Below, in pieces: positions 1 through 64,000 of a DNA stretch of 64,000 nt (its first letter is position 1; every line of letters begins with the position of its first letter). The DNA lies in contig NZ_LMKK01000001.1 in assembly GCF_001421485.1 (NCBI RefSeq), positions 191,717 to 255,716 on the forward strand, given 5' to 3'. Source of the DNA: Agreia sp. Leaf210 (lineage in GTDB: Bacteria > Actinomycetota > Actinomycetes > Actinomycetales > Microbacteriaceae). The notes below the pieces were generated by a model, which made no database searches, had not been told where the DNA came from, and saw only the letters and a program-made list of their open reading frames with translations. The position numbers and the translations under genes are program-made.

Positions 1-1534
1 GGGTCGCGAGAAGCTGCCGCCCACCTGGAAGACGGCAGGCACGACCGGCTACGACGCGCTCGGCGACATCGATCGGGTGCTGGTGGATGCCTCGGGCGAG
101 CAGTTCCTGAACGTCGCGTTGGGCCTCGGCGACGGCGAGAGCGCGCATGACAGCTGGACGACGTTGATCCACGACACGAAGCGCGGCATCGCCGACGGCA
201 TCCTGCGGTCCGAGGTGCTGCGGATCCAGCGCGACCTCGACCGCGAAGACGCCCTGGCGGATGCTGCCTGGCGCGGCTCCCCCGCGATCGCGGACGCGAT
301 CGCCGAGCTGCTCACCTGCTTCCCCGTCTACCGCTCCTACCTCCCGTCCGGTGTCGAGAAGCTCGAAGAGGCTCACCGCGCCGCTCTGGCAGCGCGGCCC
401 GACCTCACCGCAGAACTCGATGTCGTCACGGCGGCCCTGTCGCACCCCAGCAACGCTGGCGCGATCCGTTTTCAGCAGACATCGGGCATGGTCATGGCCA
501 AGGGCGTCGAGGACACGGCGTTCTATCGCTGGAACAGGCTCGTGTCGCTCAACGAGGTGGGCGGGGAGCCCGCCGAGTTCGCGATCGATGCCGGCGAATT
601 CCACGCGCGCCAGTGGCAGCGCATGGCGTCGTTCCCCCGCACCATGACGACCCTCTCGACCCACGACACCAAGCGTGGCGAAGACGTCCGCGCTCGTATC
701 GACGTGCTGAGCGAGCTGCCGCACACGTGGCTCGAGACGCTCGAGGGGCTGCGCGAATCCGCACCCATCGGCGACGAGGCCTTCGATTCTCTCCTCTGGC
801 AGACCGCGATCGGCGCCTGGCCGATCGAGCGCGAGCGCTTGCACGCCTACGCAGAGAAGGCGTCTCGCGAAGCCGGCGCATCCACGACGTGGAACGCACC
901 GGACGAGCAGTTCGAGGAGGCCCTGCATGCCGCGGTCGATGCCGCCTACGACGACCCGCGCACCCACGAGCTCGTCGAGGCGCTCGCCACTCGCATCCGG
1001 CCCGCGGGCTGGTCGAACTCGCTCGCCGCGAAGCTGATCCAGCTCACCATGGTGGGCGTTCCCGACGTGTACCAGGGCACCGAGCTCTGGGACAACTCCC
1101 TCGTCGACCCCGACAACCGTCGACCGGTCGACTTCGACGAGCGACGTCGGCTGCTCGAGATCCTCGACACGGGCGAGCTGCCGTCCGTCGACGAGACGGG
1201 CGCCGCAAAGCTGCTCGTCACGTCGCGCGCGCTTCGTCTTCGGCACGAGCATCCCGAGTTCTTCACGGGATACACCCCCGTCGAGGCGCACGGCGACGCA
1301 GCCAGCCATGTGATCGCCTTCGACAGGGGCGGCGCGATCACGATCGCGACGCGTCTTCCCTGGTCGCTCGCCCAGGCCGAGGGCTGGGGCTCGACCCAGA
1401 TCACCATCGAACGCGACAGCGTCGACGTCCTCACCGGACGCCGCATCGAGGCAGGCCCGGTGGCCGTGTCCGAGCTGCTCGCCGACCTTCCCGTCGCCCT
1501 CCTCGCCGCCGTCCGAGAGGATCTCTCCGAATGA
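1..1534 (+). CDS. treY: Maltooligosyl trehalose synthase, C-terminal part (5' end outside window)
   Basis: The gene is cut by the left edge; the first in-frame base is position 2. TreY is a GH13 enzyme that turns the reducing-end glucose of a maltodextrin into an alpha,alpha-1,1-linked trehalosyl end. The visible 510 codons show family blocks: [48 protein letters not shown] and DNRRPVDF. Its stop overlaps the treZ start (ATGA), so the two are translationally coupled, as expected for the TreY/TreZ pathway that releases trehalose from glycogen or maltodextrin. A treX-type debranching gene often lies upstream in relatives but cannot be seen here. Family assignment is firm; the N-terminal half and catalytic nucleophile region are not in the window. 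Confidence 0.95.
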
Positions 1535-3297
1535 CCGAACGTCTCCGATTCGATGTGTGGGCTCCTCACGCCCACCGTGTGCGCCTCGTCGTCGCGGGGA
1601 GCACGCTCGAGATGACCAGATCAGCCGACGACTGGTGGAGCGCCGGCCCGGCGACGCCGGAGGGCGAGGTCGACTACGGGTATATCGTCGACGACGCCGA
1701 CGGAAACTCGGTCGGCCCGATCCCCGATCCCCGCTCGCGTCGCCAACCCGAGGGCGTGCACGGACTCACCCGCACCGTCGACGCCGAATCGTACGTGTGG
1801 AACGACGACGATTGGGCCGGACGACAGCTCGCCGGCGGTGCCATCTACGAGCTGCATATCGGCACGTTCACACCCGAGGGCACGCTCGACTCGGCGATCG
1901 AGCGACTCGATCACCTCGTGTCACTCGGAATCGACTTCGTCGAGGTCATGCCGGTCAACGCCTTCAACGGCACGCACAACTGGGGCTATGACGGCGTTCT
2001 CTGGTTCGCCGTTCAAGAGACCTACGGCGGTCCGGATGCCTACCGCCGGTTCGTCGACGCGTGTCACCTTCGCGGTCTCGCCGTCATCCAAGACGTGGTC
2101 TACAACCACCTGGGCCCCAGCGGCAACTATCTCGGCGTCTATGGTCCGTACGAGCACGAGGCCGCCGGAACGACCTGGGGCAAGGCGATCAACCTCGACG
2201 GCCACGGCTCGACGGAGGTACGGCGCTTCATTCTCGACAACGCCCGCATGTGGTTCGAGGAGTACCACGTCGATGGTCTGCGGCTCGACGCCGTGCACGC
2301 ACTGCACGATGAGAGCTCCCGCCACCTGTTGAGCGAACTGGGCGCCGAGACCGATGCATGGTCGGCCTTCGTCGGCCGCCCGCTGAGCCTCATCGCAGAG
2401 TCCGATCTCAACGACCCCGTCATGTTCACCGCCCGCGACCAGCAGGGCTATGGCCTCGCCGGCCAGTGGAGCGACGACTTCCACCATGCGGTGCACGTCG
2501 CCCTCACACGCGAGACATCGGGTTACTACGCCGACTTCGAGCCGCTGAGCGCTCTGGCCAAGGCGCTCACCTCGGGCTTCTTCCACGACGGAACGTGGTC
2601 GAGCTTCCGAGGCCGTCACCACGGCAAGCGCATCGACACCGCCAACGTGCTCACATGGCGCCTCGTCGTGGCCAATCAGAACCACGATCAGATCGGCAAC
2701 CGGGCGATCGGAGACCGGCTCACCGCGTCGCTCGACGAAGGGCAACTCGCCATCGCGGCGGCGCTGACCCTTCTCGGTCCGTACACGCCCATGCTGTTCA
2801 TGGGTGAGGAATGGGGAGCGTCCACGCCGTTCCAGTTCTTCACCTCGCACCCCGAACCCGAGTTGGGCAAGGCCACAGCAGAGGGTCGCATCGCCGAGTT
2901 CGAGCGCATGGGGTGGGACGAGTCGGTCGTTCCAAATCCGCAAGACGTCTCGACGTTCGCCAACTCCAAGCTCGATTGGAGCGAAGCCGAAGACGCTGAT
3001 TCCGCGCACGCGCGGTTGCTGAGGTTCTACACGGCGCTCACGACGTTGCGCCGAACCGTGCCCGCCTTCACCGACCCGCGCTGGCCGCATCTCTCGGTGG
3101 AGTTCTCGGAGGACGAGCGTTGGCTCGAGCTGACGCGCGGTGACGTCAGAGTGCTGATCAACCTGGCCGAGGAGCCGCTGCAGGCCCCCTCGGCGCTGCT
3201 GGATGACGCAGACGTTCTGCTGGAGTGGAGCCCTCGCGGGGATTCGCACACGGTCGCGCCGCACTCGGTGACGGTCTACCGGCCCCGCGTCTCCTGA
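1531..3297 (+). CDS. treZ: Maltooligosyl trehalose trehalohydrolase
   Basis: 588 residues, started at the ATG that overlaps the treY stop. TreZ hydrolyses the bond next to the trehalose unit made by TreY and releases free trehalose in the cytoplasm. The order is an N-terminal CBM48-like domain ([15 protein letters not shown]), a GH13 barrel with the nucleophile Asp253 in [10 protein letters not shown] and the acid/base Glu290 in IAESDLND, then the [10 protein letters not shown] block and a small C-terminal beta domain. Length is normal for the family. The 3' end overlaps the convergent dinB gene by 22 bases. No separate promoter is needed, because it is coupled to treY. Confidence 0.96.
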
Positions 3298-4532
3298 GGC
3301 TCGTCGCCCGAGGCCCCGCTCGCCTTCTTCTTCAGAAGCGATGCGGGGCCGACGGCCCCTGACCCGAAACGCGCCGAGAGCTTGTCGATCGTGCGCTCGG
3401 CGTCGCGCCATCCGTCGGTCTGAGACTCGGCCTCGTCGACCCAGAGCGACGGCTGGTGCACAACAGACCCCGACTCGGCGAGCTGCTCCACCCGCACACC
3501 GATGAGCCGCACCCGTTGGTCGTCGCGCAGGTCGAGCGCATCGAAGATCGACTTGGCCTCGTCGTAGATCTGCTTGCCGAGGTCGCTGGGTTCGGCGAGC
3601 GTGCGCGATCGGGTGATGGTGGTGAAATCGCTGAATCTGAGCTTGAGCGCGACGGTGCGACCCTCGAGGCCGGCCCTGCGCAATCGCACGGCCACCTGGT
3701 TCGCCTGTTTGAGCAGCTCGCGATGCAGGACCCGGCGATCGGAGACGTCGAATTCGAAGGTGTTCTCGTGCCCGATGCTCTTCTCCTGGCGCTCGAGAAC
3801 GATGCCGCGGGGGTCGATGCCGAGCGCCAGGGCGTGGAGCTTCTGGCCTGACGCCTCTCCCACCGCTCTGGTGAGAGCGGGCAGCGGCATCTCGGCCAGT
3901 TCTCGAACGGTCTTGATGCCGATGCGAGCCAGTGCCGCCTCGGTGCTCGCACCCACGCCCCACAACGCCTTGATCGGCAGAGGGTGCAGGAAGTTGAGGA
4001 TCTCTGACTCGGGAACGACCAGCATGCCGTCGGGCTTGGCGCGCTGCGATGCCATCTTGGCGACGAACTTGGTCGACGAGGCGCCCACCGAGCAGGTGAG
4101 GCCGGTCTCGGCGAACACCCGCGCCCGCACCTGGGCGCCGATCTCGCTGGGACTGCCGAGCAGCCTTCTGGCACCCGACACGTCGAGGAAGGCCTCGTCG
4201 ATGCTGAGCGGCTCGACCAACGGCGTGATGTCGTGGAAGATGCGCATCACCTCGGCGGAGTAGTGCTTGTAGAGGTGCATGTGCGGCGGGAGGACATGGG
4301 CCTTGGGTGCCAGTCGCATCGCCACCGACACGGGCATGGCCGAATGCACCCCGAGACGACGCGCCTCGTACGTGGCGCTGGTCACCACTCCCCGACCGCC
4401 GGCGTGGCCGATGATGACCGGCTGGCCGCGTAGCTCGGGGTGATCGAGCAGCTCGACCGAGGCGAAGAAGGCGTCCATGTCGATGTGCAGCATGGTGGCG
4501 GTCGAGTCGTCTACCCCCGCACTGATCGTCAT
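3276..4532 (-). CDS. dinB: DNA polymerase IV (Y-family translesion polymerase)
   Basis: 418 residues. Y-family polymerases copy damaged templates at low fidelity. The catalytic carboxylates are visible: Asp18 and Asp20 in [13 protein letters not shown], and Asp112-Glu113 in [11 protein letters not shown]. Helix-hairpin-helix ([17 protein letters not shown]) and little-finger regions follow. The ATG overlaps the stop of the upstream DUF1697 gene (ATGA), so both are probably one transcript. The C-terminal 7 codons run antisense into treZ. The C-terminal end ([18 protein letters not shown]) is low-complexity and shows no clear beta-clamp motif. No LexA-type operator was recognised nearby. Confidence 0.95.
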
Positions 4533-5074
4533 TCCTCGAGTCTAGGCAGCACCAGCGACACCAGCTTGGCCGCGGTGTTCGCGTTCCGCACGGTCGCCCC
4601 CTGTCCGAACTGCCGCCAGAACGCCGCCGGGATCTTCGACGCCGACACCCCGTGGGGACACCACGCGTATACCGCCCTGCCTCCCACCCGCACGACCTCG
4701 GGAAGCAGCGCCGCGGCATCCGGCGTGGTGACGCCCGCAGGCGCAGGCCCGGGCAGGAACGAGATCATCAACCGTGAGGGATTGTCGGAGATCTCGGCGA
4801 GCGGATTCTCGTCAACGATCCTGACGAACTCCGAGCCCTCGATCACCACGAACGGCGCCCTGACACCCGTCGCTTCCACGAAGCGGGCCTCGAGATCGGC
4901 GATGTCGCCGTGCGACATCGTCGCCTCGGTGTCGAAGACGGCGTTCCCGCTGCGAAGAAGCGTCTTCACTCGGGTGAACCCGCGTTCCTCCAGCACCCGC
5001 TGGAAGTCGGGCATCGCCACAAGGGTGCTCGTTCCCACGTTGATGCCGCGCACCAGTGCCACATACGTCGTCAC
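4529..5074 (-). CDS. DUF1697 family protein
   Basis: 181 residues with a GTG start. The N-terminus (YVALVRGINVG, then LEERGFTRVKTLLRSGNAVFDT) is the hallmark of the DUF1697 family of small cytoplasmic proteins of unknown biochemical role. It overlaps dinB by 4 bases, so the two are likely co-transcribed, but this pairing does not establish a repair function. No signal peptide or membrane segment is present. Length agrees with the family (about 180 residues). The identification is firm at family level; function is unknown. Confidence 0.85.
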   Translation of the reverse strand: MTTYVALVRGINVGTSTLVAMPDFQRVLEERGFTRVKTLLRSGNAVFDTEATMSHGDIADLEARFVEATGVRAPFVVIEGSEFVRIVDENPLAEISDNPSRLMISFLPGPAPAGVTTPDAAALLPEVVRVGGRAVYAWCPHGVSASKIPAAFWRQFGQGATVRNANTAAKLVSLVLPRLEE

Positions 5075-5093
5075 GACGGCCTCCTCGATCCCC

Positions 5094-5858
5094 TCATCCT
5101 GCCATCCGACGCCGCAGAATGAGCCGCTCCCCGAAGCTCCAGGCCGTCGTCACGGCGAGATAGAGGGCCGCCGCAAGCGGTACGAAGGCGGCGAACAGAA
5201 CGGTGAGATACGGCAGATAGCTCAGGATGCGCGTGAGCGATTCCGCTCCCGGCACGGTCGGGGCGACCGGCGTCGCGGGAACTGCTGGCTGAGCCAGCGG
5301 AGGAAGCGGAGCCAGGAAACGCCGTGACAACGTGGCGACGATCGCGATCGACGCCAGGATCGCGCCGAAGACGGCGACATCAGCCCACACGAGGCCGTCG
5401 CCGGAGACGGACAGCAGACTCGTGCCGAGAGGAACACCGAAGACGGTCTGCTCGAGCAGGCCGTTCGCGTGACCGTTTACGTGCAGTTGGGTGAAGAGGC
5501 CGTAGACGATCGACACGATCGGCAGCTGGATGAGCATCGGCAGGAACCCCGCGAACGGCGATGTCTTCTCTGCCGCGTAGAGGTCCATGAGCTCACGCTG
5601 CATGCGTTCGGGATTCTTCGCGTGCTTCTGTCGGAGGCGCGCTATCGCCGGGGCGAGTCGCCGGCGGGCGACCTCGGCCCGCGCCTGCGAGACTCCGACA
5701 GGGATGAGCGCACTCCGAACGAGCAGCGTGATGACGACGATGGCGGCACCGGCTGCGGCCACCGGAAAAACGGGTTCGAGCAGAAGTTCGAGGTGGACGA
5801 CGACGGCGTAGGCGGCATCGAGGACTGCGGCGACAGGGCCGAGGGTGTACGGATTCAT
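5094..5858 (-). CDS. YidC/Oxa1 family membrane protein insertase (short form)
   Basis: 254 residues with several hydrophobic segments. The family places membrane proteins into the lipid bilayer. The conserved core is visible: a first long segment (AAGAAIVVITLLVRSALIPVGVSQARA), a cytosolic helical hairpin rich in Arg/Lys (LAPAIARLRQKHAKNPERMQRELMDLY) and GFLPMLIQLPIVSIVYGLFT. It is shorter than the main actinobacterial YidC and is not near rpmH/rnpA, so it is probably a second, accessory paralogue. The upstream DUF6412-like gene on the same strand is a likely operon partner. The gene symbol is left empty because the chromosomal main copy is probably elsewhere. Confidence 0.85.
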   Translation of the reverse strand: MNPYTLGPVAAVLDAAYAVVVHLELLLEPVFPVAAAGAAIVVITLLVRSALIPVGVSQARAEVARRRLAPAIARLRQKHAKNPERMQRELMDLYAAEKTSPFAGFLPMLIQLPIVSIVYGLFTQLHVNGHANGLLEQTVFGVPLGTSLLSVSGDGLVWADVAVFGAILASIAIVATLSRRFLAPLPPLAQPAVPATPVAPTVPGAESLTRILSYLPYLTVLFAAFVPLAAALYLAVTTAWSFGERLILRRRMAG

Positions 5859-5949
5859 GGCAGAGATATCCCAACGTCATGGGCGAAAGATGGATGACGT
5901 GTGGTCGCGAACCGCGCGCTCGATGGCGCTCGCGCAGATCAGCTCTGGG

Positions 5950-6246
5950 CTAGGCGGCGACCGGGAGGATGCGTGCCGGCGCTCTCGTGCGCGGACGGCC
6001 CGCGGCATTCGGATCGCTCTGCACGACCAAGACGCGCAGCGCCGCTCTCTCGAAACTCGTCTGCTCGACGGGCGACGTGGTCGCATTCGCGATCAGGCTC
6101 GCCAGGTAGTGCGCGCACAGGGCCACGGCAAGGGCGCTGAGCGCCACCACGCCCACCACGGCGACCGTGTCGACGGCGCCCGTGCTGAACGTCAGCGCCA
6201 GGGCCAACCCGAGGAGATGGTTGATCATCTCGAGCGTAGCGGCCAT
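5950..6246 (-). CDS. Small membrane protein, DUF6412-like
   Basis: 98 residues from the ATG at 6246 (MAATLEMINHLLGLALAL). It has two hydrophobic segments (about 7-20 and 24-52) followed by a basic, Pro/Arg-rich tail. It sits 91 bases upstream of the YidC-type gene on the same strand. The resemblance to DUF6412 proteins, which I recall as neighbours of short YidC genes in Microbacteriaceae, is from memory and unverified. Function is unknown; a role with the insertase is inferred only from position. Longer frames through this region come from high GC and start inside the divergent aldo/keto reductase, so they were discarded. Confidence 0.6.
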   Translation of the reverse strand: MAATLEMINHLLGLALALTFSTGAVDTVAVVGVVALSALAVALCAHYLASLIANATTSPVEQTSFERAALRVLVVQSDPNAAGRPRTRAPARILPVAA

Positions 6247-6318
6247 GGTGTCCTGTCGTATCGGGGGTTCCCACGCTACCCCCAGCCGCCGTCCAGTGCG
6301 AGGAGTAGCGTGGCGAAC

Positions 6319-7323
6319 ATGGAATTCAGATACCTCGGCAAGTCCGGGCTCAAAGTCTCGGAAATCACATACGGCAACTGGCTGACCCACGGATCGCAGG
6401 TCGAGAACGACATCGCGGCGCAGTGCGTCGAAGCCGCGCTGACCGCCGGCATCACGACCTTCGACACCGCAGACGCCTACGCGAACACGGCGGCGGAGAA
6501 GGTTCTCGGCAAGGCGCTGAAGCATCAGCGCCGCGAATCGCTCGAAATCTTCACGAAGGTGTACTGGCCCACCGGCCCGAAGGGCCCCAACGACGTGGGC
6601 CTCTCGCGCAAGCACATCATGGAGTCGATCGACGGATCGCTGCGTCGGTTGAAGACCGACTACGTCGATCTCTACCAGGCTCACCGCTACGACGTCGAGA
6701 CGCCCCTGGAAGAGACGATGCAGGCGTTCGCCGACATCGTGCGCCAGGGCAAAGCCCTCTACATCGGCGTGAGCGAATGGAACGCGGAGCAGATCCGAGC
6801 CGGCCACGCCCTGTCGAAAGAGCACGGCTTCCAGCTGATCTCGAACCAGCCCCAGTATTCGATGCTGTGGCGCGTCATCGAAGACCAGGTCGTGCCGACG
6901 TCGGCCGAGCTGGGTCTGTCGCAGATCGTCTGGTCTCCCGTCGCCCAGGGAGTGCTCACCGGCAAGTACAAGCCGGGGGCTGAGCTTCCGCCGGGAAGCC
7001 GCGCGACCGACGAGAAGGGCGGCGCAGACATGGTGAAGCGCTTCCTGAACGACGACGTGCTGACCCGGGTGCAGCTGCTTCAGCCCATCGCGCACGACCT
7101 CGGTCTCACGATGGCGCAGCTCGCCATCGCGTGGGTGCTGCAGAACCCCAACGTCGCCTCGGCCCTCATGGGAGCATCGCGCCCCGAGCAGGTCGAGTCG
7201 AACGTGAAGGCCGCCGGGGTGACCCTCGACGAGGGCATCCTGGCGCGCATCGACGAGGCGCTGGGCTCTGTCGTCGTGCGCGACGCCAAGCACACGGTCT
7301 CGCCCGAGACACGTCCCGTCTGA
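6319..7323 (+). CDS. Aldo/keto reductase
   Basis: 334 residues, an NAD(P)H-dependent oxidoreductase of the (alpha/beta)8 AKR family acting on carbonyl compounds. The catalytic tetrad is visible: Asp and Tyr in TFDTADAYANTAAEKVLG, Lys in EIFTKVYW and His in VDLYQAHRYD. The cofactor-binding end (SALMGASRPEQVESNVKA) is present. The subgroup resembles the voltage-gated K+ channel beta-subunit-like reductases (MEFRYLGKSGLKVSEITYGNW). The start is uncertain: a GTG at 6310 lies 4 bases after GAGGAG, while the ATG at 6319 fits the family N-terminus best. The substrate is unknown. Confidence 0.92.
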   Translation: MEFRYLGKSGLKVSEITYGNWLTHGSQVENDIAAQCVEAALTAGITTFDTADAYANTAAEKVLGKALKHQRRESLEIFTKVYWPTGPKGPNDVGLSRKHIMESIDGSLRRLKTDYVDLYQAHRYDVETPLEETMQAFADIVRQGKALYIGVSEWNAEQIRAGHALSKEHGFQLISNQPQYSMLWRVIEDQVVPTSAELGLSQIVWSPVAQGVLTGKYKPGAELPPGSRATDEKGGADMVKRFLNDDVLTRVQLLQPIAHDLGLTMAQLAIAWVLQNPNVASALMGASRPEQVESNVKAAGVTLDEGILARIDEALGSVVVRDAKHTVSPETRPV

Positions 7324-7329
7324 TCGGCG

Positions 7330-8259
7330 CTATCGGGGGGTGATGGCCGGCCCGTCGACGCCCAGCCGGGCGAGCCTGCGGCGTGCCGCAAGCTCGCTCG
7401 GCGGATCTTTCTCCAGGGTTCCCGCGATAACACGAAGGGTCAGTCGCGTGAACGCCGCCACGGGCAGTCGGATGGGCCCGAGCGCCGGGGTGCGCAGCCG
7501 CAGCATGCCCCGATAGGGCTCGGGGATGGATGCGACGGCTCCCGCGAACAGGAGGGCGTAGCCCGGCATCAGAGAGCGGCCCAGCGGAGGTCGACGGATG
7601 AACGACACGGCATCGGCCACACGCTTGTTGTAGACCAGCTGTCCCGCATCGAGGTACTCGCGCAACTGCGATGAGAGCTCCGCCTCCGAACGCGGCGGGT
7701 TCTGCACGCCCATCAGCTCGCCCGCCTTCGCCCACTCGCGCACGTATGCATCAGGGCCACCCGGGATCGGCTTTCCGTAGAGTTTCGCCGTCGCGAGGAA
7801 TGAATCCGTGAAGGCGAGGTGCACCCAGCTCAACAACTCGGGGTCGTTCGCTGAATAGGGGCGCTCCGCACCGTGCGCATCGAGGTAGCTGCCGACGACC
7901 CGCTCGTGCATCTTCAGCACCCAGTTCGATGTGCCGATCGCCGTCCGAGTGTCTCCGTAACTCACCGTGAAGATCCACCGGATCGTTCCGGCCAGTCGTC
8001 CGAGCGGATCCTCCTTGTAGCGGGAGTGATCGTGCACGCCGGCCATCGCACCCGGGTGCAGCGCCTGGATCAGCAGCGCTCGGATCCCCGCGACGATCGT
8101 CGACATTCCGCCGTGCACGCTCCACGTGGCAGAGCCCGGCGCGAAGAAGCCTCCGTCGTCGCCCTCGTCGAGGCGCACCGACCACTCCGGCGGCTCGTTG
8201 CTGGAGCCGCTCAGGACGAGGCGGATACGATCGCGCAGGGCGGCGGGAACGAGTTTCAC
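7330..8259 (-). CDS. Oxygenase MpaB/DUF2236 family protein
   Basis: 309 residues from a GTG at 8259 preceded by GAGAGGAAA. The family contains MpaB-type oxygenases and latex-clearing protein relatives, several of which bind haem through conserved His residues. Visible blocks are LIQALHPGAMAGVHDHSRYKEDPLGRLAGT, YGDTRTA, WVHLAFTDSFLATAKLYGKP and the C-terminal LRLRTPALGPIRLPVAAFTRL region. It is the last gene of a tight four-gene operon with a type III PKS, an ICMT-like methyltransferase and a flavoprotein, 11 bases after the flavoprotein stop. Context suggests it oxidises the polyketide or a lipid product; this is inference. Confidence 0.82.
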   Translation of the reverse strand: MKLVPAALRDRIRLVLSGSSNEPPEWSVRLDEGDDGGFFAPGSATWSVHGGMSTIVAGIRALLIQALHPGAMAGVHDHSRYKEDPLGRLAGTIRWIFTVSYGDTRTAIGTSNWVLKMHERVVGSYLDAHGAERPYSANDPELLSWVHLAFTDSFLATAKLYGKPIPGGPDAYVREWAKAGELMGVQNPPRSEAELSSQLREYLDAGQLVYNKRVADAVSFIRRPPLGRSLMPGYALLFAGAVASIPEPYRGMLRLRTPALGPIRLPVAAFTRLTLRVIAGTLEKDPPSELAARRRLARLGVDGPAITPR

Positions 8260-8270
8260 GGTGTTTCCTC

Positions 8271-9317
8271 TCAGCGAGCGAGACGCTCGATGGCGAGCCC
8301 GAAAAGGCCGGGCAGCGTGCGGGCCGCCGGCACGATGAGGGGCCGCAGGGGCGACTGCGCTGCGGCGAGCAACGCCGAGGTGATCACACGGAAGTCGCGG
8401 CTTACGCGCACCCATTCGCGGTCGTACACAGCCGCCGACCGGCTATCGGCGGCACCGATCGCCTCGACGGCCGCCCTGGCGTGGGCGAGGCCCACCCGGA
8501 TGCCCTCGCCGGTGAGTGCGTCGACATAGCCCGAGGCGTCGCCCAGCAACAGCACCCGGCCGACACTCCTGGCCGAGCTGCGCTGCCGCAGTGGTCCGGC
8601 ACCGCGGAGCGCCTCCACGGCGTCTGCCCGTCCGAGCCGAGCGCGTAGCTCCGGCATGCGGGCCAGCACGTCGTCGAAATCCGTGCGCGGCGGGCCGAGA
8701 ACGGCGACGCCGACGAGGCCTCCGGCCAGCGGCGTGACGTACGCCTCCGCATCCGCAACCCAGTGCACCTCGACGAGGTCTGTCCACGGCTCGACCGCAT
8801 AGTGCTTGCGCAGACCGAAGCGGCGGCGGTCGACTCGCGGGCTCGGCAAACGCTCGAGCCCCGTCACCCGCCGCACGGTCGAGTGCAGCCCGTCGCACGC
8901 GAGCAACCACGACGCGCGCACGTCGCCGACCGTCACGCCGTCGGCACGCTGCACCACGTCGGTGACCCGGCCATCCACCCGCGTCACGCCCAGCTCGTCG
9001 GCACGGGCCGCGAGCGCGTCGTGCAGAGCCGTGCGGCGCACGCCGAGGCCGGAGGCTCCGGCGAAGCGGTGCTCGGCCGACCTGGTCGCATCCGTGTAGC
9101 GGAAGCCCGCGATCGGAACGCCCGGTGGATGCACCCCCAGACGAGCCAGGGCGCCGACCGCTCCGGGCATAAGACCCTCGCCGCAGGCCTTGTCGATCGG
9201 AAAGCTCCGCGGTTCGATGACGGCCACGGAGTACCCGGCCAGACGCGACTCGATGGCGCCGGCGAGTCCGATGGGGCCCGCTCCCACGATGGCGACGTCG
9301 ACGTCGACCGGTGTCAT
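8271..9317 (-). CDS. FAD-dependent oxidoreductase (geranylgeranyl-reductase/hydroxylase-like)
   Basis: 348 residues. The Rossmann FAD motif is at the N-terminus (VAIVGAGPIGLAGAIESRLAG), followed by an acidic strand end (AVIEPR), the NADPH/FAD motif LLACDGLHSTVRR and the C-terminal FAD motif VLLLGDASGYVDALTGEGIRVGLAHA. The GEGI signature is shared with geranylgeranyl reductases and aromatic hydroxylases. Its ATG overlaps the upstream methyltransferase stop (ATGA). In Streptomyces griseus the srsABC operon pairs a type III PKS with a methyltransferase and a flavoprotein hydroxylase, so hydroxylation of an alkylresorcinol ring is the most likely role. That assignment rests on analogy. Confidence 0.85.
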   Translation of the reverse strand: MTPVDVDVAIVGAGPIGLAGAIESRLAGYSVAVIEPRSFPIDKACGEGLMPGAVGALARLGVHPPGVPIAGFRYTDATRSAEHRFAGASGLGVRRTALHDALAARADELGVTRVDGRVTDVVQRADGVTVGDVRASWLLACDGLHSTVRRVTGLERLPSPRVDRRRFGLRKHYAVEPWTDLVEVHWVADAEAYVTPLAGGLVGVAVLGPPRTDFDDVLARMPELRARLGRADAVEALRGAGPLRQRSSARSVGRVLLLGDASGYVDALTGEGIRVGLAHARAAVEAIGAADSRSAAVYDREWVRVSRDFRVITSALLAAAQSPLRPLIVPAARTLPGLFGLAIERLAR

Positions 9318-9862
9318 CTCGGGGCGACCGGCTCTTCGCCGAGCGCCGCCTCGAGGGCACGTTCCTCGACCGGAATGCGGAATCCGAACAGGAGCACGGC
9401 GTTGAGCACGGTGAACGCGAGGGCGGTCACCCAGTTGCTGTGCACCAGAGGGAGGGCGATGCCCTCCGCGATGACGACGATGTAGTTGGGGTGGCGGAGC
9501 CACCGATACGGTCCCCGCAGCACGAGAGGCAGACCGGGCACCACGATGACGCGCGTGTTCCAGCGCCGACCCAGCGAGCCGATGCACCACCAGCGCAGAG
9601 CCTGACTCGCCAGTGCGACGACGAGCATAGGCCACCCCAGCCACGGGATGAACGGCCTGTCGGCGAGGAGGGTCTCGACGAGGCACGCCAGCAGGAGGCC
9701 CGTGTGCAGAGCCACCATGGGCCCGAAGTGCCGTCTGCCGAACTCCATGCCGCCGCGAGCGAAAGCCCAGGCCGCGTTGCGCGTCGAGACCACGAGCTCG
9801 ACGATGCGCTCGCCCCCGGTCAGCAGGATGAGAATCACGTAGAGCGGCACCGACAGGGTCAC
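9314..9862 (-). CDS. Isoprenylcysteine carboxyl methyltransferase (ICMT)-family protein
   Basis: 182 residues from the GTG at 9862, which overlaps the type III PKS stop (GTGA) and is preceded by GGAGA; an ATG at 9880 would add six residues. It is an integral membrane methyltransferase-like protein with about five hydrophobic segments. The family SAM-binding signature GPYRWLRHPNYIVVIAEGIALPLVHSNW and the later PVEERAL acid pair are visible. Members next to type III PKS genes methylate phenolic lipids (SrsB in Streptomyces griseus), so O-methylation of an alkylresorcinol or quinol is the likely role here. No prenylated protein substrate is expected in this context. Confidence 0.85.
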   Translation of the reverse strand: MTLSVPLYVILILLTGGERIVELVVSTRNAAWAFARGGMEFGRRHFGPMVALHTGLLLACLVETLLADRPFIPWLGWPMLVVALASQALRWWCIGSLGRRWNTRVIVVPGLPLVLRGPYRWLRHPNYIVVIAEGIALPLVHSNWVTALAFTVLNAVLLFGFRIPVEERALEAALGEEPVAPR

Positions 9863-10938
9863 TTCGAATCTCCAGACCATCTCATCAGAACGAGTTCGGC
9901 CGAGACGCCCGGCCCGAGCGCGAAGAGGGCGCACAGTTCGCCGGCCGCCGGTGTGTGATCGCGGATGCTGTCGGCCAGCACGTGCAGGACCGAGGCCGAC
10001 GACAGATTGCCGACGCGGGCCAGCGAATCCCAACTGGCGTCGAGGGCATCGGCCGGAAGCTGGAGCGCGTCGCTGAACGCCTCGAGCACCCTCGGTCCGC
10101 CGGGATGCGCGATCCAGCGCCCGATTCTGTCGACGGCGGTGTCGTGGTCGGAGAGGAACAGCGTCATGTCATGACCGAAGTGCTCGTCGATCACGTCGGC
10201 GACCCCGGCCGTCAAGACGATGCGGAACCCCGTTTCGCCGGGGTTGAACCCGAGCACGTCTCGAGTGTTGGGGTAGAGGGCGCTGCGCACGCCCACGACG
10301 TCGAATCCCTCGTCTGTGCGTGCGGCCGCGCGCTCTGCGCCGACCATCACGACGGCCGCCGCTCCGTCGCCGAAGAGTCCCGACGCCACGAGGTTCGCCA
10401 TCGAGTCGTCGTCGCGCTGCACGGTGAGCGAACACAGCTCGACCGCGATCAAGACGGCCACGCCGTGGGGGTGACCGACGAGATAGTCGTCGAGCCTGGC
10501 GATGCCCGCCGCTCCAGCAACGCAGCCGAGGCCGAACATCGGCACGCGCTTCACATCCGATCTGAGCCCGATTCGCGGAACCAGGAGGGCATCGATGGAG
10601 GGCGCGGACACGCCGGTGACCGAGGTGAACAAGACGAAGTCGACTTCGTCGGCGGCGATCCCGGACTGCGCCAGGGCATCGGCGAGAGCCTCCTCGGCGA
10701 GATCGGTCGCGGCCTCGATGAAGATGTCGTTCGTGGTCGTGAAGCTCTGCTCTTCGAGGTACCGCTCGATCGGCAGCACCAGGTGACGACGCTCGACCCG
10801 GCTCGATTCGTGCAGACGCCGCAGCACAGCCTGCTTCGACCGGTCACGCGTGATCATCGGCGCTATCGCCTCGGTGATGTCCTTCTGGGCATACGAGTTC
10901 GAAGGAAGAGCGGCTGATACCCCGACGATTCGCGACAC
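9859..10938 (-). CDS. Type III polyketide synthase (chalcone/alkylresorcinol synthase family)
   Basis: 359 residues with a GTG start. The homodimeric KASIII-like enzyme extends an acyl-CoA with malonyl-CoA and cyclises the chain. The full triad is present: Cys139 in MFGLGCVAGAAGIAR, His278 in WIAHPGGPRVLEAF and Asn311 in RVGNLSSASVLHVL. The C-terminal LFALGPGVSAELVL block is also typical. It heads a four-gene overlapping operon (PKS, ICMT-like, flavoprotein, MpaB-like). No in-cluster acyl carrier or thioesterase is seen. A divergent acyl-CoA ligase may provide the starter. The product is probably an alkyl-resorcinol or -pyrone type phenolic lipid; chain length cannot be read from the sequence. 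Confidence 0.92.
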   Translation of the reverse strand: MSRIVGVSAALPSNSYAQKDITEAIAPMITRDRSKQAVLRRLHESSRVERRHLVLPIERYLEEQSFTTTNDIFIEAATDLAEEALADALAQSGIAADEVDFVLFTSVTGVSAPSIDALLVPRIGLRSDVKRVPMFGLGCVAGAAGIARLDDYLVGHPHGVAVLIAVELCSLTVQRDDDSMANLVASGLFGDGAAAVVMVGAERAAARTDEGFDVVGVRSALYPNTRDVLGFNPGETGFRIVLTAGVADVIDEHFGHDMTLFLSDHDTAVDRIGRWIAHPGGPRVLEAFSDALQLPADALDASWDSLARVGNLSSASVLHVLADSIRDHTPAAGELCALFALGPGVSAELVLMRWSGDSK

Positions 10939-10944
10939 GCTCGC

Positions 10945-10950
10945 ACGGTA
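10945..10950 (-). promoter_or_regulatory. Leaderless -10 element of the type III PKS operon
   Basis: On the minus strand TACCGT lies exactly six bases before the GTG start at 10938, with no Shine-Dalgarno sequence between. TANNNT followed by 6-7 bases and the start codon is the known layout of actinobacterial leaderless promoters, where transcription begins at the start codon. No good -35 hexamer was recognised. Confidence 0.45.
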
Positions 10951-11036
10951 GCACGATGCATGCGTCTCGATCGACGCCCATGAGACAGCCCTTCGACTGC
11001 GTCATAATGACCTCACGACGACGCGAAGGGCAACGA

Positions 11037-12728
11037 ATGACCATCGAGACCGACCGGCCATGGGTTTCCCAGTATGCAGACGGCGTACCCTCCACGATCG
11101 AGCTGCCGACGGGGTCTCTCGTCGACATGCTCGACGCTTCTATCAGTGCGTTCCGCTCCAACGTCGCGCTCGACTTCTTCGGTTCGACCACGACCTATGC
11201 CGAGCTCGGAATGCTTGTGGCACGAGCGGCCGAAGGGCTGCGCCGCGCGGGCGTCGGCCACGGCGACAGGGTCGCCCTGGTTTTGCCGAACTGCCCGCAG
11301 CACGTCATCGCCTTCTACGCCGTGCTTCGGCTGGGTGCGGTCGTCGTGGAGCACAACCCGCTCTACACGGACCGTGAGATGCGCCATCAGTTCGAAGACC
11401 ACGGCGCCAAGGTCGCCATCGTGTGGGACAAGGTGGGTGACCGCATCCACGCGATGCCCGCCGACGTTGCGTTCGACACGGTCATCGCGGTCGATGTGAC
11501 CCGCGCCATGCCGCTCTCCAAGAGACTCGCCCTGCGCCTGCCGGTGCCGAAGGCCCGCGAGGCGCGTAAGGCGCTCACCGCAGACTCGAAGCGCAGCACG
11601 CCGTGGGAGAAGCTCCTCAATCACCGGCCGATCCGACGCTCCGTGCCACGGCCCTCGGTCGACGACCTCGCCGTGATCCAGTACACCAGCGGCACGACCG
11701 GAACGCCGAAGGGCGCGAAGCTCACCCACCTCAATCTGCATGCGAATGCCCTGCAGGGGCGAGCGTGGGTTCCCGGGATGGTGGCGGGCAAGGAGGTCAT
11801 CTACGCCGTCCTGCCCATGTTCCACGCATATGGGCTCACGCTCTGCCTCACCTTCGCGATGAACAGCGGTGCCCGGCTCGTGTTGCTGCCGAAGTTCGAC
11901 GTCGACCTCGTCCTCGACGCGGCCAAGTCGCATCCGCCCACGTTCCTTCCCGCCGTGCCGCCCATCTACGAGCGGCTCGCCCTGGGTGCCGAGAAGCGCA
12001 AGGTCGATCTCACGGGCATCCGGTTCGCCATCTCGGGTGCAATGAATCTGCCGGTCTCCACCGTCGAACTCTGGGAGAAGGCCACGGGCGGTTACCTGGT
12101 CGAGGGCTACGGACTCACCGAGACCTCCCCCGTCGCACTGGGCAATCCCATCGGCCCGAGCCGTCGGCCCGGCACCGTCGGCGTGCCCTTTCCCAGCACG
12201 GAGATCCGCGTGGTCGATCCCGACGACACCTCCGTCGATAGGGCGCCGGGCGAAGAGGGCGAACTGCTGATCCGTGGCCCGCAGGTGTTCCAGGGGTACT
12301 GGCAGAAGTCCGATGAGACCGACGCCGTGCTGCTCGACGGCGGCTGGTTCCGCACGGGCGACATCTGCACGCAGGATGCCGATGGCTTCGTCACGATCGT
12401 CGACCGCATCAAGGAGCTCATCATCACGGGCGGCTTCAACGTCGCGCCCTCAGAGGTCGAAGACGCGCTCCGACAGCACCCCGGAGTCGCCGATGTGGCT
12501 GTGGTCGGCATGCCCAGCGGCGGCGGCGGAGAAGACGTCGTAGCGGCGGTGGTGCTGTCTTCCAAGGCCGACTTCGACGAGAAGAAGTTCCGCGACTGGT
12601 GCCGCGATCAGCTCACCGCGTACAAGGTGCCGAAGAGGATCGTGGTCATCGACGAGCTCCCGAAATCGCTGATCGGCAAGGTGCTGCGCCGGGCGGTCAG
12701 GGAGCAGCTGCTGGCCGACCGCGGCTGA
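11037..12728 (+). CDS. Long-chain acyl-CoA ligase (AMP-forming)
   Basis: 563 residues of the ANL superfamily. The enzyme activates a carboxylic acid as acyl-AMP and transfers it to CoA. The P-loop motif is at 216-228 (YTSGTTGTPKGAK), the A5-type motif GYGLTETSPV at about 357-366, the hinge region at TGDICTQDADGFVTIVDRIKELIITGG, and the C-terminal catalytic Lys548 in PKSLIGKVLRR. The ATG at 11037 has GAAGGG upstream. It is transcribed divergently from the type III PKS operon, so it could prepare a fatty acyl starter, but a general beta-oxidation role is also possible. A CATAAT element at 11003-11008 is a weak -10 candidate. Confidence 0.92.
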   Translation: MTIETDRPWVSQYADGVPSTIELPTGSLVDMLDASISAFRSNVALDFFGSTTTYAELGMLVARAAEGLRRAGVGHGDRVALVLPNCPQHVIAFYAVLRLGAVVVEHNPLYTDREMRHQFEDHGAKVAIVWDKVGDRIHAMPADVAFDTVIAVDVTRAMPLSKRLALRLPVPKAREARKALTADSKRSTPWEKLLNHRPIRRSVPRPSVDDLAVIQYTSGTTGTPKGAKLTHLNLHANALQGRAWVPGMVAGKEVIYAVLPMFHAYGLTLCLTFAMNSGARLVLLPKFDVDLVLDAAKSHPPTFLPAVPPIYERLALGAEKRKVDLTGIRFAISGAMNLPVSTVELWEKATGGYLVEGYGLTETSPVALGNPIGPSRRPGTVGVPFPSTEIRVVDPDDTSVDRAPGEEGELLIRGPQVFQGYWQKSDETDAVLLDGGWFRTGDICTQDADGFVTIVDRIKELIITGGFNVAPSEVEDALRQHPGVADVAVVGMPSGGGGEDVVAAVVLSSKADFDEKKFRDWCRDQLTAYKVPKRIVVIDELPKSLIGKVLRRAVREQLLADRG

Positions 12729-12744
12729 GCCGGGAGTTGGAGAC

Positions 12745-13275
12745 CTAGGAGGCTTCGGGCAGGGCCGAGGCCGGAAACACGGGCGCGGACAGCAGGGCGA
12801 CCTTCACGGATCCACCCTTGGTGACCTGCTCGCCCAGCTGCACGAAGCCGAGCCGATCGTGGAATGCCAGAGATCCGGGGTTCGGCGGATCGAGGTTGAC
12901 CTCGCACGTGACTTCCGCGAGTCCGGCCAGCTCCGCCTCGGCGAAGACACGCTCGTACAGGATCTGTCCGAGACCCCTGCCGCGCATGCCCTGGTGTACG
13001 ACGATGCGGTCGACGTACAGAAAGTCACCGCCGCGCTCTTCGAACCAGCGGTAGTTCTCGCTGTCGTAGTCGTTGCCCGCCGTCAGCGTGATGACGAGAC
13101 CGAGCGGGTCGCGCGGGGAGGCGTCATCGACGACGATGACGGCCGAATGCGCCATCGACACGAGATCGAGCAGTTCCGCCTCGTCGAGCAGATTGACCGC
13201 GGGTATCGCCCCGTTGTTCATCGCCAGAAGCGAAGTCAGATCGGTGGCGTCGATATCTCTGGTCGTCAAGGTCAC
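12745..13275 (-). CDS. GNAT family N-acetyltransferase
   Basis: 176 residues with a GTG start. GNAT enzymes move an acetyl group from acetyl-CoA to an amine. The acetyl-CoA motif A is visible as VDRIVVHQGMRGRGLGQILYERV (Arg-Gly-x-Gly loop), followed by EVTCEVNLDPPNPGSLAFHDRLGFVQLG, the usual motif B with its Asn-Pro and Phe-x-x-Lys/Arg-x-Gly-Phe elements. The substrate is unknown. It converges on the acyl-CoA ligase (16 bases apart) and shares no operon with it. Confidence 0.85.
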   Translation of the reverse strand: MTLTTRDIDATDLTSLLAMNNGAIPAVNLLDEAELLDLVSMAHSAVIVVDDASPRDPLGLVITLTAGNDYDSENYRWFEERGGDFLYVDRIVVHQGMRGRGLGQILYERVFAEAELAGLAEVTCEVNLDPPNPGSLAFHDRLGFVQLGEQVTKGGSVKVALLSAPVFPASALPEAS

Positions 13276-13371
13276 CCCGAGAGCCTATCCGCACCGGCTC
13301 GGCGGAATGCGCACCGCCATGATGGACTTATACCCAGGACTATGACGAGCACTGCCGACAGGAGCCCCATC

Positions 13372-13944
13372 GTGACCATCGACTGGCTGACACTGCAGAA
13401 CACCGCCCACGCCGAGTTCACCGCTCGCCTGAACGCGGTGACCGATTGGAACGCGCCTACGCCCGACACAGACTGGAACACCCGTCAGCTCGTGACCCAC
13501 GTCATCGAAGAGCAGCAGTGGGTGCCGCTGCTGCTCGAGGGCCGCAGCCTGCGTCAGGCGCGATCGCTCAAGCGGCCGCTGTCGAGCGATCTCGCGGCAG
13601 AGTGGGCTCAGTACTCGAAGGCTGCCACCGACGCGTGGCGATCGGCTGCACCGGATGCTCAGGTGCAGCTCTCGTACGACACAGTGACAGTCACCGAATA
13701 CCTGCGCGAGCAGGTCTCCGACGTCACGATCCACACCTGGGACCTCGCGCGGGCGACCCGGACCGCTGAGGTCATCGACGAACGGCTGATCGCGGCTGTC
13801 TACACGGTCTTCGAACCGCAGAAAGAGACGCTCGAAGCCTCGGGTCTGTTCAGCTCGCCGATTCCCGTTCCCGAGCACGCGCCGCTGCAGTCGAAACTGC
13901 TCGCTCTGACGGGCCGCGACGACAGGCTTCCGCTCTCCGCGTAG
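13372..13944 (+). CDS. Maleylpyruvate isomerase-like (MDMPI/DinB-fold, TIGR03086-type) protein
   Basis: 190 residues from the GTG at 13372, which has AGGAG 8 bases upstream; an in-frame ATG at 13342 would add ten residues. The fold is a DinB/MDMPI four-helix metal-binding bundle: DWNTRQLVTHVIEEQQWVPLLLEG supplies the first His, and VSDVTIHTWDLARAT the later His-x-Trp-Asp-x-Ala signature. Characterised relatives include mycothiol-dependent maleylpyruvate isomerase, and actinobacteria carry many paralogues of unknown substrate. A mycothiol-linked or metal-dependent role is inferred from the family only. Confidence 0.75.
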   Translation: MTIDWLTLQNTAHAEFTARLNAVTDWNAPTPDTDWNTRQLVTHVIEEQQWVPLLLEGRSLRQARSLKRPLSSDLAAEWAQYSKAATDAWRSAAPDAQVQLSYDTVTVTEYLREQVSDVTIHTWDLARATRTAEVIDERLIAAVYTVFEPQKETLEASGLFSSPIPVPEHAPLQSKLLALTGRDDRLPLSA

Positions 13945-14032
13945 CGACGAATGAGGGCACCGTCAGGAATGCGCAATAACCTTTTTGTCTAGGCGGCCCA
14001 CCCGAGACACCGCCTCGCCCCCGAGGAGCTTC

Positions 14033-14962
14033 ATGTCGACCGCACCCCCGCTATCCATCCCCGATCAGCACGGCAGACGCGTGATCATCACCGGCGCCAA
14101 CAGCGGGCTCGGCCTCGAGGCGGCACGCCGCCTCTCTGCCGCCGGCGCCCACGTCGTGATGGCCGCCCGAACGGCGGAGAAGAACGCCGGAGCCGCCGAC
14201 ACCATCCGCAAGACGGTTCCCGACGCATCCCTGCAGCTCGAGAGCCTCGATCTCGCATCTCTGGCCAGTGTGAGGGCGTTCGCCGATCGCATGAATGCCG
14301 AGAAGACGCCCACCGACATCCTGATCAACAACGCAGGCGTTATGGCGGTGCCCACGAGGCACACCACCGAAGACGGCTTCGAGCTGCAGTTCGGCACGAA
14401 CCACCTCGGGCACTTCGCTCTCACGGCGCAGCTGCTTCCCTCGCTGACAGCCGCCGAAGCGCCCCGGGTCGTCACCCTGTCGAGCGTGATGCACTGGATC
14501 GGTCGCATCCGCTTCGGCGACCTCAACGCCGAGAAGAAGTACAACGCGTGGCTCGCCTACGGCCAGTCGAAACTGGCCAACCTCCTCTTCGCCCACGAGT
14601 TGCAGCGCCGAAGCGACGCCGCCGGATGGGGGCTGCTGAGCGCTGCTGCGCATCCTGGTTCGAGCCGCACGAATCTGCAGAACGCGGGCCCGCAGTTGGG
14701 CCGCGACAAGCCGGCCAGCGCTCTCGTCGAGCGATTCATGCAATCGCCCGGCTTCTCTCAGGACGCCGAGCAGGGCACAGAACCCGAACTGTTCGCCGCG
14801 ACCTGGGCGAGCGTGTCCGGCGGCGACTACGTCGGGCCCACGGGCGCATTCGGCCTGACGGGTCCTCCCGGGCGCGCCAAACAGAGCCGACGGGCCCTCG
14901 ATCAGAGGGTGGCCATGCGGCTCTGGGCTGCGTCAGAAGACCTGACCGGCATCGACTTCTAG
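14033..14962 (+). CDS. Short-chain dehydrogenase/reductase
   Basis: 309 residues from an ATG with GAGGAG at 14022-14027. The classical SDR elements are all present: cofactor loop [24 protein letters not shown], the catalytic Ser in [11 protein letters not shown], and [11 protein letters not shown] carrying the Tyr-x-x-x-Lys pair. The arrangement and the [16 protein letters not shown] block resemble the retinol-dehydrogenase/WW-domain oxidoreductase-like SDR group. The preferred substrate is unknown. It stands alone: convergent to gatB on the right and about 90 bases after the preceding gene. Confidence 0.9.
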
Positions 14963-14979
14963 CCGAAGTTCAGCCCGGA

Positions 14980-16497
14980 CTACTCCGGAAGCGCGGTCGC
15001 CCGCTCGAGCACCAGCTCACGCACGCGCGCGGCGTCTGCCTGGCCCTTCATCGCCTTCATCACGGCTCCGATCACGGCGCCGGCGGCCTGCACCTTGCCG
15101 TCGCGGATCTTGGCCAGCACATCGGGCTGGCTCTGCAGAGCCTCGTCGATGGCGGCGATCAGCGCGCCGTCGTCTGACACGACGGCCAGGCCGCGCGCAT
15201 CCACGACCTGCTGAGGTGTGCCCTCGCCCGCGATGACACCCTCGAGAACCTGCCGCGCGAGGCGATCGGTGAGCGTGCCAGCATCGACGAGTGCGACGAG
15301 CTGAGCGACCTGGAGCGGCGTGACGAGGGTAGTGGCGTCGACGCCCTGGGCGTTGGCCGTCCGGGCGATCTCCCCGGTCCACCACTTGCGGGCGGAGGCG
15401 GGAGAGGCACCGGCGGCGACGGTGTCGATGACCTCGTTGACCAGGCCGGAGTTCGTCAGGTCCTGGAACTCCAGATCGGTGAAGTTCCACTCGGTCTTGA
15501 GCCGGCGACGACGGATCGCGGGAGCCTCGGGAAGGGCGGCACGCAGTTCCTCGATGAGCTCGGGCGAGGGCACGACGGGAAGCAGATCGGGCTCCGGGAA
15601 GTACCGGTAGTCGTCGGCGTCGGACTTGGGGCGGCCTGCGGAGGTCTGGCCCGTGTCCTCGTGCCAGTGCCGGGTCTCCTGCGTGATCGTTCCGCCGTCG
15701 TCGAGGATGGCGGCCTGGCGCTGGATCTCGTAGCGGATGGCGCGCTCGACGCTGCGCAGCGAGTTGACGTTCTTCGTCTCGGTGCGTGTTCCGAGCGGCG
15801 CGGGCGGCTCGCCCTCGGGCGTACGCCGGCGCAGCGAGATGTTCGCGTCGCAGCGCAGGTTTCCGCGCTCCATGCGGGCCTCTGAGATACCCAGGCCCAC
15901 GACGATGTCGCGAATCGTCGACACGTACGCCTTGGCCAATTCAGGGGCGTCGGCTTCGGCACCATAGATGATGTCGGTCACGATCTCGACGAGAGGCACA
16001 CCGGCGCGGTTGTAGTCGACGAGCGAATACTCGGCGCCCTGGATGCGACCGGTCGCGCCGCCCACATGGGTGAGCTTTCCGGCGTCTTCCTCCATGTGCG
16101 CCCGTTCGATCGGCACCGTGAAGAGTCGGCCGTTGGGGAGCTCGACCTCGACGGAACCCGCGAAGGCGATGGGCTCATCGCTCTGCGAGATCTGGTAGTT
16201 CTTCGCCAGGTCGGGGTAGAAGTAGTTCTTACGGGCGAAGCGGCTCGTCGGCGCGATGGAGCAGCCGAGGGCCAGGCCCAGGCTGATGGCGTAACGCACG
16301 GCCTGGCCGTTGACGACGGGAAGCGACCCTGGCAGCCCTAGATCGACGGGCGTGATGTTGGTGTTGGGCTCTCCGCCGAAGTAGTTGGGCGCGTCGGAGA
16401 ACATCTTGGTCTTGGTGCTGAGCTCGATGTGCACCTCGAAGCCGAGCACCGGCTCGAACAGTTCGAGAGCGCGGTCGTAGTCCATCAATTTCGCCAT
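14980..16497 (-). CDS. gatB: Asp-tRNA(Asn)/Glu-tRNA(Gln) amidotransferase subunit B
   Basis: 505 residues, last gene of gatC-gatA-gatB. With GatA and GatC it amidates misacylated Glu-tRNA(Gln) or Asp-tRNA(Asn). Visible are the N-terminal kinase-like domain ([57 protein letters not shown]) and the C-terminal YqeY-like tail that contacts tRNA ([21 protein letters not shown]). The start overlaps the gatA stop by one base (TGATG), so translation is coupled. Length is normal for the family. Confidence 0.97.
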
Positions 16498-18032
16498 CAG
16501 ACGGCTCCCTCATCGGTCGCGTTCATTTCACTAAAAGAGAGGTCGGGAGCCTGGCTCAGGAGCGTGTGGCCCCATTTCTGCTCGAGCAGGGCTTCGAGCG
16601 CCGCCGCGACGCCATAGAGTCGGGCGTCTTCGCGCGCCGGTGCCAAGAACTGGATGCCGACGGGCAGACCGTCTTCGGCGGCCAGTCCTGCGGGAACCGA
16701 GATCCCGGGGATGCCGGCGAGGTTGGCCGGGATCGTCGCGATGTCGTTGAGGTACATCGACAGCGGATCGCCGGTCTTCTCGCCGAGCTTGAACGCCGTG
16801 GTCGGAGCCGTCGGCGACACCAGCACGTCGGCGTTGGCGAACGCAGCTGCGAAGTCGCGCTGCACGAGCGTGCGCACCTTCTGGGCACTGCCGTAGTAGG
16901 CATCGTAGTAGCCGGCGGAGAGAGCGTAGGTGCCGAGGATGATGCGGCGCTTCGTCTCTGCACCGAAGCCCTGTTCGCGGGTGGCGCTCATCACGTCTTC
17001 GACGGTTCCGCCACCCTTCGGGTTGACCCTCAGGCCGAAGCGCACGGAGTCGAACTTGGCGAGGTTGCTGGAGGCCTCGGCGGGCATGATCAGGTAGTAC
17101 GCGGCGATCGCGTGTTCGACGCTCGGAAGCTCGACCTCGGTGATGATCGCGCCGGCCCCCTCGAGAAGGGCCAGGGCTTCGCGGAAGCGTTCCATGACGC
17201 CCGGCTGGAAGCCGTCGCCCTGGAGCTCTTTGATGACGCCGATACGGAGACCCGCGACGTCGGCATTGCGCACGGCCTCGGCGAACGAGGGCCAGACGTC
17301 GGTAAGTGACGTGGAGTCTCGCGGGTCGTGGCCGCCGATCACGTCGTGCAGCAGGGCCGAGTCGAGGACGGTGCGCGAGACCGGGCCGATCTGGTCGAGG
17401 CTGGAGGCGAGGGCGATGGCGCCGTAGCGGCTGACTCCGCCGTACGTGGGCTTGAGGCCCACGGTTCCCGTGACGTGGGCGGGCTGGCGGATGGATCCGC
17501 CGGTGTCGCTGCCGAGCGCGAAGGGAGCTTCGAAGGCGGCGACAGCCGCGGCAGAGCCACCACCGGAGCCTCCGGGGATACGCTCCAGATCCCACGGGTT
17601 GTGCGTCGGGCCGTAGGCGGAGTGCTCGGTCGACGAGCCCATGGCGAACTCGTCCATGTTGGTCTTGCCCAGCGAGACGAGGCCCGCGGCCCGCAGCTTG
17701 GTCATGACCGTGGCGTCGTAGGGCGGTACCCAGCCCTCGAGGATCTTCGAGCCGCTGGTGGTGGGCATGCCCTTGGTGACGATGACGTCTTTGATGGCGA
17801 TCGGCACACCGGCAAGGGGGTGCAACTGCTCACCGGCCGCACGGCGACGGTCGATATCGGCCGCCTCGGCGAGGGCGCTGTCGGATGCGACATGCAGGAA
17901 CGCGTGCACCGCGCCTTCGACCGCGGCGATGCGGTCGAGGTGGGCCTGCGTGGCCTCCACCGAGCTCACCTCTTTCGAGGCGAGCTTGGCTGCGAGGGCG
18001 TCGGCGGTGAGCCTGGTCAGATCGGATGTCAT
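16497..18032 (-). CDS. gatA: Asp-tRNA(Asn)/Glu-tRNA(Gln) amidotransferase subunit A
   Basis: 511 residues. The amidase subunit releases ammonia from glutamine for GatB. The Ser-cisSer-Lys triad is visible as Lys81 ([10 protein letters not shown]), Ser156 ([14 protein letters not shown]) and Ser180 ([12 protein letters not shown]). The ATG at 18032 shares a base with the gatC stop (TAATG). The frame is open further upstream, but that region is the gatC gene in another frame, so the longer start was rejected. Function and complex are well established for the family. Confidence 0.97.
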
Positions 18033-18331
18033 TACTGCTCCTCCCCCAGGATCGCGGTGACGCGGAACCGGGAGCCGTCGTGATCGGGTGCGCCCGCCAG
18101 CGCCTCTTCGGCGGTGAGGGTCTGCCCCACAACGTCGTCGCGGAAGACGTTCTGCAGCGGGATCGGGTGGCTCGTCGCGGGCACGTCGGGCGTCGCCACC
18201 TCGGTGACCGTGGCCACGTGGTCCATGATCGACCCGAGTTCGCTGGTGAGCGACACGATCTCTTCGGGCGTCAATGCGATACGGGCGAGGTTGGCGAGGT
18301 GGGTGACCTGCTCCTGCGTGATTTCGGACAT
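18032..18331 (-). CDS. gatC: Asp-tRNA(Asn)/Glu-tRNA(Gln) amidotransferase subunit C
   Basis: 99 residues starting [20 protein letters not shown], the usual GatC N-terminus; an upstream ATG at 18349 would add six residues but the inner ATG has GGAGC at the right distance. GatC wraps around and stabilises the GatA-GatB pair. The C-terminal part ([18 protein letters not shown]) is typical. First gene of the gatCAB operon; it lies 93 bases after ligA, so both could share a transcript unless the palindrome in between terminates it. Confidence 0.95.
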
Positions 18332-18391
18332 GCTGCTCCGTGTCTTCATTCGGGGGGAGTTCGGACGAACCCACCGATTCTACCGGAGGCC

Positions 18392-18418
18392 CGTTCCCTG
18401 AGCTTGTCGGAGGGAACG
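18392..18418. repeat. REP-like palindrome, copy 1 (possible ligA terminator)
   Basis: CGTTCCCT and AGGGAACG form an 8-bp inverted repeat around GAGCTTGTCGG. The core CTGAGCTTGTCGGAG matches the core of the palindrome at 35893-35939 (CTGAGCCCGTCGAAG) at all but three positions, so both belong to one dispersed intergenic family. Here it lies just after the ligA stop on the minus strand and could end that transcript. Confidence 0.6.
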
Positions 18419-18424
18419 ACAGGG

Positions 18425-21903
<3,479 letters not shown>

Positions 21904-21949
21904 GGAACGAGCTTACGTGAGGGGTACGACGGCGGGGCCGGGGTGGTGC

Positions 21950-22333
21950 TTACTCGCCAGGTGTCGTAGCAGCAGCGTCTGCCTCGGCCTGGGCCTTCAT
22001 CGCGGCCTCGACGTCGAGCGCCTTGAGCTGAGCGACGAGATCGGCGAGCGCGGGCGCGGGAAGCGATCCCGCCTGGCGGAACACGGGCACGCCGTTCTTG
22101 AACGCCATGAGCGTGGGGATGGACGTGATCTGGGCGGCAGCCGCGAGCTGCTGCTGGTCTTCGGTGTCGATCTTTCCGTAGACCACATCGGTGTTGTCTT
22201 CGCTGGACTTCTCGAAGACCGGAGCGAACTGCTTACAGGGCCCGCACCAGTCGGCCCAGAAGTCGAGCAGAACGATCTCGTTCTCGGTGATGGTCTTGTC
22301 GAGGGATTCGGCGGTGACGGTAACGGTAGGCAA
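21950..22333 (-). CDS. trxA: Thioredoxin
   Basis: 127 residues from a TTG start; the family N-terminus begins right after it and GAGGAGG is spaced seven bases upstream, which decides the start. Thioredoxin reduces protein disulfides in the cytoplasm. The active site WCGPC gives Cys30 and Cys33 (FWADWCGPCKQFAPVF) and the cis-Pro is Pro73 (SIPTLMAFKNG). A 20-residue Ala/Glu-rich C-terminal tail is longer than in E. coli TrxA. The promoter region carries a SigR-type sequence and a structured leader, consistent with induction by thiol-oxidative stress. The gene is monocistronic or leads into mnmA, 46 bases downstream. Confidence 0.95.
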   Translation of the reverse strand: MPTVTVTAESLDKTITENEIVLLDFWADWCGPCKQFAPVFEKSSEDNTDVVYGKIDTEDQQQLAAAAQITSIPTLMAFKNGVPVFRQAGSLPAPALADLVAQLKALDVEAAMKAQAEADAAATTPGE

Positions 22334-22350
22334 AACGGGCCTCCTCGTGA

Positions 22351-22400
22351 AGCGTTTCGGTTGATGGTCGTGCGGTTCGCGAAACGCTACCCGCACGACC
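22351..22400 (-). promoter_or_regulatory. Structured trxA 5' leader with pseudoknot-type arm order
   Basis: Two perfect inverted repeats interlock. Arms at 22391-22400 and 22366-22375 are 10-bp complements (GGTCGTGCGG/CCGCACGACC). Arms at 22380-22388 and 22351-22359 are 9-bp complements (AGCGTTTCG/CGAAACGCT). In transcript order they run A-B-A'-B', the topology of an H-type pseudoknot or of two mutually exclusive hairpins. The last arm ends five bases before the GAGGAGG ribosome site. If the SigR-type promoter is used, the RNA starts at or next to the first arm. Function is inferred from position only. Confidence 0.5.
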
Positions 22401-22405
22401 CGTAC

Positions 22406-22432
22406 AACGAAACGGGGTTGCGCTTCATTCCC
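22406..22432 (-). promoter_or_regulatory. SigR/SigH-type promoter of trxA
   Basis: Minus strand shows GGGAAT (plus 22427-22432), an 18-base spacer and GTT followed by G (plus 22406-22408). This matches the SigR consensus of Streptomyces and its mycobacterial SigH counterpart exactly (GGGAAT, 18-19 bases, GTT). Thioredoxin genes are classical members of that regulon. The -35 element overlaps the 3' side of the catalase terminator. Confidence 0.7.
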
Positions 22433-22457
22433 CGGCCCGCCCGTGGGCGGGCCGGGG
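22430..22457 (-). terminator. Strong GC hairpin after the catalase gene
   Basis: A perfect 13-bp inverted repeat (CCCCGGCCCGCCC and its complement) with almost no loop, starting eight bases after the catalase stop on the minus strand. There is no U-tract, as is common for actinobacterial terminators. Its far side overlaps the -35 of the trxA promoter. Confidence 0.7.
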
Positions 22458-22465
22458 ACGGTGCG

Positions 22466-23965
22466 CTACGCGCCGATGCCCACGACCTCGGGCTGCTCGT
22501 TCGAGCCGGGGGCGCTCGGCTCGACGGCCGCGGCGACGCGCGCTCCGAGCGTCGCGTCGACGTTCGTCCAGTACTGGTACACGCGCTGGCGGAGCCCGGC
22601 GTCGGTCACCTTCGAGACGTGACCCGCGATGTTCGCGACGAGCCGATCGCGCGCCGCGTCATCCAGAACCTCGCGCACCAGCGTGCCGGCCTGGCCGAAG
22701 TCGTCGTCGTCGGCATGCAGCGCGGCAGCGGCACGCACGAGTTCGCCGTCGCTCTCCCAGCCCGCGTCGTTGCCGTGACGAGCCGGGTCGGCGTGCGGGC
22801 CTCCGTGCGAGTTCGGCGCGTAGACGGGGGTCTCTTCCGAGTTGAAGCCGTGACGCATCGCCCCGTCCTTCGAGTAGGAGTTGACCGGCGAGACAGCGGC
22901 GTTCACGGGCAGCTGAGCGTGGTTCGTTCCCACGCGGTAGCGGTGCGCGTCTGCGTAGCTGAAGATGCGGGCGAGCAGCATCTTGTCGGGGCTGGCCGCG
23001 ATTCCGGGAACGAAGTTCGAGGGCGCGAAGGTGGCCTGCTCGATCTGAGCGAAGTAATTCTCCGGGTTGCGTGTCAGGGTCATCGTTCCGACCTCGTGCA
23101 GCGGGTAGTCGGCGTGCGGCCAGACCTTGGTGAGGTCGAACGGGTTGAACCGGTAGTTCGCCGCGTCGTCGTAGGGCATGATCTGCACCGAGAGGGTCCA
23201 GCTCGGGTAGTCGCCGCGCTTGATGGCCTCGGACAGGTCGCGGATGTGGAAGTCGGCGTCTTCGCCGGCGATGCGGTCTGCGTCGGTCTGGCTCAGGATC
23301 TCGATGCCCTGGTGGGTCTTGAAGTGGTACTTCACCCAGAAGCGCTCGCCTGCTGCGTTGATCCACTGGTAGGTGTGCGAACCGAAGCCGTCCATGTGGC
23401 GCCACGAGGCCGGCAGGCCACGATCTCCCATGAGCCAGGTCACCTGGTGTGCGGTCTCGGGCGAGAGCGTCCAGAAGTCCCACTGCATGTCGTGGTCGCG
23501 CAGGTGCGTGCCGGGCAGACGCTTCTGCGAGTGGATGAAGTCGGGGAACTTGATGCCGTCGCGGATGAAGAAGACGGGCGTGTTGTTGCCGACCAGGTCG
23601 TAGTTGCCCTCGTCGGTGTAGAACTTGAGCGCGAAGCCGCGCGGGTCGCGCCAGGTGTCGGGGCTGCCCTGCTCGCCTGCGACCGTGGAGAAGCGAGCGA
23701 GCACGTCGACGGAGGCGCCCGGCTGGAAGAGGCTGGCCCGGGTGTAGGCCGAGACATCGTGGGTGGTCACGAAGGTGCCGAACGCGCCGCCGCCCTTGGC
23801 ATGCACAATGCGCTCGGGGACCTTCTCGCGGTTGAACTGGGCGAGCTTCTCGACCAGGTAATGGTCGTGCAGAGTGATGGGACCGTCGGTGCCGACGGTC
23901 TGCGAGTGCTCGTCACTCGCGACGGGGGCGCCGGAGTTGGTGGTGGTGAAAGCATCGGTGGACAT
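22466..23965 (-). CDS. Catalase (haem, small-subunit clade)
   Basis: 499 residues from an ATG with AAAGGAGAA upstream. It decomposes hydrogen peroxide. The distal His55 ([15 protein letters not shown]), Asn128 ([11 protein letters not shown]) and proximal Tyr337 ([13 protein letters not shown]) are visible, as are the [12 protein letters not shown] and [10 protein letters not shown] blocks. The small size without a C-terminal flavodoxin-like domain marks the clade 3 type (KatA-like). It follows a Fur-family gene after 53 bases and is followed by a strong hairpin, so the fur-catalase pair is probably one peroxide-responsive operon. Confidence 0.96.
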
Positions 23966-24018
23966 GGTTCTCCTTTGTAGAGGATCGGTCGACAGGACGA
24001 GAATACGGTCTGGCGCTG

Positions 24019-24453
24019 TTAGGCAGTCTGGCAATTCGGACAGAGACCCCAGAAGTTCACTTCGGCGCTCTGAACCTGAAAGCCCGACGCCGACGACGGC
24101 ACGAGGCACGGGCTGTGCCCGACGGTGCAGTCGACGTCTTCCACCGCTCCGCACGCGGAACAGACGATGTGATGATGGTTGTCATCGACACGTCGCTCGT
24201 AGAGCGCGGGCGAGTGAGCGGGCTCGATGCGCCGGAGGAGTCCGGCCTGAGAAAAGGCTGCCAGAACTCCGTGCACGGCCTGCACGCTCGTACCGGGCAG
24301 CGTCCTCCGAATCGATTGGAAGATGCGTTCGGCGTCGATGTGCGGATCGCGTTCGATGACCGAGAGCACCGCGATACGGGGTTCGGTCACCTTGAGGCCG
24401 ACCGAGCGGATGCTGTCGGCCAGCGCCGTCGCGTCCGTCACGTCTGTCGTCAT
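24019..24453 (-). CDS. Fur-family transcriptional regulator (probable peroxide or metal sensor)
   Basis: 144 residues. The winged helix covers about 1-85 ([27 protein letters not shown]), then the metal region with [12 protein letters not shown] (His93-95, Cys98, Cys101) and CPNC (Cys138, Cys141), the structural Zn pair of Fur/PerR proteins. The gene sits directly upstream of catalase, as furA-katG and catR-catA do in other actinobacteria, so peroxide-sensitive repression of itself and catalase is likely. A palindrome abuts its -10 element. The exact regulatory metal cannot be read from sequence. Confidence 0.9.
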
Positions 24454-24465
24454 GCCTCCACCCTA

Positions 24466-24488
24466 ACGGTATTTTGAATGACTCAAAA
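24466..24488 (-). promoter_or_regulatory. Fur-type operator with -10 of the fur-catalase promoter
   Basis: TTTTGA (24472-24477) and TCAAAA (24483-24488) form a perfect 6-bp palindrome around five bases. It abuts TACCGT on the minus strand (24466-24471), a fair -10 sequence 12 bases before the fur ATG. A repressor bound here would cover the promoter. AT-rich palindromes of this kind are typical Fur/PerR boxes, in clear contrast to the surrounding GC-rich DNA. Confidence 0.6.
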
Positions 24489-24548
24489 CATGAGGAGTGG
24501 TGCAACAAGCCCCGCCCGATGCATCGCGGTATCGACCTGAGTATTCGC

Positions 24549-24570
24549 CCAGTCTGCTGCGGCAGACTGG
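24549..24570 (+). promoter_or_regulatory. Tetraloop hairpin overlapping a ribosome binding site
   Basis: CCAGTCTGC and GCAGACTGG form a perfect 9-bp stem closed by TGCG, which in RNA is a stable UNCG-type tetraloop on a C-G pair. The stem ends inside the TGGAGGG ribosome site of the following gene, six bases before the ATG at 24577, so folding should hinder translation. Confidence 0.5.
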
Positions 24571-24576
24571 AGGGCG

Positions 24577-25554
24577 ATGTCTCTCCTGTACGAGACGCCC
24601 CGCGCGTCACCTTCTGCGAAGCGTCGACCCTCCCCCGGTCGACGTGCGCTGAACGCCGTCGTCGTGGCCGCATCCCTGGTACTCGCCGCCGTCATCGCGC
24701 TGCACAATCTCGTGCCCGATGTGGGTGGTCTCGGCCTGGTGATCGACTCGGCCGCTCCCTGGCTCGGGCTCGGAATCCCGGTTCTGTTCGTCCTTGCCGC
24801 CTTCGCTCGCCGCGGGCGTCCTTGGGTCGCCGCCTTCGTGCCTCTCGTGGCCTGGGTGTTCATGTTCGGGGCTTCCATCGTTCCGCTCAAGTGGACCGCC
24901 CCTCCCGCGAGCGCGAGCACGCTCACCGTCGCGAGTCAGAACGTCGAGGCGAGTTCGGGCACGGGGGCCGCGTCGGCCGCCGACCTCGTCGCGACGGGCG
25001 CCCAGGTGGTCGCCATCCAGGAGATCGACGACGCGTCGCGCGACGAGATCTCGTCTGTTCTCGACGCCGCCTACGAGTACTCCTATCAGGTGGGCACCGT
25101 CGGCCTCTGGAGCAGCTACCCCATTCTGAACGCGCAGCCGTGGGACCTCGGCCTCGGATGGCAGCGCGCGCTCGCCGCCGATCTCGAGACACCCGAGGGC
25201 CTCGTGAGCATCTACGTGATCCACGCGGCGTCGGCCCGCCTGGGCGATCACGGTGACAGAGACGAGATGCTGAAGAACCTCGCCGACGTCCTTCCCAACG
25301 ACGAGAACGATCGTGTCATCGCTGTCGGCGACTTCAATGCGGCGTCCACCGACAGGGCGTTCAAGCCGATCCTGTCGCAGCTGTCGGAGCCGAATCAGAG
25401 CGACGGCCTCTTCGGCTTCACCTGGCCGGTATCTCCCTTCGCGGTGACGAGGCTCGACCACTTCCTTCAGCGCGGCCTCGACGTCACGAGCAACACCGTC
25501 ATCCCGGCCGGAGGCAGCGACCACCTGGCCATCGTGGCCACCGTCAATCTCTAG
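24577..25554 (+). CDS. Membrane-anchored endonuclease/exonuclease/phosphatase family protein
   Basis: 325 residues. Three hydrophobic segments lie in the first 110 residues (ALNAVVVAASLVLAAVIAL; APWLGLGIPVLFVLAAFA; WVAAFVPLVAWVFMFGASIV), followed by an EEP-fold domain probably outside the membrane. Metal/phosphate motifs are visible: TVASQNVEA, VVAIQEIDD, AVGDFNAASTDRAF and GGSDHLAIVATV. The substrate may be nucleic acid, phospholipid or phosphoinositide-like; sequence does not decide. It is divergent from fur and its last four bases overlap the convergent desulfurase stop. Confidence 0.85.
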   Translation: MSLLYETPRASPSAKRRPSPGRRALNAVVVAASLVLAAVIALHNLVPDVGGLGLVIDSAAPWLGLGIPVLFVLAAFARRGRPWVAAFVPLVAWVFMFGASIVPLKWTAPPASASTLTVASQNVEASSGTGAASAADLVATGAQVVAIQEIDDASRDEISSVLDAAYEYSYQVGTVGLWSSYPILNAQPWDLGLGWQRALAADLETPEGLVSIYVIHAASARLGDHGDRDEMLKNLADVLPNDENDRVIAVGDFNAASTDRAFKPILSQLSEPNQSDGLFGFTWPVSPFAVTRLDHFLQRGLDVTSNTVIPAGGSDHLAIVATVNL

Positions 25555-26747
25555 CGGGCGTGCCCGAGCGGCACCACACGGTCGCTGAGCCCCGCCTTGG
25601 ACGCCTGCGTGAATGCGACCGGCAGCGCGGCGACGAACGCATCGACGTCGGCTTCGGTCGTTCCGTGCCCGAGCGTGATGCGCAGCGCACCGCGCGCGTC
25701 GGCCTCGCTCAGTCCCATGGCCGTGAGCACGTGCGACGCCTCGGGCACGCCCGCCTGACAGGCAGACCCCGTCGAGACGGAGAGTCCTGCTACGTCGAGC
25801 AGGAAGAGGAGCGAGTCGCCTTCGCAGCCGGGAAAAGTGAAGTGCGCGTTGCCGGGGAGCCGACCCGCGGCATCCGGATCGCCCTGCAGGACGGCCTCGG
25901 GCACGGCCAGCCGCACGGCCTCGATGAGCCGGTCGCGCAGCGTGCGGAGCTCGGCCGCGTGGACGGCGACCTCGGCGGAGGCGCGGCGCGCGGCGACGCC
26001 GAACGAGACGGCACCCGCGACATCCTGCGTTCCGCTTCGGCCCCGCTGCTGACTGCCGCCGTGGAAGAGGGGTACGACCTCGGCCGAGCGCGACAGCAGA
26101 AGCGCCCCCACCCCCACCGGTCCCCCGATCTTGTGCGCCGAGATACTCATCGCCGCAGCACCCGAGGCGTGGAAGTCGAGGGGCAGATAGCCGAAGGCGG
26201 AGATCGCGTCGACGTGTGTCGGGATGCCGAATTCCGCAGCGACCGCTGCCAGCTCGGCCACGGGCTGGATGGTGCCGACCTCGTTGTTCGCCCAGAGAAT
26301 CGAGATGAGGGCGACGGATTCGGGCGCGCGCTCGATCGCCTCGCGCAAGGTCTGCGGGTGAAGGCGGCCCAGCGAGTCGATCGGCAGCCACTCGAGCTCG
26401 GCCCCGTCGTGGGCCGCGAGCCACTCGACGGCGTCGATGGTCGCGTGGTGCTCGCCTCCGGGAACGAGGATGCGACGGCGCGGCCTGTCCTCCTGCCTCT
26501 TCCAGAACAGACCCTTGATGCCCAGGTTGACGGCCTCGGTGCCGCCCGAGGTGAACACAACCTCGACGGGCTCCGCCGACACGCTCTCGGCGACGTTCTC
26601 ACGCGCTTCCTCGAGCATCCGCTTGGCCTGCTGCCCCTGGCTGTGAATCGACGCGGGGTTACCGACGACGCCGAGTGCCTCGATGTACGCGTCTCGCGCA
26701 TCGGGGAGCATCGGCGTGGTGGCCGCATGGTCGAGGTAGACGGGCAC
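25551..26747 (-). CDS. Cysteine desulfurase (NifS/IscS type)
   Basis: 398 residues with a GTG start. PLP enzyme that takes sulfur from cysteine and forms a persulfide. The N-terminal block VYLDHAATTPM, the PLP Lys206 (SAHKIGGPVGVGALL) and the active Cys330 (STGSACQAGVPEASHVL) are present. In many actinobacteria this type of gene stands next to mnmA and supplies sulfur for tRNA thiolation. Here it is on the same strand as mnmA but a redox module lies between them. An iron-sulfur cluster role is less likely because no IscU/SufB-type gene is near. Confidence 0.94.
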   Translation of the reverse strand: MPVYLDHAATTPMLPDARDAYIEALGVVGNPASIHSQGQQAKRMLEEARENVAESVSAEPVEVVFTSGGTEAVNLGIKGLFWKRQEDRPRRRILVPGGEHHATIDAVEWLAAHDGAELEWLPIDSLGRLHPQTLREAIERAPESVALISILWANNEVGTIQPVAELAAVAAEFGIPTHVDAISAFGYLPLDFHASGAAAMSISAHKIGGPVGVGALLLSRSAEVVPLFHGGSQQRGRSGTQDVAGAVSFGVAARRASAEVAVHAAELRTLRDRLIEAVRLAVPEAVLQGDPDAAGRLPGNAHFTFPGCEGDSLLFLLDVAGLSVSTGSACQAGVPEASHVLTAMGLSEADARGALRITLGHGTTEADVDAFVAALPVAFTQASKAGLSDRVVPLGHAR

Positions 26748-26787
26748 GACGACCCTTTCCGTGATCTGTTCGAAACGTATGAATCAC

Positions 26788-26793
26788 TACTCT
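26788..26793 (+). promoter_or_regulatory. Leaderless -10 element of glgX
   Basis: TACTCT ends seven bases before the glgX ATG and there is no Shine-Dalgarno sequence between them, the expected layout for a leaderless actinobacterial transcript. No convincing -35 was found. Confidence 0.4.
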
Positions 26794-26800
26794 AAGACGC

Positions 26801-28849
26801 ATGACTGCCGCTGATCCCCTCGCCAACATGGGCGTTCGCCTCACCGCCCACGGAGGCGAGATCCGCGTCTGGTCGGAGCATGCCGAGAAGGTCGAGCTCT
26901 GCCTGTTCGACGACAAGGACGCCAACTGGATCTACAAGACCGTCGACCTCGCGCGCGACCGGCACGGCGTCTGGTTCGGCCGCACCCGTGAACTGGTCCC
27001 CGGCCGCCGCTACAACCTGCGTGTCTCGGGGCCTCAGGGACCGACGCACCGCTTCGATCCCTCGCGGCTCCTGCTCGACCCCTATGGCAAGGGCATCCAG
27101 CGGCTGAGCTCGGGGTCGCAACGCTCCGTCGTCGTCGATCAGTCGTTCGACTGGGCCGGCGTCGTCAAGCCCAACACACCGCTCGATCACACGGTCATCT
27201 ACGAGGCGCACGTGAAGGGACTCTCTGAACTCAACCCGCGCATCCCCGAGGAGCTGCGCGGAACGTACGCCGGCCTCGCGCACGAGACGACCATCGGCTA
27301 TCTGAAGAATCTCGGCGTGACGGCCGTGCAGCTGCTCCCCGTGCAGTCGTTCGTGTCGGAGCAACGACTCATCAAGCAGGGGTTACGCAACTACTGGGGA
27401 TACAACACGCTCGGGTTCTTCAGCCCCCACGCCCTGTACGCGTCAAAGGCCGCCCAGGCTCAAGGACCGAGCGCGAACCTGCGCGAGTTCAAGGGCATGG
27501 TCAAGCTCTTGCACGAGGCCGGCATCGAGGTGCTGCTGGATGTCGTCTACAACCACACGGCCGAAGAAGGCCCTGAGGGCCCGACCACGAGCTTCCGCGG
27601 CATCGACAATGCCGGCTACTACCGCCAGACCGTCGGAGGCACCTACATCGACGTCACGGGATGCGGCAACAGCATCAACACCGCCACCCCGGCGGTCTCG
27701 CGCATGATTCTCGATTCCCTGCGCTTCTGGGCGAACGAGGTGCAGATCGACGGTTTCCGGTTCGATCTCGCCGCCACCCTGGGCCGCAACGCCGACCACT
27801 ACTACGACCCGCAGCATCCGCTTCTCACCCAGATCGTCTCAGACCCTCAGCTGCAGAACGTGAAGATGATCGCCGAGCCGTGGGACGTCGGCATGGGCGG
27901 ATGGCAGACCGGCAATTTTCCCGACGGCTGGTCGGAGTGGAACGACCGCTACCGCGACCGGATGCGCAAGTTCTGGCTGCGGGACATCCGCTCGATGCGA
28001 CAGCACGGAGATCCGGGCGACGGCGTGGGGATGCTCGCGACGCGCCTCGCGGGATCGTCGAACACCTTCGCGCAGCATCGTGGACCGCTGTCGTCGGTCA
28101 ACTTCGTCACCGCGCACGACGGTTTCACCATGGCGGATCTGACCGCATACGACTCGAAGCACAACGTGGGCAACGGTGAATCGAACCGTGACGGAACCGA
28201 CAACAACATGTCGTTCAACCACGGCGTCGAGGGCCCCACGTCGTCGCGGCCGATCGAGGCGTCGCGTCGCCAGGCGATGCGCAACCTCATGGGCACTCTG
28301 CTGCTATCGGCGGGCGTTCCCCTCATCACGGCGGGAGATGAGTTCGGCCGCAGCCAGAAGGGCAACAACAACGCCTACTGCCACGACAGCGAGCTCACCT
28401 GGCTGAGCTGGGACAGACGGCGCTGGCAGAAAGACCACTGGAAGACGACGCAGCATCTGTTGAAGCTGAGGCGAGAGAACCCGGCGCTTCGGCCGGTCAG
28501 ATTCGGCATCTTCGGCGAGACCACCCCGAGTGCCAGCCAGATGGACTGGTACGACGCGGCCGGCGCATCGATGTCGGTCTACGACTGGAACTCGGCCCAG
28601 AACCGCACGCTGCAGTACATGGCGGCGTCGACGCCCGAACACGAGGAGTTCAACCGCATGCTGCTCGTGATCCACGGCATCGAGGCGCCGGTCACGGTGA
28701 CGTTGCCCGTGCACCTCGGCGTGGCGTCGTACACCGAGCTGTGGGACTCGGGCCACGACGCGCCGAATCCCGAGGAGGGGCCCACCTATGAGCCAGGCAC
28801 CGTGATCGAGATGGCGCCCTCGTCGCTGCGCCTGTTCCGGGCCAACTGA
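26801..28849 (+). CDS. glgX: Glycogen debranching enzyme (isoamylase type)
   Basis: 682 residues of GH13 subfamily 11. It hydrolyses alpha-1,6 branches of glycogen or limit dextrin. An N-terminal CBM48 domain (RVWSEHAEKVELCLFDD) precedes the barrel with nucleophile Asp322 (IDGFRFDLAATLG), acid/base Glu359 (MIAEPWDVGMGGW) and transition-state stabiliser Asp439 (FVTAHDGFTM). Length is typical. It converges with glgP, whose stop is seven bases away, giving a debranching and phosphorolysis pair. A separate treX-type homologue may lie upstream of treY outside the window. Confidence 0.95.
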   Translation: MTAADPLANMGVRLTAHGGEIRVWSEHAEKVELCLFDDKDANWIYKTVDLARDRHGVWFGRTRELVPGRRYNLRVSGPQGPTHRFDPSRLLLDPYGKGIQRLSSGSQRSVVVDQSFDWAGVVKPNTPLDHTVIYEAHVKGLSELNPRIPEELRGTYAGLAHETTIGYLKNLGVTAVQLLPVQSFVSEQRLIKQGLRNYWGYNTLGFFSPHALYASKAAQAQGPSANLREFKGMVKLLHEAGIEVLLDVVYNHTAEEGPEGPTTSFRGIDNAGYYRQTVGGTYIDVTGCGNSINTATPAVSRMILDSLRFWANEVQIDGFRFDLAATLGRNADHYYDPQHPLLTQIVSDPQLQNVKMIAEPWDVGMGGWQTGNFPDGWSEWNDRYRDRMRKFWLRDIRSMRQHGDPGDGVGMLATRLAGSSNTFAQHRGPLSSVNFVTAHDGFTMADLTAYDSKHNVGNGESNRDGTDNNMSFNHGVEGPTSSRPIEASRRQAMRNLMGTLLLSAGVPLITAGDEFGRSQKGNNNAYCHDSELTWLSWDRRRWQKDHWKTTQHLLKLRRENPALRPVRFGIFGETTPSASQMDWYDAAGASMSVYDWNSAQNRTLQYMAASTPEHEEFNRMLLVIHGIEAPVTVTLPVHLGVASYTELWDSGHDAPNPEEGPTYEPGTVIEMAPSSLRLFRAN

Positions 28850-28860
28850 CAGACGTCAGT
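28845..28860. terminator. Short hairpin between glgX and glgP stops
   Basis: ACTGAC and GTCAGT form a 6-bp stem with a four-base loop that contains parts of both stop codons of the convergent genes. It could act on both transcripts but is short and has no U-tract. Confidence 0.3.
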
Positions 28861-31420
28861 GGGCGGTCGCTATGAGGCCCAGCTCGGCCGGTGAGGCCAG
28901 GTGAGCGTGTTTGGGCACCACGCGCACCGTGTAGCCGAACGCGCCCGCTCTCGACAGGGCGAGGGTACCCTCGAAGAGCACCACTCCCGAGTCTGAGGCC
29001 GAAGCGGTCGACGGCGACAGCGCGAACGTGGCCACGTCGCGCAGCTCATCGCCCGTGCCCGCCTGGCCATAGACGACCTCGACCGACACGTCGTCGGGGC
29101 TGATGCCGTCGAGCTGCACCTGAGCACGCAGATGCAGCGAGTCGCCGACCTGCGGAGTGTCGTCGAGGCCGCCGGACTCGACGTGCACGACCTGCACGCT
29201 CGGCCAGTGCGCCGTCATCCGTTCCTTGAACGTCGACAACTCGCGCGCCGCCTCGTGGTCTCGCGCCGACATGATCCTCTCGGCTGCGGCCGCCTTCGTG
29301 TAGAGGCGCTCGGTGTACTCGCGCACCATGCGCTCGGCAGACAGGCTGGGCGACAGGGTCGACAGAGTGTTCCTCACCGAGGCCATCCAGCGCTCGGGGA
29401 TGCCGTCGGCGTTGCGGTCGTAGAAACGCGTGGCGACCTGGTGCTCCATGAGGTCGTACAGCGCGCCAGCCTCGATAGCGTCGCGTTCCTCCGGGGTGCT
29501 CGCGCCGTCGGCGGTGGGGATCGCCCAACCGTTCTCTCCGTCGTAGTACTCGTTCCACCAGCCGTCGAGAATCGACAGGTTGAGTCCGCCGTTCAGTGAG
29601 GCCTTCATTCCGGATGTTCCGCACGCCTCGAGCGGGCGCAGCGGGTTGTTCAGCCACACGTCGGTACCCGGGTACAGCAGCTGGGCCATGCCGATGTCGT
29701 AGTTCGGAAGGAAGACGATGCGGTGCCGCACCTCCGGGTCGGAGGCGAACTGCACGAGTCGCTGGATGAGACGCTTGCCCTCCTCGTCTGCCGGATGCGA
29801 TTTGCCCGCGATCACCAGCTGGATAGGGCGCTGCGGGTTGAGCAGGATCGACTTCAGCCGCGCGGGGTCGTGCAGCATCAGGGTGAGGCGCTTGTACGTC
29901 GGCACTCGACGCGCGAAGCCGATCGTGAGCACCGTGGGATCGAGAAGCGTCTGATACCAGGCCGGGGCGATCGAGCCCGGATTCTGCAGCTCGAAGGCCT
30001 CGGTCACGCGACGACGGGCGTCGTGCACGAGCTGGCGGCGCATATCGCCCCGCACAGCCCAGAGATCGCCGTCGCTGACGTCGGAACTGTTCCAGTCGGC
30101 ATTGGCCGTGTCGGAGGAGCCGAGCTTCGAACTTGCGAGCTCCTGCAGAAGCGGGTCGGTCCAGGTGGCGGCGTGAACGCCGTTCGTCACCGAGGTGATG
30201 GGCACGTCGTCGACGTCGAAGCCCTTCCACAGACCCTGGAACATTCCTCTGCTCACAGCCCCGTGCAGTTTCGACACCCCGTTCGCCCGCTGCGCGAGAC
30301 GCAGCCCCATCACCGCCATGTTGAAGACCTCGGACGAACCGCCCTCGTAGTCCTCGGCGCCGAGACGCAGAATGTCGTCGACGGCGAGACCAGGCAGCAG
30401 GTCGCCGCCGAAGTATCGCTCGATGAGAGTGCGCTCGAACCGGTCGATCCCCGCGGGAACGGGGGTGTGCGTCGTGAAGACGGTGCCAGCGCGCACGACC
30501 TGCAGGGCAGCGTCGAAGCTGAGCCCGTCTCCGATGAGACGCGAGATGCGCTCGAGTCCCTGGAATCCGGCGTGACCCTCGTTGGCGTGGAAGACCTCGG
30601 GCTCGGGCACATCGCGGAGTTCGGCCGCGAGCTTGAGCGCGCGCACTCCCCCGATACCGAGCAGCAATTCCTGAAGAAGGCGGTGCTCGCCGCCGCCCCC
30701 GTACAGGCGGTCGGTGATGCCGCGAAGATCTTCGGCGTTCTCGGGGATGTCGGTGTCGAGAAGCAGGAGCCTCACGCGGCCGACCTTGGCCTGCCAGATC
30801 CGCGCGAACAGGGCGCGTCCGTCGGGGAGCGCCAGCGCGATGTGGGCCGCCGATCCGTCGGCGAGACGCAGCACGGTGAGCGGGAGTCCGTCGGGATCGA
30901 GCACCGGGTAGCTCTCCTGCTGCCACCCGTCTCGCGAGATGGCCTGACTGAAGTAGCCGGCCCGGTAGAAGAGGCCCACGCCGGTGAGGGGCAGTCCGAG
31001 GTCGCTCGCCGCCTTCAGATGGTCGCCGGCGAGGATACCGAGTCCTCCTGAGTACTGAGGAAGCGCAGCGGCGATGCCGAATTCGGCGGAGAAGTAGGCG
31101 ATGCCGGTCGGCTTCTCGCCCTCGAGTTGCTGATACCAGCGCGGCTCGACGAGGTAGCGGTTCAGATCGTCGCGAAGACTGTTCGCCCACGCCACAAATC
31201 CCTCGTCGTGCGACAGCTCGTCGAGGCGGTCGGGGCTGACAGCGCCGAGCAGGGCGATCGGATCGCCGCCGGTCTGCTGCCAGTCATCCGGCGAGATGCG
31301 GGCGAAGAGCGCGCGGGTGGGCTCGTGCCACGACCAACGGAGGTTGGATGCGAGTTCACCGACAGCCCCCAGACGCTCCGGCAGCACGGATCTAACGGTG
31401 AATCTTCTGATCGCCTTCAC
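28856..31420 (-). CDS. glgP: Alpha-glucan phosphorylase (actinobacterial type)
   Basis: 854 residues from a GTG preceded by GGAGAA. It releases glucose-1-phosphate from alpha-1,4-glucan. The N-terminal DUF3417 region (LGAVGELASNLRWSWHEPTRALF) is the mark of the TIGR02094 type. AYFSAEFGIAAALPQYSGGLGILAGDHLKAASDLG and FVDHTPVP-like TTHTPVPAGIDRF follow, and the PLP lysine lies in EACGTSGMKASLNGGLN at about residue 604. The C-terminal 140 residues form an extra beta domain. The start is divergent from glgE, with a shared 170-base control region. Confidence 0.95.
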   Translation of the reverse strand: MKAIRRFTVRSVLPERLGAVGELASNLRWSWHEPTRALFARISPDDWQQTGGDPIALLGAVSPDRLDELSHDEGFVAWANSLRDDLNRYLVEPRWYQQLEGEKPTGIAYFSAEFGIAAALPQYSGGLGILAGDHLKAASDLGLPLTGVGLFYRAGYFSQAISRDGWQQESYPVLDPDGLPLTVLRLADGSAAHIALALPDGRALFARIWQAKVGRVRLLLLDTDIPENAEDLRGITDRLYGGGGEHRLLQELLLGIGGVRALKLAAELRDVPEPEVFHANEGHAGFQGLERISRLIGDGLSFDAALQVVRAGTVFTTHTPVPAGIDRFERTLIERYFGGDLLPGLAVDDILRLGAEDYEGGSSEVFNMAVMGLRLAQRANGVSKLHGAVSRGMFQGLWKGFDVDDVPITSVTNGVHAATWTDPLLQELASSKLGSSDTANADWNSSDVSDGDLWAVRGDMRRQLVHDARRRVTEAFELQNPGSIAPAWYQTLLDPTVLTIGFARRVPTYKRLTLMLHDPARLKSILLNPQRPIQLVIAGKSHPADEEGKRLIQRLVQFASDPEVRHRIVFLPNYDIGMAQLLYPGTDVWLNNPLRPLEACGTSGMKASLNGGLNLSILDGWWNEYYDGENGWAIPTADGASTPEERDAIEAGALYDLMEHQVATRFYDRNADGIPERWMASVRNTLSTLSPSLSAERMVREYTERLYTKAAAAERIMSARDHEAARELSTFKERMTAHWPSVQVVHVESGGLDDTPQVGDSLHLRAQVQLDGISPDDVSVEVVYGQAGTGDELRDVATFALSPSTASASDSGVVLFEGTLALSRAGAFGYTVRVVPKHAHLASPAELGLIATAH

Positions 31421-31533
31421 GAAAAATTCTCCATATCGGCGCGCCACCACCACTCGTCTCGCGCGCCGCGGCGAACGCCGTGGCCTGGCTTCGCCCAGCC
31501 TAGGACAGCGCCGCTGTGGCCGCATAAACGACC

Positions 31534-31568
31534 GGGAACCGTTTCCATAATCCCCCGCGAACGTTTCC
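31534..31568. promoter_or_regulatory. Pair of LacI-operator-like motifs between glgP and glgE
   Basis: Two related half-palindromes, GGGAACCGTTTCC (31534-31546) and GCGAACGTTTCC (31557-31568, centre AACGTT), lie 22-23 bases apart just upstream of the glgE -10. A CpG-centred AACGTT or AACCGTT core is typical for LacI/MalR-family operators. No regulator gene is adjacent, so the binding protein is unknown. Confidence 0.35.
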
Positions 31569-31578
31569 CCTTTATTGA

Positions 31579-31584
31579 TACGGT
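31579..31584 (+). promoter_or_regulatory. Leaderless -10 element of glgE
   Basis: TACGGT ends six bases before the GTG start at 31591, and no Shine-Dalgarno sequence precedes the start. The layout matches the leaderless promoters seen at the PKS operon and the LacI gene in this window. Confidence 0.45.
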
Positions 31585-31590
31585 CGAACC

Positions 31591-33672
31591 GTGGCAAAGA
31601 CGCAAGCACACAAGCAACCGACCCTCTCCGATTCCGGACTCGGGCGCATCCCGATCCTCGACATCTTCCCCAGTGTTCCCGGCCAACGATGGCTACCCAA
31701 GGCATTCGCCGGCGAGGTCGTGCCCTTCGGGGCCGTGGTGTTCCGCGAGGGCCACGACGCTGTCGGCGCCCGCGTCGAGGTGGCCGGCCCCTCCGGGCAG
31801 CGCAGCGAACGGCTCCTGACGCCCCTCGAGCCCGGCACCGACCGCTACGGAGCACTCGAGCAGTTGGGCGAGGAGGGCCTCTGGCGATTCCGCATCCGCG
31901 CGTACTCCGACGACTTCGCAACCTGGCAGCACACCGCGTCGATCAAGCTCCCCGCAGGCATCGACGTCGACGTGACCCTCGCCATCGGGCGGGAGCTGTT
32001 CGAAGCGGGCAGAATCGACGCGACGCGCTCCGACGCTCAGCGCGTGCTGTTCGGCAAGGTCGCCAACACCCTGGGCGACGCGACCATCGACCCGGTCGAG
32101 CGCCTCGACGTGGCCACGAGCGCCGCCGTTCTCGAGGCCATCGCCGACCGCCCGTTCGAGAGCCTCACCACGTTCTCGGAGTGGCGAGAGATCACGGTCG
32201 AGCGCGAGCGCGCCGGGTCGGGCTCCTGGTACGAGTTCTTCCCGCGCTCGATCGGAGCGAAGAAGAACGACGACGGCAGCTGGACGAGCGGTACGTTCCG
32301 CACCGCGGCTAAACGCCTCCCCGAGGTGGCGGCCATGGGGTTCGACGTTCTCTACATGCCACCGATCCACCCGATCGGCCGGTCGTTCCGCAAGGGCCCC
32401 AACAACTCTTTGGATGCCGGACCGTACGACCCCGGATCGCCCTGGGCCATCGGCGGTGCCGCGGGCGGACACGACGCGATCCACCCCGACCTCGGAACGG
32501 TCGCCGACTTCAGCTACTTCTTGAAGCAGGCGGCCAAGGCCGGACTCGAAGTCGCTCTCGACTTCGCGCTCCAGGCATCACCCGACCACCCCTGGGTCAC
32601 CGAGCATCCCGAGTGGTTCACCACGCTGCCCGACGGCTCCATCGCCTACGCGGAGAACCCTCCGAAGAAGTATCAGGACATCTACCCGATCAACTTCGAC
32701 AACGACCCGAAGGGCATCCGGCGCGAGACTCTGCGCCTGCTGCGCTACTGGATCAAACTCGGCGTGCGCATCTTCCGTGTCGACAACCCGCACACGAAGC
32801 CGCTCGACTTCTGGGAGTACGTGATCCACACGATCAACGCGGAGTTCCCCGAGGTCGTCTTCCTCGCCGAGGCGTTCACGCGCCCCGCGATTATGCAGGG
32901 GCTGGCGAAGGTCGGCTACCAGCAGTCGTACACCTACTTCACGTGGCGCAACACGAAGGAAGAGCTCGAGGAGTTCCTCAACGGCCTGTCGCACGAGACC
33001 GACGCCTTCTTCCGGCCGAATCTCTGGGTCAACACCCCGGACATCCTCACGCAGTACCTGCAGTTCGGCGGGCGCGCGGCGTACAAGATCAGAGCCGCCA
33101 TCGCCGCCACCGCCGCGCCCACCTGGGCCGTGTACTCCGGCTACGAGCTCATCGAGAACGTCGCGCGTCCCGGCGCCGAAGAGAACATCGACAACGAGAA
33201 ATACGAGTACCGGCCGCGTGACTTCGCGCTGGCGGAGAAGACCGGGCAATCGATCGCCCCGTACATCACCAAGCTGAACGAGATGCGCCGCGATCACCCG
33301 GCCCTGCGCCAGCTGCGCAACCTCGAGCTGCACTGGAGCGACGACGACGCGATCCTGGTCTACTCCAAGTACATCGCTGCGGAGTTCAGCGGCACGGGAA
33401 CGCCGGATGCCATCATCGTCGTGGCCAACGTCGATCCGCATTCGGCGCGCGAGACGAGCGTGCACTTCGACGTCTCGAAGTTCGGCCTCGCTGGCGTCGA
33501 GCAGTTCAGGGTCACCGACCTCATCACAGGGGCATCGTGGATCTGGGGCGTCAGCCACAACTTCGTGCGCCTCGACGCGTTCACCGAACCCGTACACATT
33601 CTGCACGTGGAGCCGGTCGATGGGACCTGGCCCGAAACGCACCCGACCGGTGCAGACAAGGCGGCTCACTGA
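31591..33672 (+). CDS. glgE: Alpha-1,4-glucan:maltose-1-phosphate maltosyltransferase
   Basis: 693 residues with a GTG start, GH13 subfamily 3. It adds maltose from maltose-1-phosphate to the glucan end. The N-terminal beta domain ([22 protein letters not shown]) is specific to GlgE; the catalytic domain shows nucleophile Asp398 ([13 protein letters not shown]) and acid/base Glu427 ([12 protein letters not shown]), with WYEFFPRS and [11 protein letters not shown] also conserved. It is coupled to glgB by TGATG. The usual neighbours treS and pep2, which make maltose-1-phosphate from trehalose, are absent from the operon and the window. Confidence 0.96.
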
Positions 33673-35885
33673 TGTCCACCCTCGACGGAGCATCCGTGCT
33701 CTCCATCCCCGACGTCCCCACCGACGTGCTCGACAAGGTCGCGGCGGGTTCCTACTACAACCCGCACGGCGTTCTCGGCCAGCATCCCATCGAGGGCGCG
33801 GGGGCCGACGGCGTCACCGTCATCCGCACCCTGCGGCCCCTCGCGAAATCGGTGGTCGCGGTGCTGGCATCCGGCGCACGCACCGAGCTCACCCACCTGC
33901 ACGGCGGTATCTGGCAGGGCTACACGCTGACCGGCCTCAGCGACTACACGATCGAGGCCCGCTACGACGACGACACCGTCTGGACCAGCGACGACCCCTA
34001 CCGCTTCTCCCCCACCCTCGGCGACGTCGACATCCATCTCCTCGGCGAGGGCCGGCACGAGCGTCTCTGGGATGTTCTGGGCTCGCACTATCGCTCCTGG
34101 CACGGCGTCGACGAGCAGGTCGCGGGCACGTCGTTCGCCGTCTGGGCGCCGCACGCTCAGGCCGTGCGCGTCATCGGTGATTTCAACTCCTGGGACGGCT
34201 TGAAGCACTCTCTGCGCAGCCTCGGCAGCTCGGGCGTCTGGGAGCTGTTCGTGCCCGGCCTCGAGCCCGGCAGCAACTACAAGTTCGAGATCCTGGCGCA
34301 GTCCGGCCAGTGGGTGCGGCGCGCCGACCCGATGGCCCGCTACACCGAGATCCCGCCGCTGACCGCATCGGTCATCGGTCAGTCGGCCCACACGTGGGGC
34401 GACGACGAGTGGATGTCGCGGCGTGCGTCGAGCGACCCGCATTCCGGTCCCATGAGCGTCTATGAGATGCATGTCGGATCCTGGCGCCCCGGACTCTCCT
34501 ACCGGGAGCTCGCCGACCAGCTCATCGACTACGTGCAGGAGCTCGGCTTCACCCACGTCGAGTTCATGCCCTTGGCCGAGCACCCGTTCGGCGGCTCGTG
34601 GGGCTACCAGGTCACTTCGTACTACGCTCCCACCTCGCGCTTCGGCCACCCCGACGACCTGCGCTACCTGATCGACCGCCTGCACCAGGCCGGCATCGGC
34701 GTGCTGGTCGACTGGGTTCCCGGGCACTTCCCCAAAGACGAGTTCGCCCTCGCCAATTTCGACGGCCAGCCGCTGTACGAGCATCCTGACCCTCGTCGAG
34801 GCGAGCAGCCCGACTGGGGCACGCTCGTATTCAACTTCGGCGACTCGCAGGTGCGCAACTTCCTGGTCGCGAACGCTCTCTACTGGCTCGAGCAGTTCCA
34901 CGTCGACGGCCTGCGGGTCGATGCCGTGGCGAGCATGCTCTATCTCGATTACTCCCGCAAAGAGGGCGAGTGGCTGCCGAACCAGTACGGAGGGCGCGAG
35001 AACCTCGAAGCCATCAGCTTCTTGCAGGAGGCCACGGCGACCGCGTACAAGCTGTACCCGGGCATCATCATGATCGCCGAGGAGTCGACGAGCTGGCCCG
35101 GGGTCACCCACCCCACGAACCAGGGAGGGCTCGGCTTCGGGCTCAAATGGAACATGGGCTGGATGCACGACTCCTTGCAGTACATGGAGACCGATCCGCT
35201 CTATCGCAGCTACCACCATGGCGAGATCACGTTCTCGTTCGTCTACGCGTTCAGCGAGAACTTCATCCTGCCGATCAGCCACGACGAGGTCGTGCACGGC
35301 AAGGGATCGCTGCTGAACAAAATGCCCGGCGACCACTGGCAGAAGCTCGCGAACCTCCGGGCGTATCTCGCGTTCATGTGGGCGCACCCCGGCAAGCAGT
35401 TGCTGTTCATGGGCCAGGAGTTCGGGCAGCCGTCGGAGTGGTCGGAGGAACGCGGACTCGACTGGTGGATTCTCGATCAGCCCGTGCACCGCGCGCTTCT
35501 CGGACTCGTCTCCCAGCTCAACCGGGTCTATGCCGACAACCCCGCGCTCTGGCAGCGCGATCACGATGCATCGGGCTTCGAGTTCATCGACGGCGGATCG
35601 TCGAACCAGAACCTCGTGTCGTTCCTCCGCTGGGACGACGAGGGCAACCCCATCGCCGTCCTGATGAACTTCTCGGGCGCTCCGGTCGGGCCCTACAGGG
35701 TCGGTCTGCCCTTCGGCGGCACCTGGGATGAGCTGATCAATACCGACGCCGTGGAGTTCGGAGGATCGGGCGTGGGCAACTTCGGTTCTGTCGAAGCGCA
35801 AGACGTGCCCTGGTCGGGACGCCAGGCCTCGGTCGAGCTGACCCTGCCGCCGCTCGCGGCCCTGTACCTCAAGCCGCGCAGATAG
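33672..35885 (+). CDS. glgB: 1,4-alpha-glucan branching enzyme
   Basis: 737 residues. It makes alpha-1,6 branches in the glucan built by GlgE. An extra N-terminal beta domain ([10 protein letters not shown]) and CBM48 ([22 protein letters not shown]) precede the GH13 barrel with Asp417 ([19 protein letters not shown]), Glu470 ([13 protein letters not shown]) and Asp538 ([16 protein letters not shown]). Length agrees with the mycobacterial enzyme. The ATG overlaps the glgE stop by one base; the longer open frame upstream lies inside glgE and was rejected. A long hairpin follows the stop. Confidence 0.97.
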
Positions 35886-35892
35886 CCGTCAG

Positions 35893-35939
35893 CATGCTCT
35901 GAGCCCGTCGAAGATCACCTTCGACGGGCTCAGAGCATG
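35893..35939. repeat. REP-like perfect 21-bp palindrome, copy 2 (bidirectional terminator)
   Basis: The arms 35893-35913 and 35919-35939 are perfect 21-bp complements with a five-base loop (ATCAC). The arm contains CTGAGCCCGTCGAAG, the core also seen at 18392-18418. It lies exactly between the convergent glgB and CnoX-like genes and should terminate both. A stem this long and perfect is more than termination needs, which points to a repeated mobile or structural element. Confidence 0.7.
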
Positions 35940-35957
35940 ATTGCGAGGGAACGGCCG

Positions 35958-36920
35958 CTAGTAGAGCAGGCCCGTGAGGCGTGCTCGGGCCTTCACGACG
36001 CGAGGGTCGTCGATACCGACGACCTCGAACAGATCGATCAGTCGCGCACGCACGGTGTTCTTGCCCTCTTGGTCGAGGGTCACGAAGAGCGTCAGCAGCC
36101 GATCGAACGCGTCCTCGACATGACCGCCTGAGAGGTCGAGATCCGCCACCAACAACTGGGGCTCGAGCTCGGTCGGGCGCGCCGCGGCGTCGTTGCGGAT
36201 CTCAGCCTGGGTCTTGTCTTTCAGGCGGGCGAGCAGACTCACCTGGGCGAGACCGGCCACCGCGAGGCTGTCACGCGGGTCTTGCTTGATGGCCGTCTCG
36301 TATTCGCGGATCGCTTCGTCGAAGTCTCCGCGCGCGATGGCGTCGTAGGCCTCGGCATGATGCGGGGGCAGCGGGGCCTCGACAGGTTCTGTCGGCTCGC
36401 CCTCTGGAGCGCCGTCGACGACCGCGGTTCCGGTGACACCCTGCTGTGCGGCGAGCTCGAGCACCTGCTCGATCACGTCGCGCACCTGCTCGACCGGGTG
36501 GACACCGGCGAAGAGACCGATGGGCCGGCCGCCGACGACCGCGGCGACCGTGGGGAGCGTCTGGGCCTGGAATGCCTGTGACAGCTGAGGGTTGGCATCC
36601 GCCTCGACCGTGACGAGAACGAATCGACCCGCGTACTCGGTCGTGAGCGCGCGCAGGATCGTGTCGAGCTGAGTGCTCGGCTCGTTGTAGGAGGCGCCGA
36701 CGACGACCACGACGGGAACCGTGTTGGACAGCTCGATGAAGGCGCTGAAGGCCGCGTCGGTGCCTTCGATCACGAGGCTGGGCAAAGGCAAAGGAGCACC
36801 GGGCGTTGCAGGAACTGCGCCGGGCTGAGCTGCGGCGGCTCCGGGCGCGGGCCTATTGACGAGCGACGAGAGATCGACGGCGCCACGAAGGCTGGCTGCG
36901 GACGGGGGAACAGAACTCAT
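35958..36920 (-). CDS. Thioredoxin-fold tetratricopeptide protein, CnoX/YbbN-like
   Basis: 320 residues. A Pro/Ala-rich N-terminal stretch is followed by a thioredoxin domain at about 45-160 (VPVVVVVGASYNEPSTQLDTILRALT; cis-Pro in QTLPTVAAVVGGRPIGLFAG). The usual CxxC is replaced by a cysteine-free stretch, so it cannot be a redox thioredoxin. The C-terminal half is helical and TPR-like (AEAYDAIARGDFDEAIREYETAIKQDPRDSLAVAGLAQV). E. coli CnoX is a co-chaperone that protects proteins from oxidation and delivers them to GroEL or DnaK. The gene overlaps the next upstream gene by four bases. Confidence 0.82.
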   Translation of the reverse strand: MSSVPPSAASLRGAVDLSSLVNRPAPGAAAAQPGAVPATPGAPLPLPSLVIEGTDAAFSAFIELSNTVPVVVVVGASYNEPSTQLDTILRALTTEYAGRFVLVTVEADANPQLSQAFQAQTLPTVAAVVGGRPIGLFAGVHPVEQVRDVIEQVLELAAQQGVTGTAVVDGAPEGEPTEPVEAPLPPHHAEAYDAIARGDFDEAIREYETAIKQDPRDSLAVAGLAQVSLLARLKDKTQAEIRNDAAARPTELEPQLLVADLDLSGGHVEDAFDRLLTLFVTLDQEGKNTVRARLIDLFEVVGIDDPRVVKARARLTGLLY

Positions 36921-38761
36921 GGAAGCTCCTTGGCTTGGACGAGGCCCTGGGTGAATCCGAGCAGCGTCGGTTTGCCCGTTTCACCCGCGGACGGGATGTA
37001 GAACAGAAGCTGGTAGTCGTAGGTCGACTCGACACCCTTGCCTGTCGCGGAGAGGCCCGAGAGCGCCTTGACGGCACCCTCCGGCGTGATGGTCGCACCC
37101 GTCTGGGTGGGCTTCACGACCTCGGACTCGCGGAGGTTGAACGACAGGATCGCACCCGAGTCGTTCGTGGCGAGAGCTATTCCGTCGGAGATCGAGGGGA
37201 CCTTGGCGAACTCGATCGTGGCGGTGCCCGTCTCTTCGATCTTCGCTTTCTTGGCCGCCTTGTAGTCGGAGCCGACACTCGTGAGAAGAGTGTCGCCTTC
37301 CGTGTCGATCTGCCCGAACGAGGGGCTCGCGGAGCCCTGGGCGAGGATGTCCGCGTAAGCGGCCTCGACGGCGTCAGGGGTCATCGACAGCAGCTTCGAG
37401 TCCGGCGCGAGGCGCGAGGCACCGACGCTTGCCGCCGACACCGGAGGAAGCGTGGTGTCGGGCTCGAGAGAGATCGCGTATTCGACCTTGTAGTTGGCTC
37501 GTGCCGACTCCTGAACGAGCGTGACGGCAAGAGGAGCGACCGTCTTGTCTTCGTTCTCGATGATCGTGAACACCGTCTTGGGCCACACCGTCGTCGCCTG
37601 GGGAAGGACGACCTCGGCGGCTCCGGAGGGAATGGCGGCGGGCAGCGCGTAGTCCGGCAGCGCCGCGCGGGTGGCGTAGGCAGCCTTGCGGAGCTCGAGC
37701 GCCGGACCGGTGAATCGCGCGTCGAGGGCGTTGCTGTCTGAGGCCGCGTTCGCCGCGCTCTCGACCGCGATGACGCGCTCGATGATGGTCTGCGCCTGCT
37801 TCTCTGTCACGGCCGGCAGCACAGTCTCCGCCGCTGGAGCCGTACTCGTCGGAGTCGGTGTGGGAGACGGCGTGCCTGTCTGCATGTTCGACGGCTCGCT
37901 CGTCGAATCCGTATCGGTTCCGACCGTCGGAGTCGGCCGAGGTGTGGGCGTGACCGTGCTGGCCGATGCGGCGAGAGGCGCACCCGCACCGAGGGCCGCG
38001 ACGAGCAGCACCGGCAGTACAGCGGTCATCGACCGGGTGATGGCCTTGCGTCGTTTCGACATTCCAGACTCGATCGCGTTCGTTCGGGCCGGAGAGAATC
38101 GGCGTCGGGGCGTTCCTGTGGGCGGCTTTCTGCGCGGGCCCTGCTGGCGCCTCATGTGCCATAGACCCCAGAGCAGAAGCGCCAGACCGACGAGGAGCAC
38201 GGAGGCGCCCGCGAGCAGGAGCGGCACGGCCCACGGGGTGGAGTTGTCGATCGGCCACGCGACGGAGACGTCGGCGGGCGCCGGATCCGTTCCGTTCGAC
38301 GCGATGATCGCCGAGTAGCCGGAGGGCACGTTGATGGTGCGCGTAAGCGACTGATTGCCGGTGTACTGCTCGAGCCAGAGGTCGCTGCCCGCCGGATCGG
38401 CGGAACCGCTGGCGACGTTCTTGGCACCCGCCGGATCGGCGGGGACGACGGCCTCGGTGAGCTTCTTGGACTCGGAGTCGACGGCGAGCTGCGAATAGCT
38501 CGAGCCGCTCAACCACGCCTTGACGTCGGCATCGCGGCCATACGCGACGAAGATGGTCGAGTCGCCGCTGATCGAGACGGTCTGCGAACCCGGGTTCGCC
38601 CGGAGTGTGTCCGAGTCGAGCAGAACGTACGGCTCATCGGTCGCACCCGCGGTCGCCACGCTCACACTTCCCGGAGGCAGGAGGAAGGTGCGTTGGGCAA
38701 CACCGACACCGATGAGGGCCGTCGCAACGACGAAGGCGATGATCGCGAATACAAAGCGCAC
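36917..38761 (-). CDS. Composite three-segment membrane/secreted protein of unknown function
   Basis: 614 residues with a GTG start. Segment order: membrane anchor at about 4-23, an outer domain to 170, a second membrane segment at 178-200 followed by a very basic stretch, a third hydrophobic segment at 246-265, a Thr/Pro linker (TPTPRPTPTV) and a large outer domain to the end. Residues from Met234 read like a complete Sec signal peptide (basic, hydrophobic, then AASAS), so the frame looks like two proteins joined. I do not recognise a catalytic motif. Its stop overlaps the CnoX-like start, so both are co-translated. A role in the envelope is likely; nothing more can be said. Confidence 0.7.
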   Translation of the reverse strand: MRFVFAIIAFVVATALIGVGVAQRTFLLPPGSVSVATAGATDEPYVLLDSDTLRANPGSQTVSISGDSTIFVAYGRDADVKAWLSGSSYSQLAVDSESKKLTEAVVPADPAGAKNVASGSADPAGSDLWLEQYTGNQSLTRTINVPSGYSAIIASNGTDPAPADVSVAWPIDNSTPWAVPLLLAGASVLLVGLALLLWGLWHMRRQQGPRRKPPTGTPRRRFSPARTNAIESGMSKRRKAITRSMTAVLPVLLVAALGAGAPLAASASTVTPTPRPTPTVGTDTDSTSEPSNMQTGTPSPTPTPTSTAPAAETVLPAVTEKQAQTIIERVIAVESAANAASDSNALDARFTGPALELRKAAYATRAALPDYALPAAIPSGAAEVVLPQATTVWPKTVFTIIENEDKTVAPLAVTLVQESARANYKVEYAISLEPDTTLPPVSAASVGASRLAPDSKLLSMTPDAVEAAYADILAQGSASPSFGQIDTEGDTLLTSVGSDYKAAKKAKIEETGTATIEFAKVPSISDGIALATNDSGAILSFNLRESEVVKPTQTGATITPEGAVKALSGLSATGKGVESTYDYQLLFYIPSAGETGKPTLLGFTQGLVQAKELP

Positions 38762-38849
38762 AGATTACTCCAGACAAAGACATTAAAAGATAGCCGATGA
38801 AGCCTGACGCCGCACTCAGACTACGCCCAGCGCGCGCTCGACGTCGGCT

Positions 38850-40814
38850 TCAGCTGCAGTCCCAGAGCTCGACGGCACCGGATTGCGGACTCACCGCGAT
38901 GACGCCGGTGCTGAACGATCCGAGTCGGGTGCATGACGAATGCTCCACGACCTGTTCGACCGGATCGGCAGCCGGCGCATTCTGCTTCACGACGAAGAGG
39001 TGGTCGGCGCCCGTGGCGATCATCCGCTCGAGCTGCGACTCGGTGAACACCGGGACGGTTCCCGAATAGCCCCCGTCGGTCAGCACGCTGTCGCCGGTCG
39101 CGTCGATCACCTGAGCGGAGATCGCCCACGAATCGGTGATGAAGTCGGGTCTGCCGTCAGCCCCGCCGCCCGCGGTCCGTGCCGCGTTCACGAGATCGCT
39201 CACCTTCGGCGAGAGTGTCACGGATCCTCCCCACAGCTGGGGCGGGGCGGGGCGGAAGGACAGCGGAGTCGGATCGGATCTCACGGGCTTGATCCCCACG
39301 TAGGCGTCTCCCCCTGTGCCGTTCCTGGCCGGGTCGACGACCTGCAGAGAGAAGGCCGCCTGACCTCCCAGGATCAGCGCAGCAGCGAGAAGGGGAACCG
39401 CCGCCAGCCTGAGTCGATTGCGACGCGTCGATGCAATGGATGCGCGCGGCCGGGTGCGCCATGCGTGTGCCGCGAGCGCGACACAACACGCGCCGCAGAC
39501 GGCCACCGCAGGCACGAGGAGGATCGCGGGTAGAGCGCCCTCTATCGCCAGGAAGACCGACCAGCCAGCCTGAACGACCAAGACGCCGCAGACCGCGAGG
39601 CGCGTTCGCCGCCGAGGAGCGCGCAGCATCCGGACGGCCTGCTTCCATCCGACGGCGGCCAGCACTGCGATCTGCGTGCCGATGGCCGCCACGTAGGCGG
39701 TGTGCGGGGTGTGGGCCACCGAGAGAACGAGCGCGGCGGTGACCAGCCAGGCGGAGACGACGCCGAGCATGGCGAACGAAGCCGATGGCGCGCCGCCACG
39801 ACGCGGCCACCAGCGAATAAGCCCGAACACGATCCCGGCGATCGCGATCGGGTACAGCCAGCCCACCTGTGTGACGTACAGCGGGTCGACCAGCTTGGTC
39901 AGGGAGGCGCCGGCCGACGACAGATCGGAGGGTGCCGCGAAGAAGACGGGGGCCGCGTGCGTGTGACCGCCGGAACCGCCTACCGCTCCCGGAACCGCGT
40001 GGGGCAACAGCCGGTCGAGACCGTTGTAGCCGAAGACCATGGCGAACGCGTTATTGCTCGTGGAGCCGTCGATGTAGGGGCGGTCGGCGGCCGGCGTGAG
40101 TTGGAGCACGAGCACCCAGACCAGAGACGCCGCCACAGCGGTCGCCAACACGACCGTGGATCTCCACAGACGGCGCGGCCAGGCACCCCGCGTCCAGAGG
40201 AAGCTGCCCACGACGAAGGCGGGGAGGATGAACCATGCCTGCATCATCTTGGCCTGGAACCCCACGCCGACGAAGAGGGCTGCGACGAGCAGGGGCCACA
40301 ACCGCTCGGTCAGCAGAGCACGCTGGAAGAAGAACAGGGCCACCGTGAGAGCCATGGTGACGAGGCCGTCCTCCATCGGATGAGCGAACATCGAGACGAA
40401 GATCGGGGTGGTGGCTGCGGCAGCGGCGGCCACCAGCCCCGCCCCCGGACCGGCCCACCTCAGGCCGATCACCGAGCAGCACCAGACGGTGATCAGCCCC
40501 TCGACGACCTGCGGCAGGGCGAGCGCTGAGGTCGACATCCCGAACAGCCGGATGCTCAGCGCCTGCGGCACTGCGAACCCGCTGAGCTTGTCGAGAGTGA
40601 CGGTACCCGCGGGGTCGAAGGCGCCGAAGAGCATCGCGTGCCACGACTCGGACATCGAGCGAGCCGACGCTTCATAGAACGACGCGTCACCGCCCTTGGC
40701 GAGGTTCCAGACCATGAGAGCCGCGGAGACGAGCAGGATGACGAGGAGTCCGGATCGGAATCGCCAGGGCTGGCCCCACCATCGTGGAAGGCTGTCAGTA
40801 TCGGTGGGGTGCAC
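38850..40814 (-). CDS. GT39/ArnT-like integral membrane glycosyltransferase
   Basis: 654 residues, GTG start, with about 11-13 membrane segments and a C-terminal outer domain. Dolichyl- or polyprenyl-phosphate-sugar dependent transferases of this class carry a catalytic Asp in the first outer loop; here Asp43 in AKGGDASFYEASARSM. DPAGTVTLDKLSGFAVPQALSIRLFG and the C-terminal PDFITDSWAISAQVIDATGDSVLTDGGYSG block resemble the YkcB-like mannosyl/glucosyltransferase group. The acceptor is probably a cell-envelope polymer or protein; this is inference. Upstream lies a 148-base non-coding gap shared with the AI-2E-type transporter, containing a TAGAAT element (40909-40914). Confidence 0.85.
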   Translation of the reverse strand: MHPTDTDSLPRWWGQPWRFRSGLLVILLVSAALMVWNLAKGGDASFYEASARSMSESWHAMLFGAFDPAGTVTLDKLSGFAVPQALSIRLFGMSTSALALPQVVEGLITVWCCSVIGLRWAGPGAGLVAAAAAATTPIFVSMFAHPMEDGLVTMALTVALFFFQRALLTERLWPLLVAALFVGVGFQAKMMQAWFILPAFVVGSFLWTRGAWPRRLWRSTVVLATAVAASLVWVLVLQLTPAADRPYIDGSTSNNAFAMVFGYNGLDRLLPHAVPGAVGGSGGHTHAAPVFFAAPSDLSSAGASLTKLVDPLYVTQVGWLYPIAIAGIVFGLIRWWPRRGGAPSASFAMLGVVSAWLVTAALVLSVAHTPHTAYVAAIGTQIAVLAAVGWKQAVRMLRAPRRRTRLAVCGVLVVQAGWSVFLAIEGALPAILLVPAVAVCGACCVALAAHAWRTRPRASIASTRRNRLRLAAVPLLAAALILGGQAAFSLQVVDPARNGTGGDAYVGIKPVRSDPTPLSFRPAPPQLWGGSVTLSPKVSDLVNAARTAGGGADGRPDFITDSWAISAQVIDATGDSVLTDGGYSGTVPVFTESQLERMIATGADHLFVVKQNAPAADPVEQVVEHSSCTRLGSFSTGVIAVSPQSGAVELWDCS

Positions 40815-40962
40815 GAGCTATAGGGTGGGGCCGGTCGATGAGCGCAAGCTCGAGACTCGCTGTGGCGTGGCTGAGACGACATGCCAGCCTCGAGCACTTC
40901 CCACTCGGTAGAATTCGGGCACTCCATCAGCGACATCCGATAGCTCTGGGCAGGCAGGTTTC

Positions 40963-42015
40963 GTGAAGATCCACAACGCATTCACCCTGGGAGTTGTCGG
41001 CACGCTGGGCGTCGGCGTCGGCATCCTGATTCTCACCTCGATTGCGTCGCTCGCCACGATCCTCACCTACATCGGTGCAGCGATCTTCATCGCCCTCGGC
41101 CTCGATCCGGTGATCTCCTGGCTCGAGAAGAAGAAGCTGCCCAGGTGGCTGGCCATCATCGTGGTCTTCGTGGCCGTCGCAGGCATCATCGCGGGGCTCG
41201 TCTTCGCCGTCGTGCCAATCATCGTCGATCAACTCGGTCAGCTGTTCGATATCGTTCCCGTGCTGATCGACAGGGCGCAACAGGGAACCTGGGTATCGGA
41301 TCTGTCTAACCAACTCGGCGGGTTCGATGTGCAGGCCGTGATCGACCAGGCCACCAAGTACCTCACCGACGTCGGCAACTACTCCATCATCGCGAGCGGT
41401 GCCCTCGCCGTGGGAGCCAGCATCGCGAACGGCGTGTTCGGCACCGTGATCGTGCTGATCCTCACCCTGTATTTCACGGCGTCGCTCAACTCGATCAAGC
41501 GTGCGCTGTACCGTCTCGTGCCGGCATCTCGCCGCGAACGCTTCGCAGATCTGAGCGAGCAGATCACCGACGCTGTCGGTCGCTACGTCGTGGGCCAGCT
41601 CTCGCTCGGCGCCATCAACTTCGTGCTCAGCTACGTCTTCCTGTCGATCATCCAGGCACCGTTTCCTGCGGTGCTCGCGTTCCTCGCCGGCATGCTGTCA
41701 CTGATCCCGCTCGTCGGAACCCTCTCGGGCTCGATCATCATCGCGCTGGTCTGCCTCATACCCGGGCTCGGGTCGTTGCCGACCTTCATCGCCGCGGCCA
41801 TCTACTACCTGATCTACATGCAGGTGGAGGCCTACCTGCTCAGCCCGAACATCATGAACCGCGCCGTCTCGGTTCCGGGCGCTGTCGTGGTGATCGCCGC
41901 TCTGGCCGGGGGAACTCTGCTCGGTATCCTGGGAGCCCTCATCGCGATCCCTGTCGCAGCGTCTCTGCTGCTGATCATCAAACAGGTGGTCATCCCTATT
42001 CAGAACGAACGGTGA
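40963..42015 (+). CDS. AI-2E family transporter
   Basis: 350 residues, GTG start with CAGG upstream. About eight membrane segments: two N-terminal pairs (ASLATILTYIGAAIFIALGLDPVISWLEKKKLPRWLAII is typical), a central soluble part and four C-terminal segments (PAVLAFLAGMLSLIPLVGTLSGSIIIALVCLIPG, then AGGTLLGILGALIAIPVAASLL). Members export varied solutes and include PerM, TqsA and Na+/H+ antiporters, so autoinducer export should not be assumed. The gene is divergent from the glycosyltransferase. Confidence 0.88.
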   Translation: MKIHNAFTLGVVGTLGVGVGILILTSIASLATILTYIGAAIFIALGLDPVISWLEKKKLPRWLAIIVVFVAVAGIIAGLVFAVVPIIVDQLGQLFDIVPVLIDRAQQGTWVSDLSNQLGGFDVQAVIDQATKYLTDVGNYSIIASGALAVGASIANGVFGTVIVLILTLYFTASLNSIKRALYRLVPASRRERFADLSEQITDAVGRYVVGQLSLGAINFVLSYVFLSIIQAPFPAVLAFLAGMLSLIPLVGTLSGSIIIALVCLIPGLGSLPTFIAAAIYYLIYMQVEAYLLSPNIMNRAVSVPGAVVVIAALAGGTLLGILGALIAIPVAASLLLIIKQVVIPIQNER

Positions 42016-42022
42016 CCCGGGC

Positions 42023-42742
42023 TCAGCCCTCGTAGCTGTCCGGCAGCGGAAGCACGGCCGGGTTGACCCTGCCCACGATCTCGCTCAGAACCCTCCGCGT
42101 CTGCGACTCGCCGACCCAGAGGTGTTTGCCGCCCTCCACCGCGACCAACTCGATGTGCGGCATCGCCGCGAATCGGGTCGTCGCTTCTGGCGGGCGCAGG
42201 TAGTCGTCGAGCTCGGGGATGAGTGCCACGACGGGCACGTCGACGGCGTTCCACGCCGCCAACTCGTCTTCAGAGGTTCGATGCAGGGGCGGTGACAGCA
42301 GGATGACCCCGTCGACCGTATGCTCGATGCCGTACTTCAGCGCCAGCTCCGTTCCGAACGACCAGCCGACCAGCCAGGGGTGAGGGAGTCCACGCTCGGC
42401 GACGAAGGCCATCGCCGCCTTCACATCCCAGCGCTCCGCCACGCCGTGATCGAAAGCGCCCTCGCTCGTGCCTCGAGGCGACGAGGTTCCACGGGTGTTG
42501 AACCGCAGCACCGCCAGGTCAGCGAGTGCCGGGAGCCGGTTCGCCGCCTTTCTCAGAATGTGCGAGTCCATGAACCCCCCGCCCGTGGGAAGCGGATGGA
42601 GAGTCACGAGGGTGGCGACGGGGTCGCCCGACTCCGGGAGCGCCAGCTCTCCGACGAGGTCGAAGCCGTCGTCGGTGTGCAGCACGATGTCTTCGCGAAT
42701 GGCCGGGAGCACCGTCGTGCTGCGGATGTCGATGGTGCTCAC
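42023..42742 (-). CDS. Alpha/beta hydrolase
   Basis: 239 residues from the GTG at 42742, two bases after the upstream stop; a TTG at 42766 would overlap the previous gene more. The nucleophile elbow is LVGWSFGTELALKYG (Gly-Trp-Ser-Phe-Gly), and the acid and His are probably in LIPELDDYLRPPE and VEGGKHLWVG. The oxyanion region LVTLHPLPTGGGFMDSHILRK resembles YqiA/CocE-like dienelactone-type small hydrolases. The substrate is unknown. It forms a pair with the Zn-ribbon-like gene 42745-43047. Confidence 0.85.
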   Translation of the reverse strand: MSTIDIRSTTVLPAIREDIVLHTDDGFDLVGELALPESGDPVATLVTLHPLPTGGGFMDSHILRKAANRLPALADLAVLRFNTRGTSSPRGTSEGAFDHGVAERWDVKAAMAFVAERGLPHPWLVGWSFGTELALKYGIEHTVDGVILLSPPLHRTSEDELAAWNAVDVPVVALIPELDDYLRPPEATTRFAAMPHIELVAVEGGKHLWVGESQTRRVLSEIVGRVNPAVLPLPDSYEG

Positions 42743-42744
42743 GT

Positions 42745-43047
42745 TCAATTTCCGATCTTCCAGCAATGGCTGTGCCAGTGGCGGCGGCCGGCGAGGTCAT
42801 TCGCCTCGCCCATCAATCCGTCGGCCCGCCACGCGACGACATGCGCCGTGCCTGCGACGACCGGCAACGAGCATCCGGGGCACACATAGTCTTTGACGGC
42901 CTGCGCGGGCGAGACGGACTGCACGTTCCACGAGCCGCTGCGGCGATGCTCGATACGTCGGCCGCCCGTCAGGATCCGGTTCAGATCTATCTCGGCGTCG
43001 TCACCGTCGCCGGCCCCGCGTCGACGAGGTCGGTTGCTGCGGGGCAT
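42745..43047 (-). CDS. Small conserved actinobacterial protein with Cys-x-x-Cys motif
   Basis: 100 residues. The N-terminus is basic (PRSNRPRRRG) and the rest carries YVCPGCSLPVVAGTAHVVAW and RRHWHSHCWKIGN, so two or three Cys and several His could bind zinc. Proteins of this size and pattern are often listed as ATP/GTP-binding protein in actinobacterial genomes, but no nucleotide-binding loop is visible here. Start is an ATG near 43047. The stop is three bases before the hydrolase start. Function is unknown. Confidence 0.72.
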   Translation of the reverse strand: MPRSNRPRRRGAGDGDDAEIDLNRILTGGRRIEHRRSGSWNVQSVSPAQAVKDYVCPGCSLPVVAGTAHVVAWRADGLMGEANDLAGRRHWHSHCWKIGN

Positions 43048-43061
43048 GCCTCAATCCTAGG

Positions 43062-44663
43062 TCAGTGCCCCGTCGTGTCTCCGTCGCGCAGGTGGTCGAG
43101 GCCCGCTTCCTCGAGATCGAGCATCTCCTGTGCACGGGCCAAGGCAATCGACGAGTAGCCTCCTCGGTTGCGAGCCGCGACAAGAGCAGCGCGCTCGTGC
43201 AGCAGGATGTCTCTCCGCACGAGTGCATACTGTTCGTTCGCTGCGACGCCCTGGTGGTCCGCCGCAGATGACCGTTCCCAGGCGTAGTCGCTCCGTCTCG
43301 AGGACTCGACCCGCACGCGTTCGAGCACCGCGGGGTCGAGCACTCCCCCGCCCAGAACGGCCAGCGCAGGATCGTCCAGACGCTCGGCCCCCTTCTGCCG
43401 GATGTGATCGACGAGCTCTGCGAACTCCTCGAGCTGCCTCTGCACGGGGGTGCCCTTCACCCCGGCGATCCGGATCACCGCGGGCAGGCTCGCGCCCTGC
43501 ACGACGAGCGTCACGATGGCCACCGTGTAGGCGATGAGAACGAGCTGCTCTCGGTAGGGGATCTGCTCGGGCAACGACTGCGCCCCAGCGACGGTGACGA
43601 CGCCCCGCATTCCGCTCCACGACAGCACGATGCCCTCCCGTGCGCCGAGCTTCTGCGGGTCTGGCTGCTTTCTCGGGAGACGACCGAGGGCGGTCATGGC
43701 CGCGACCACCGCACACCTGATGCCGATGAGCACGACCGTGGCGAGCAGCCCGAAGAGGATCGCCTGGGGAACATCGAGGCGATGGTGCCGCACTCCCTCG
43801 ACGATCGTCTTCAGTTCGAGGCCCATCAGCAGGAACACGCCGTTCTCGAGCAGGAATTGGAACGTGCGCCAGTTGAGGCGCTCGCTCAGTCGCGCAGGGG
43901 CGGAGAAACTCGTGGCCCCGAGATGGCCCGTGATGAGTCCCGCCGCCACCACACTGAGCACGCCGGATGCGCCGATCGTCTCCGCCGGAAGATAGGCCGC
44001 GAACGGCACCACGAATGAGATCGCGGTGGCCAGCACAGGGTCAGGCACGCGCGCCCGCACGAACACGGTGAGATAGCCGATGGCGACACCCAGTCCGACT
44101 CCGAGCACCACGGAGTATGCGAATGTGCCCACGATCTGCCATGCGCTGACGGCGCCCGCCGTGGCCGCGATGGCTGTTCGCAGCAGAACGAGGGCGGAAG
44201 CGTCGTTGACGAGACTCTCGCCCTCGAGAACAGCCAGAAGCCGAGGGGGAAGGCCGAGCCGCTTGCCGATGGATGTGGCGGCCACGGCATCCGTCGGGCT
44301 GATCACCGCACCCAAGGCGATGGCCGACGCCAGACTCAGGTCGGGAAACAGGGTGAACAGCAGAAAACCCGTGCCGAATGCGCTCACGACCACCAGCACG
44401 ACGGCCAGGGCGGAGATGCTGCCGATGTTCGAGCGCAGATCGGCCAGGGGCAGGCTGATCGACGAGGCGTAGAGCAGGGGCGGCAGCACTCCCGAGAGGA
44501 TCACCGCACTCGCGATGTGCACGGGTGGCATGCCGGGCAGAACCGATATGCCGATGCCGAGGACGGCGAGGATCAGCGGTGCGGCGACCTTGACCTTCGG
44601 CGCGAGAAGAGACACCGCCACGATGGCGACGACGCCGAGAACCGCGATCAGAGCCAACCCCAT
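43062..44663 (-). CDS. Na+/H+ antiporter, CPA1 family
   Basis: 533 residues with 11-12 membrane segments and a C-terminal cytosolic helical region (VVDHIRQKGAERLDD onward). The CPA1 ion-binding motif is visible as GAVISPTDAVAATSIGKRLGLPPRLLAVLEGESLVNDASALVLL (Asp and Asn-Asp pairs). It exchanges Na+ or K+ for protons across the membrane. Nearest relatives are NhaP/YjcE-like. It ends near the small Cys-motif gene and could share its transcript; no regulatory site was recognised. Confidence 0.93.
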   Translation of the reverse strand: MGLALIAVLGVVAIVAVSLLAPKVKVAAPLILAVLGIGISVLPGMPPVHIASAVILSGVLPPLLYASSISLPLADLRSNIGSISALAVVLVVVSAFGTGFLLFTLFPDLSLASAIALGAVISPTDAVAATSIGKRLGLPPRLLAVLEGESLVNDASALVLLRTAIAATAGAVSAWQIVGTFAYSVVLGVGLGVAIGYLTVFVRARVPDPVLATAISFVVPFAAYLPAETIGASGVLSVVAAGLITGHLGATSFSAPARLSERLNWRTFQFLLENGVFLLMGLELKTIVEGVRHHRLDVPQAILFGLLATVVLIGIRCAVVAAMTALGRLPRKQPDPQKLGAREGIVLSWSGMRGVVTVAGAQSLPEQIPYREQLVLIAYTVAIVTLVVQGASLPAVIRIAGVKGTPVQRQLEEFAELVDHIRQKGAERLDDPALAVLGGGVLDPAVLERVRVESSRRSDYAWERSSAADHQGVAANEQYALVRRDILLHERAALVAARNRGGYSSIALARAQEMLDLEEAGLDHLRDGDTTGH

Positions 44664-44680
44664 GGGGTCAGCCTATTGAA

Positions 44681-45445
44681 TCAGTACCAGCCCACGCTCT
44701 CGGAGTGGCCCCAAGCGCCACACGGCGTCTGGTAGCGGCCCGTGATGTAGCCGAGGCCCCAGGTGATCTGAGTGGCCGGATTGGTCTCCCAGTCGGCGGC
44801 GACGCTGGCCATCTTGCTGCCCGGCAGCGACTGGGGAATACCGTAGGCGCCACTGCTGGCGTTGTAGGCGTTGTACCGCCAGCCCGACTCCTTCGCCCAG
44901 AGCGAGTAGAGGCAGTCGTACTCGCTGCTCGGCCAGCCGCGATCGGCCACCATCTGCGCGGCGATCGCCTGCGCGCTGCCTGGGTCGGGAGCGCCGGCGG
45001 GAGGGGCGTAGCCACCGGATGTACCACCGCTGTCGGACTTGCTCGACGGCTCTGTGGGAGTCGGCGTGGGGGTCGGGGTGGGCGTGGGCTTCGGCGCCTC
45101 GGTCACGGTGAATCCGTCGCGCACGATCGATGCGGCCAGGCTCGACGAGGTCACCGTCTGCGATGGCAGCTTGGAGCCGGGTTCGAGAGCCACGGTGAAG
45201 TACTGCGACGCGGCGACGCCCGAGTACGGGTCGACGATGTTCACGAGAACCGACGCCCCGACGGCCACGACACCCAGCAGCTGGAGCGCGAACCGGCCAG
45301 GACGAGAGACGATCTTGGCCCGGCGAGGAGGCGTGGGATTGAGGACCCGAATGGGAGCCACACCGTTCGCCTGTACGGGCACCGAACTCACGCGGGGTTT
45401 CAGAGAGACCCCCGCGGATGCGTCACGTTCCAGATTTTTACCCAC
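44681..45445 (-). CDS. Membrane-anchored lytic transglycosylase-like protein
   Basis: 254 residues, GTG start. A cytosolic N-terminus of about 50 residues, one membrane segment at about 52-72 (GRFALQLLGVVAVGASVLVNIV), a Thr/Pro linker (PKPTPTPTPTPTP) and a C-terminal SLT-type domain. SLWAKESGWRYNAYNASSGAYGIPQSLPGSKM carries the catalytic Glu (KESGW), followed by TNPATQITWGLGYITGRY and a terminal SVGWY. It probably cleaves peptidoglycan glycan strands outside the membrane. A TAAAGT element lies nine bases before the start. It resembles aggregation-promoting/resuscitation-type proteins. Confidence 0.88.
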   Translation of the reverse strand: MGKNLERDASAGVSLKPRVSSVPVQANGVAPIRVLNPTPPRRAKIVSRPGRFALQLLGVVAVGASVLVNIVDPYSGVAASQYFTVALEPGSKLPSQTVTSSSLAASIVRDGFTVTEAPKPTPTPTPTPTPTEPSSKSDSGGTSGGYAPPAGAPDPGSAQAIAAQMVADRGWPSSEYDCLYSLWAKESGWRYNAYNASSGAYGIPQSLPGSKMASVAADWETNPATQITWGLGYITGRYQTPCGAWGHSESVGWY

Positions 45446-45498
45446 GATTGTTCGACTTTACCGAACTTCTGGCCGAATTGCAGACCGAGGCGAAGATC

Positions 45499-46062
45499 TC
45501 AGCGCACCGACAGCATGACGTCGATGACGGCATCGAGAACCAGGTCGACCTGCGCCTCCGAGTACCCGCGCGTACGTGAGCGGAACGACACCTGGCGCAC
45601 GTCGTCGACGGAGATCTCTGTGCCTTCTCTGAAATATGCAATGAGGCGTTCGGCGAAGGCGTCGACATCCTGCTTGTCGTATCCCAGCTTGAACAGGCCG
45701 CTGCCTCGGAATCGGTGCTTCGCGGGCCTCTCCAGTCTCGCGAGGATCTCCCTGGCTTTGTCTCTCGCCTCGGCGAACCAGGCCTCGTCGCCGACAGACG
45801 ACGAGATCTTCTCTCTCTCGCGGGCGGCGAACGCCTCTTCCAGCCGCTCGAGGGCGGCGTCGACGGCCAGCGTCGAGTAGCCCCCCTTCTCGAGGCCGAA
45901 AGCCATGTGCCGGATGCCTTCGGCTGTCACGATCGTTCCGGTATCGCCGGGTTCCGCGCTGTACGCGATGCGCGCCGCCGCCAAGAACTTCTCGACTTCG
46001 TCGATCTTGTAGCCGGGCCTGGAGGACCGCGCTCGGGGAAACGTCTGACTCACGGTCACCAT
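45499..46062 (-). CDS. DivIVA-domain protein with four Gly-Tyr-centred repeats
   Basis: 187 residues, predicted cytosolic and helical. Four related units occur: around Gly17-Tyr18 (GYKIDEVEKFL), Gly61-Tyr62 (GGYSTLAVDAALERL), Gly127-Tyr128 (GYDKQDVDAFAERL) and Gly166-Tyr167 (GYSEAQVDLVLDAVI). The motif GYxxxxVDxFL is the DivIVA N-terminal signature that contacts curved membrane. Typical DivIVA has one such motif and long coiled coils; here there are four and no long coiled coil. It lies between cdsA and a peptidoglycan enzyme, consistent with growth-pole or division control. Exact role is unknown. Confidence 0.82.
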   Translation of the reverse strand: MVTVSQTFPRARSSRPGYKIDEVEKFLAAARIAYSAEPGDTGTIVTAEGIRHMAFGLEKGGYSTLAVDAALERLEEAFAAREREKISSSVGDEAWFAEARDKAREILARLERPAKHRFRGSGLFKLGYDKQDVDAFAERLIAYFREGTEISVDDVRQVSFRSRTRGYSEAQVDLVLDAVIDVMLSVR

Positions 46063-46087
46063 TCTGTCAACACTTTTTGGTCGACGC

Positions 46088-47047
46088 CTAAGCGAAGACG
46101 ATGAACAGCACGTAGGCTGCGGCGGCCGACGGCAGGATCGAATCGAGGCGGTCGAGGAACCCGCCGTGTCCGGGCAACCACGTGCTCATGTCTTTGATGC
46201 CGAGATCGCGCTTCAGCAACGACTCTGACAGGTCGCCGGCCGTCGCGGTCAGCACCAGCACTGTTCCGAGGATGAGACCGAACCACCACGGCATGTCGAG
46301 CAAGAAGATCGAGAGCAGCACGCTCGACGCGATACCGAAGATCAACGATCCGGCGAAACCCTCCCAGGTCTTCTTCGGGCTGATGGTCGGCGCCATCGGA
46401 TGCTTGCCGAAATTCAAGCCCGTCGCATAGGCACCGACGTCGACCGACACCACGACGATGAGGAAGGCCATGACCCACCACTGGCCGTCGTCATTGCGCA
46501 GAAGCAGCGCCGCGATGCTGCCCAGGAACGTGACGTAGACCTGAATGAACACCCCGCCGGACATGTCGAGCGCCACGCTGCGCATCGACGCGCGATGGCG
46601 CGGAATCGCCAGCTCGGCCAACCGCCAGAGGACCACAAGCAGCACACCGCCGATGGTCGCGATCCACTGCCACTCCTCGCCGAAGTAGAACGACACGGGC
46701 ACGACGACGACGGGCGCGATCACGCTCGGAATACGGGGAACATCGCGGCCGGCGTGACGAAGCGCCGTCGCCAGTTCGAATGCGGTGAATGCCACGAGCA
46801 CCGTCGCGAAGACGACGAAGATGTCTTTGATGAAGAGCAGGCTGAAGATCATGACCAGCCCCAGCCCCAGGCCGATGCCGATCGCGCTCACGAGATTGCG
46901 GCCCGAGCGGGCGGTGATCTTGTCATTCGCCCGATCGAACTGATCCCGGCGCTCGCGCACCTTCGCTTCGAACTCGGCGCGGCTCATCCCCGGATGCTTG
47001 CGCGCCGGATCCGCCTCAGACGCGGGAGTGTCGGGATCGTTCGTCAT
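46088..47047 (-). CDS. cdsA: Phosphatidate cytidylyltransferase
   Basis: 319 residues. It makes CDP-diacylglycerol, the precursor of phospholipids, in the membrane. A basic cytosolic N-terminus of about 45 residues precedes eight hydrophobic segments. The family C-terminal signature is visible in LSESLLKRDLGIKDMSTWLPGHGGFLDRLDS (Ser/Lys, Asp-x3-Pro-x-His-Gly-Gly, Asp-Arg-x-Asp). It follows frr by nine bases on the same strand, the conserved frr-cdsA order. The usual dxr gene is not seen next in line. Confidence 0.95.
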   Translation of the reverse strand: MTNDPDTPASEADPARKHPGMSRAEFEAKVRERRDQFDRANDKITARSGRNLVSAIGIGLGLGLVMIFSLLFIKDIFVVFATVLVAFTAFELATALRHAGRDVPRIPSVIAPVVVVPVSFYFGEEWQWIATIGGVLLVVLWRLAELAIPRHRASMRSVALDMSGGVFIQVYVTFLGSIAALLLRNDDGQWWVMAFLIVVVSVDVGAYATGLNFGKHPMAPTISPKKTWEGFAGSLIFGIASSVLLSIFLLDMPWWFGLILGTVLVLTATAGDLSESLLKRDLGIKDMSTWLPGHGGFLDRLDSILPSAAAAYVLFIVFA

Positions 47048-47056
47048 CGGTGTGGC

Positions 47057-47611
47057 CTAGATCTCGAGGAGTTCGACTTCCTTGCGCTTCAGCGCGTCGT
47101 CGATGCCGTCGACGTGCGACTTGGTGAGCTGCTCCAGCTCTTTCTCGGCGCGCGCCACCTCGTCGTCGCCGACCTCGCTCTTCAGCGCGTCGAGTTCGTC
47201 TTTCGCCTTACGCCGGATGTTGCGCAGCGACACCTTGCCGTCTTCGGCCTTCGTGCGCACGATCTTCACGTACTCCTTGCGACGCTCCTCGGTGAGCTCG
47301 GGCAACGTGACCCGGATGACGTTGCCGTCGTTCGACGGGTTGGCACCGAGATTGGGAGTGTCGCGGATGGCCTGCTCGATGTCGCGCAGCGCGCCCTTGT
47401 CGTAGGGCGTGATGAGCATGGTGCGCGCCTCGGGGTTCTGGAGGCCGGCCAGCTGGCTGAGCGGCGTCGGGGTGCCGTAGTAGTCGACCAGGATCTTCTG
47501 GAAGAGCCCCGGGTTCGCGCGCCCGGTGCGAATGCTCGAGAAGTCTTCCTTCGTGTTGTCGACGGCTTTCTTCATGCGCTCTGTTGCGCCGGCCAGTACA
47601 TCCGCGATCAC
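47057..47611 (-). CDS. frr: Ribosome recycling factor
   Basis: 184 residues, GTG start. Together with EF-G it splits post-termination ribosomes. The conserved blocks [61 protein letters not shown] and [20 protein letters not shown] are complete, and length is standard. It lies 48 bases after pyrH, the usual pyrH-frr order, so both are likely co-transcribed. Confidence 0.98.
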
Positions 47612-47659
47612 GGCAACTCCTTCTTTTGGTTCTTCAGTAGTTTAGGGCGACGTGCTCGG

Positions 47660-48385
47660 TCAGTCGTGCGACGTGCTGACCAGGGTGCCGATGCGCTCGC
47701 CCAGAATGGCCCGGGTCACATTGCCCTGGGGCTGCATGCCGAAGACCATCATCGGCATCTTGTTGTCCATGCACAGGCTGAACGCGGTCGAGTCGACGAC
47801 CTTGAGTTCGCGCTGCAGGGCGTCGAGGTAGGTGAGCCTGTCGATCTTCTTCGCATCGGGGTTGGTGCGCGGGTCGGAGTCGTACACGCCGTCGACACCG
47901 TTCTTGGCGACGAGCACGACGTTCGCGCCGATCTCGAGAGCGCGCTGCGCTGCGACGGTGTCGGTCGAGAAGTAAGGCAGACCGGCTCCCGCTCCGAAGA
48001 TCACCACACGACCCTTCTCGAGGTGACGCTCGGCGCGGAGCGGAATGTACGGCTCAGCGACCTGCGTCATCGAGATGGCGGACTGCACACGCGTCGCAGC
48101 CCCCGCCTGCTCGAGGAAGTCCTGGAGCGCCAGTGCATTCATCACCGTGCCCAGCATGCCCATATAGTCGGCGCGACCGCGGTCCATTCCGCGCTGCGAG
48201 AGCTCGGCACCCCGGAAGAAGTTGCCTCCACCGACGACGATCGCGATCTCCACCTGCTTGGCAGCTGCGGCGATCTCCCTCGCCAATTCGCTGACCACGT
48301 CGGGGTTGACGCCGAGGGAGCCTGCACCGAAGGCCTCACCAGAGAGTTTGAGGAGTACCCGGCGCCGGGGTTCTGATGAAGTCAT
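47660..48385 (-). CDS. pyrH: UMP kinase
   Basis: 241 residues from the ATG at 48385 (a longer frame reaches 48418 but lacks family similarity). It phosphorylates UMP to UDP. The amino-acid-kinase fold shows [68 protein letters not shown] and [20 protein letters not shown]. In most actinobacteria pyrH directly follows tsf; here an LCP-family gene stands between them. Confidence 0.97.
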
Positions 48386-48436
48386 GAGTGTGGATCCCTT
48401 TCGATCTCGTCCTGCCAATTTTAGGGGCTGGCCGCG

Positions 48437-49732
48437 CTAGCCCTCCGCCGGGACCGCGCACGTCTCCTGTTGAGCGGTCGAGCCGGTGACCCCGTCGAGT
48501 ACAGCGGGCGCGCCGGCATCCGGTGTCGCCGGGTCTGCGGGAGCCGCCGGATCGACCGGGGCAGCGGGGTCGGCAGGGGCCGCCGGATCGACGGGAGCGG
48601 CCGGGTCCGCCGGCGCCGTGGGCTCGATCGTGCTACCGATCGGCTGCGAGTCGGCACCGAGGGTGAAGGGCTGGTCGGCCTTGATCAGTGCGAACAGCGT
48701 GTCGGCCGCGCCTTGAGTGGGCACGACCTTGCCCGGGAAGTCGGGATCGTTGGTCGTTCCCGGATACTGGACGAAGGTGATGTTGTTCAGGTCGATCGTG
48801 CGCAGCGCCTGCGCCATCGAGATCATCGTGTCGACCTTGGTCAGCGATGTCGACAGAGTGAAGTACTTCGGATCGGCGACCACGTTCGCCAGCGAGTAGA
48901 GCTTTCCGAAGTCGCCCAGGGTGTCATTGCTCTTCAGCTTGCGCACCAGCGACGAGAGATACTGCTGCTGCGACGAGATGCGGCTGAGGTCGCCGCCGTC
49001 GCCGACGCCGTGTCGTGAGCGGAGGAATCCGGCGGCAAGGCCGCCCTGCACCTCCGTGATGCCGGCCGGCAGGTCGAGATGCTGCAGCTCCCCGTTCGCA
49101 TCGGGATAGACCACGTTCTCATCAGTCACGCGTCCGGTGAGGCAGATCGGCACACCGCCGATCGAGTCGGTCAGGGCGATGACGGCGTCGAAGGTCATCG
49201 ATACGGCGTATTGGATGTCGAGACCGGTGAGATTGCCGACCGTCGCTACGACGCAGGCGAGCCCTCCTCGACCCCAGGCCTCGTTGATGGGCGCGGCGCG
49301 CATGGCGTCGCCCTTCTCGCACTCCGGATGCGCGATGACGAGGTCTCGCGGAAAGCTGACGGCGACGGCGGTCTTATGGTCTTTGGAGACGTGCAACAGC
49401 ATGTTCACGTCGTTCAGGGTCGCTCCGTCGCGTTCTCCGTACAGATCCTGACTCTGGTTCGCATCGTTGTCGGCCGCCACGACCAGTACATTGAAGCCAC
49501 CCTCGAGCGCGCCGATGGCCGGCGGCGCCTGTTGCTCGTTCTGCTCCGGGTGGATCTCGACGGAGTTCGCCTCGAGCTTCGAGGTGAAGGTCCACGCGCT
49601 GACAGCCGCGATACCGCCCGTGCTGACCAGGGCGACGGCCGCCACGATGGCGACGAGCCGGAGAACGCGCACCCACGCTCCCCGCAGGGGCATTCGGGCG
49701 TGGCGCACAGGCGATGCAGTCGTCGTCTTCAC
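48437..49732 (-). CDS. LytR-CpsA-Psr (LCP) family glycopolymer transferase
   Basis: 431 residues, GTG start with AAGGAG upstream. A cytosolic basic N-terminus, one membrane segment at about 23-49 and an outer LCP domain: FNVLVVAADND (start), TLNDVNMLLHVSKDHKTAVAVSFPRDLVI (Asp and Arg that bind the pyrophosphate), GGVPICLTGRVTDE and AAGFLRSRHGVGDGGDLSRISSQQQYL. LCP enzymes attach wall polymers from a polyprenyl carrier to peptidoglycan. The C-terminal 60 residues hold Pro/Ala/Asp repeats and a final Cys pair region. Its position between tsf and pyrH is unusual. Confidence 0.9.
   Translation of the reverse strand: MKTTTASPVRHARMPLRGAWVRVLRLVAIVAAVALVSTGGIAAVSAWTFTSKLEANSVEIHPEQNEQQAPPAIGALEGGFNVLVVAADNDANQSQDLYGERDGATLNDVNMLLHVSKDHKTAVAVSFPRDLVIAHPECEKGDAMRAAPINEAWGRGGLACVVATVGNLTGLDIQYAVSMTFDAVIALTDSIGGVPICLTGRVTDENVVYPDANGELQHLDLPAGITEVQGGLAAGFLRSRHGVGDGGDLSRISSQQQYLSSLVRKLKSNDTLGDFGKLYSLANVVADPKYFTLSTSLTKVDTMISMAQALRTIDLNNITFVQYPGTTNDPDFPGKVVPTQGAADTLFALIKADQPFTLGADSQPIGSTIEPTAPADPAAPVDPAAPADPAAPVDPAAPADPATPDAGAPAVLDGVTGSTAQQETCAVPAEG
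48524..48613 (-). repeat. In-frame 18-bp repeats coding Pro-Ala/Val-Asp-Pro-Ala-Ala
   Basis: Five six-residue units (PADPAA, PVDPAA, PADPAA, PVDPAA, PADPAT) form a Pro-rich C-terminal stalk at residues 374-403 of the LCP protein. Alternation of Ala and Val gives a 36-base higher period. Such repeats can vary in number between strains. Confidence 0.75.
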
Positions 49733-49797
49733 AGGCGAGTCTCCTTGAGGCTGGGGCTCACCCCGATAGAGCGGCCACGATCGATCCTACTTAACAG

Positions 49798-49833
49798 CCG
49801 AAGGCCCATCCCCCACAAGGGATGGGCCTTCGG
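49798..49833 (-). terminator. Intrinsic terminator after tsf
   Basis: CCGAAGGCCCATCCC and its perfect 15-bp complement enclose a six-base loop, starting 20 bases after the tsf stop on the minus strand. It separates the rpsB-tsf transcript from the LCP gene, which has its own ribosome site and probably its own promoter (TAGGAT just downstream). Confidence 0.85.
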
Positions 49834-49853
49834 TCGAAACGGACGTCGTGGTG

Positions 49854-50681
49854 TTACGCGCCGACCTTGAAGCGCGCGAAGCCGGAGACGGTGATATCGG
49901 CGTCGGCGAGCACCTTCTTGACCTGCTGCTTGTTGTCCTTCGCGTAGTCCTGCTCGAGCAGGGCGACCTGCTTGTAGTAGGCACCGAGGCGACCCTCGAT
50001 GATCTTCGGCAGGGCGGCCTCAGGCTTGCCCTCGCCACGCGAGATCTCCTCGACGATGCGACGCTCGTTCTCGACAGCCTCGGCAGGTACGTCCTCGCGA
50101 GCGAGGAATTCCGGGTTGGCGAACGAGATGTGCTGAGCGATCGATCGAGCCGTGTCGGCATCCGAGCCCGTGTAGCCCACGACCACGCCGACCTGCGGGG
50201 GCAGATCCTTCGAGGTCTTGTGCAGGTAGATCGCGAACGCGTCGCCGGTCACGACGGCGAGACGACGGAGCTCGATCTTCTCTCCGAGGATCGCCGCCTC
50301 GTTGCTGATCAGGTCGGCGACGGTTCCACCGGCCGCGGGAGCCGCGAGGGCCTCCTCGACCGAGGTGGCACCGGCCGCGACGGACGCGTCGAGGACGGCG
50401 TCGGCCAGAGCGACGAACTTGTCGTTCTTCGCAACGAAGTCGGTCTCGCTGGCGAGCTCGATCAGGGTCGCGGTGTTGCCGCTCTCCTTGGCCGCGACGA
50501 GGCCTTCGCTGGTGGAGCGGTCGGCGCGCTTCGCGTTCGACTTGGCACCCTTGAGGCGAAGGATCTCCGTCGCCTTCTCGAGGTCGCCGCCGGCTTCGAC
50601 GAGTGCGTTCTTGCTGTCGACCATGCCGGTGCCGAGGCGCTCGCGCAGGGTCTTGAGGTCAGCCAGGCTGAAATCTGCCAT
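49854..50681 (-). CDS. tsf: Elongation factor Ts
   Basis: 275 residues. Nucleotide exchange factor for EF-Tu. The N-terminal UBA-like helix pair LKTLRERLGTGMVDSKNALVEAGGDLEKATEILRLKG and the core block ELASETDFVAKNDKFVALADAV are typical, as are the two dimerisation subdomains. It follows rpsB after 51 bases, the standard order, and a strong hairpin closes the transcript. Confidence 0.98.
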   Translation of the reverse strand: MADFSLADLKTLRERLGTGMVDSKNALVEAGGDLEKATEILRLKGAKSNAKRADRSTSEGLVAAKESGNTATLIELASETDFVAKNDKFVALADAVLDASVAAGATSVEEALAAPAAGGTVADLISNEAAILGEKIELRRLAVVTGDAFAIYLHKTSKDLPPQVGVVVGYTGSDADTARSIAQHISFANPEFLAREDVPAEAVENERRIVEEISRGEGKPEAALPKIIEGRLGAYYKQVALLEQDYAKDNKQQVKKVLADADITVSGFARFKVGA

Positions 50682-50732
50682 GGTGTGCTTCCTTACTTGA
50701 CTAAAGAGGTGAGATATCGAGGAAGGCGCGAA

Positions 50733-51767
50733 CTACTTCGCGGGGGTCTTCTCGGCGTCGGTAGCCTCGGCCTCGAGGCGGGCCTCGGTCGCGGCGTCGG
50801 ACTCGACGGCGTGCTCGGGAACGATCGACGCGTCTGCGGCGGCCTCGTGCTCGGCGACGACGGCGTCTGCGTCGTTCTCTTCGGTGGGCGTCTCCGCAGC
50901 GATGACGTCGGCGACAGCGGCCTTCGTGGCGTCGGACTCGACAGCGTTCTCGACGAGACCGTCGACGGCCTCGATCTTCTCGGACTCGGTCGACGGGTTC
51001 TCCGACGCCTGGAGGAGCTCGCGCTCCCACTCGGCCAGGGGCTCGACGGCCGAGACGTTGCCGGCCTCTTCGGGCTTCTGGTGACGCTGGATCAGGCCCT
51101 CGGCGGCGGCGTCGGCGATGATGCGCGTGAGCAGGCCCACGGAGCGGATCGCGTCGTCGTTGCCCGGGATCGGGTACTGCACGTCGTCGGGGTCGCAGTT
51201 GGTGTCGAGGATCGCGATGACGGGGATACCGAGCTTGTGCGCCTCGTCGATGGCGAGGTGCTCCTTCTTGGTGTCGACGATCCAGATCGCCGACGGCGTC
51301 TTCGTGAGGTTGCGGATACCGCCGAGGCTCTTCTGCAGCTTGACGAGCTCGCGCTTCTGAATCAGGAGCTCTTTCTTCGTGTAGCCGCGCGTGGTGTCGT
51401 CGAAGTCGACCTCTTCGAGTTCCTTCATACGTGCGAGACGCTTGGAGACCGTCTGGAAGTTGGTGAGGAGGCCACCGAGCCAACGCTGGTTGACGTAGGG
51501 CTGGCCGACGCGCTGAGCCTGCTCGGCGATGGAGCCCTGAGCCTGCTTCTTGGTTCCGACGAAGAGGACCGTTCCGCCGTGGGCGACGGTCTCTTTGACG
51601 TAGTCGTACGTCTTGTCGATGTGCACCAGCGACTGCTGCAGGTCGATGATGTGGCTGCCCGAGCGCTCCGTGAGGATGAATCGCTTCATCTTCGGGTTCC
51701 AACGACGGGTCTGGTGTCCAAAGTGAACGCCGCTGTCGAGCAGCTGGCGAATGGTTACAACGGCCAT
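50733..51767 (-). CDS. rpsB: 30S ribosomal protein S2 with long acidic C-terminal extension
   Basis: 344 residues from the ATG at 51767, with AGGAGACGG upstream; longer in-frame starts reach into the leader and are rejected. The S2 signatures [24 protein letters not shown] and [29 protein letters not shown] are complete by residue 215. From about 255 on, an Ala/Glu/Asp-rich tail of about 90 residues follows, where E. coli S2 ends near 241. Tails of this kind occur in Microbacteriaceae but this one is long. The 255-base upstream region likely holds its promoter and leader. Confidence 0.97.
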
Positions 51768-51917
51768 GAGCCGTCTCCTGTTCTTCGACGGCGGCTGCGC
51801 AGGTCGCAGTTCATCACGAACTGTTCGCGCCACAGGCACACGTCAATCGGTTTCTTACCGTCGACCTGTTGGCGACGGTTCCTGGTGCCCAGCACGCCTC
51901 CGACCACCGATCACACA

Positions 51918-51934
51918 CTCCTGCAGAGCAGGAG
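51918..51934 (-). promoter_or_regulatory. Hairpin in the rpsB leader
   Basis: CTCCTGC and GCAGGAG form a perfect 7-bp stem with a three-base loop, about 150 bases before the rpsB start. S2 controls its own operon through leader RNA in several bacteria; whether this hairpin takes part is unknown. The rest of the gap 51768-52016 shows no gene. Confidence 0.35.
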
Positions 51935-52016
51935 GGAGAGGGGAGGACCGAGTGGAGTCGTGACAAAAAGTCAGCGGGCACGCGTAGTCACCCCGACGGA
52001 TCGAGGTGCTCCGGAA

Positions 52017-52022
52017 ACTATA
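52017..52022 (-). promoter_or_regulatory. Possible -10 of the rpsB promoter
   Basis: TATAGT on the minus strand, immediately after the phosphodiesterase stop, differs from the consensus TATAAT in one base. No clear -35 hexamer is visible at 16-18 bases. It would give a leader of about 245 bases, which suits a ribosomal protein operon. Confidence 0.35.
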
Positions 52023-52931
52023 TCACCCCTGTTGCTTGGCGTAGTACTCGCGCAATTCGACCGGATCGGCAGCCTCGAGCCTGCGCGTGAAGTCGCTGTC
52101 GAAGCGGGCGACGACGGGAAAATCGCCGAGCGGCACGATCGAGTGGACCACCTGATCGGCATAGACGTGCACGAGAGTGATCGACTGGCCACCAGCTCGA
52201 CCCACCAGCGTCGACTCCGGCGCCGTGACGTCCATGGTGTAGCAGGTCGCCGCGGCGACGGCCACGGGAATACCGGCGAACAGGCCATGGGTCGAATAGT
52301 GGAGGTGCCCGCCCAGGATCGCCCGGATGTCGCTGCCTCGGACGACATCGGCCAGCTCGTGCTGCCGCTGCAACTCGAGAACCTGCATGTAGGCCACGGG
52401 GCTCGGAATCGGAGGATGGTGCAGTGCGAGGAGTGTGCCGTGCGGAGCGGCGACCGACAGCTGCTCGCGGAGCCAGTCGAGTTGCTCGGAGGCCAGCTCG
52501 CCGTGGTGGTAGCCCGGAACCGATGTGTCGAGGGTGATGACTCTCAGCCCGTCGAGATCGACCACGCGATCGATGGGGGTCGCGTCGTGCGAGACGTCGC
52601 CGTCGCCCGCGTCGAGGAGCCCGGCTCGAAAGGCCGACCTGTCGTCGTGGTTGCCCATGACCCACAAGATCTCGGCGCCCATGCGCGCGGCCGCCGGCTC
52701 GACGATCGCGCGAACCCGGTCATACGCATCCGGTTCGCCCAGGTCGGCGATGTCACCGGTGAACACCAGCGCATCGATGTCGATGCGAGAGGCCTCGAGT
52801 GCGGCCATCGCCGCCGACAGCGTGGCGTCGGTGTCGATACTGCCGTACAAGGGCCTGCCACCGCCCAGAAAATGGGTGTCGCTGATGTGCGCCAGCACAT
52901 GATCGGCTGGAGGGTATTGACCGAGCTGCAT
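52023..52931 (-). CDS. Calcineurin-like phosphodiesterase (CpdA type)
   Basis: 302 residues. The metallophosphoesterase motifs are complete: AHISDTHFLGG, VFTGDIADLGEPDAY, WVMGNHDDRSAF, LALHHPPIPSP and AILGGHLHYSTHGLF, which bind two metal ions. CpdA-type enzymes hydrolyse 3',5'-cyclic nucleotides, and the mycobacterial Rv0805 is the nearest well-known type; other phosphodiesters are possible. It follows the sugar porter after nine bases, so the two are probably one transcript. No membrane segment. Confidence 0.88.
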   Translation of the reverse strand: MQLGQYPPADHVLAHISDTHFLGGGRPLYGSIDTDATLSAAMAALEASRIDIDALVFTGDIADLGEPDAYDRVRAIVEPAAARMGAEILWVMGNHDDRSAFRAGLLDAGDGDVSHDATPIDRVVDLDGLRVITLDTSVPGYHHGELASEQLDWLREQLSVAAPHGTLLALHHPPIPSPVAYMQVLELQRQHELADVVRGSDIRAILGGHLHYSTHGLFAGIPVAVAAATCYTMDVTAPESTLVGRAGGQSITLVHVYADQVVHSIVPLGDFPVVARFDSDFTRRLEAADPVELREYYAKQQG

Positions 52932-52940
52932 GGAGGCAGC

Positions 52941-54431
52941 CTATTTGGCGCCGCCGACTCCGTCTTTCTCGCGCCGACGCCCGCGCACGACGCTCAGGCT
53001 TCCCGTCTCTTCGAGGGCGACGCCCTTCGTCTCGGGGATCTTGAAGAAGACGAAGAAGAACGACAGCACGGCGAACGCGGCATAGAGACCGTAGGCCAGG
53101 GTCAACGAGACGTCCTGCGAGATGATCGGGAACGTCATGGTGACGGCGAAGTTCGTGAGCCACTGGGCGGCCGCGGCCACTCCGAGAGCACGACCACGGA
53201 TGCGAGTCGGGAAGATCTCGCCGAGAAGCACCCAGACCAGCGGGCCCCAGGAGGCACCGAAAGCGACGACGAAGAGGTTGGCACCGACGAGAGCGATGAT
53301 TCCCCACGCTCCCTCGAGGCTGGGCTTGCCGTCGACGAGTTGCGCCTGGCTGAACGCCAGCGTCATCGAACCGAGGGCGACCGCCATACCGACAGAGCCG
53401 AAGAGCAGGATGGGCCGTCGACCGACCTTGTCGACGAGGAAAATGGCGACGAAGGTGACGGCCACGTTCGTGACCGACGTGATGACCGAGATGGTGAGAG
53501 AGTCGCTCTCTTTGAAGCCCACGCTCGACCACAGGGTGGTCGAGTAGTAGAAGATCACGTTGATACCCACGAGCTGCTGCAGCATCGAGAGGATGATGCC
53601 CACCCAGACGATGGGCAGAAGGCCGAAACGCTTTCCTCGCAGAGAGCCCTTGTCGGCATTGGCCGCGTCTTCGCGAATACCGGCTTCGATGTCTGCGACG
53701 GCCTTGTCGAGCTGGTTGGCCGGCGTGATCGAGGCCAGCACCTTCGTGGCCTTCTCTTTCTTGTCGGTCATCAGCAGATAGCGGGGCGACTCGGGCAGCT
53801 TGAGAGCGACGAGGCCGTAGACGATGGCGGGCACGGCGCATACGAGGAACATCCACCGCCAGGCGTCGAGACCCAGGAAGAAGACCTCGCTCGCGCCCCC
53901 GGCGACATTGGCCAGGATGGCGTCAGAGAGCAACGCGGTGAAGATACCGATGGTGATCGCGAGCTGCTGCAGCGAGGCGAGGCTGCCTCGGATCGCCTTC
54001 GGGGCGATCTCGGAGATGTAGGCCGGGGCGATGACGGAGGCGATACCGATGCCGAGACCGCCGACGAGGCGCCAGATGGTGAGATCCCACGCGGCGAAGG
54101 CGAAGCCGGAGCCGAGCGAGCTCACCAGGAAGAGCACGGCGCCGATGAGCATGACCGGGATGCGGCCGAGACGATCGGCGAGGCGACCGGCGACGTAGGC
54201 GCCGACGGCACAGCCGAGAAGAGCGGATGCGACGGCGAAGCCGGTGAAGGCCGCCGTGAGGCTGAATTCGTCTTGGATCGCGTCGACCGCGCCGTTGACG
54301 ACGGAGGAATCGAATCCGAAGAGGAAGCCGCCGATGGCTCCGGCGGCCGCGAGCGCGATGACCTTGCGCCTGAGCTTCTTATCGGTTTTCACGTCGGTCT
54401 CCGTTTGCCCTGCGCCCCCGCTGGTTGCCAT
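52941..54431 (-). CDS. Sugar porter (MFS) family transporter
   Basis: 496 residues with 12 membrane segments. Sugar porter signatures are all visible: GRLADRLGRIP after segment 2, KLPESPRYLL after segment 6, SMLQQLVGINVIFYYSTTLW in segment 7, DKVGRRPILL and FKIPETKGVALEE after segment 12. It most likely takes up a monosaccharide by proton symport, as in the XylE/GalP/IolT group. The sugar is not determined by these motifs. It forms an operon with the phosphodiesterase. Confidence 0.93.
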   Translation of the reverse strand: MATSGGAGQTETDVKTDKKLRRKVIALAAAGAIGGFLFGFDSSVVNGAVDAIQDEFSLTAAFTGFAVASALLGCAVGAYVAGRLADRLGRIPVMLIGAVLFLVSSLGSGFAFAAWDLTIWRLVGGLGIGIASVIAPAYISEIAPKAIRGSLASLQQLAITIGIFTALLSDAILANVAGGASEVFFLGLDAWRWMFLVCAVPAIVYGLVALKLPESPRYLLMTDKKEKATKVLASITPANQLDKAVADIEAGIREDAANADKGSLRGKRFGLLPIVWVGIILSMLQQLVGINVIFYYSTTLWSSVGFKESDSLTISVITSVTNVAVTFVAIFLVDKVGRRPILLFGSVGMAVALGSMTLAFSQAQLVDGKPSLEGAWGIIALVGANLFVVAFGASWGPLVWVLLGEIFPTRIRGRALGVAAAAQWLTNFAVTMTFPIISQDVSLTLAYGLYAAFAVLSFFFVFFKIPETKGVALEETGSLSVVRGRRREKDGVGGAK

Positions 54432-54563
54432 GATCTGCTCCCTCTTGTGACCGACAGTGCGCGCGTCACGACGCTGTCCCTAACAGAACGATCTTGGCAC
54501 GAACTCTCCCCCGTTCGGGGCATCCTGCCTGTCCTTGGTGTCCCCCTTGACAGGCTGGACTGC

Positions 54564-55274
54564 ATGCGTCGGTTCGGTAGTCACCTCCTTTTACGACAGC
54601 GCGCGGTCCTTCTCGCGCCGGTCATCGTCGTCCAGGCGCTCGTCGCGTCGTCGCCGATCTCCGCCGCACCTGCCTGGGATTGGCCCCTCGGCCAGCCCCA
54701 CGTCATCGTCCGAGAGTGGCAGCAACCCGTCGACGACTACTCCCCCGGTCATCGTGGCATCGATCTCGCGGCGCCTCCGGGCACGGTCGTCGTCGCACCC
54801 GAAGCAGGAACCGTTCACTTCTCCGGACGCGTGGTGGATCGTTCGGTCCTGTCGATCGCTCACTCAGGAGATCTGATCTCGAGCTACGAACCGGTCGAGA
54901 GCACGCTCAAGAAGGGCGACCGGGTGACTCGCGGACAACAGATCGGCACGGTGGCCTCCACGATGCACTGCGCCGAATCGTGCCTGCACTTCGGCGTTCG
55001 GCACGACGGCCGGTACATCTCGCCCCTTCTGCTGCTCGAAGCACGCCCCAGAGCGGTGCTGCTGCCGGTGTCGCGCGTCGACGTCGGCGGGGTCGACCAG
55101 CGGATGCCGCGGGTCAGGCCCGCGGGTGCGCCTGACGGTAGGTCTCGCGCAGCCTCTCGGTCGTCACGTGGGTGTAGATCTGGGTCGTGCCGAGGCTCGC
55201 GTGACCGAGCATCTCCTGCACGGCCCGCAGATCCGCACCGCCGTCGAGCAGGTGGGTCGCTGCCGTGTGTCTGA
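54564..55274 (+). CDS. Secreted M23-family peptidase with antisense C-terminal tail
   Basis: 236 residues. A signal peptide (MRRFGSHLLLRQRAVLLAPVIVVQALVASSPISAAP) leads to a LytM domain: GHRGIDLAAPPGTVVVAPEAGTVHFSGRV provides His63 and Asp67, and HFGVRHDGRYISPLLLL provides His142. These bind zinc for cleavage of peptidoglycan cross-bridges, or the protein acts as an amidase activator. From residue 184 on, the reading frame is antisense to the end of xerC for 161 bases and is rich in Ser/Arg; this part may be spurious or a product of stop codon loss. In relatives, the M23 gene sits between xerC and rpsB. Confidence 0.85.
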   Translation: MRRFGSHLLLRQRAVLLAPVIVVQALVASSPISAAPAWDWPLGQPHVIVREWQQPVDDYSPGHRGIDLAAPPGTVVVAPEAGTVHFSGRVVDRSVLSIAHSGDLISSYEPVESTLKKGDRVTRGQQIGTVASTMHCAESCLHFGVRHDGRYISPLLLLEARPRAVLLPVSRVDVGGVDQRMPRVRPAGAPDGRSRAASRSSRGCRSGSCRGSRDRASPARPADPHRRRAGGSLPCV

Positions 55275-56031
55275 ATGCGTGAGGCCCCTCCGGGCCCGAG
55301 CCCGGAACATCCAGCAGCAGTTTCGAGACGATCGCGTAGACCGAACGAGCACCGAGGCGCGCTCCGCGAGCACCGAGATAGACGGCCGACGAAGCGGCGC
55401 CGTCGCTCGCTCGCGCCGCCAGCGCGGGCCGCCCTCGCTGCAGATAGTCGGCCACGGCGAGATGAGCGGGCTGGCCGAAGGGAACGACGCGTTCCTTGCT
55501 GCCCTTTCCCAAGACGCGCACCGTGCGTCGATCGAGATCGAGATCGCCGGTATCGATGCCCACGAGTTCGGAGACGCGCAGCGCCGATGCGTAGAGCAGC
55601 TCGACGATGGCCAGGTCGCGAAGAGCGACCGGCTCACCATCGACGGCGCGAGCCGCCAGGGAGTCGAGCACCGTGTCCATCGCCTCTCTCGAGAGAACGC
55701 GGGGAAGACTGCGATCGGGTTTGGGCGCCCGAAGCCTCGAGGCGGCGTCGGTGGTCTTCTCCGTCGAGCGAGAGAGCCAGGCCGAGAAGCTCTTGGCCGT
55801 GGCCGACCGCCTCGCCAGGGTGGCCTTCGAGAGCCCGGACTGCGAGGCGGCCCACAGCCAGTCCCGGTAGACCTCGAGCGTCAGCTCGTCGGTGTCGTCG
55901 ATCGTCTTGAGTACGGCGAAGGAGGCCAGCGCGGCGAGATCCGAGCGGTATGCACGCACGGTATGCGGCGAGTAGCCGCGCTCGCCCACGAGATACGACA
56001 CGAAGTCGTCGATCGCGCGTTCCAGCTGCAT
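55114..56031 (-). CDS. xerC: Tyrosine recombinase XerC
   Basis: 305 residues. It resolves chromosome dimers at the dif site together with XerD. SAM-like N-terminal domain to about 100, then the catalytic residues Arg152 (ASALRVSELVGID), Lys176 or Lys179 (VLGKGSKERVV), His251 and Arg254 (GPHAFRHTAATHLL), His277 (EMLGHASLGTTQ) and Tyr286 (IYTHVT). Size and position near rpsB-tsf are those of the housekeeping protein, and no att-like repeats or phage genes are near, so it is not an integrase of a mobile element. Confidence 0.95.
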   Translation of the reverse strand: MQLERAIDDFVSYLVGERGYSPHTVRAYRSDLAALASFAVLKTIDDTDELTLEVYRDWLWAASQSGLSKATLARRSATAKSFSAWLSRSTEKTTDAASRLRAPKPDRSLPRVLSREAMDTVLDSLAARAVDGEPVALRDLAIVELLYASALRVSELVGIDTGDLDLDRRTVRVLGKGSKERVVPFGQPAHLAVADYLQRGRPALAARASDGAASSAVYLGARGARLGARSVYAIVSKLLLDVPGSGPEGPHAFRHTAATHLLDGGADLRAVQEMLGHASLGTTQIYTHVTTERLRETYRQAHPRA

Positions 56032-56095
56032 GCCTTCAGCATGCCGCCTTCGGCACGGATTCGCGCGCAGGCCACCCGCTGCAGCACGCCGATTG

Positions 56096-58240
56096 TCAGA
56101 CGGCCGCCAGGTGCAGAACGAGCGCCTGCTCGGGCAGGAGCAACGGCATGGTCAGACCGAGCTCGCCGAGAACACGACCCGACAGGGTGACGCCGCCGTG
56201 AACCCACCAGGGAGGCGGAGCATCCTGCAGGACGCGGGGCCACTCGCCGAGCTTCACCGCCCGAACCCGGTACACGAGATCCGGGTGCAGACCGGGGAAC
56301 CTCACCGGCGCCACGGCCGAGTCGCGAGTCGCGGCGACCGTGACGATCGAGAAGATCGCGGCCATCGCATCCGCCGCCACGATGCCGTGCAGCTGACGGG
56401 CCGGATCGACGTCATCTGCTCGCACCAGCACGCCCGAGTGCAGAAGCGCCCGCTGCTCGCGATAGAGCGAGGCCCAGACGCGGATGGCGTCGAGCTCTGT
56501 CTCGCTGGCGGTCGTCAGATCCCACTCGATACCGGCGTGGCCGAACAGTGCGGTCGCGAGCCGGAAGCTGAGCTCGTGGCTGCGACCGGTCGTGTGCGCG
56601 GTCGGGGCACCGAGGTGCACGCCGAGGAACTCCGGCGGCACGAGACCCGCCGTGTAACGGTAGATCGACTGACGCTCCAGCGAGTCGTTGGTGTCGCTCG
56701 GCCAGACGCGGTCGGTGCGCTCCAGCACGCCGAGGTCGACACGTGCGCCGCCCGACGAACACGACTCGATCTCGAGCGTCGGATGCTGCGCTCGAAGCGC
56801 GTCCATGAGCCGATAGCAGGCGAGCGTCTGTCGGTGGGCCGAGCCGCCGAGCAGGTCGCGGTTCTGATCCCACTTCAGATAGGCGATCGGGTACTCGTCG
56901 AGAAGAGCGGAGAGCTGGCCGAGCACGTGCGCGAAGGCCTCCGGGTTCGACAGGTCGAGCGCCTGCTGAAAGCGCCACGATTGCGGCAGCTCGGCGTTCC
57001 CGGCCGACAGCACCCACTCGGGGTGGGCGCGGAACACGTCGGAGTCGACGCTCACCATCTCGGGCTCGACCCACAGGCCGAAGTCCATGCCGAGTCCGTG
57101 GACTCTCTCGATCAGGGTGTGCAGCCCGTCGGGCCACTTGGATGCGTCGACGACCCAGTCTCCGAGCGCACGTCGGTCGTCGGTGCGGCCCGTCATCCAG
57201 CCGTCGTCGAGCACGAAGCGCTCCACGCCCACGCTGGCGGCCGTCTCGGCCAAGCGGGTCAGCTTCGCGAGATCGTGGTCGAAGTACACGGCCTCCCATG
57301 TGTTCAGCATGAGCTTGCGCTCGCCGAGGGGGCGCTTCGAGCGGAGAAAGCCGTGAAGGCGCTCGGCGAGGCCGTCGAGACCGTTCGCCGACCACGCGGA
57401 GACGAGCCAGGGAGAGCGGTAGGTCTCCCCCGTGGCCAGGCGCACTTCTCCCGGTTCGATGAGTTCGCCGGCGCCCACGAGAGAGTGGCCGGTGGCCGAT
57501 GCCTCCGCCCACAGACGCTGGTCACCGCTCCAGGCGAGATGAGAACCCCAGATCTCTCCGTGCCGAAAACCGAAGCCCGGGGTGCCGGCTACGAGCAGGA
57601 ATGCCGCGTCGTGGCCGGGCCTGCCGTGCCGGCTGTCTCTGGTCCACGTTCCCACGCCGAGATCGTGGCGTTGCGGTTGACGTTCCCGGGGCCAGCGACC
57701 GGTGAAGTCGAGCAGCTCTCGCGCCCTCGCGGGCACAGGAAGGGTGGCGTCGAGGGAGGCCAGCGAATACACGCTCGATCCCTCGTTGCGCACGCTGAGC
57801 CGCTGGCGCACGACACCCTGCGCCGACATCTCGATGTCGATCTCGGCGACGAGAGCCGTTGCATCCGGTTCGCCGACGACCGGCGGGATCGTCTCGAGAA
57901 CGAGGGAGAGATTGAGGCCTGCGTGCCGCGTCTCTCTGAGGCGGAGCGACGCCGTGTGCTGCACGCCGAGTGTGGAGATCGGCGTGCCTTCGTGATAGCC
58001 GGCGAGGCCGGGCCTGCCCGACCACCCGTCGGCCATCAGGGGAACGATCCGCTGCGTGAGAGGCGAGTCGATGGAGCTGGGGCCGATGGCCGGTCTCTGC
58101 GCCTCGGCGAGGTTCTGCAGGGCGTGCTGGTCGAGTTCGCCCAGATCGGCCCCGAAATGAATAACGGCGGGCACGGCCGTGCCGCGGGCGTCCAGCACGA
58201 AGCTGGTGCCCGCGGCACGGAGGTGGTGGATCATGCTCAC
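56096..58240 (-). CDS. Alpha-galactosidase, GH36 family
   Basis: 714 residues, intracellular (no signal peptide). The GTG start overlaps the solute-binding protein stop (GTGA). It removes terminal alpha-galactose from melibiose, raffinose-type sugars or galactomannan fragments. A beta-sandwich N-domain is followed by the barrel: LNTWEAVYFDHD, VLDDGWMTGR, FGLWVEPEMVSVDSD, the nucleophile Asp458 in YLKWDQNRDL and the acid region WPSDTNDSLERQ (515-520). CSSGGARVDLG is also typical. Last gene of the operon starting with GH42. Confidence 0.94.
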   Translation of the reverse strand: MSMIHHLRAAGTSFVLDARGTAVPAVIHFGADLGELDQHALQNLAEAQRPAIGPSSIDSPLTQRIVPLMADGWSGRPGLAGYHEGTPISTLGVQHTASLRLRETRHAGLNLSLVLETIPPVVGEPDATALVAEIDIEMSAQGVVRQRLSVRNEGSSVYSLASLDATLPVPARARELLDFTGRWPRERQPQRHDLGVGTWTRDSRHGRPGHDAAFLLVAGTPGFGFRHGEIWGSHLAWSGDQRLWAEASATGHSLVGAGELIEPGEVRLATGETYRSPWLVSAWSANGLDGLAERLHGFLRSKRPLGERKLMLNTWEAVYFDHDLAKLTRLAETAASVGVERFVLDDGWMTGRTDDRRALGDWVVDASKWPDGLHTLIERVHGLGMDFGLWVEPEMVSVDSDVFRAHPEWVLSAGNAELPQSWRFQQALDLSNPEAFAHVLGQLSALLDEYPIAYLKWDQNRDLLGGSAHRQTLACYRLMDALRAQHPTLEIESCSSGGARVDLGVLERTDRVWPSDTNDSLERQSIYRYTAGLVPPEFLGVHLGAPTAHTTGRSHELSFRLATALFGHAGIEWDLTTASETELDAIRVWASLYREQRALLHSGVLVRADDVDPARQLHGIVAADAMAAIFSIVTVAATRDSAVAPVRFPGLHPDLVYRVRAVKLGEWPRVLQDAPPPWWVHGGVTLSGRVLGELGLTMPLLLPEQALVLHLAAV

Positions 58241-59574
58241 TTGTTGACGGGGATCGCAGCCGCGTCGAGGGCGTCGATGGTCTTCTTCTGACCCGTCTTC
58301 AACGCGTCGGTCAGCGTGCCGGTGCCACCCAGCACCTCACCGAAGCCGTCTGCGACGTCACCGTAGGTCTGCGTCATCGTGGGACCCCAGACGAAGTCGG
58401 AGTTGGTCTCGTTCGCCGCGGTCGCGAACGTGTCGTAGATCTTCTGTCCGCCGTAGAAGTCGACGCCGTCGCCGAGCACGGGCAGCTTGAGTCCGGCCTT
58501 CGTCGCGGGGTAGAGATTGGCTTCCTTGTTCAGAGCCGTGAGGGCCTCGTCGGAGGTGTTGAGCCAGAGAGCGAACTGCGCCGCCTCGTAGGGGTGCTTC
58601 GAGCCCTTGAGCACGGCCGTGGACGAACCGCCCCAGTTGCCTGCCTTGTTCTCGCCGGCCTTCCACTGCGGCATCGGCGCAACGGCCCAGTTGCCGGATG
58701 TGTCAGGGGCGCCGCTCGAGATCGAGTTGGCTCCCCAGACGGCCGAGATCCAGGTCCAGTCGCTGCCCGTGTTGTAGGCGTTGTTCCACTCGTCGGTCCA
58801 GGCCGGAACCTTGGAGACGAGGTCGGTGGAGATGAGGCCCTGCCAGTAGTCGGCGACCTTCTCGGACTCGGGCGAGGTGAGGGTGACGTCCCATTTGTCA
58901 CCGTCGTTCGAGAACCAACGACCGTCTGCCTGCCAGACGAGACCGGCGAACCAGTTCACGTCGTTCTGCGGGAAGTTGGTGATGTAGCCGCCCTGCGTGC
59001 GGATGGTCTTCGCGGCCTCGGCGTACTCGTCCCAGGTGGTCGGCACGGCGATACCGGCCTTCTCGAACAGATCCTTGCGGTAGTACATGGCCATGGGGCC
59101 GGTGTCCTGCGGGATCGCGTAGACCGAGTCCTTCTCTCCGAAGGTCACCTGGTTCCAGGTCCAGTCGATGAAGTCGTCTTTGCTCTCGGTGACGTTCTTG
59201 CACGACGCGATGTTCGTGAGGCCGTCCTGCACGCGGAAGTTCGGCAGAGCGTCGTACTCGATCTGGCCGAGGTCGGGGGCGTTGCCGGCACTCAGCTGGT
59301 TGAAGAAGTTCTTGTAGGTGCCGCCGTTGCCGTTCGGGCCCGTCTGGACGGTGACCTGGATGTCGGGGTTCTCCTTGTTCCAGATGTCGACGACCTTATC
59401 GATTCCGGGGATCCACGACGTGTAGCTCAGTTCGACCTTGCCGTCGCTCGGAGCGCACGCGGCGGCGTCGCTGCCACCGGCGCTTCCGCCGCTGCCGCCT
59501 GCGGCGCATCCCGTGAGGCTGATAGCCGCGAGAACACCGAGCGCCACGATGCGCTTGCTGTTTTTGATATGCAT
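58237..59574 (-). CDS. ABC sugar transporter, lipoprotein solute-binding component
   Basis: 445 residues from the ATG at 59574, with AAAGGAAGAG upstream. The signal peptide ends in a lipobox (AISLTGC, Cys23). The two-lobed type II binding fold shows PDLGQIEYDALPNFRVQDGL, DTGPMAMYYRKDLFEKAGIAVPTTWDEY and GNWGGSSTAVLKGSKHPYEAAQFALWL, as in CUT1 (MalE-like) systems. Context with GH36 and GH42 enzymes makes a galactoside the likely ligand. The frame is open upstream into the permease gene, but that is an off-frame shadow. Confidence 0.92.
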   Translation of the reverse strand: MHIKNSKRIVALGVLAAISLTGCAAGGSGGSAGGSDAAACAPSDGKVELSYTSWIPGIDKVVDIWNKENPDIQVTVQTGPNGNGGTYKNFFNQLSAGNAPDLGQIEYDALPNFRVQDGLTNIASCKNVTESKDDFIDWTWNQVTFGEKDSVYAIPQDTGPMAMYYRKDLFEKAGIAVPTTWDEYAEAAKTIRTQGGYITNFPQNDVNWFAGLVWQADGRWFSNDGDKWDVTLTSPESEKVADYWQGLISTDLVSKVPAWTDEWNNAYNTGSDWTWISAVWGANSISSGAPDTSGNWAVAPMPQWKAGENKAGNWGGSSTAVLKGSKHPYEAAQFALWLNTSDEALTALNKEANLYPATKAGLKLPVLGDGVDFYGGQKIYDTFATAANETNSDFVWGPTMTQTYGDVADGFGEVLGGTGTLTDALKTGQKKTIDALDAAAIPVNK

Positions 59575-59630
59575 TTTCTCTTCCTTTGACTGTGCGGTTC
59601 TGTGGTGAGGGGTCGTGCGGGTGGCAGCGG

Positions 59631-60494
59631 CTACTTGACGCTGCCGGCCCCCAGCCCTCCGCGCCAGAAGCGCTGGAGGCTGAGGAAGGCGATGATCAGC
59701 GGGATGATCGACAGGAAGGCCCCGATGATGACGAAAGTGCGGATCTCGGGGATCTGGTTGACCTGCGAGTTCCAGGTGTAGAGGCCGAGGGTGACGGGGA
59801 ACAGCGTCTGGTCGCGCAGCATGATGAGCGGCAGGAAGAAGTTGTTCCAGATGGCCACGAACTGGAAGAGGAAGATCGTGACGAGCGCCGGGGTCATGAG
59901 GCGGCGCGAAACGGAGAAGAAGGTGCGCACCTCGCCCGCGCCATCGAGCCGCGCGGCTTCGAGCAGCTCGTCCGGCACACTCGCCGCGGCGAAGATGCGA
60001 GCGAGGTATACGCCGAACGGGCTCACGATGCTCGGCAGGAACACCGACCAGAACGTGTTGGTCGCGTTGAACTGGCTGAAGATCAGGAACAGCGGCAACG
60101 CCAGCGCGGTGGCCGGAACGAGGACACCGCCGAGCACGGTGTTGAAGATCAGCTCTCGGCCGGGAAACCGGTACTTGGCGAGCGCGTAGCCGCACATCGC
60201 GGCGAAGAGCGTTCCGAGCAGCGCTCCGAAGCTCGCGTAGATGATGCTGTTCAGCATCCAGCGGAGGTAGACGCCGTCGTTGTAGGCGAACAGGTCGCCG
60301 ATGTTGGTGAACAGGTTGAAGTCGGCGAACCACAGACCGGCCGTGCTCGAGAACTGCTCGCGCGACTTGGTCGAGCCGATGAACAGCCACCAGATCGGCA
60401 CCAGGAAGTAGAGCGTCGAGACGCCCATCACGATCATGGCCGCGGTGCGCGACGCGAGCTTCTCTTTGGGAGCTCCGGCAGAAATCTGGCTCAT
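59631..60494 (-). CDS. ABC sugar transporter, inner permease (MalG type)
   Basis: 287 residues with six membrane segments. The permease EAA loop reads DELLEAARLDGAGEVRTFFSVSRRLMTPAL, which contacts the ATPase. CUT1 MalG-type N- and C-termini are present (VMGVSTLYFLVPIWWLFIGSTK; ISIIPLIIAFLSLQRFWRGG). Start overlaps the MalF-type stop by four bases. No ATPase gene is in the operon; MsiK/UgpC-type shared ATPases elsewhere in the genome usually serve such systems in actinobacteria. Confidence 0.94.
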   Translation of the reverse strand: MSQISAGAPKEKLASRTAAMIVMGVSTLYFLVPIWWLFIGSTKSREQFSSTAGLWFADFNLFTNIGDLFAYNDGVYLRWMLNSIIYASFGALLGTLFAAMCGYALAKYRFPGRELIFNTVLGGVLVPATALALPLFLIFSQFNATNTFWSVFLPSIVSPFGVYLARIFAAASVPDELLEAARLDGAGEVRTFFSVSRRLMTPALVTIFLFQFVAIWNNFFLPLIMLRDQTLFPVTLGLYTWNSQVNQIPEIRTFVIIGAFLSIIPLIIAFLSLQRFWRGGLGAGSVK

Positions 60495-61396
60495 TTGTCG
60501 CCCTTACGCTGGGTGAATTTCAAGAAGACGAACGACATGACGAAGGTCGCGATGGCCAGAACCACGCTCATCGCGGCGGCCAGGCTCACGTTCGGAACGG
60601 CGGAGGTCGTGTAGACCGCGATGTTGGGCGTGAAGGTGCTCGACACCGACGAGGTGAAGCTGCGGAACACCTGCGGCTCGGCGAGCAACTGGAGCGTTCC
60701 GATGATCGAGAAGATCGCGGTGAGCACGATCGCCGGCATCACGAGCGGGATCTTGATCGAGAGGGCGATCTGCAGCTGGTTCGCGCCGTCGAGCCTGGCC
60801 GCCTCGAAGATCTCGGTGGGCAGAGCGAGCAACGCCGAGTAGATGATGAGCATGTTGTAGCCGACGTAGACCCACGTGACCACGTTCGCGATCGACCAGA
60901 GCACCGTCTCGGGCGCCAGCAGGTCGAAGCCCGACGTGAAGGCGGCGAAGGGCGAGAGGTTCGGCGAGTAGAGGTAGCCCCACATGATGGCCGCGATGAC
61001 GCCGGGAACGGCATACGGCACGAAGAAGGCCAGCCGGAAGAACTTCTTGCCCTTCACGAGTGGCGAGTCGAGCAGCAGCGCGAGCACCAGCGCGAACCCG
61101 AGCATCACCGGCACCTGCACCACGCCGAAGAGCGCGACGCGGCCGACGGATGCCCAGAACGCCTCGTTCTGGAACACCAGGATGTACTGGGTGAGGCCGC
61201 CGAACACCTCGACGGGCTTGCCGAACGTACCGTCGCGCTCGACGACGAGCAGGGACTGGCCGATCGCCCAGCCGATCGGCAACAGGTAGAACGCGGCGAA
61301 GAGCACGGCGAAGGGAGCGAGGAAGATCGCAATCGCCCTCTTGTGCTTGACGGGCGTGCGGCGGGCTTTCAGCCGCGGCACCGAGGTGGTCGTCAC
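60491..61396 (-). CDS. ABC sugar transporter, inner permease (MalF type)
   Basis: 301 residues, GTG start, with six membrane segments (LAPFAVLFAAFYLLPIGWAIGQSL is the first). The EAA loop is EIFEAARLDGANQLQIALSIKIPLVMPAI. It pairs with the MalG-type permease downstream (ATGA overlap) and follows the GH42 gene after three bases. Together with the lipoprotein they form a CUT1 importer for oligosaccharides, probably galactosides given the enzymes around it. Confidence 0.94.
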   Translation of the reverse strand: MTTTSVPRLKARRTPVKHKRAIAIFLAPFAVLFAAFYLLPIGWAIGQSLLVVERDGTFGKPVEVFGGLTQYILVFQNEAFWASVGRVALFGVVQVPVMLGFALVLALLLDSPLVKGKKFFRLAFFVPYAVPGVIAAIMWGYLYSPNLSPFAAFTSGFDLLAPETVLWSIANVVTWVYVGYNMLIIYSALLALPTEIFEAARLDGANQLQIALSIKIPLVMPAIVLTAIFSIIGTLQLLAEPQVFRSFTSSVSSTFTPNIAVYTTSAVPNVSLAAAMSVVLAIATFVMSFVFLKFTQRKGDK

Positions 61397-61399
61397 TTC

Positions 61400-63451
61400 T
61401 TAGTTCCTGCTCTCTCTCACGACGCGCACCGTGCCGGCCGGCACGTCGAGCGTGCCGATCCGCGCGGTCTCGTTCGTAGCTGACGCGGGCAGGCCGATCT
61501 CGGCGCCCGTGAGGATCTCGGTGCCCTGCGTTCGGTACTCGAACGCGGCATTCGTGTGGTTGATGATGAAGACCCAGCTGCCGGATTCTCCGACCCGACG
61601 CACGATCTCCACCCCGGCCGGGTGGCCCGCGGTCACCGCGACGCCGGCGTCTCTGGCGGCGCGAACGAGCGTCGTGGCGAGGGACTCCTCGTCGAGGGCC
61701 GTCGCGAGGTACCAGGCGACCCCGTCGCCGAACGCGTTGCGGGTGACGGCGGCGACACCGGGAACGGGCCCGTTCGTGAAGACGGAGACAGCCTCTGCGC
61801 CCTCGAGGCGCAGTCGCTCCGACCACAGGCGCGCACTCTGTCCATCGCTCAGTTCGAGAACGGTCGACGGGTGAAGCGGAACGAACTCCTCGCTCCGCAC
61901 GCCGAGGAGTTCGCGGAAGGCGCCGGGATAGCCGCCGGCGCGCACCCGGTCGTGCTCGTCGACGATTCCGCTGAAGAAGGTCACGACGGCGTGCCCACCG
62001 GCCGCCACGTAGTCGGCGAGAACCTGAGCCGCGGCATCCGTGACGCTGTAGAGGCTCGGAACGACGACGAGCGCGTAGCTGTCGACGGGAGCGCCCGGGG
62101 CCACGATGTCGACCGTGATGCCCGCGCCGAGGAGTGCGTTGTATGCGGCGTGCACCTGGGCCAGGTAGCGCACCTCGACCGACGGATGCGAGTCGAGGTC
62201 GGTGGCCCACCAGGCCTGCCAGTCGAAGACGATGGCCACGTCGGCGTCGACGACGCTGCCGGTCACCTCGGCCAGTTTCGCCAGGATGTCCCCCAGCTCG
62301 ACGACCTCGCGCCAGAGCATCGAATCCGTTCCCGCATGGGGCAGCATCGCCGAGTGGAACTTCTCGCTGCCCTGCAGCGAGGCCCTCCACTGGAAGAAGC
62401 TGATGCCATCGGCGCCGCGGGCGACGTGGCTGAGGGTGTTGCGGATCATCTCGCCGGGCGCCTTGGCGATATTGAGGGGCTGCCAGTTGACCGCCGAAGT
62501 CGCCTGCTCCATGAGCATCCACGGGCGTCCGCCGGCCAGGCCGCGCGTCGCATCCGCCGCGAACGACAGCTCTGATCGCGGGTCGCCCAGACGATGGTCG
62601 AGGTAGTGGTCGTTGGCGATGACATCCATGTGAGGCGCCCAGGCCCAGTAGTCCTGATTGCGGATGTGCGCCGTGACCATGAAGTTCGTCGTGATCGGCG
62701 CCGAGCTGTGCTTGCGGAGGATCGCCTGCTCTGCCTTGTAGTGGGCCAGCAGTTCATCCGAGCTGAATCGCATGAAGTCGAGCGCCTGGCCCGGATTTCC
62801 GGTCGATACCGTCAGCCGGGGCGTGCGGATGTGCTCCCACGACGCGTAGCGCTGGCTCCAGAACGAGGTGCCCCATGCGGCGTTCAGCTCGTCGATGCTG
62901 CCGTAGCGCTCCTCGAGCCAACCACGGAAGGCGACGGAGGAGATGGCGCAATAGCAGTGCGCGTTGTGACATCCGATCTCGTTGGAGACGTGCCACAGAC
63001 GCACGGCCGGATGCGCGCCGTAGCGCTCGGCGATCTTCTCGACGAGCGCGAGCGCGTGCTCCCGGTAGGCGGGAGAGCTCGGGCAGAACGCCTGGCGTCC
63101 GCCGAATTCGCGCGTCGTGCCGTCGGCCATCATGGGCAACGATTCGGGGTAGTCGGCGCTGAACCACGGCGGCGGGCTGGCCGTCGCCGTGCCGAGGTTG
63201 ATGCCGATGCCGTGCTCGTGGAGGATCTGGATGATCGTGTCGAGCGCGTCGAAGTCGTAGCTGCCCCGCACGGGTTCGAGCTGCGCCCAGCCGAAGATGT
63301 TCAGCGCCACCAGGGTCACGCCGGCCTCGTTCATCAGGCGGGCGTCCTCGAGCCAGGTCTCTCGACTCCACTGCTCGGGGTTGTAGTCGCAACCGAAAGT
63401 GAACGCGGAGACGTCGCCATCGATCAGGGTGGCTACTGCGGTCTCGCTCAC
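61400..63451 (-). CDS. Beta-galactosidase, GH42 family
   Basis: 683 residues, GTG start, no signal peptide. It hydrolyses beta-galactosides taken up by the transporter encoded next to it. The barrel carries the acid/base Glu158 (WHVSNEIGCHNAHC) and the nucleophile Glu315 (WMLMEQATSAVNWQ). Cysteines 123, 161, 166 and 168 fit the zinc cluster found in many GH42 enzymes. The trimerisation domain (about 400-600) and a small C-terminal beta domain follow. First gene of the operon; its promoter overlaps a LacI-type operator. Confidence 0.95.
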   Translation of the reverse strand: MSETAVATLIDGDVSAFTFGCDYNPEQWSRETWLEDARLMNEAGVTLVALNIFGWAQLEPVRGSYDFDALDTIIQILHEHGIGINLGTATASPPPWFSADYPESLPMMADGTTREFGGRQAFCPSSPAYREHALALVEKIAERYGAHPAVRLWHVSNEIGCHNAHCYCAISSVAFRGWLEERYGSIDELNAAWGTSFWSQRYASWEHIRTPRLTVSTGNPGQALDFMRFSSDELLAHYKAEQAILRKHSSAPITTNFMVTAHIRNQDYWAWAPHMDVIANDHYLDHRLGDPRSELSFAADATRGLAGGRPWMLMEQATSAVNWQPLNIAKAPGEMIRNTLSHVARGADGISFFQWRASLQGSEKFHSAMLPHAGTDSMLWREVVELGDILAKLAEVTGSVVDADVAIVFDWQAWWATDLDSHPSVEVRYLAQVHAAYNALLGAGITVDIVAPGAPVDSYALVVVPSLYSVTDAAAQVLADYVAAGGHAVVTFFSGIVDEHDRVRAGGYPGAFRELLGVRSEEFVPLHPSTVLELSDGQSARLWSERLRLEGAEAVSVFTNGPVPGVAAVTRNAFGDGVAWYLATALDEESLATTLVRAARDAGVAVTAGHPAGVEIVRRVGESGSWVFIINHTNAAFEYRTQGTEILTGAEIGLPASATNETARIGTLDVPAGTVRVVRESRN

Positions 63452-63498
63452 GGTACGGGCTCCATTGTCAGTTCATGCTCGATCCCGCGGCCGCGCCG

Positions 63499-63516
63499 TC
63501 TGGGAACGCTCCCAGA
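63499..63516. promoter_or_regulatory. LacI-type operator O1 in the GH42 leader
   Basis: The 18-bp near-palindrome TCTGGGAACGCTCCCAGA occurs here and again, base for base, at 63545-63562. Only the two bases beside the central CG break symmetry. Such CG-centred palindromes are typical LacI-family sites. Confidence 0.75.
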
Positions 63517-63544
63517 TTTGTCCGAACGAAAAAAGAAGGTCGGT

Positions 63545-63562
63545 TCTGGGAACGCTCCCAGA
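63545..63562. promoter_or_regulatory. LacI-type operator O2 overlapping the GH42 promoter
   Basis: Identical 18-bp copy of O1, placed 46 bases from it. It overlaps the last bases of the -10 and covers the expected transcription start, so a bound repressor would block the operon. Two spaced copies allow cooperative binding or looping by the divergent LacI-family protein. Confidence 0.8.
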
Positions 63563-63589
63563 ATATGCGCACGGATATCGAGGTGTCAA
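63560..63589 (-). promoter_or_regulatory. Sigma-70-type promoter of the galactoside operon
   Basis: On the minus strand TTGACA (plus 63584-63589) is a perfect -35, followed after 18 bases by TATTCT (plus 63560-63565) as -10. The expected start lies in operator O2. The leader to the GH42 GTG is about 100 bases. Confidence 0.75.
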
Positions 63590-63634
63590 TTCCGGTCGTC
63601 CGATGGCGAACCACCCAGCAGACTTTCAGCCCAG

Positions 63635-63640
63635 TACAGT
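63635..63640 (+). promoter_or_regulatory. Leaderless -10 element of the LacI-family gene
   Basis: TACAGT ends six bases before the ATG at 63647, without a Shine-Dalgarno sequence. It is the same spacing as at the PKS operon and glgE. Confidence 0.45.
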
Positions 63641-63646
63641 GGGCAT

Positions 63647-64000
63647 ATGACCGCCCGTCGAGCCGCCGCCACACGCGCGACCATCAACGATGTGGCCGCT
63701 GTCGCGGGCGTCTCGCGCGGCACCGTGTCTCGGGTGCTGAACTCTGAGGCGTACGTCTCGGAGGCCGCGCGTTCCGCCGTGACCGACGCCATCTCGAAGG
63801 TGGGCTACGTTCGCAACAGCGCGGCGCGCAACCTGGCCACGCGGCAGTCTCACGCGGTGGGCCTCGTCGTGCACGAACCTCACTCGCTCTTTCTCGAAGA
63901 CCCCAACATCGGCAGCATCCTGCTGGGCATCAACTCCGCCCTGTCCGACGCCGACTATCAGCTCGTCTCGCTCGTCATCGACTCCGAACGCGACAGTCAT
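63647..64000 (+). CDS. LacI-family transcriptional regulator, N-terminal part (3' end outside window)
   Basis: 118 codons are visible before the window ends. The helix-turn-helix and hinge are complete: ATINDVAAVAGVSRGTVSRVLN and then EAARSAVTDAISKVGYVRNSAARNLATRQS, followed by the start of the periplasmic-binding-protein-like sensor domain (HAVGLVVHEPHSLFLEDPNIGSILLGINSAL). It is divergent from the GH42-ABC-GH36 operon and is the obvious repressor for the two identical operators in between. The inducer is probably a galactoside, but the ligand-binding residues lie outside the window. Confidence 0.93.
   Translation, partial: MTARRAAATRATINDVAAVAGVSRGTVSRVLNSEAYVSEAARSAVTDAISKVGYVRNSAARNLATRQSHAVGLVVHEPHSLFLEDPNIGSILLGINSALSDADYQLVSLVIDSERDSH

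Follow-up and report, generated by a model that had tools for sequence, protein, structure and literature searches.

A probable srsABC/pkqABC-type lipid-quinone operon set inside an older chromosomal neighbourhood in Agreia sp. Leaf210

Which of five closely spaced genes in Agreia sp. Leaf210 can be trusted as a biosynthetic pathway? In the window, the 64,000-nucleotide stretch of DNA analysed here, the original prediction had placed a self-contained four-gene phenolic-lipid pathway built around a type III polyketide synthase (PKS), with an acyl-CoA ligase diverging from it. The features of the locus are listed below in window positions, with start codons predicted from gene geometry and family alignment.

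7330-8259, minus strand: MpaB/Lcp-family putative haem oxygenase (MpaB), start GTG; PF09995, 157 bits
8271-9317, minus strand: FAD-dependent monooxygenase-like protein, SrsC-like (FAD), start ATG; PF01494
9314-9880, minus strand: ICMT-family methyltransferase, SrsB-like (ICMT); PF04140, 97 bits
9859-10938, minus strand: type III PKS, 359 aa, start GTG
10939-11036, no strand: PKS/ligase divergent intergenic region, 98 bp, with a weak candidate sigma-70-like match on the plus strand at 10980-11008
11037-12728, plus strand: acyl-CoA ligase; AMP-binding 314 bits, NCBIfam NF004114 900 bits

The four minus-strand genes are tightly packed, as predicted. The PKS and ICMT genes overlap by 22 bp and the ICMT and FAD genes by 4 bp, while 11 bp separate the FAD gene from MpaB, and Pfam recognized every product (Chal_sti_synt_N 78 bits, Chal_sti_synt_C 57, ICMT 97, FAD_binding_3 47, and MPAB_Lcp_cat 157; the MpaB frame scanned was 7330-8262). 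The program-made open reading frames of ICMT, FAD, MpaB, and the ligase begin further upstream than the starts chosen here. In the window, MpaB is probably co-transcribed with the FAD gene. The ligase start was likewise confirmed to lie 98 bp from the PKS start on the opposite strand, and the gap between them holds one weak sigma-70-like match, compared with 0.3 expected from shuffles of positions 7100-11200, a difference that does not argue for a function. The genome groups with Agreia, in line with the predicted Microbacteriaceae-like host. Elsewhere in the window, a tRNA-Ser called by ARAGORN inside a gatA-like gene was rejected because Rfam at the gathering threshold gave no match in the window.

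The likeness of the first three genes to srsABC held up well in related loci, which cover 60 of the 89 family genomes that carry this PKS together with the best 80 of 578 candidates; clustering of their open reading frames gave many antisense shadows. Of 122 distinct related loci, 121 have the ICMT gene directly after the PKS gene, and 111 have the FAD gene within 1.2 kb downstream of the PKS. Order and strand are retained in most of these loci, which span Microbacteriaceae, Cellulomonas, Terrabacter, Nocardioides, Georgenia, and Streptomyces. In S. globisporus, S. clavifer, and S. microflavus, the FAD protein is 52-54% and the PKS 51-52% identical to the window's. The Streptomyces comparison loci come from relatives of S. 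griseus (S. globisporus, S. microflavus, and S. anulatus) rather than from S. griseus itself, whose srsABC is described as also joining a type III PKS, an ICMT methyltransferase, and a monooxygenase in one operon (PMC6669644, PMC4573997), a core without MpaB. A Streptomyces coelicolor host built to express type III PKS genes has also been described (PMC4573997). The pkqABC genes of M. smegmatis and Streptomyces MNU77 are described as having the same three functions in the same order, and quinones and their intermediates were reported from MNU77 spores, with C14-C19 chains seen in this strain (PMC9927152). Likewise, srsABC of Marisediminicola antarctica ZS314T is reported to comprise the same three genes as the window (PMC6669644); in the Marisediminicola comparison genome (G084), PKS-ICMT-FAD was found and MpaB lies 2.6 Mb away. 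An alkylresorcinol cluster has already been published for Agreia and Subtercola, and the portion of that report used here gives three genes in shared synteny between Subtercola vilae and Agreia, names an aldo-keto reductase (AKR) and an SDR, and does not mention MpaB (PMC6518244). The PKS-ICMT-FAD trio is an ordinary srsABC/pkqABC-type operon, which adds one more Agreia genome to a known type of lipid-quinone operon rather than a new kind. Unlike the agqABCD cluster of Actinoplanes, which includes a UbiA prenyltransferase, the operon and the flanking genes scanned contain no such gene. Separately, a UbiA gene was seen upstream of the PKS in one S. anulatus locus (L155).

The PKS possesses the predicted intact triad (Cys139, His278, and Asn311), carries the domains PF00195 and PF02797, and is of the Pks11/SrsA/PkqA kind. 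It is the sole PF00195 match in its genome, and the ICMT protein is the sole PF04140 match. Judged from its sequence, the latter is a probable O-methyltransferase of the phenolic ring. The model of the FAD protein (pLDDT 90) gave the OxyS hydroxylase, flavin halogenases, and the PnpA monooxygenase as top Foldseek matches, and this protein appears to be an SrsC-like ring hydroxylase. Observed here are the genes, their order and conservation, and the separability of MpaB and the ligase described below; the chemical steps, product, and function that follow are inferred. The PKS would load a long-chain acyl-CoA, extend it with malonyl- and/or methylmalonyl-CoA, and close the chain to an alkylresorcinol, with some alkylpyrone possible. 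The ICMT-type enzyme would O-methylate the ring and the flavoprotein would hydroxylate it, yielding a methoxy-alkylhydroquinone. Its oxidation product, a benzoquinone, would be a lipid of the membrane or act as an auxiliary electron carrier. The product would most likely be a methoxylated alkylresorcinol or quinone. In Agreia, both this product and a respiratory role like that of pkqABC are putative; if a polyketide-quinone role holds, such operons may provide many Microbacteriaceae with a second quinone system.

Alternatively, the PKS could produce alkyl-alpha-pyrones like Pks11, with the ICMT protein methylating them and the flavoprotein acting otherwise. Mtb Pks11 is the best solved relative (335 bits over residues 1-354), and because its structure entry was deposited as an alpha-pyrone synthesis PKS, a pyrone-only product is conceivable. 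The window's W275, which precedes the catalytic His by three residues and is invariant in 14 aligned sequences, is probably the equivalent of ArsB Trp281. That residue has been linked to resorcinols, but the same Trp is also reported in Pks11 (PMC9927152), so W275 does not separate resorcinol from pyrone. However, a flavoprotein of hydroxylase fold is kept in 111 of the 122 loci, which fits ring hydroxylation, and we regard an alkylpyrone operon as quite unlikely.

The place of MpaB was assessed in a family survey of 249 genomes, in which the PKS was counted at matches above 200 bits, a threshold that left out more distant type III PKSs (about 29-36% identity). Both genes occurred in 67 genomes, the PKS alone in 22, MpaB alone in 84, and neither in 76. 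This co-occurrence (Fisher P value, 0.0004) was not used as evidence, because the genomes are related and small genomes are short of many genes. In 15 of the 67 genomes with both, no more than 4 kb separates MpaB from the PKS, and the two are thus not regularly adjacent; the other 52 have them on different contigs or at distances of 450 kb and more. A regular separation of the PKS from its partners was therefore found for MpaB, and not for the ICMT gene (apart in 1 of 122 loci) or the FAD gene (11 of 122). Because MpaB is so seldom beside the PKS, and because 84 genomes have MpaB without this PKS, the predicted self-contained pathway shrinks from four genes to three, and MpaB was rejected as a regular pathway gene. 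Collectively, these findings indicate that the PKS, ICMT, and FAD genes are those that can be trusted as a pathway, and they make MpaB a useful test of how well adjacency predicts function.

The ligase might be a dedicated starter supplier, co-regulated with the operon from the divergent promoter region. Six other Agreia loci have a divergent spacing of 97-99 bp, close to the window's 98 bp, and long-chain ligases have been described in Microbacterium type III PKS clusters (PMC7438953). However, a ligase more than 55% identical adjoins the PKS in 6 of the 122 loci, all of them Agreia, with a further match, 35% identical, beside the PKS of one Cellulomonas locus. In the five Subtercola genomes of the family survey, which have the same srs operon, the ligase is, among the matches listed, on another contig or 0.8 Mb off. 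Furthermore, a ligase match at an E value of ≤1e-200 occurs in at least 171 of the 249 family genomes, compared with 89 for this PKS. The proposal of a dedicated partner was thus not borne out and seems unlikely, while a role as a starter supplier that is not dedicated is plausible.

The ligase and MpaB instead look like older chromosomal neighbours of each other and not like components dedicated to the pathway. Among 94 genomes with listed matches for both, the ligase lies within 8 kb of MpaB in at least 22 outside Agreia, none with this kind of PKS nearby; a PKS of this kind is elsewhere in 7 of these 22 and not on the list in 15. Outside the 94, four genomes of one genus (L182 and L190-L192) have the ligase and MpaB in head-to-head orientation with 85-229 bp between them, followed by an AKR-family gene. 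Their ligases are 60-62% and their AKRs 39-41% identical to the window's copies, and some may be paralogues. At least three of the four also carry a distant type III PKS (32-34% identity) 13-31 kb from MpaB; proximity of distant type III PKSs was scored on 60 listed entries, of which 34 come from genomes where an MpaB match is also listed. In Agreia, the srs operon would sit within an older neighbourhood comprising the ligase, the MpaB-like oxygenase, the aldo-keto reductase, GNAT, SDR, and DUF1697, and the ligase and MpaB are therefore neighbours first and only possibly partners. The operon, not its neighbours, appears to have moved, with loss elsewhere as the alternative direction. An srsABC/pkqABC-type lipid-quinone operon set inside this older neighbourhood is, in our judgement, the probable explanation of the whole locus.

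MpaB could nevertheless act as a true fourth enzyme of the pathway in Agreia, Subtercola, Naasia, and their relatives, oxidising or cleaving the alkylresorcinol or quinone or an unsaturated tail, or replacing a missing flavoprotein. In the window it begins directly past the FAD gene, and among 123 PKS entries (window included) it lies downstream in 14 and upstream in 9, all 23 falling inside a single PKS clade of 44 entries. The 15 near pairs of the survey are all within 4 kb, the next nearest same-contig pair being 451 kb apart, and among the nine loci with MpaB upstream, three (L054, L055, and L118) have it together with PKS and ICMT but show no FAD relative in the stretch taken. Because linkage, in two arrangements, occurs in 4 of the 29 genera holding both genes, a pathway role for MpaB may still exist, and bacterial MpaB proteins have been reported as haem enzymes that cleave C=C bonds (PMC12724181). 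In contrast, none of the 16 entries of the Frigoribacterium/Marisediminicola/Lacisediminihabitans group, from the same clade, is linked to MpaB within the stretch taken, and MpaB adjoins the ligase where no such PKS is near. Given also the 52 genomes in which the two genes are apart, the 84 with MpaB and without this PKS, and the 22 with the converse, a fourth step appears rather improbable. That a haem-dependent MpaB was recruited into the srs operon of one Microbacteriaceae clade, oxidising or cleaving the lipid quinone or its tail as a fourth or FAD-substitute step, is more doubtful still; if true, this would be a new way of tailoring the phenolic lipids of type III PKSs. A literature search for MpaB together with alkylresorcinol or type III polyketide synthase found no paper joining them among those listed.

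In its predicted fold, MpaB resembles Lcp. The top three Foldseek matches were to Lcp (5o1l/5o1m; probability 0.98-0.99, E values of 0.05-0.15, none below 0.05), while a sequence search against solved structures gave no match at E values up to 1. The haem-site residues of LcpK30, taken from the Nro1 report (PMC12724181), are R164, K167, T168, and H198. Mapped by spacing rather than superposition, these would correspond to R88, Gly91, T92, and H118 of MpaB, so that Lys167 appears to be replaced by glycine; R88, T92, and H118 are invariant in 26 aligned sequences. The Nro1 and LcpK30 haem oxygenases share PF09995, an Lcp-like model, and a conserved His and Arg with MpaB. In four Agreia loci (L092, L093, L125, and L128), 978-979 bp separate the FAD gene from MpaB, and this insert holds AraC-family and glyoxalase-family frames. 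In A. bicolorata, additional genes occupy the FAD-MpaB junction. An OsmC gene was also observed upstream of the PKS in five distinct loci, in four of which MpaB is upstream as well.

The original prediction described four end-to-end minus-strand genes, one of them for a type III polyketide synthase (PKS) with an intact catalytic triad, and, 98 bp from the PKS on the other strand, a gene for an acyl-CoA ligase. Coordinates, protein families and overlaps all agree with this description.

Genes of the operon and its flanks (window positions)
4529-5074, flanking, DUF1697
5094-5858, flanking, YidC-like
6358-7323, flanking, aldo/keto reductase
7330-8259, minus strand, MpaB-like protein, Pfam/NCBIfam family clear
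8271-9317, minus strand, FAD monooxygenase-like protein, Pfam/NCBIfam family clear
9314-9880, minus strand, ICMT-type methyltransferase, Pfam/NCBIfam family clear
9859-10938, minus strand, type III PKS, Pfam/NCBIfam family clear, triad C139-H278-N311 all present
11037-12728, plus strand (pointing away from the PKS), acyl-CoA ligase, Pfam/NCBIfam family clear
12745-13275, flanking, GNAT
14033-14962, flanking, SDR

The PKS and ICMT genes overlap by 22 bp and the ICMT and FAD genes by 4 bp, with 11 bp between the FAD and MpaB genes. The 3.54-Mb source genome contains one PF00195 match and one ICMT match. The PKS groups with Pks11 (335 bits) and is 84 to 86% identical to its closest named relatives, Agreia species, among the best 80 of 578 candidates.

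The same PKS/methyltransferase/flavoprotein trio makes up srsABC, in which SrsB carries out methylation and SrsC hydroxylation (PMC6669644), and pkqABC, whose quinones were found in Streptomyces spores and proposed to act as electron carriers (PMC9927152). Every chemical step assigned to the window operon is a putative one, drawn from this likeness. The FAD protein model (pLDDT 90) is similar to aromatic hydroxylases and flavin halogenases; its sequence also matches geranylgeranyl-reductase and menaquinone-reductase models, at scores under their cut-offs.

Among the matches listed, 89 of 249 Microbacteriaceae genomes had a PKS match above 200 bits. Loci were fetched (L-numbers) from 60 of these 89 and for the best 80 of 578 candidates from the named-genome scan; removal of 18 repeats left 122 distinct loci, the window not counted. 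ICMT followed the PKS in 121 of the 122, and the FAD gene lay within 1.2 kb in 111, in line with the predicted srsABC likeness of the first three genes; since loci were picked by PKS similarity, these fractions hold for that PKS clade alone. In the remaining 11, the contig stopped too soon (L100), the FAD gene lay farther downstream (L070, L079) or upstream on the opposite strand (L151), or no FAD relative was found within the fetched stretch (L044, L054, L055, L118, L126, L145, L156; top match on recheck, E 0.003). In Streptomyces anulatus (L155), a UbiA prenyltransferase-family gene (8992-9945, minus strand) adjoins the srs-like operon.

The PKS-ICMT-FAD core is an ordinary, known operon in a new genome. 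An alkylresorcinol cluster in Agreia and Subtercola is already in print: Subtercola vilae has three alkylresorcinol genes whose synteny is shared by Agreia, and its cluster was compared with those of Agreia sp. Leaf335 and A. bicolorata VKM Ac-1804 (PMC6518244). Other papers list such a cluster in another Subtercola (PMC9287328) and pks11/pks18 clusters with long-chain ligases in Microbacterium (PMC7438953).

MpaB had been predicted to be a fourth pathway gene; as a regular partner, it does not hold up. Among the matches listed, 151 of 249 genomes had MpaB (E <= 1e-25), and 84 of the 151 lacked this PKS (a match above 200 bits). In the 67 genomes with both, the pair lay within 4 kb in 15; in 19 the two shared a contig with 450 kb or more between them, and in 33 they were on separate contigs. 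The 15 near pairs belong to 4 of 29 genera (5/5, 5/5, 4/4 and 1/4 per genus). Agreia and Subtercola have MpaB downstream of the PKS; Naasia and its relatives have it upstream. In the PKS tree, all 23 MpaB-linked rows fell inside one 44-row clade. A bolder and improbable reading, in which MpaB was recruited as a fourth step or substitutes for a missing FAD gene, draws some support from three upstream-linked loci (L054, L055, L118), which have MpaB, PKS and ICMT and showed no FAD relative within the stretch fetched. Five loci (L054, L055, L062, L117, L118) have an OsmC-family gene upstream of the PKS, and in the four with MpaB it sits between MpaB and the PKS. Four Agreia loci have 978 to 979 bp between the FAD gene and MpaB, with AraC-family regulator and glyoxalase/VOC-family frames there that the window lacks (L092:12556-13579; same place in L093, L125, L128); in two other Agreia loci the gap between alignment ends is 94 and 106 bp. 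The MpaB model (pLDDT 87) matched latex clearing protein best, with high probability and weak E-values. R88, T92 and H118, invariant across 26 aligned sequences, would by their spacing fit the haem-site residues given for Nro1 and LcpK30 (PMC12724181), while the Lys position appears to be Gly in the window's protein. A second PF09995 gene elsewhere in the source genome scores higher (249 versus 157 bits).

The window's ligase and MpaB probably belong to an older neighborhood, with companions of their own whether or not this PKS is nearby. Four genomes from a single genus (L182, L190, L191, L192), none with a PKS match above 200 bits, have a ligase relative and MpaB arranged head to head beside an AKR-family gene. 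In L182, L191 and L192 (family-scan genomes G031, G163 and G214), however, a distant type III PKS (32 to 34% identity) lies 31, 13 and 28 kb from MpaB, which counts against a clean "no PKS" statement there. Among matches listed for both genes, ligase and MpaB were at most 12 kb apart in 27 of 94 genomes: 5 Agreia, with the operon in between, and 22 non-Agreia, of which 7 have this PKS elsewhere and 15 are absent from the PKS match list. Another genus has two genomes (L195, L196) in which GNAT, DUF1697, MpaB and AKR relatives are grouped together. Some of these relatives may be paralogues. The ligase and MpaB of the window are neighbors over-read as pathway partners.

Elsewhere in the window, ARAGORN called a tRNA-Ser(tga) at 17417-17509 (plus strand), antisense within a gatA-like gene named from its translation; it is probably a false positive, as Rfam at the gathering threshold returned zero RNA families across the window. 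A 658-aa frame at 46400-48376 (plus strand) has a low third-position GC of 0.66 and no match in Pfam or PHROGs. A 1808-aa frame at 49848-55274 (plus strand; third-position GC 0.67, under most neighbors) has a C-terminal M23 peptidase as its sole Pfam domain and, among phage families, a weak tape-measure-protein match confined to the peptidase part; it may encode a large protein of the cell surface or of a phage-tail-like structure.
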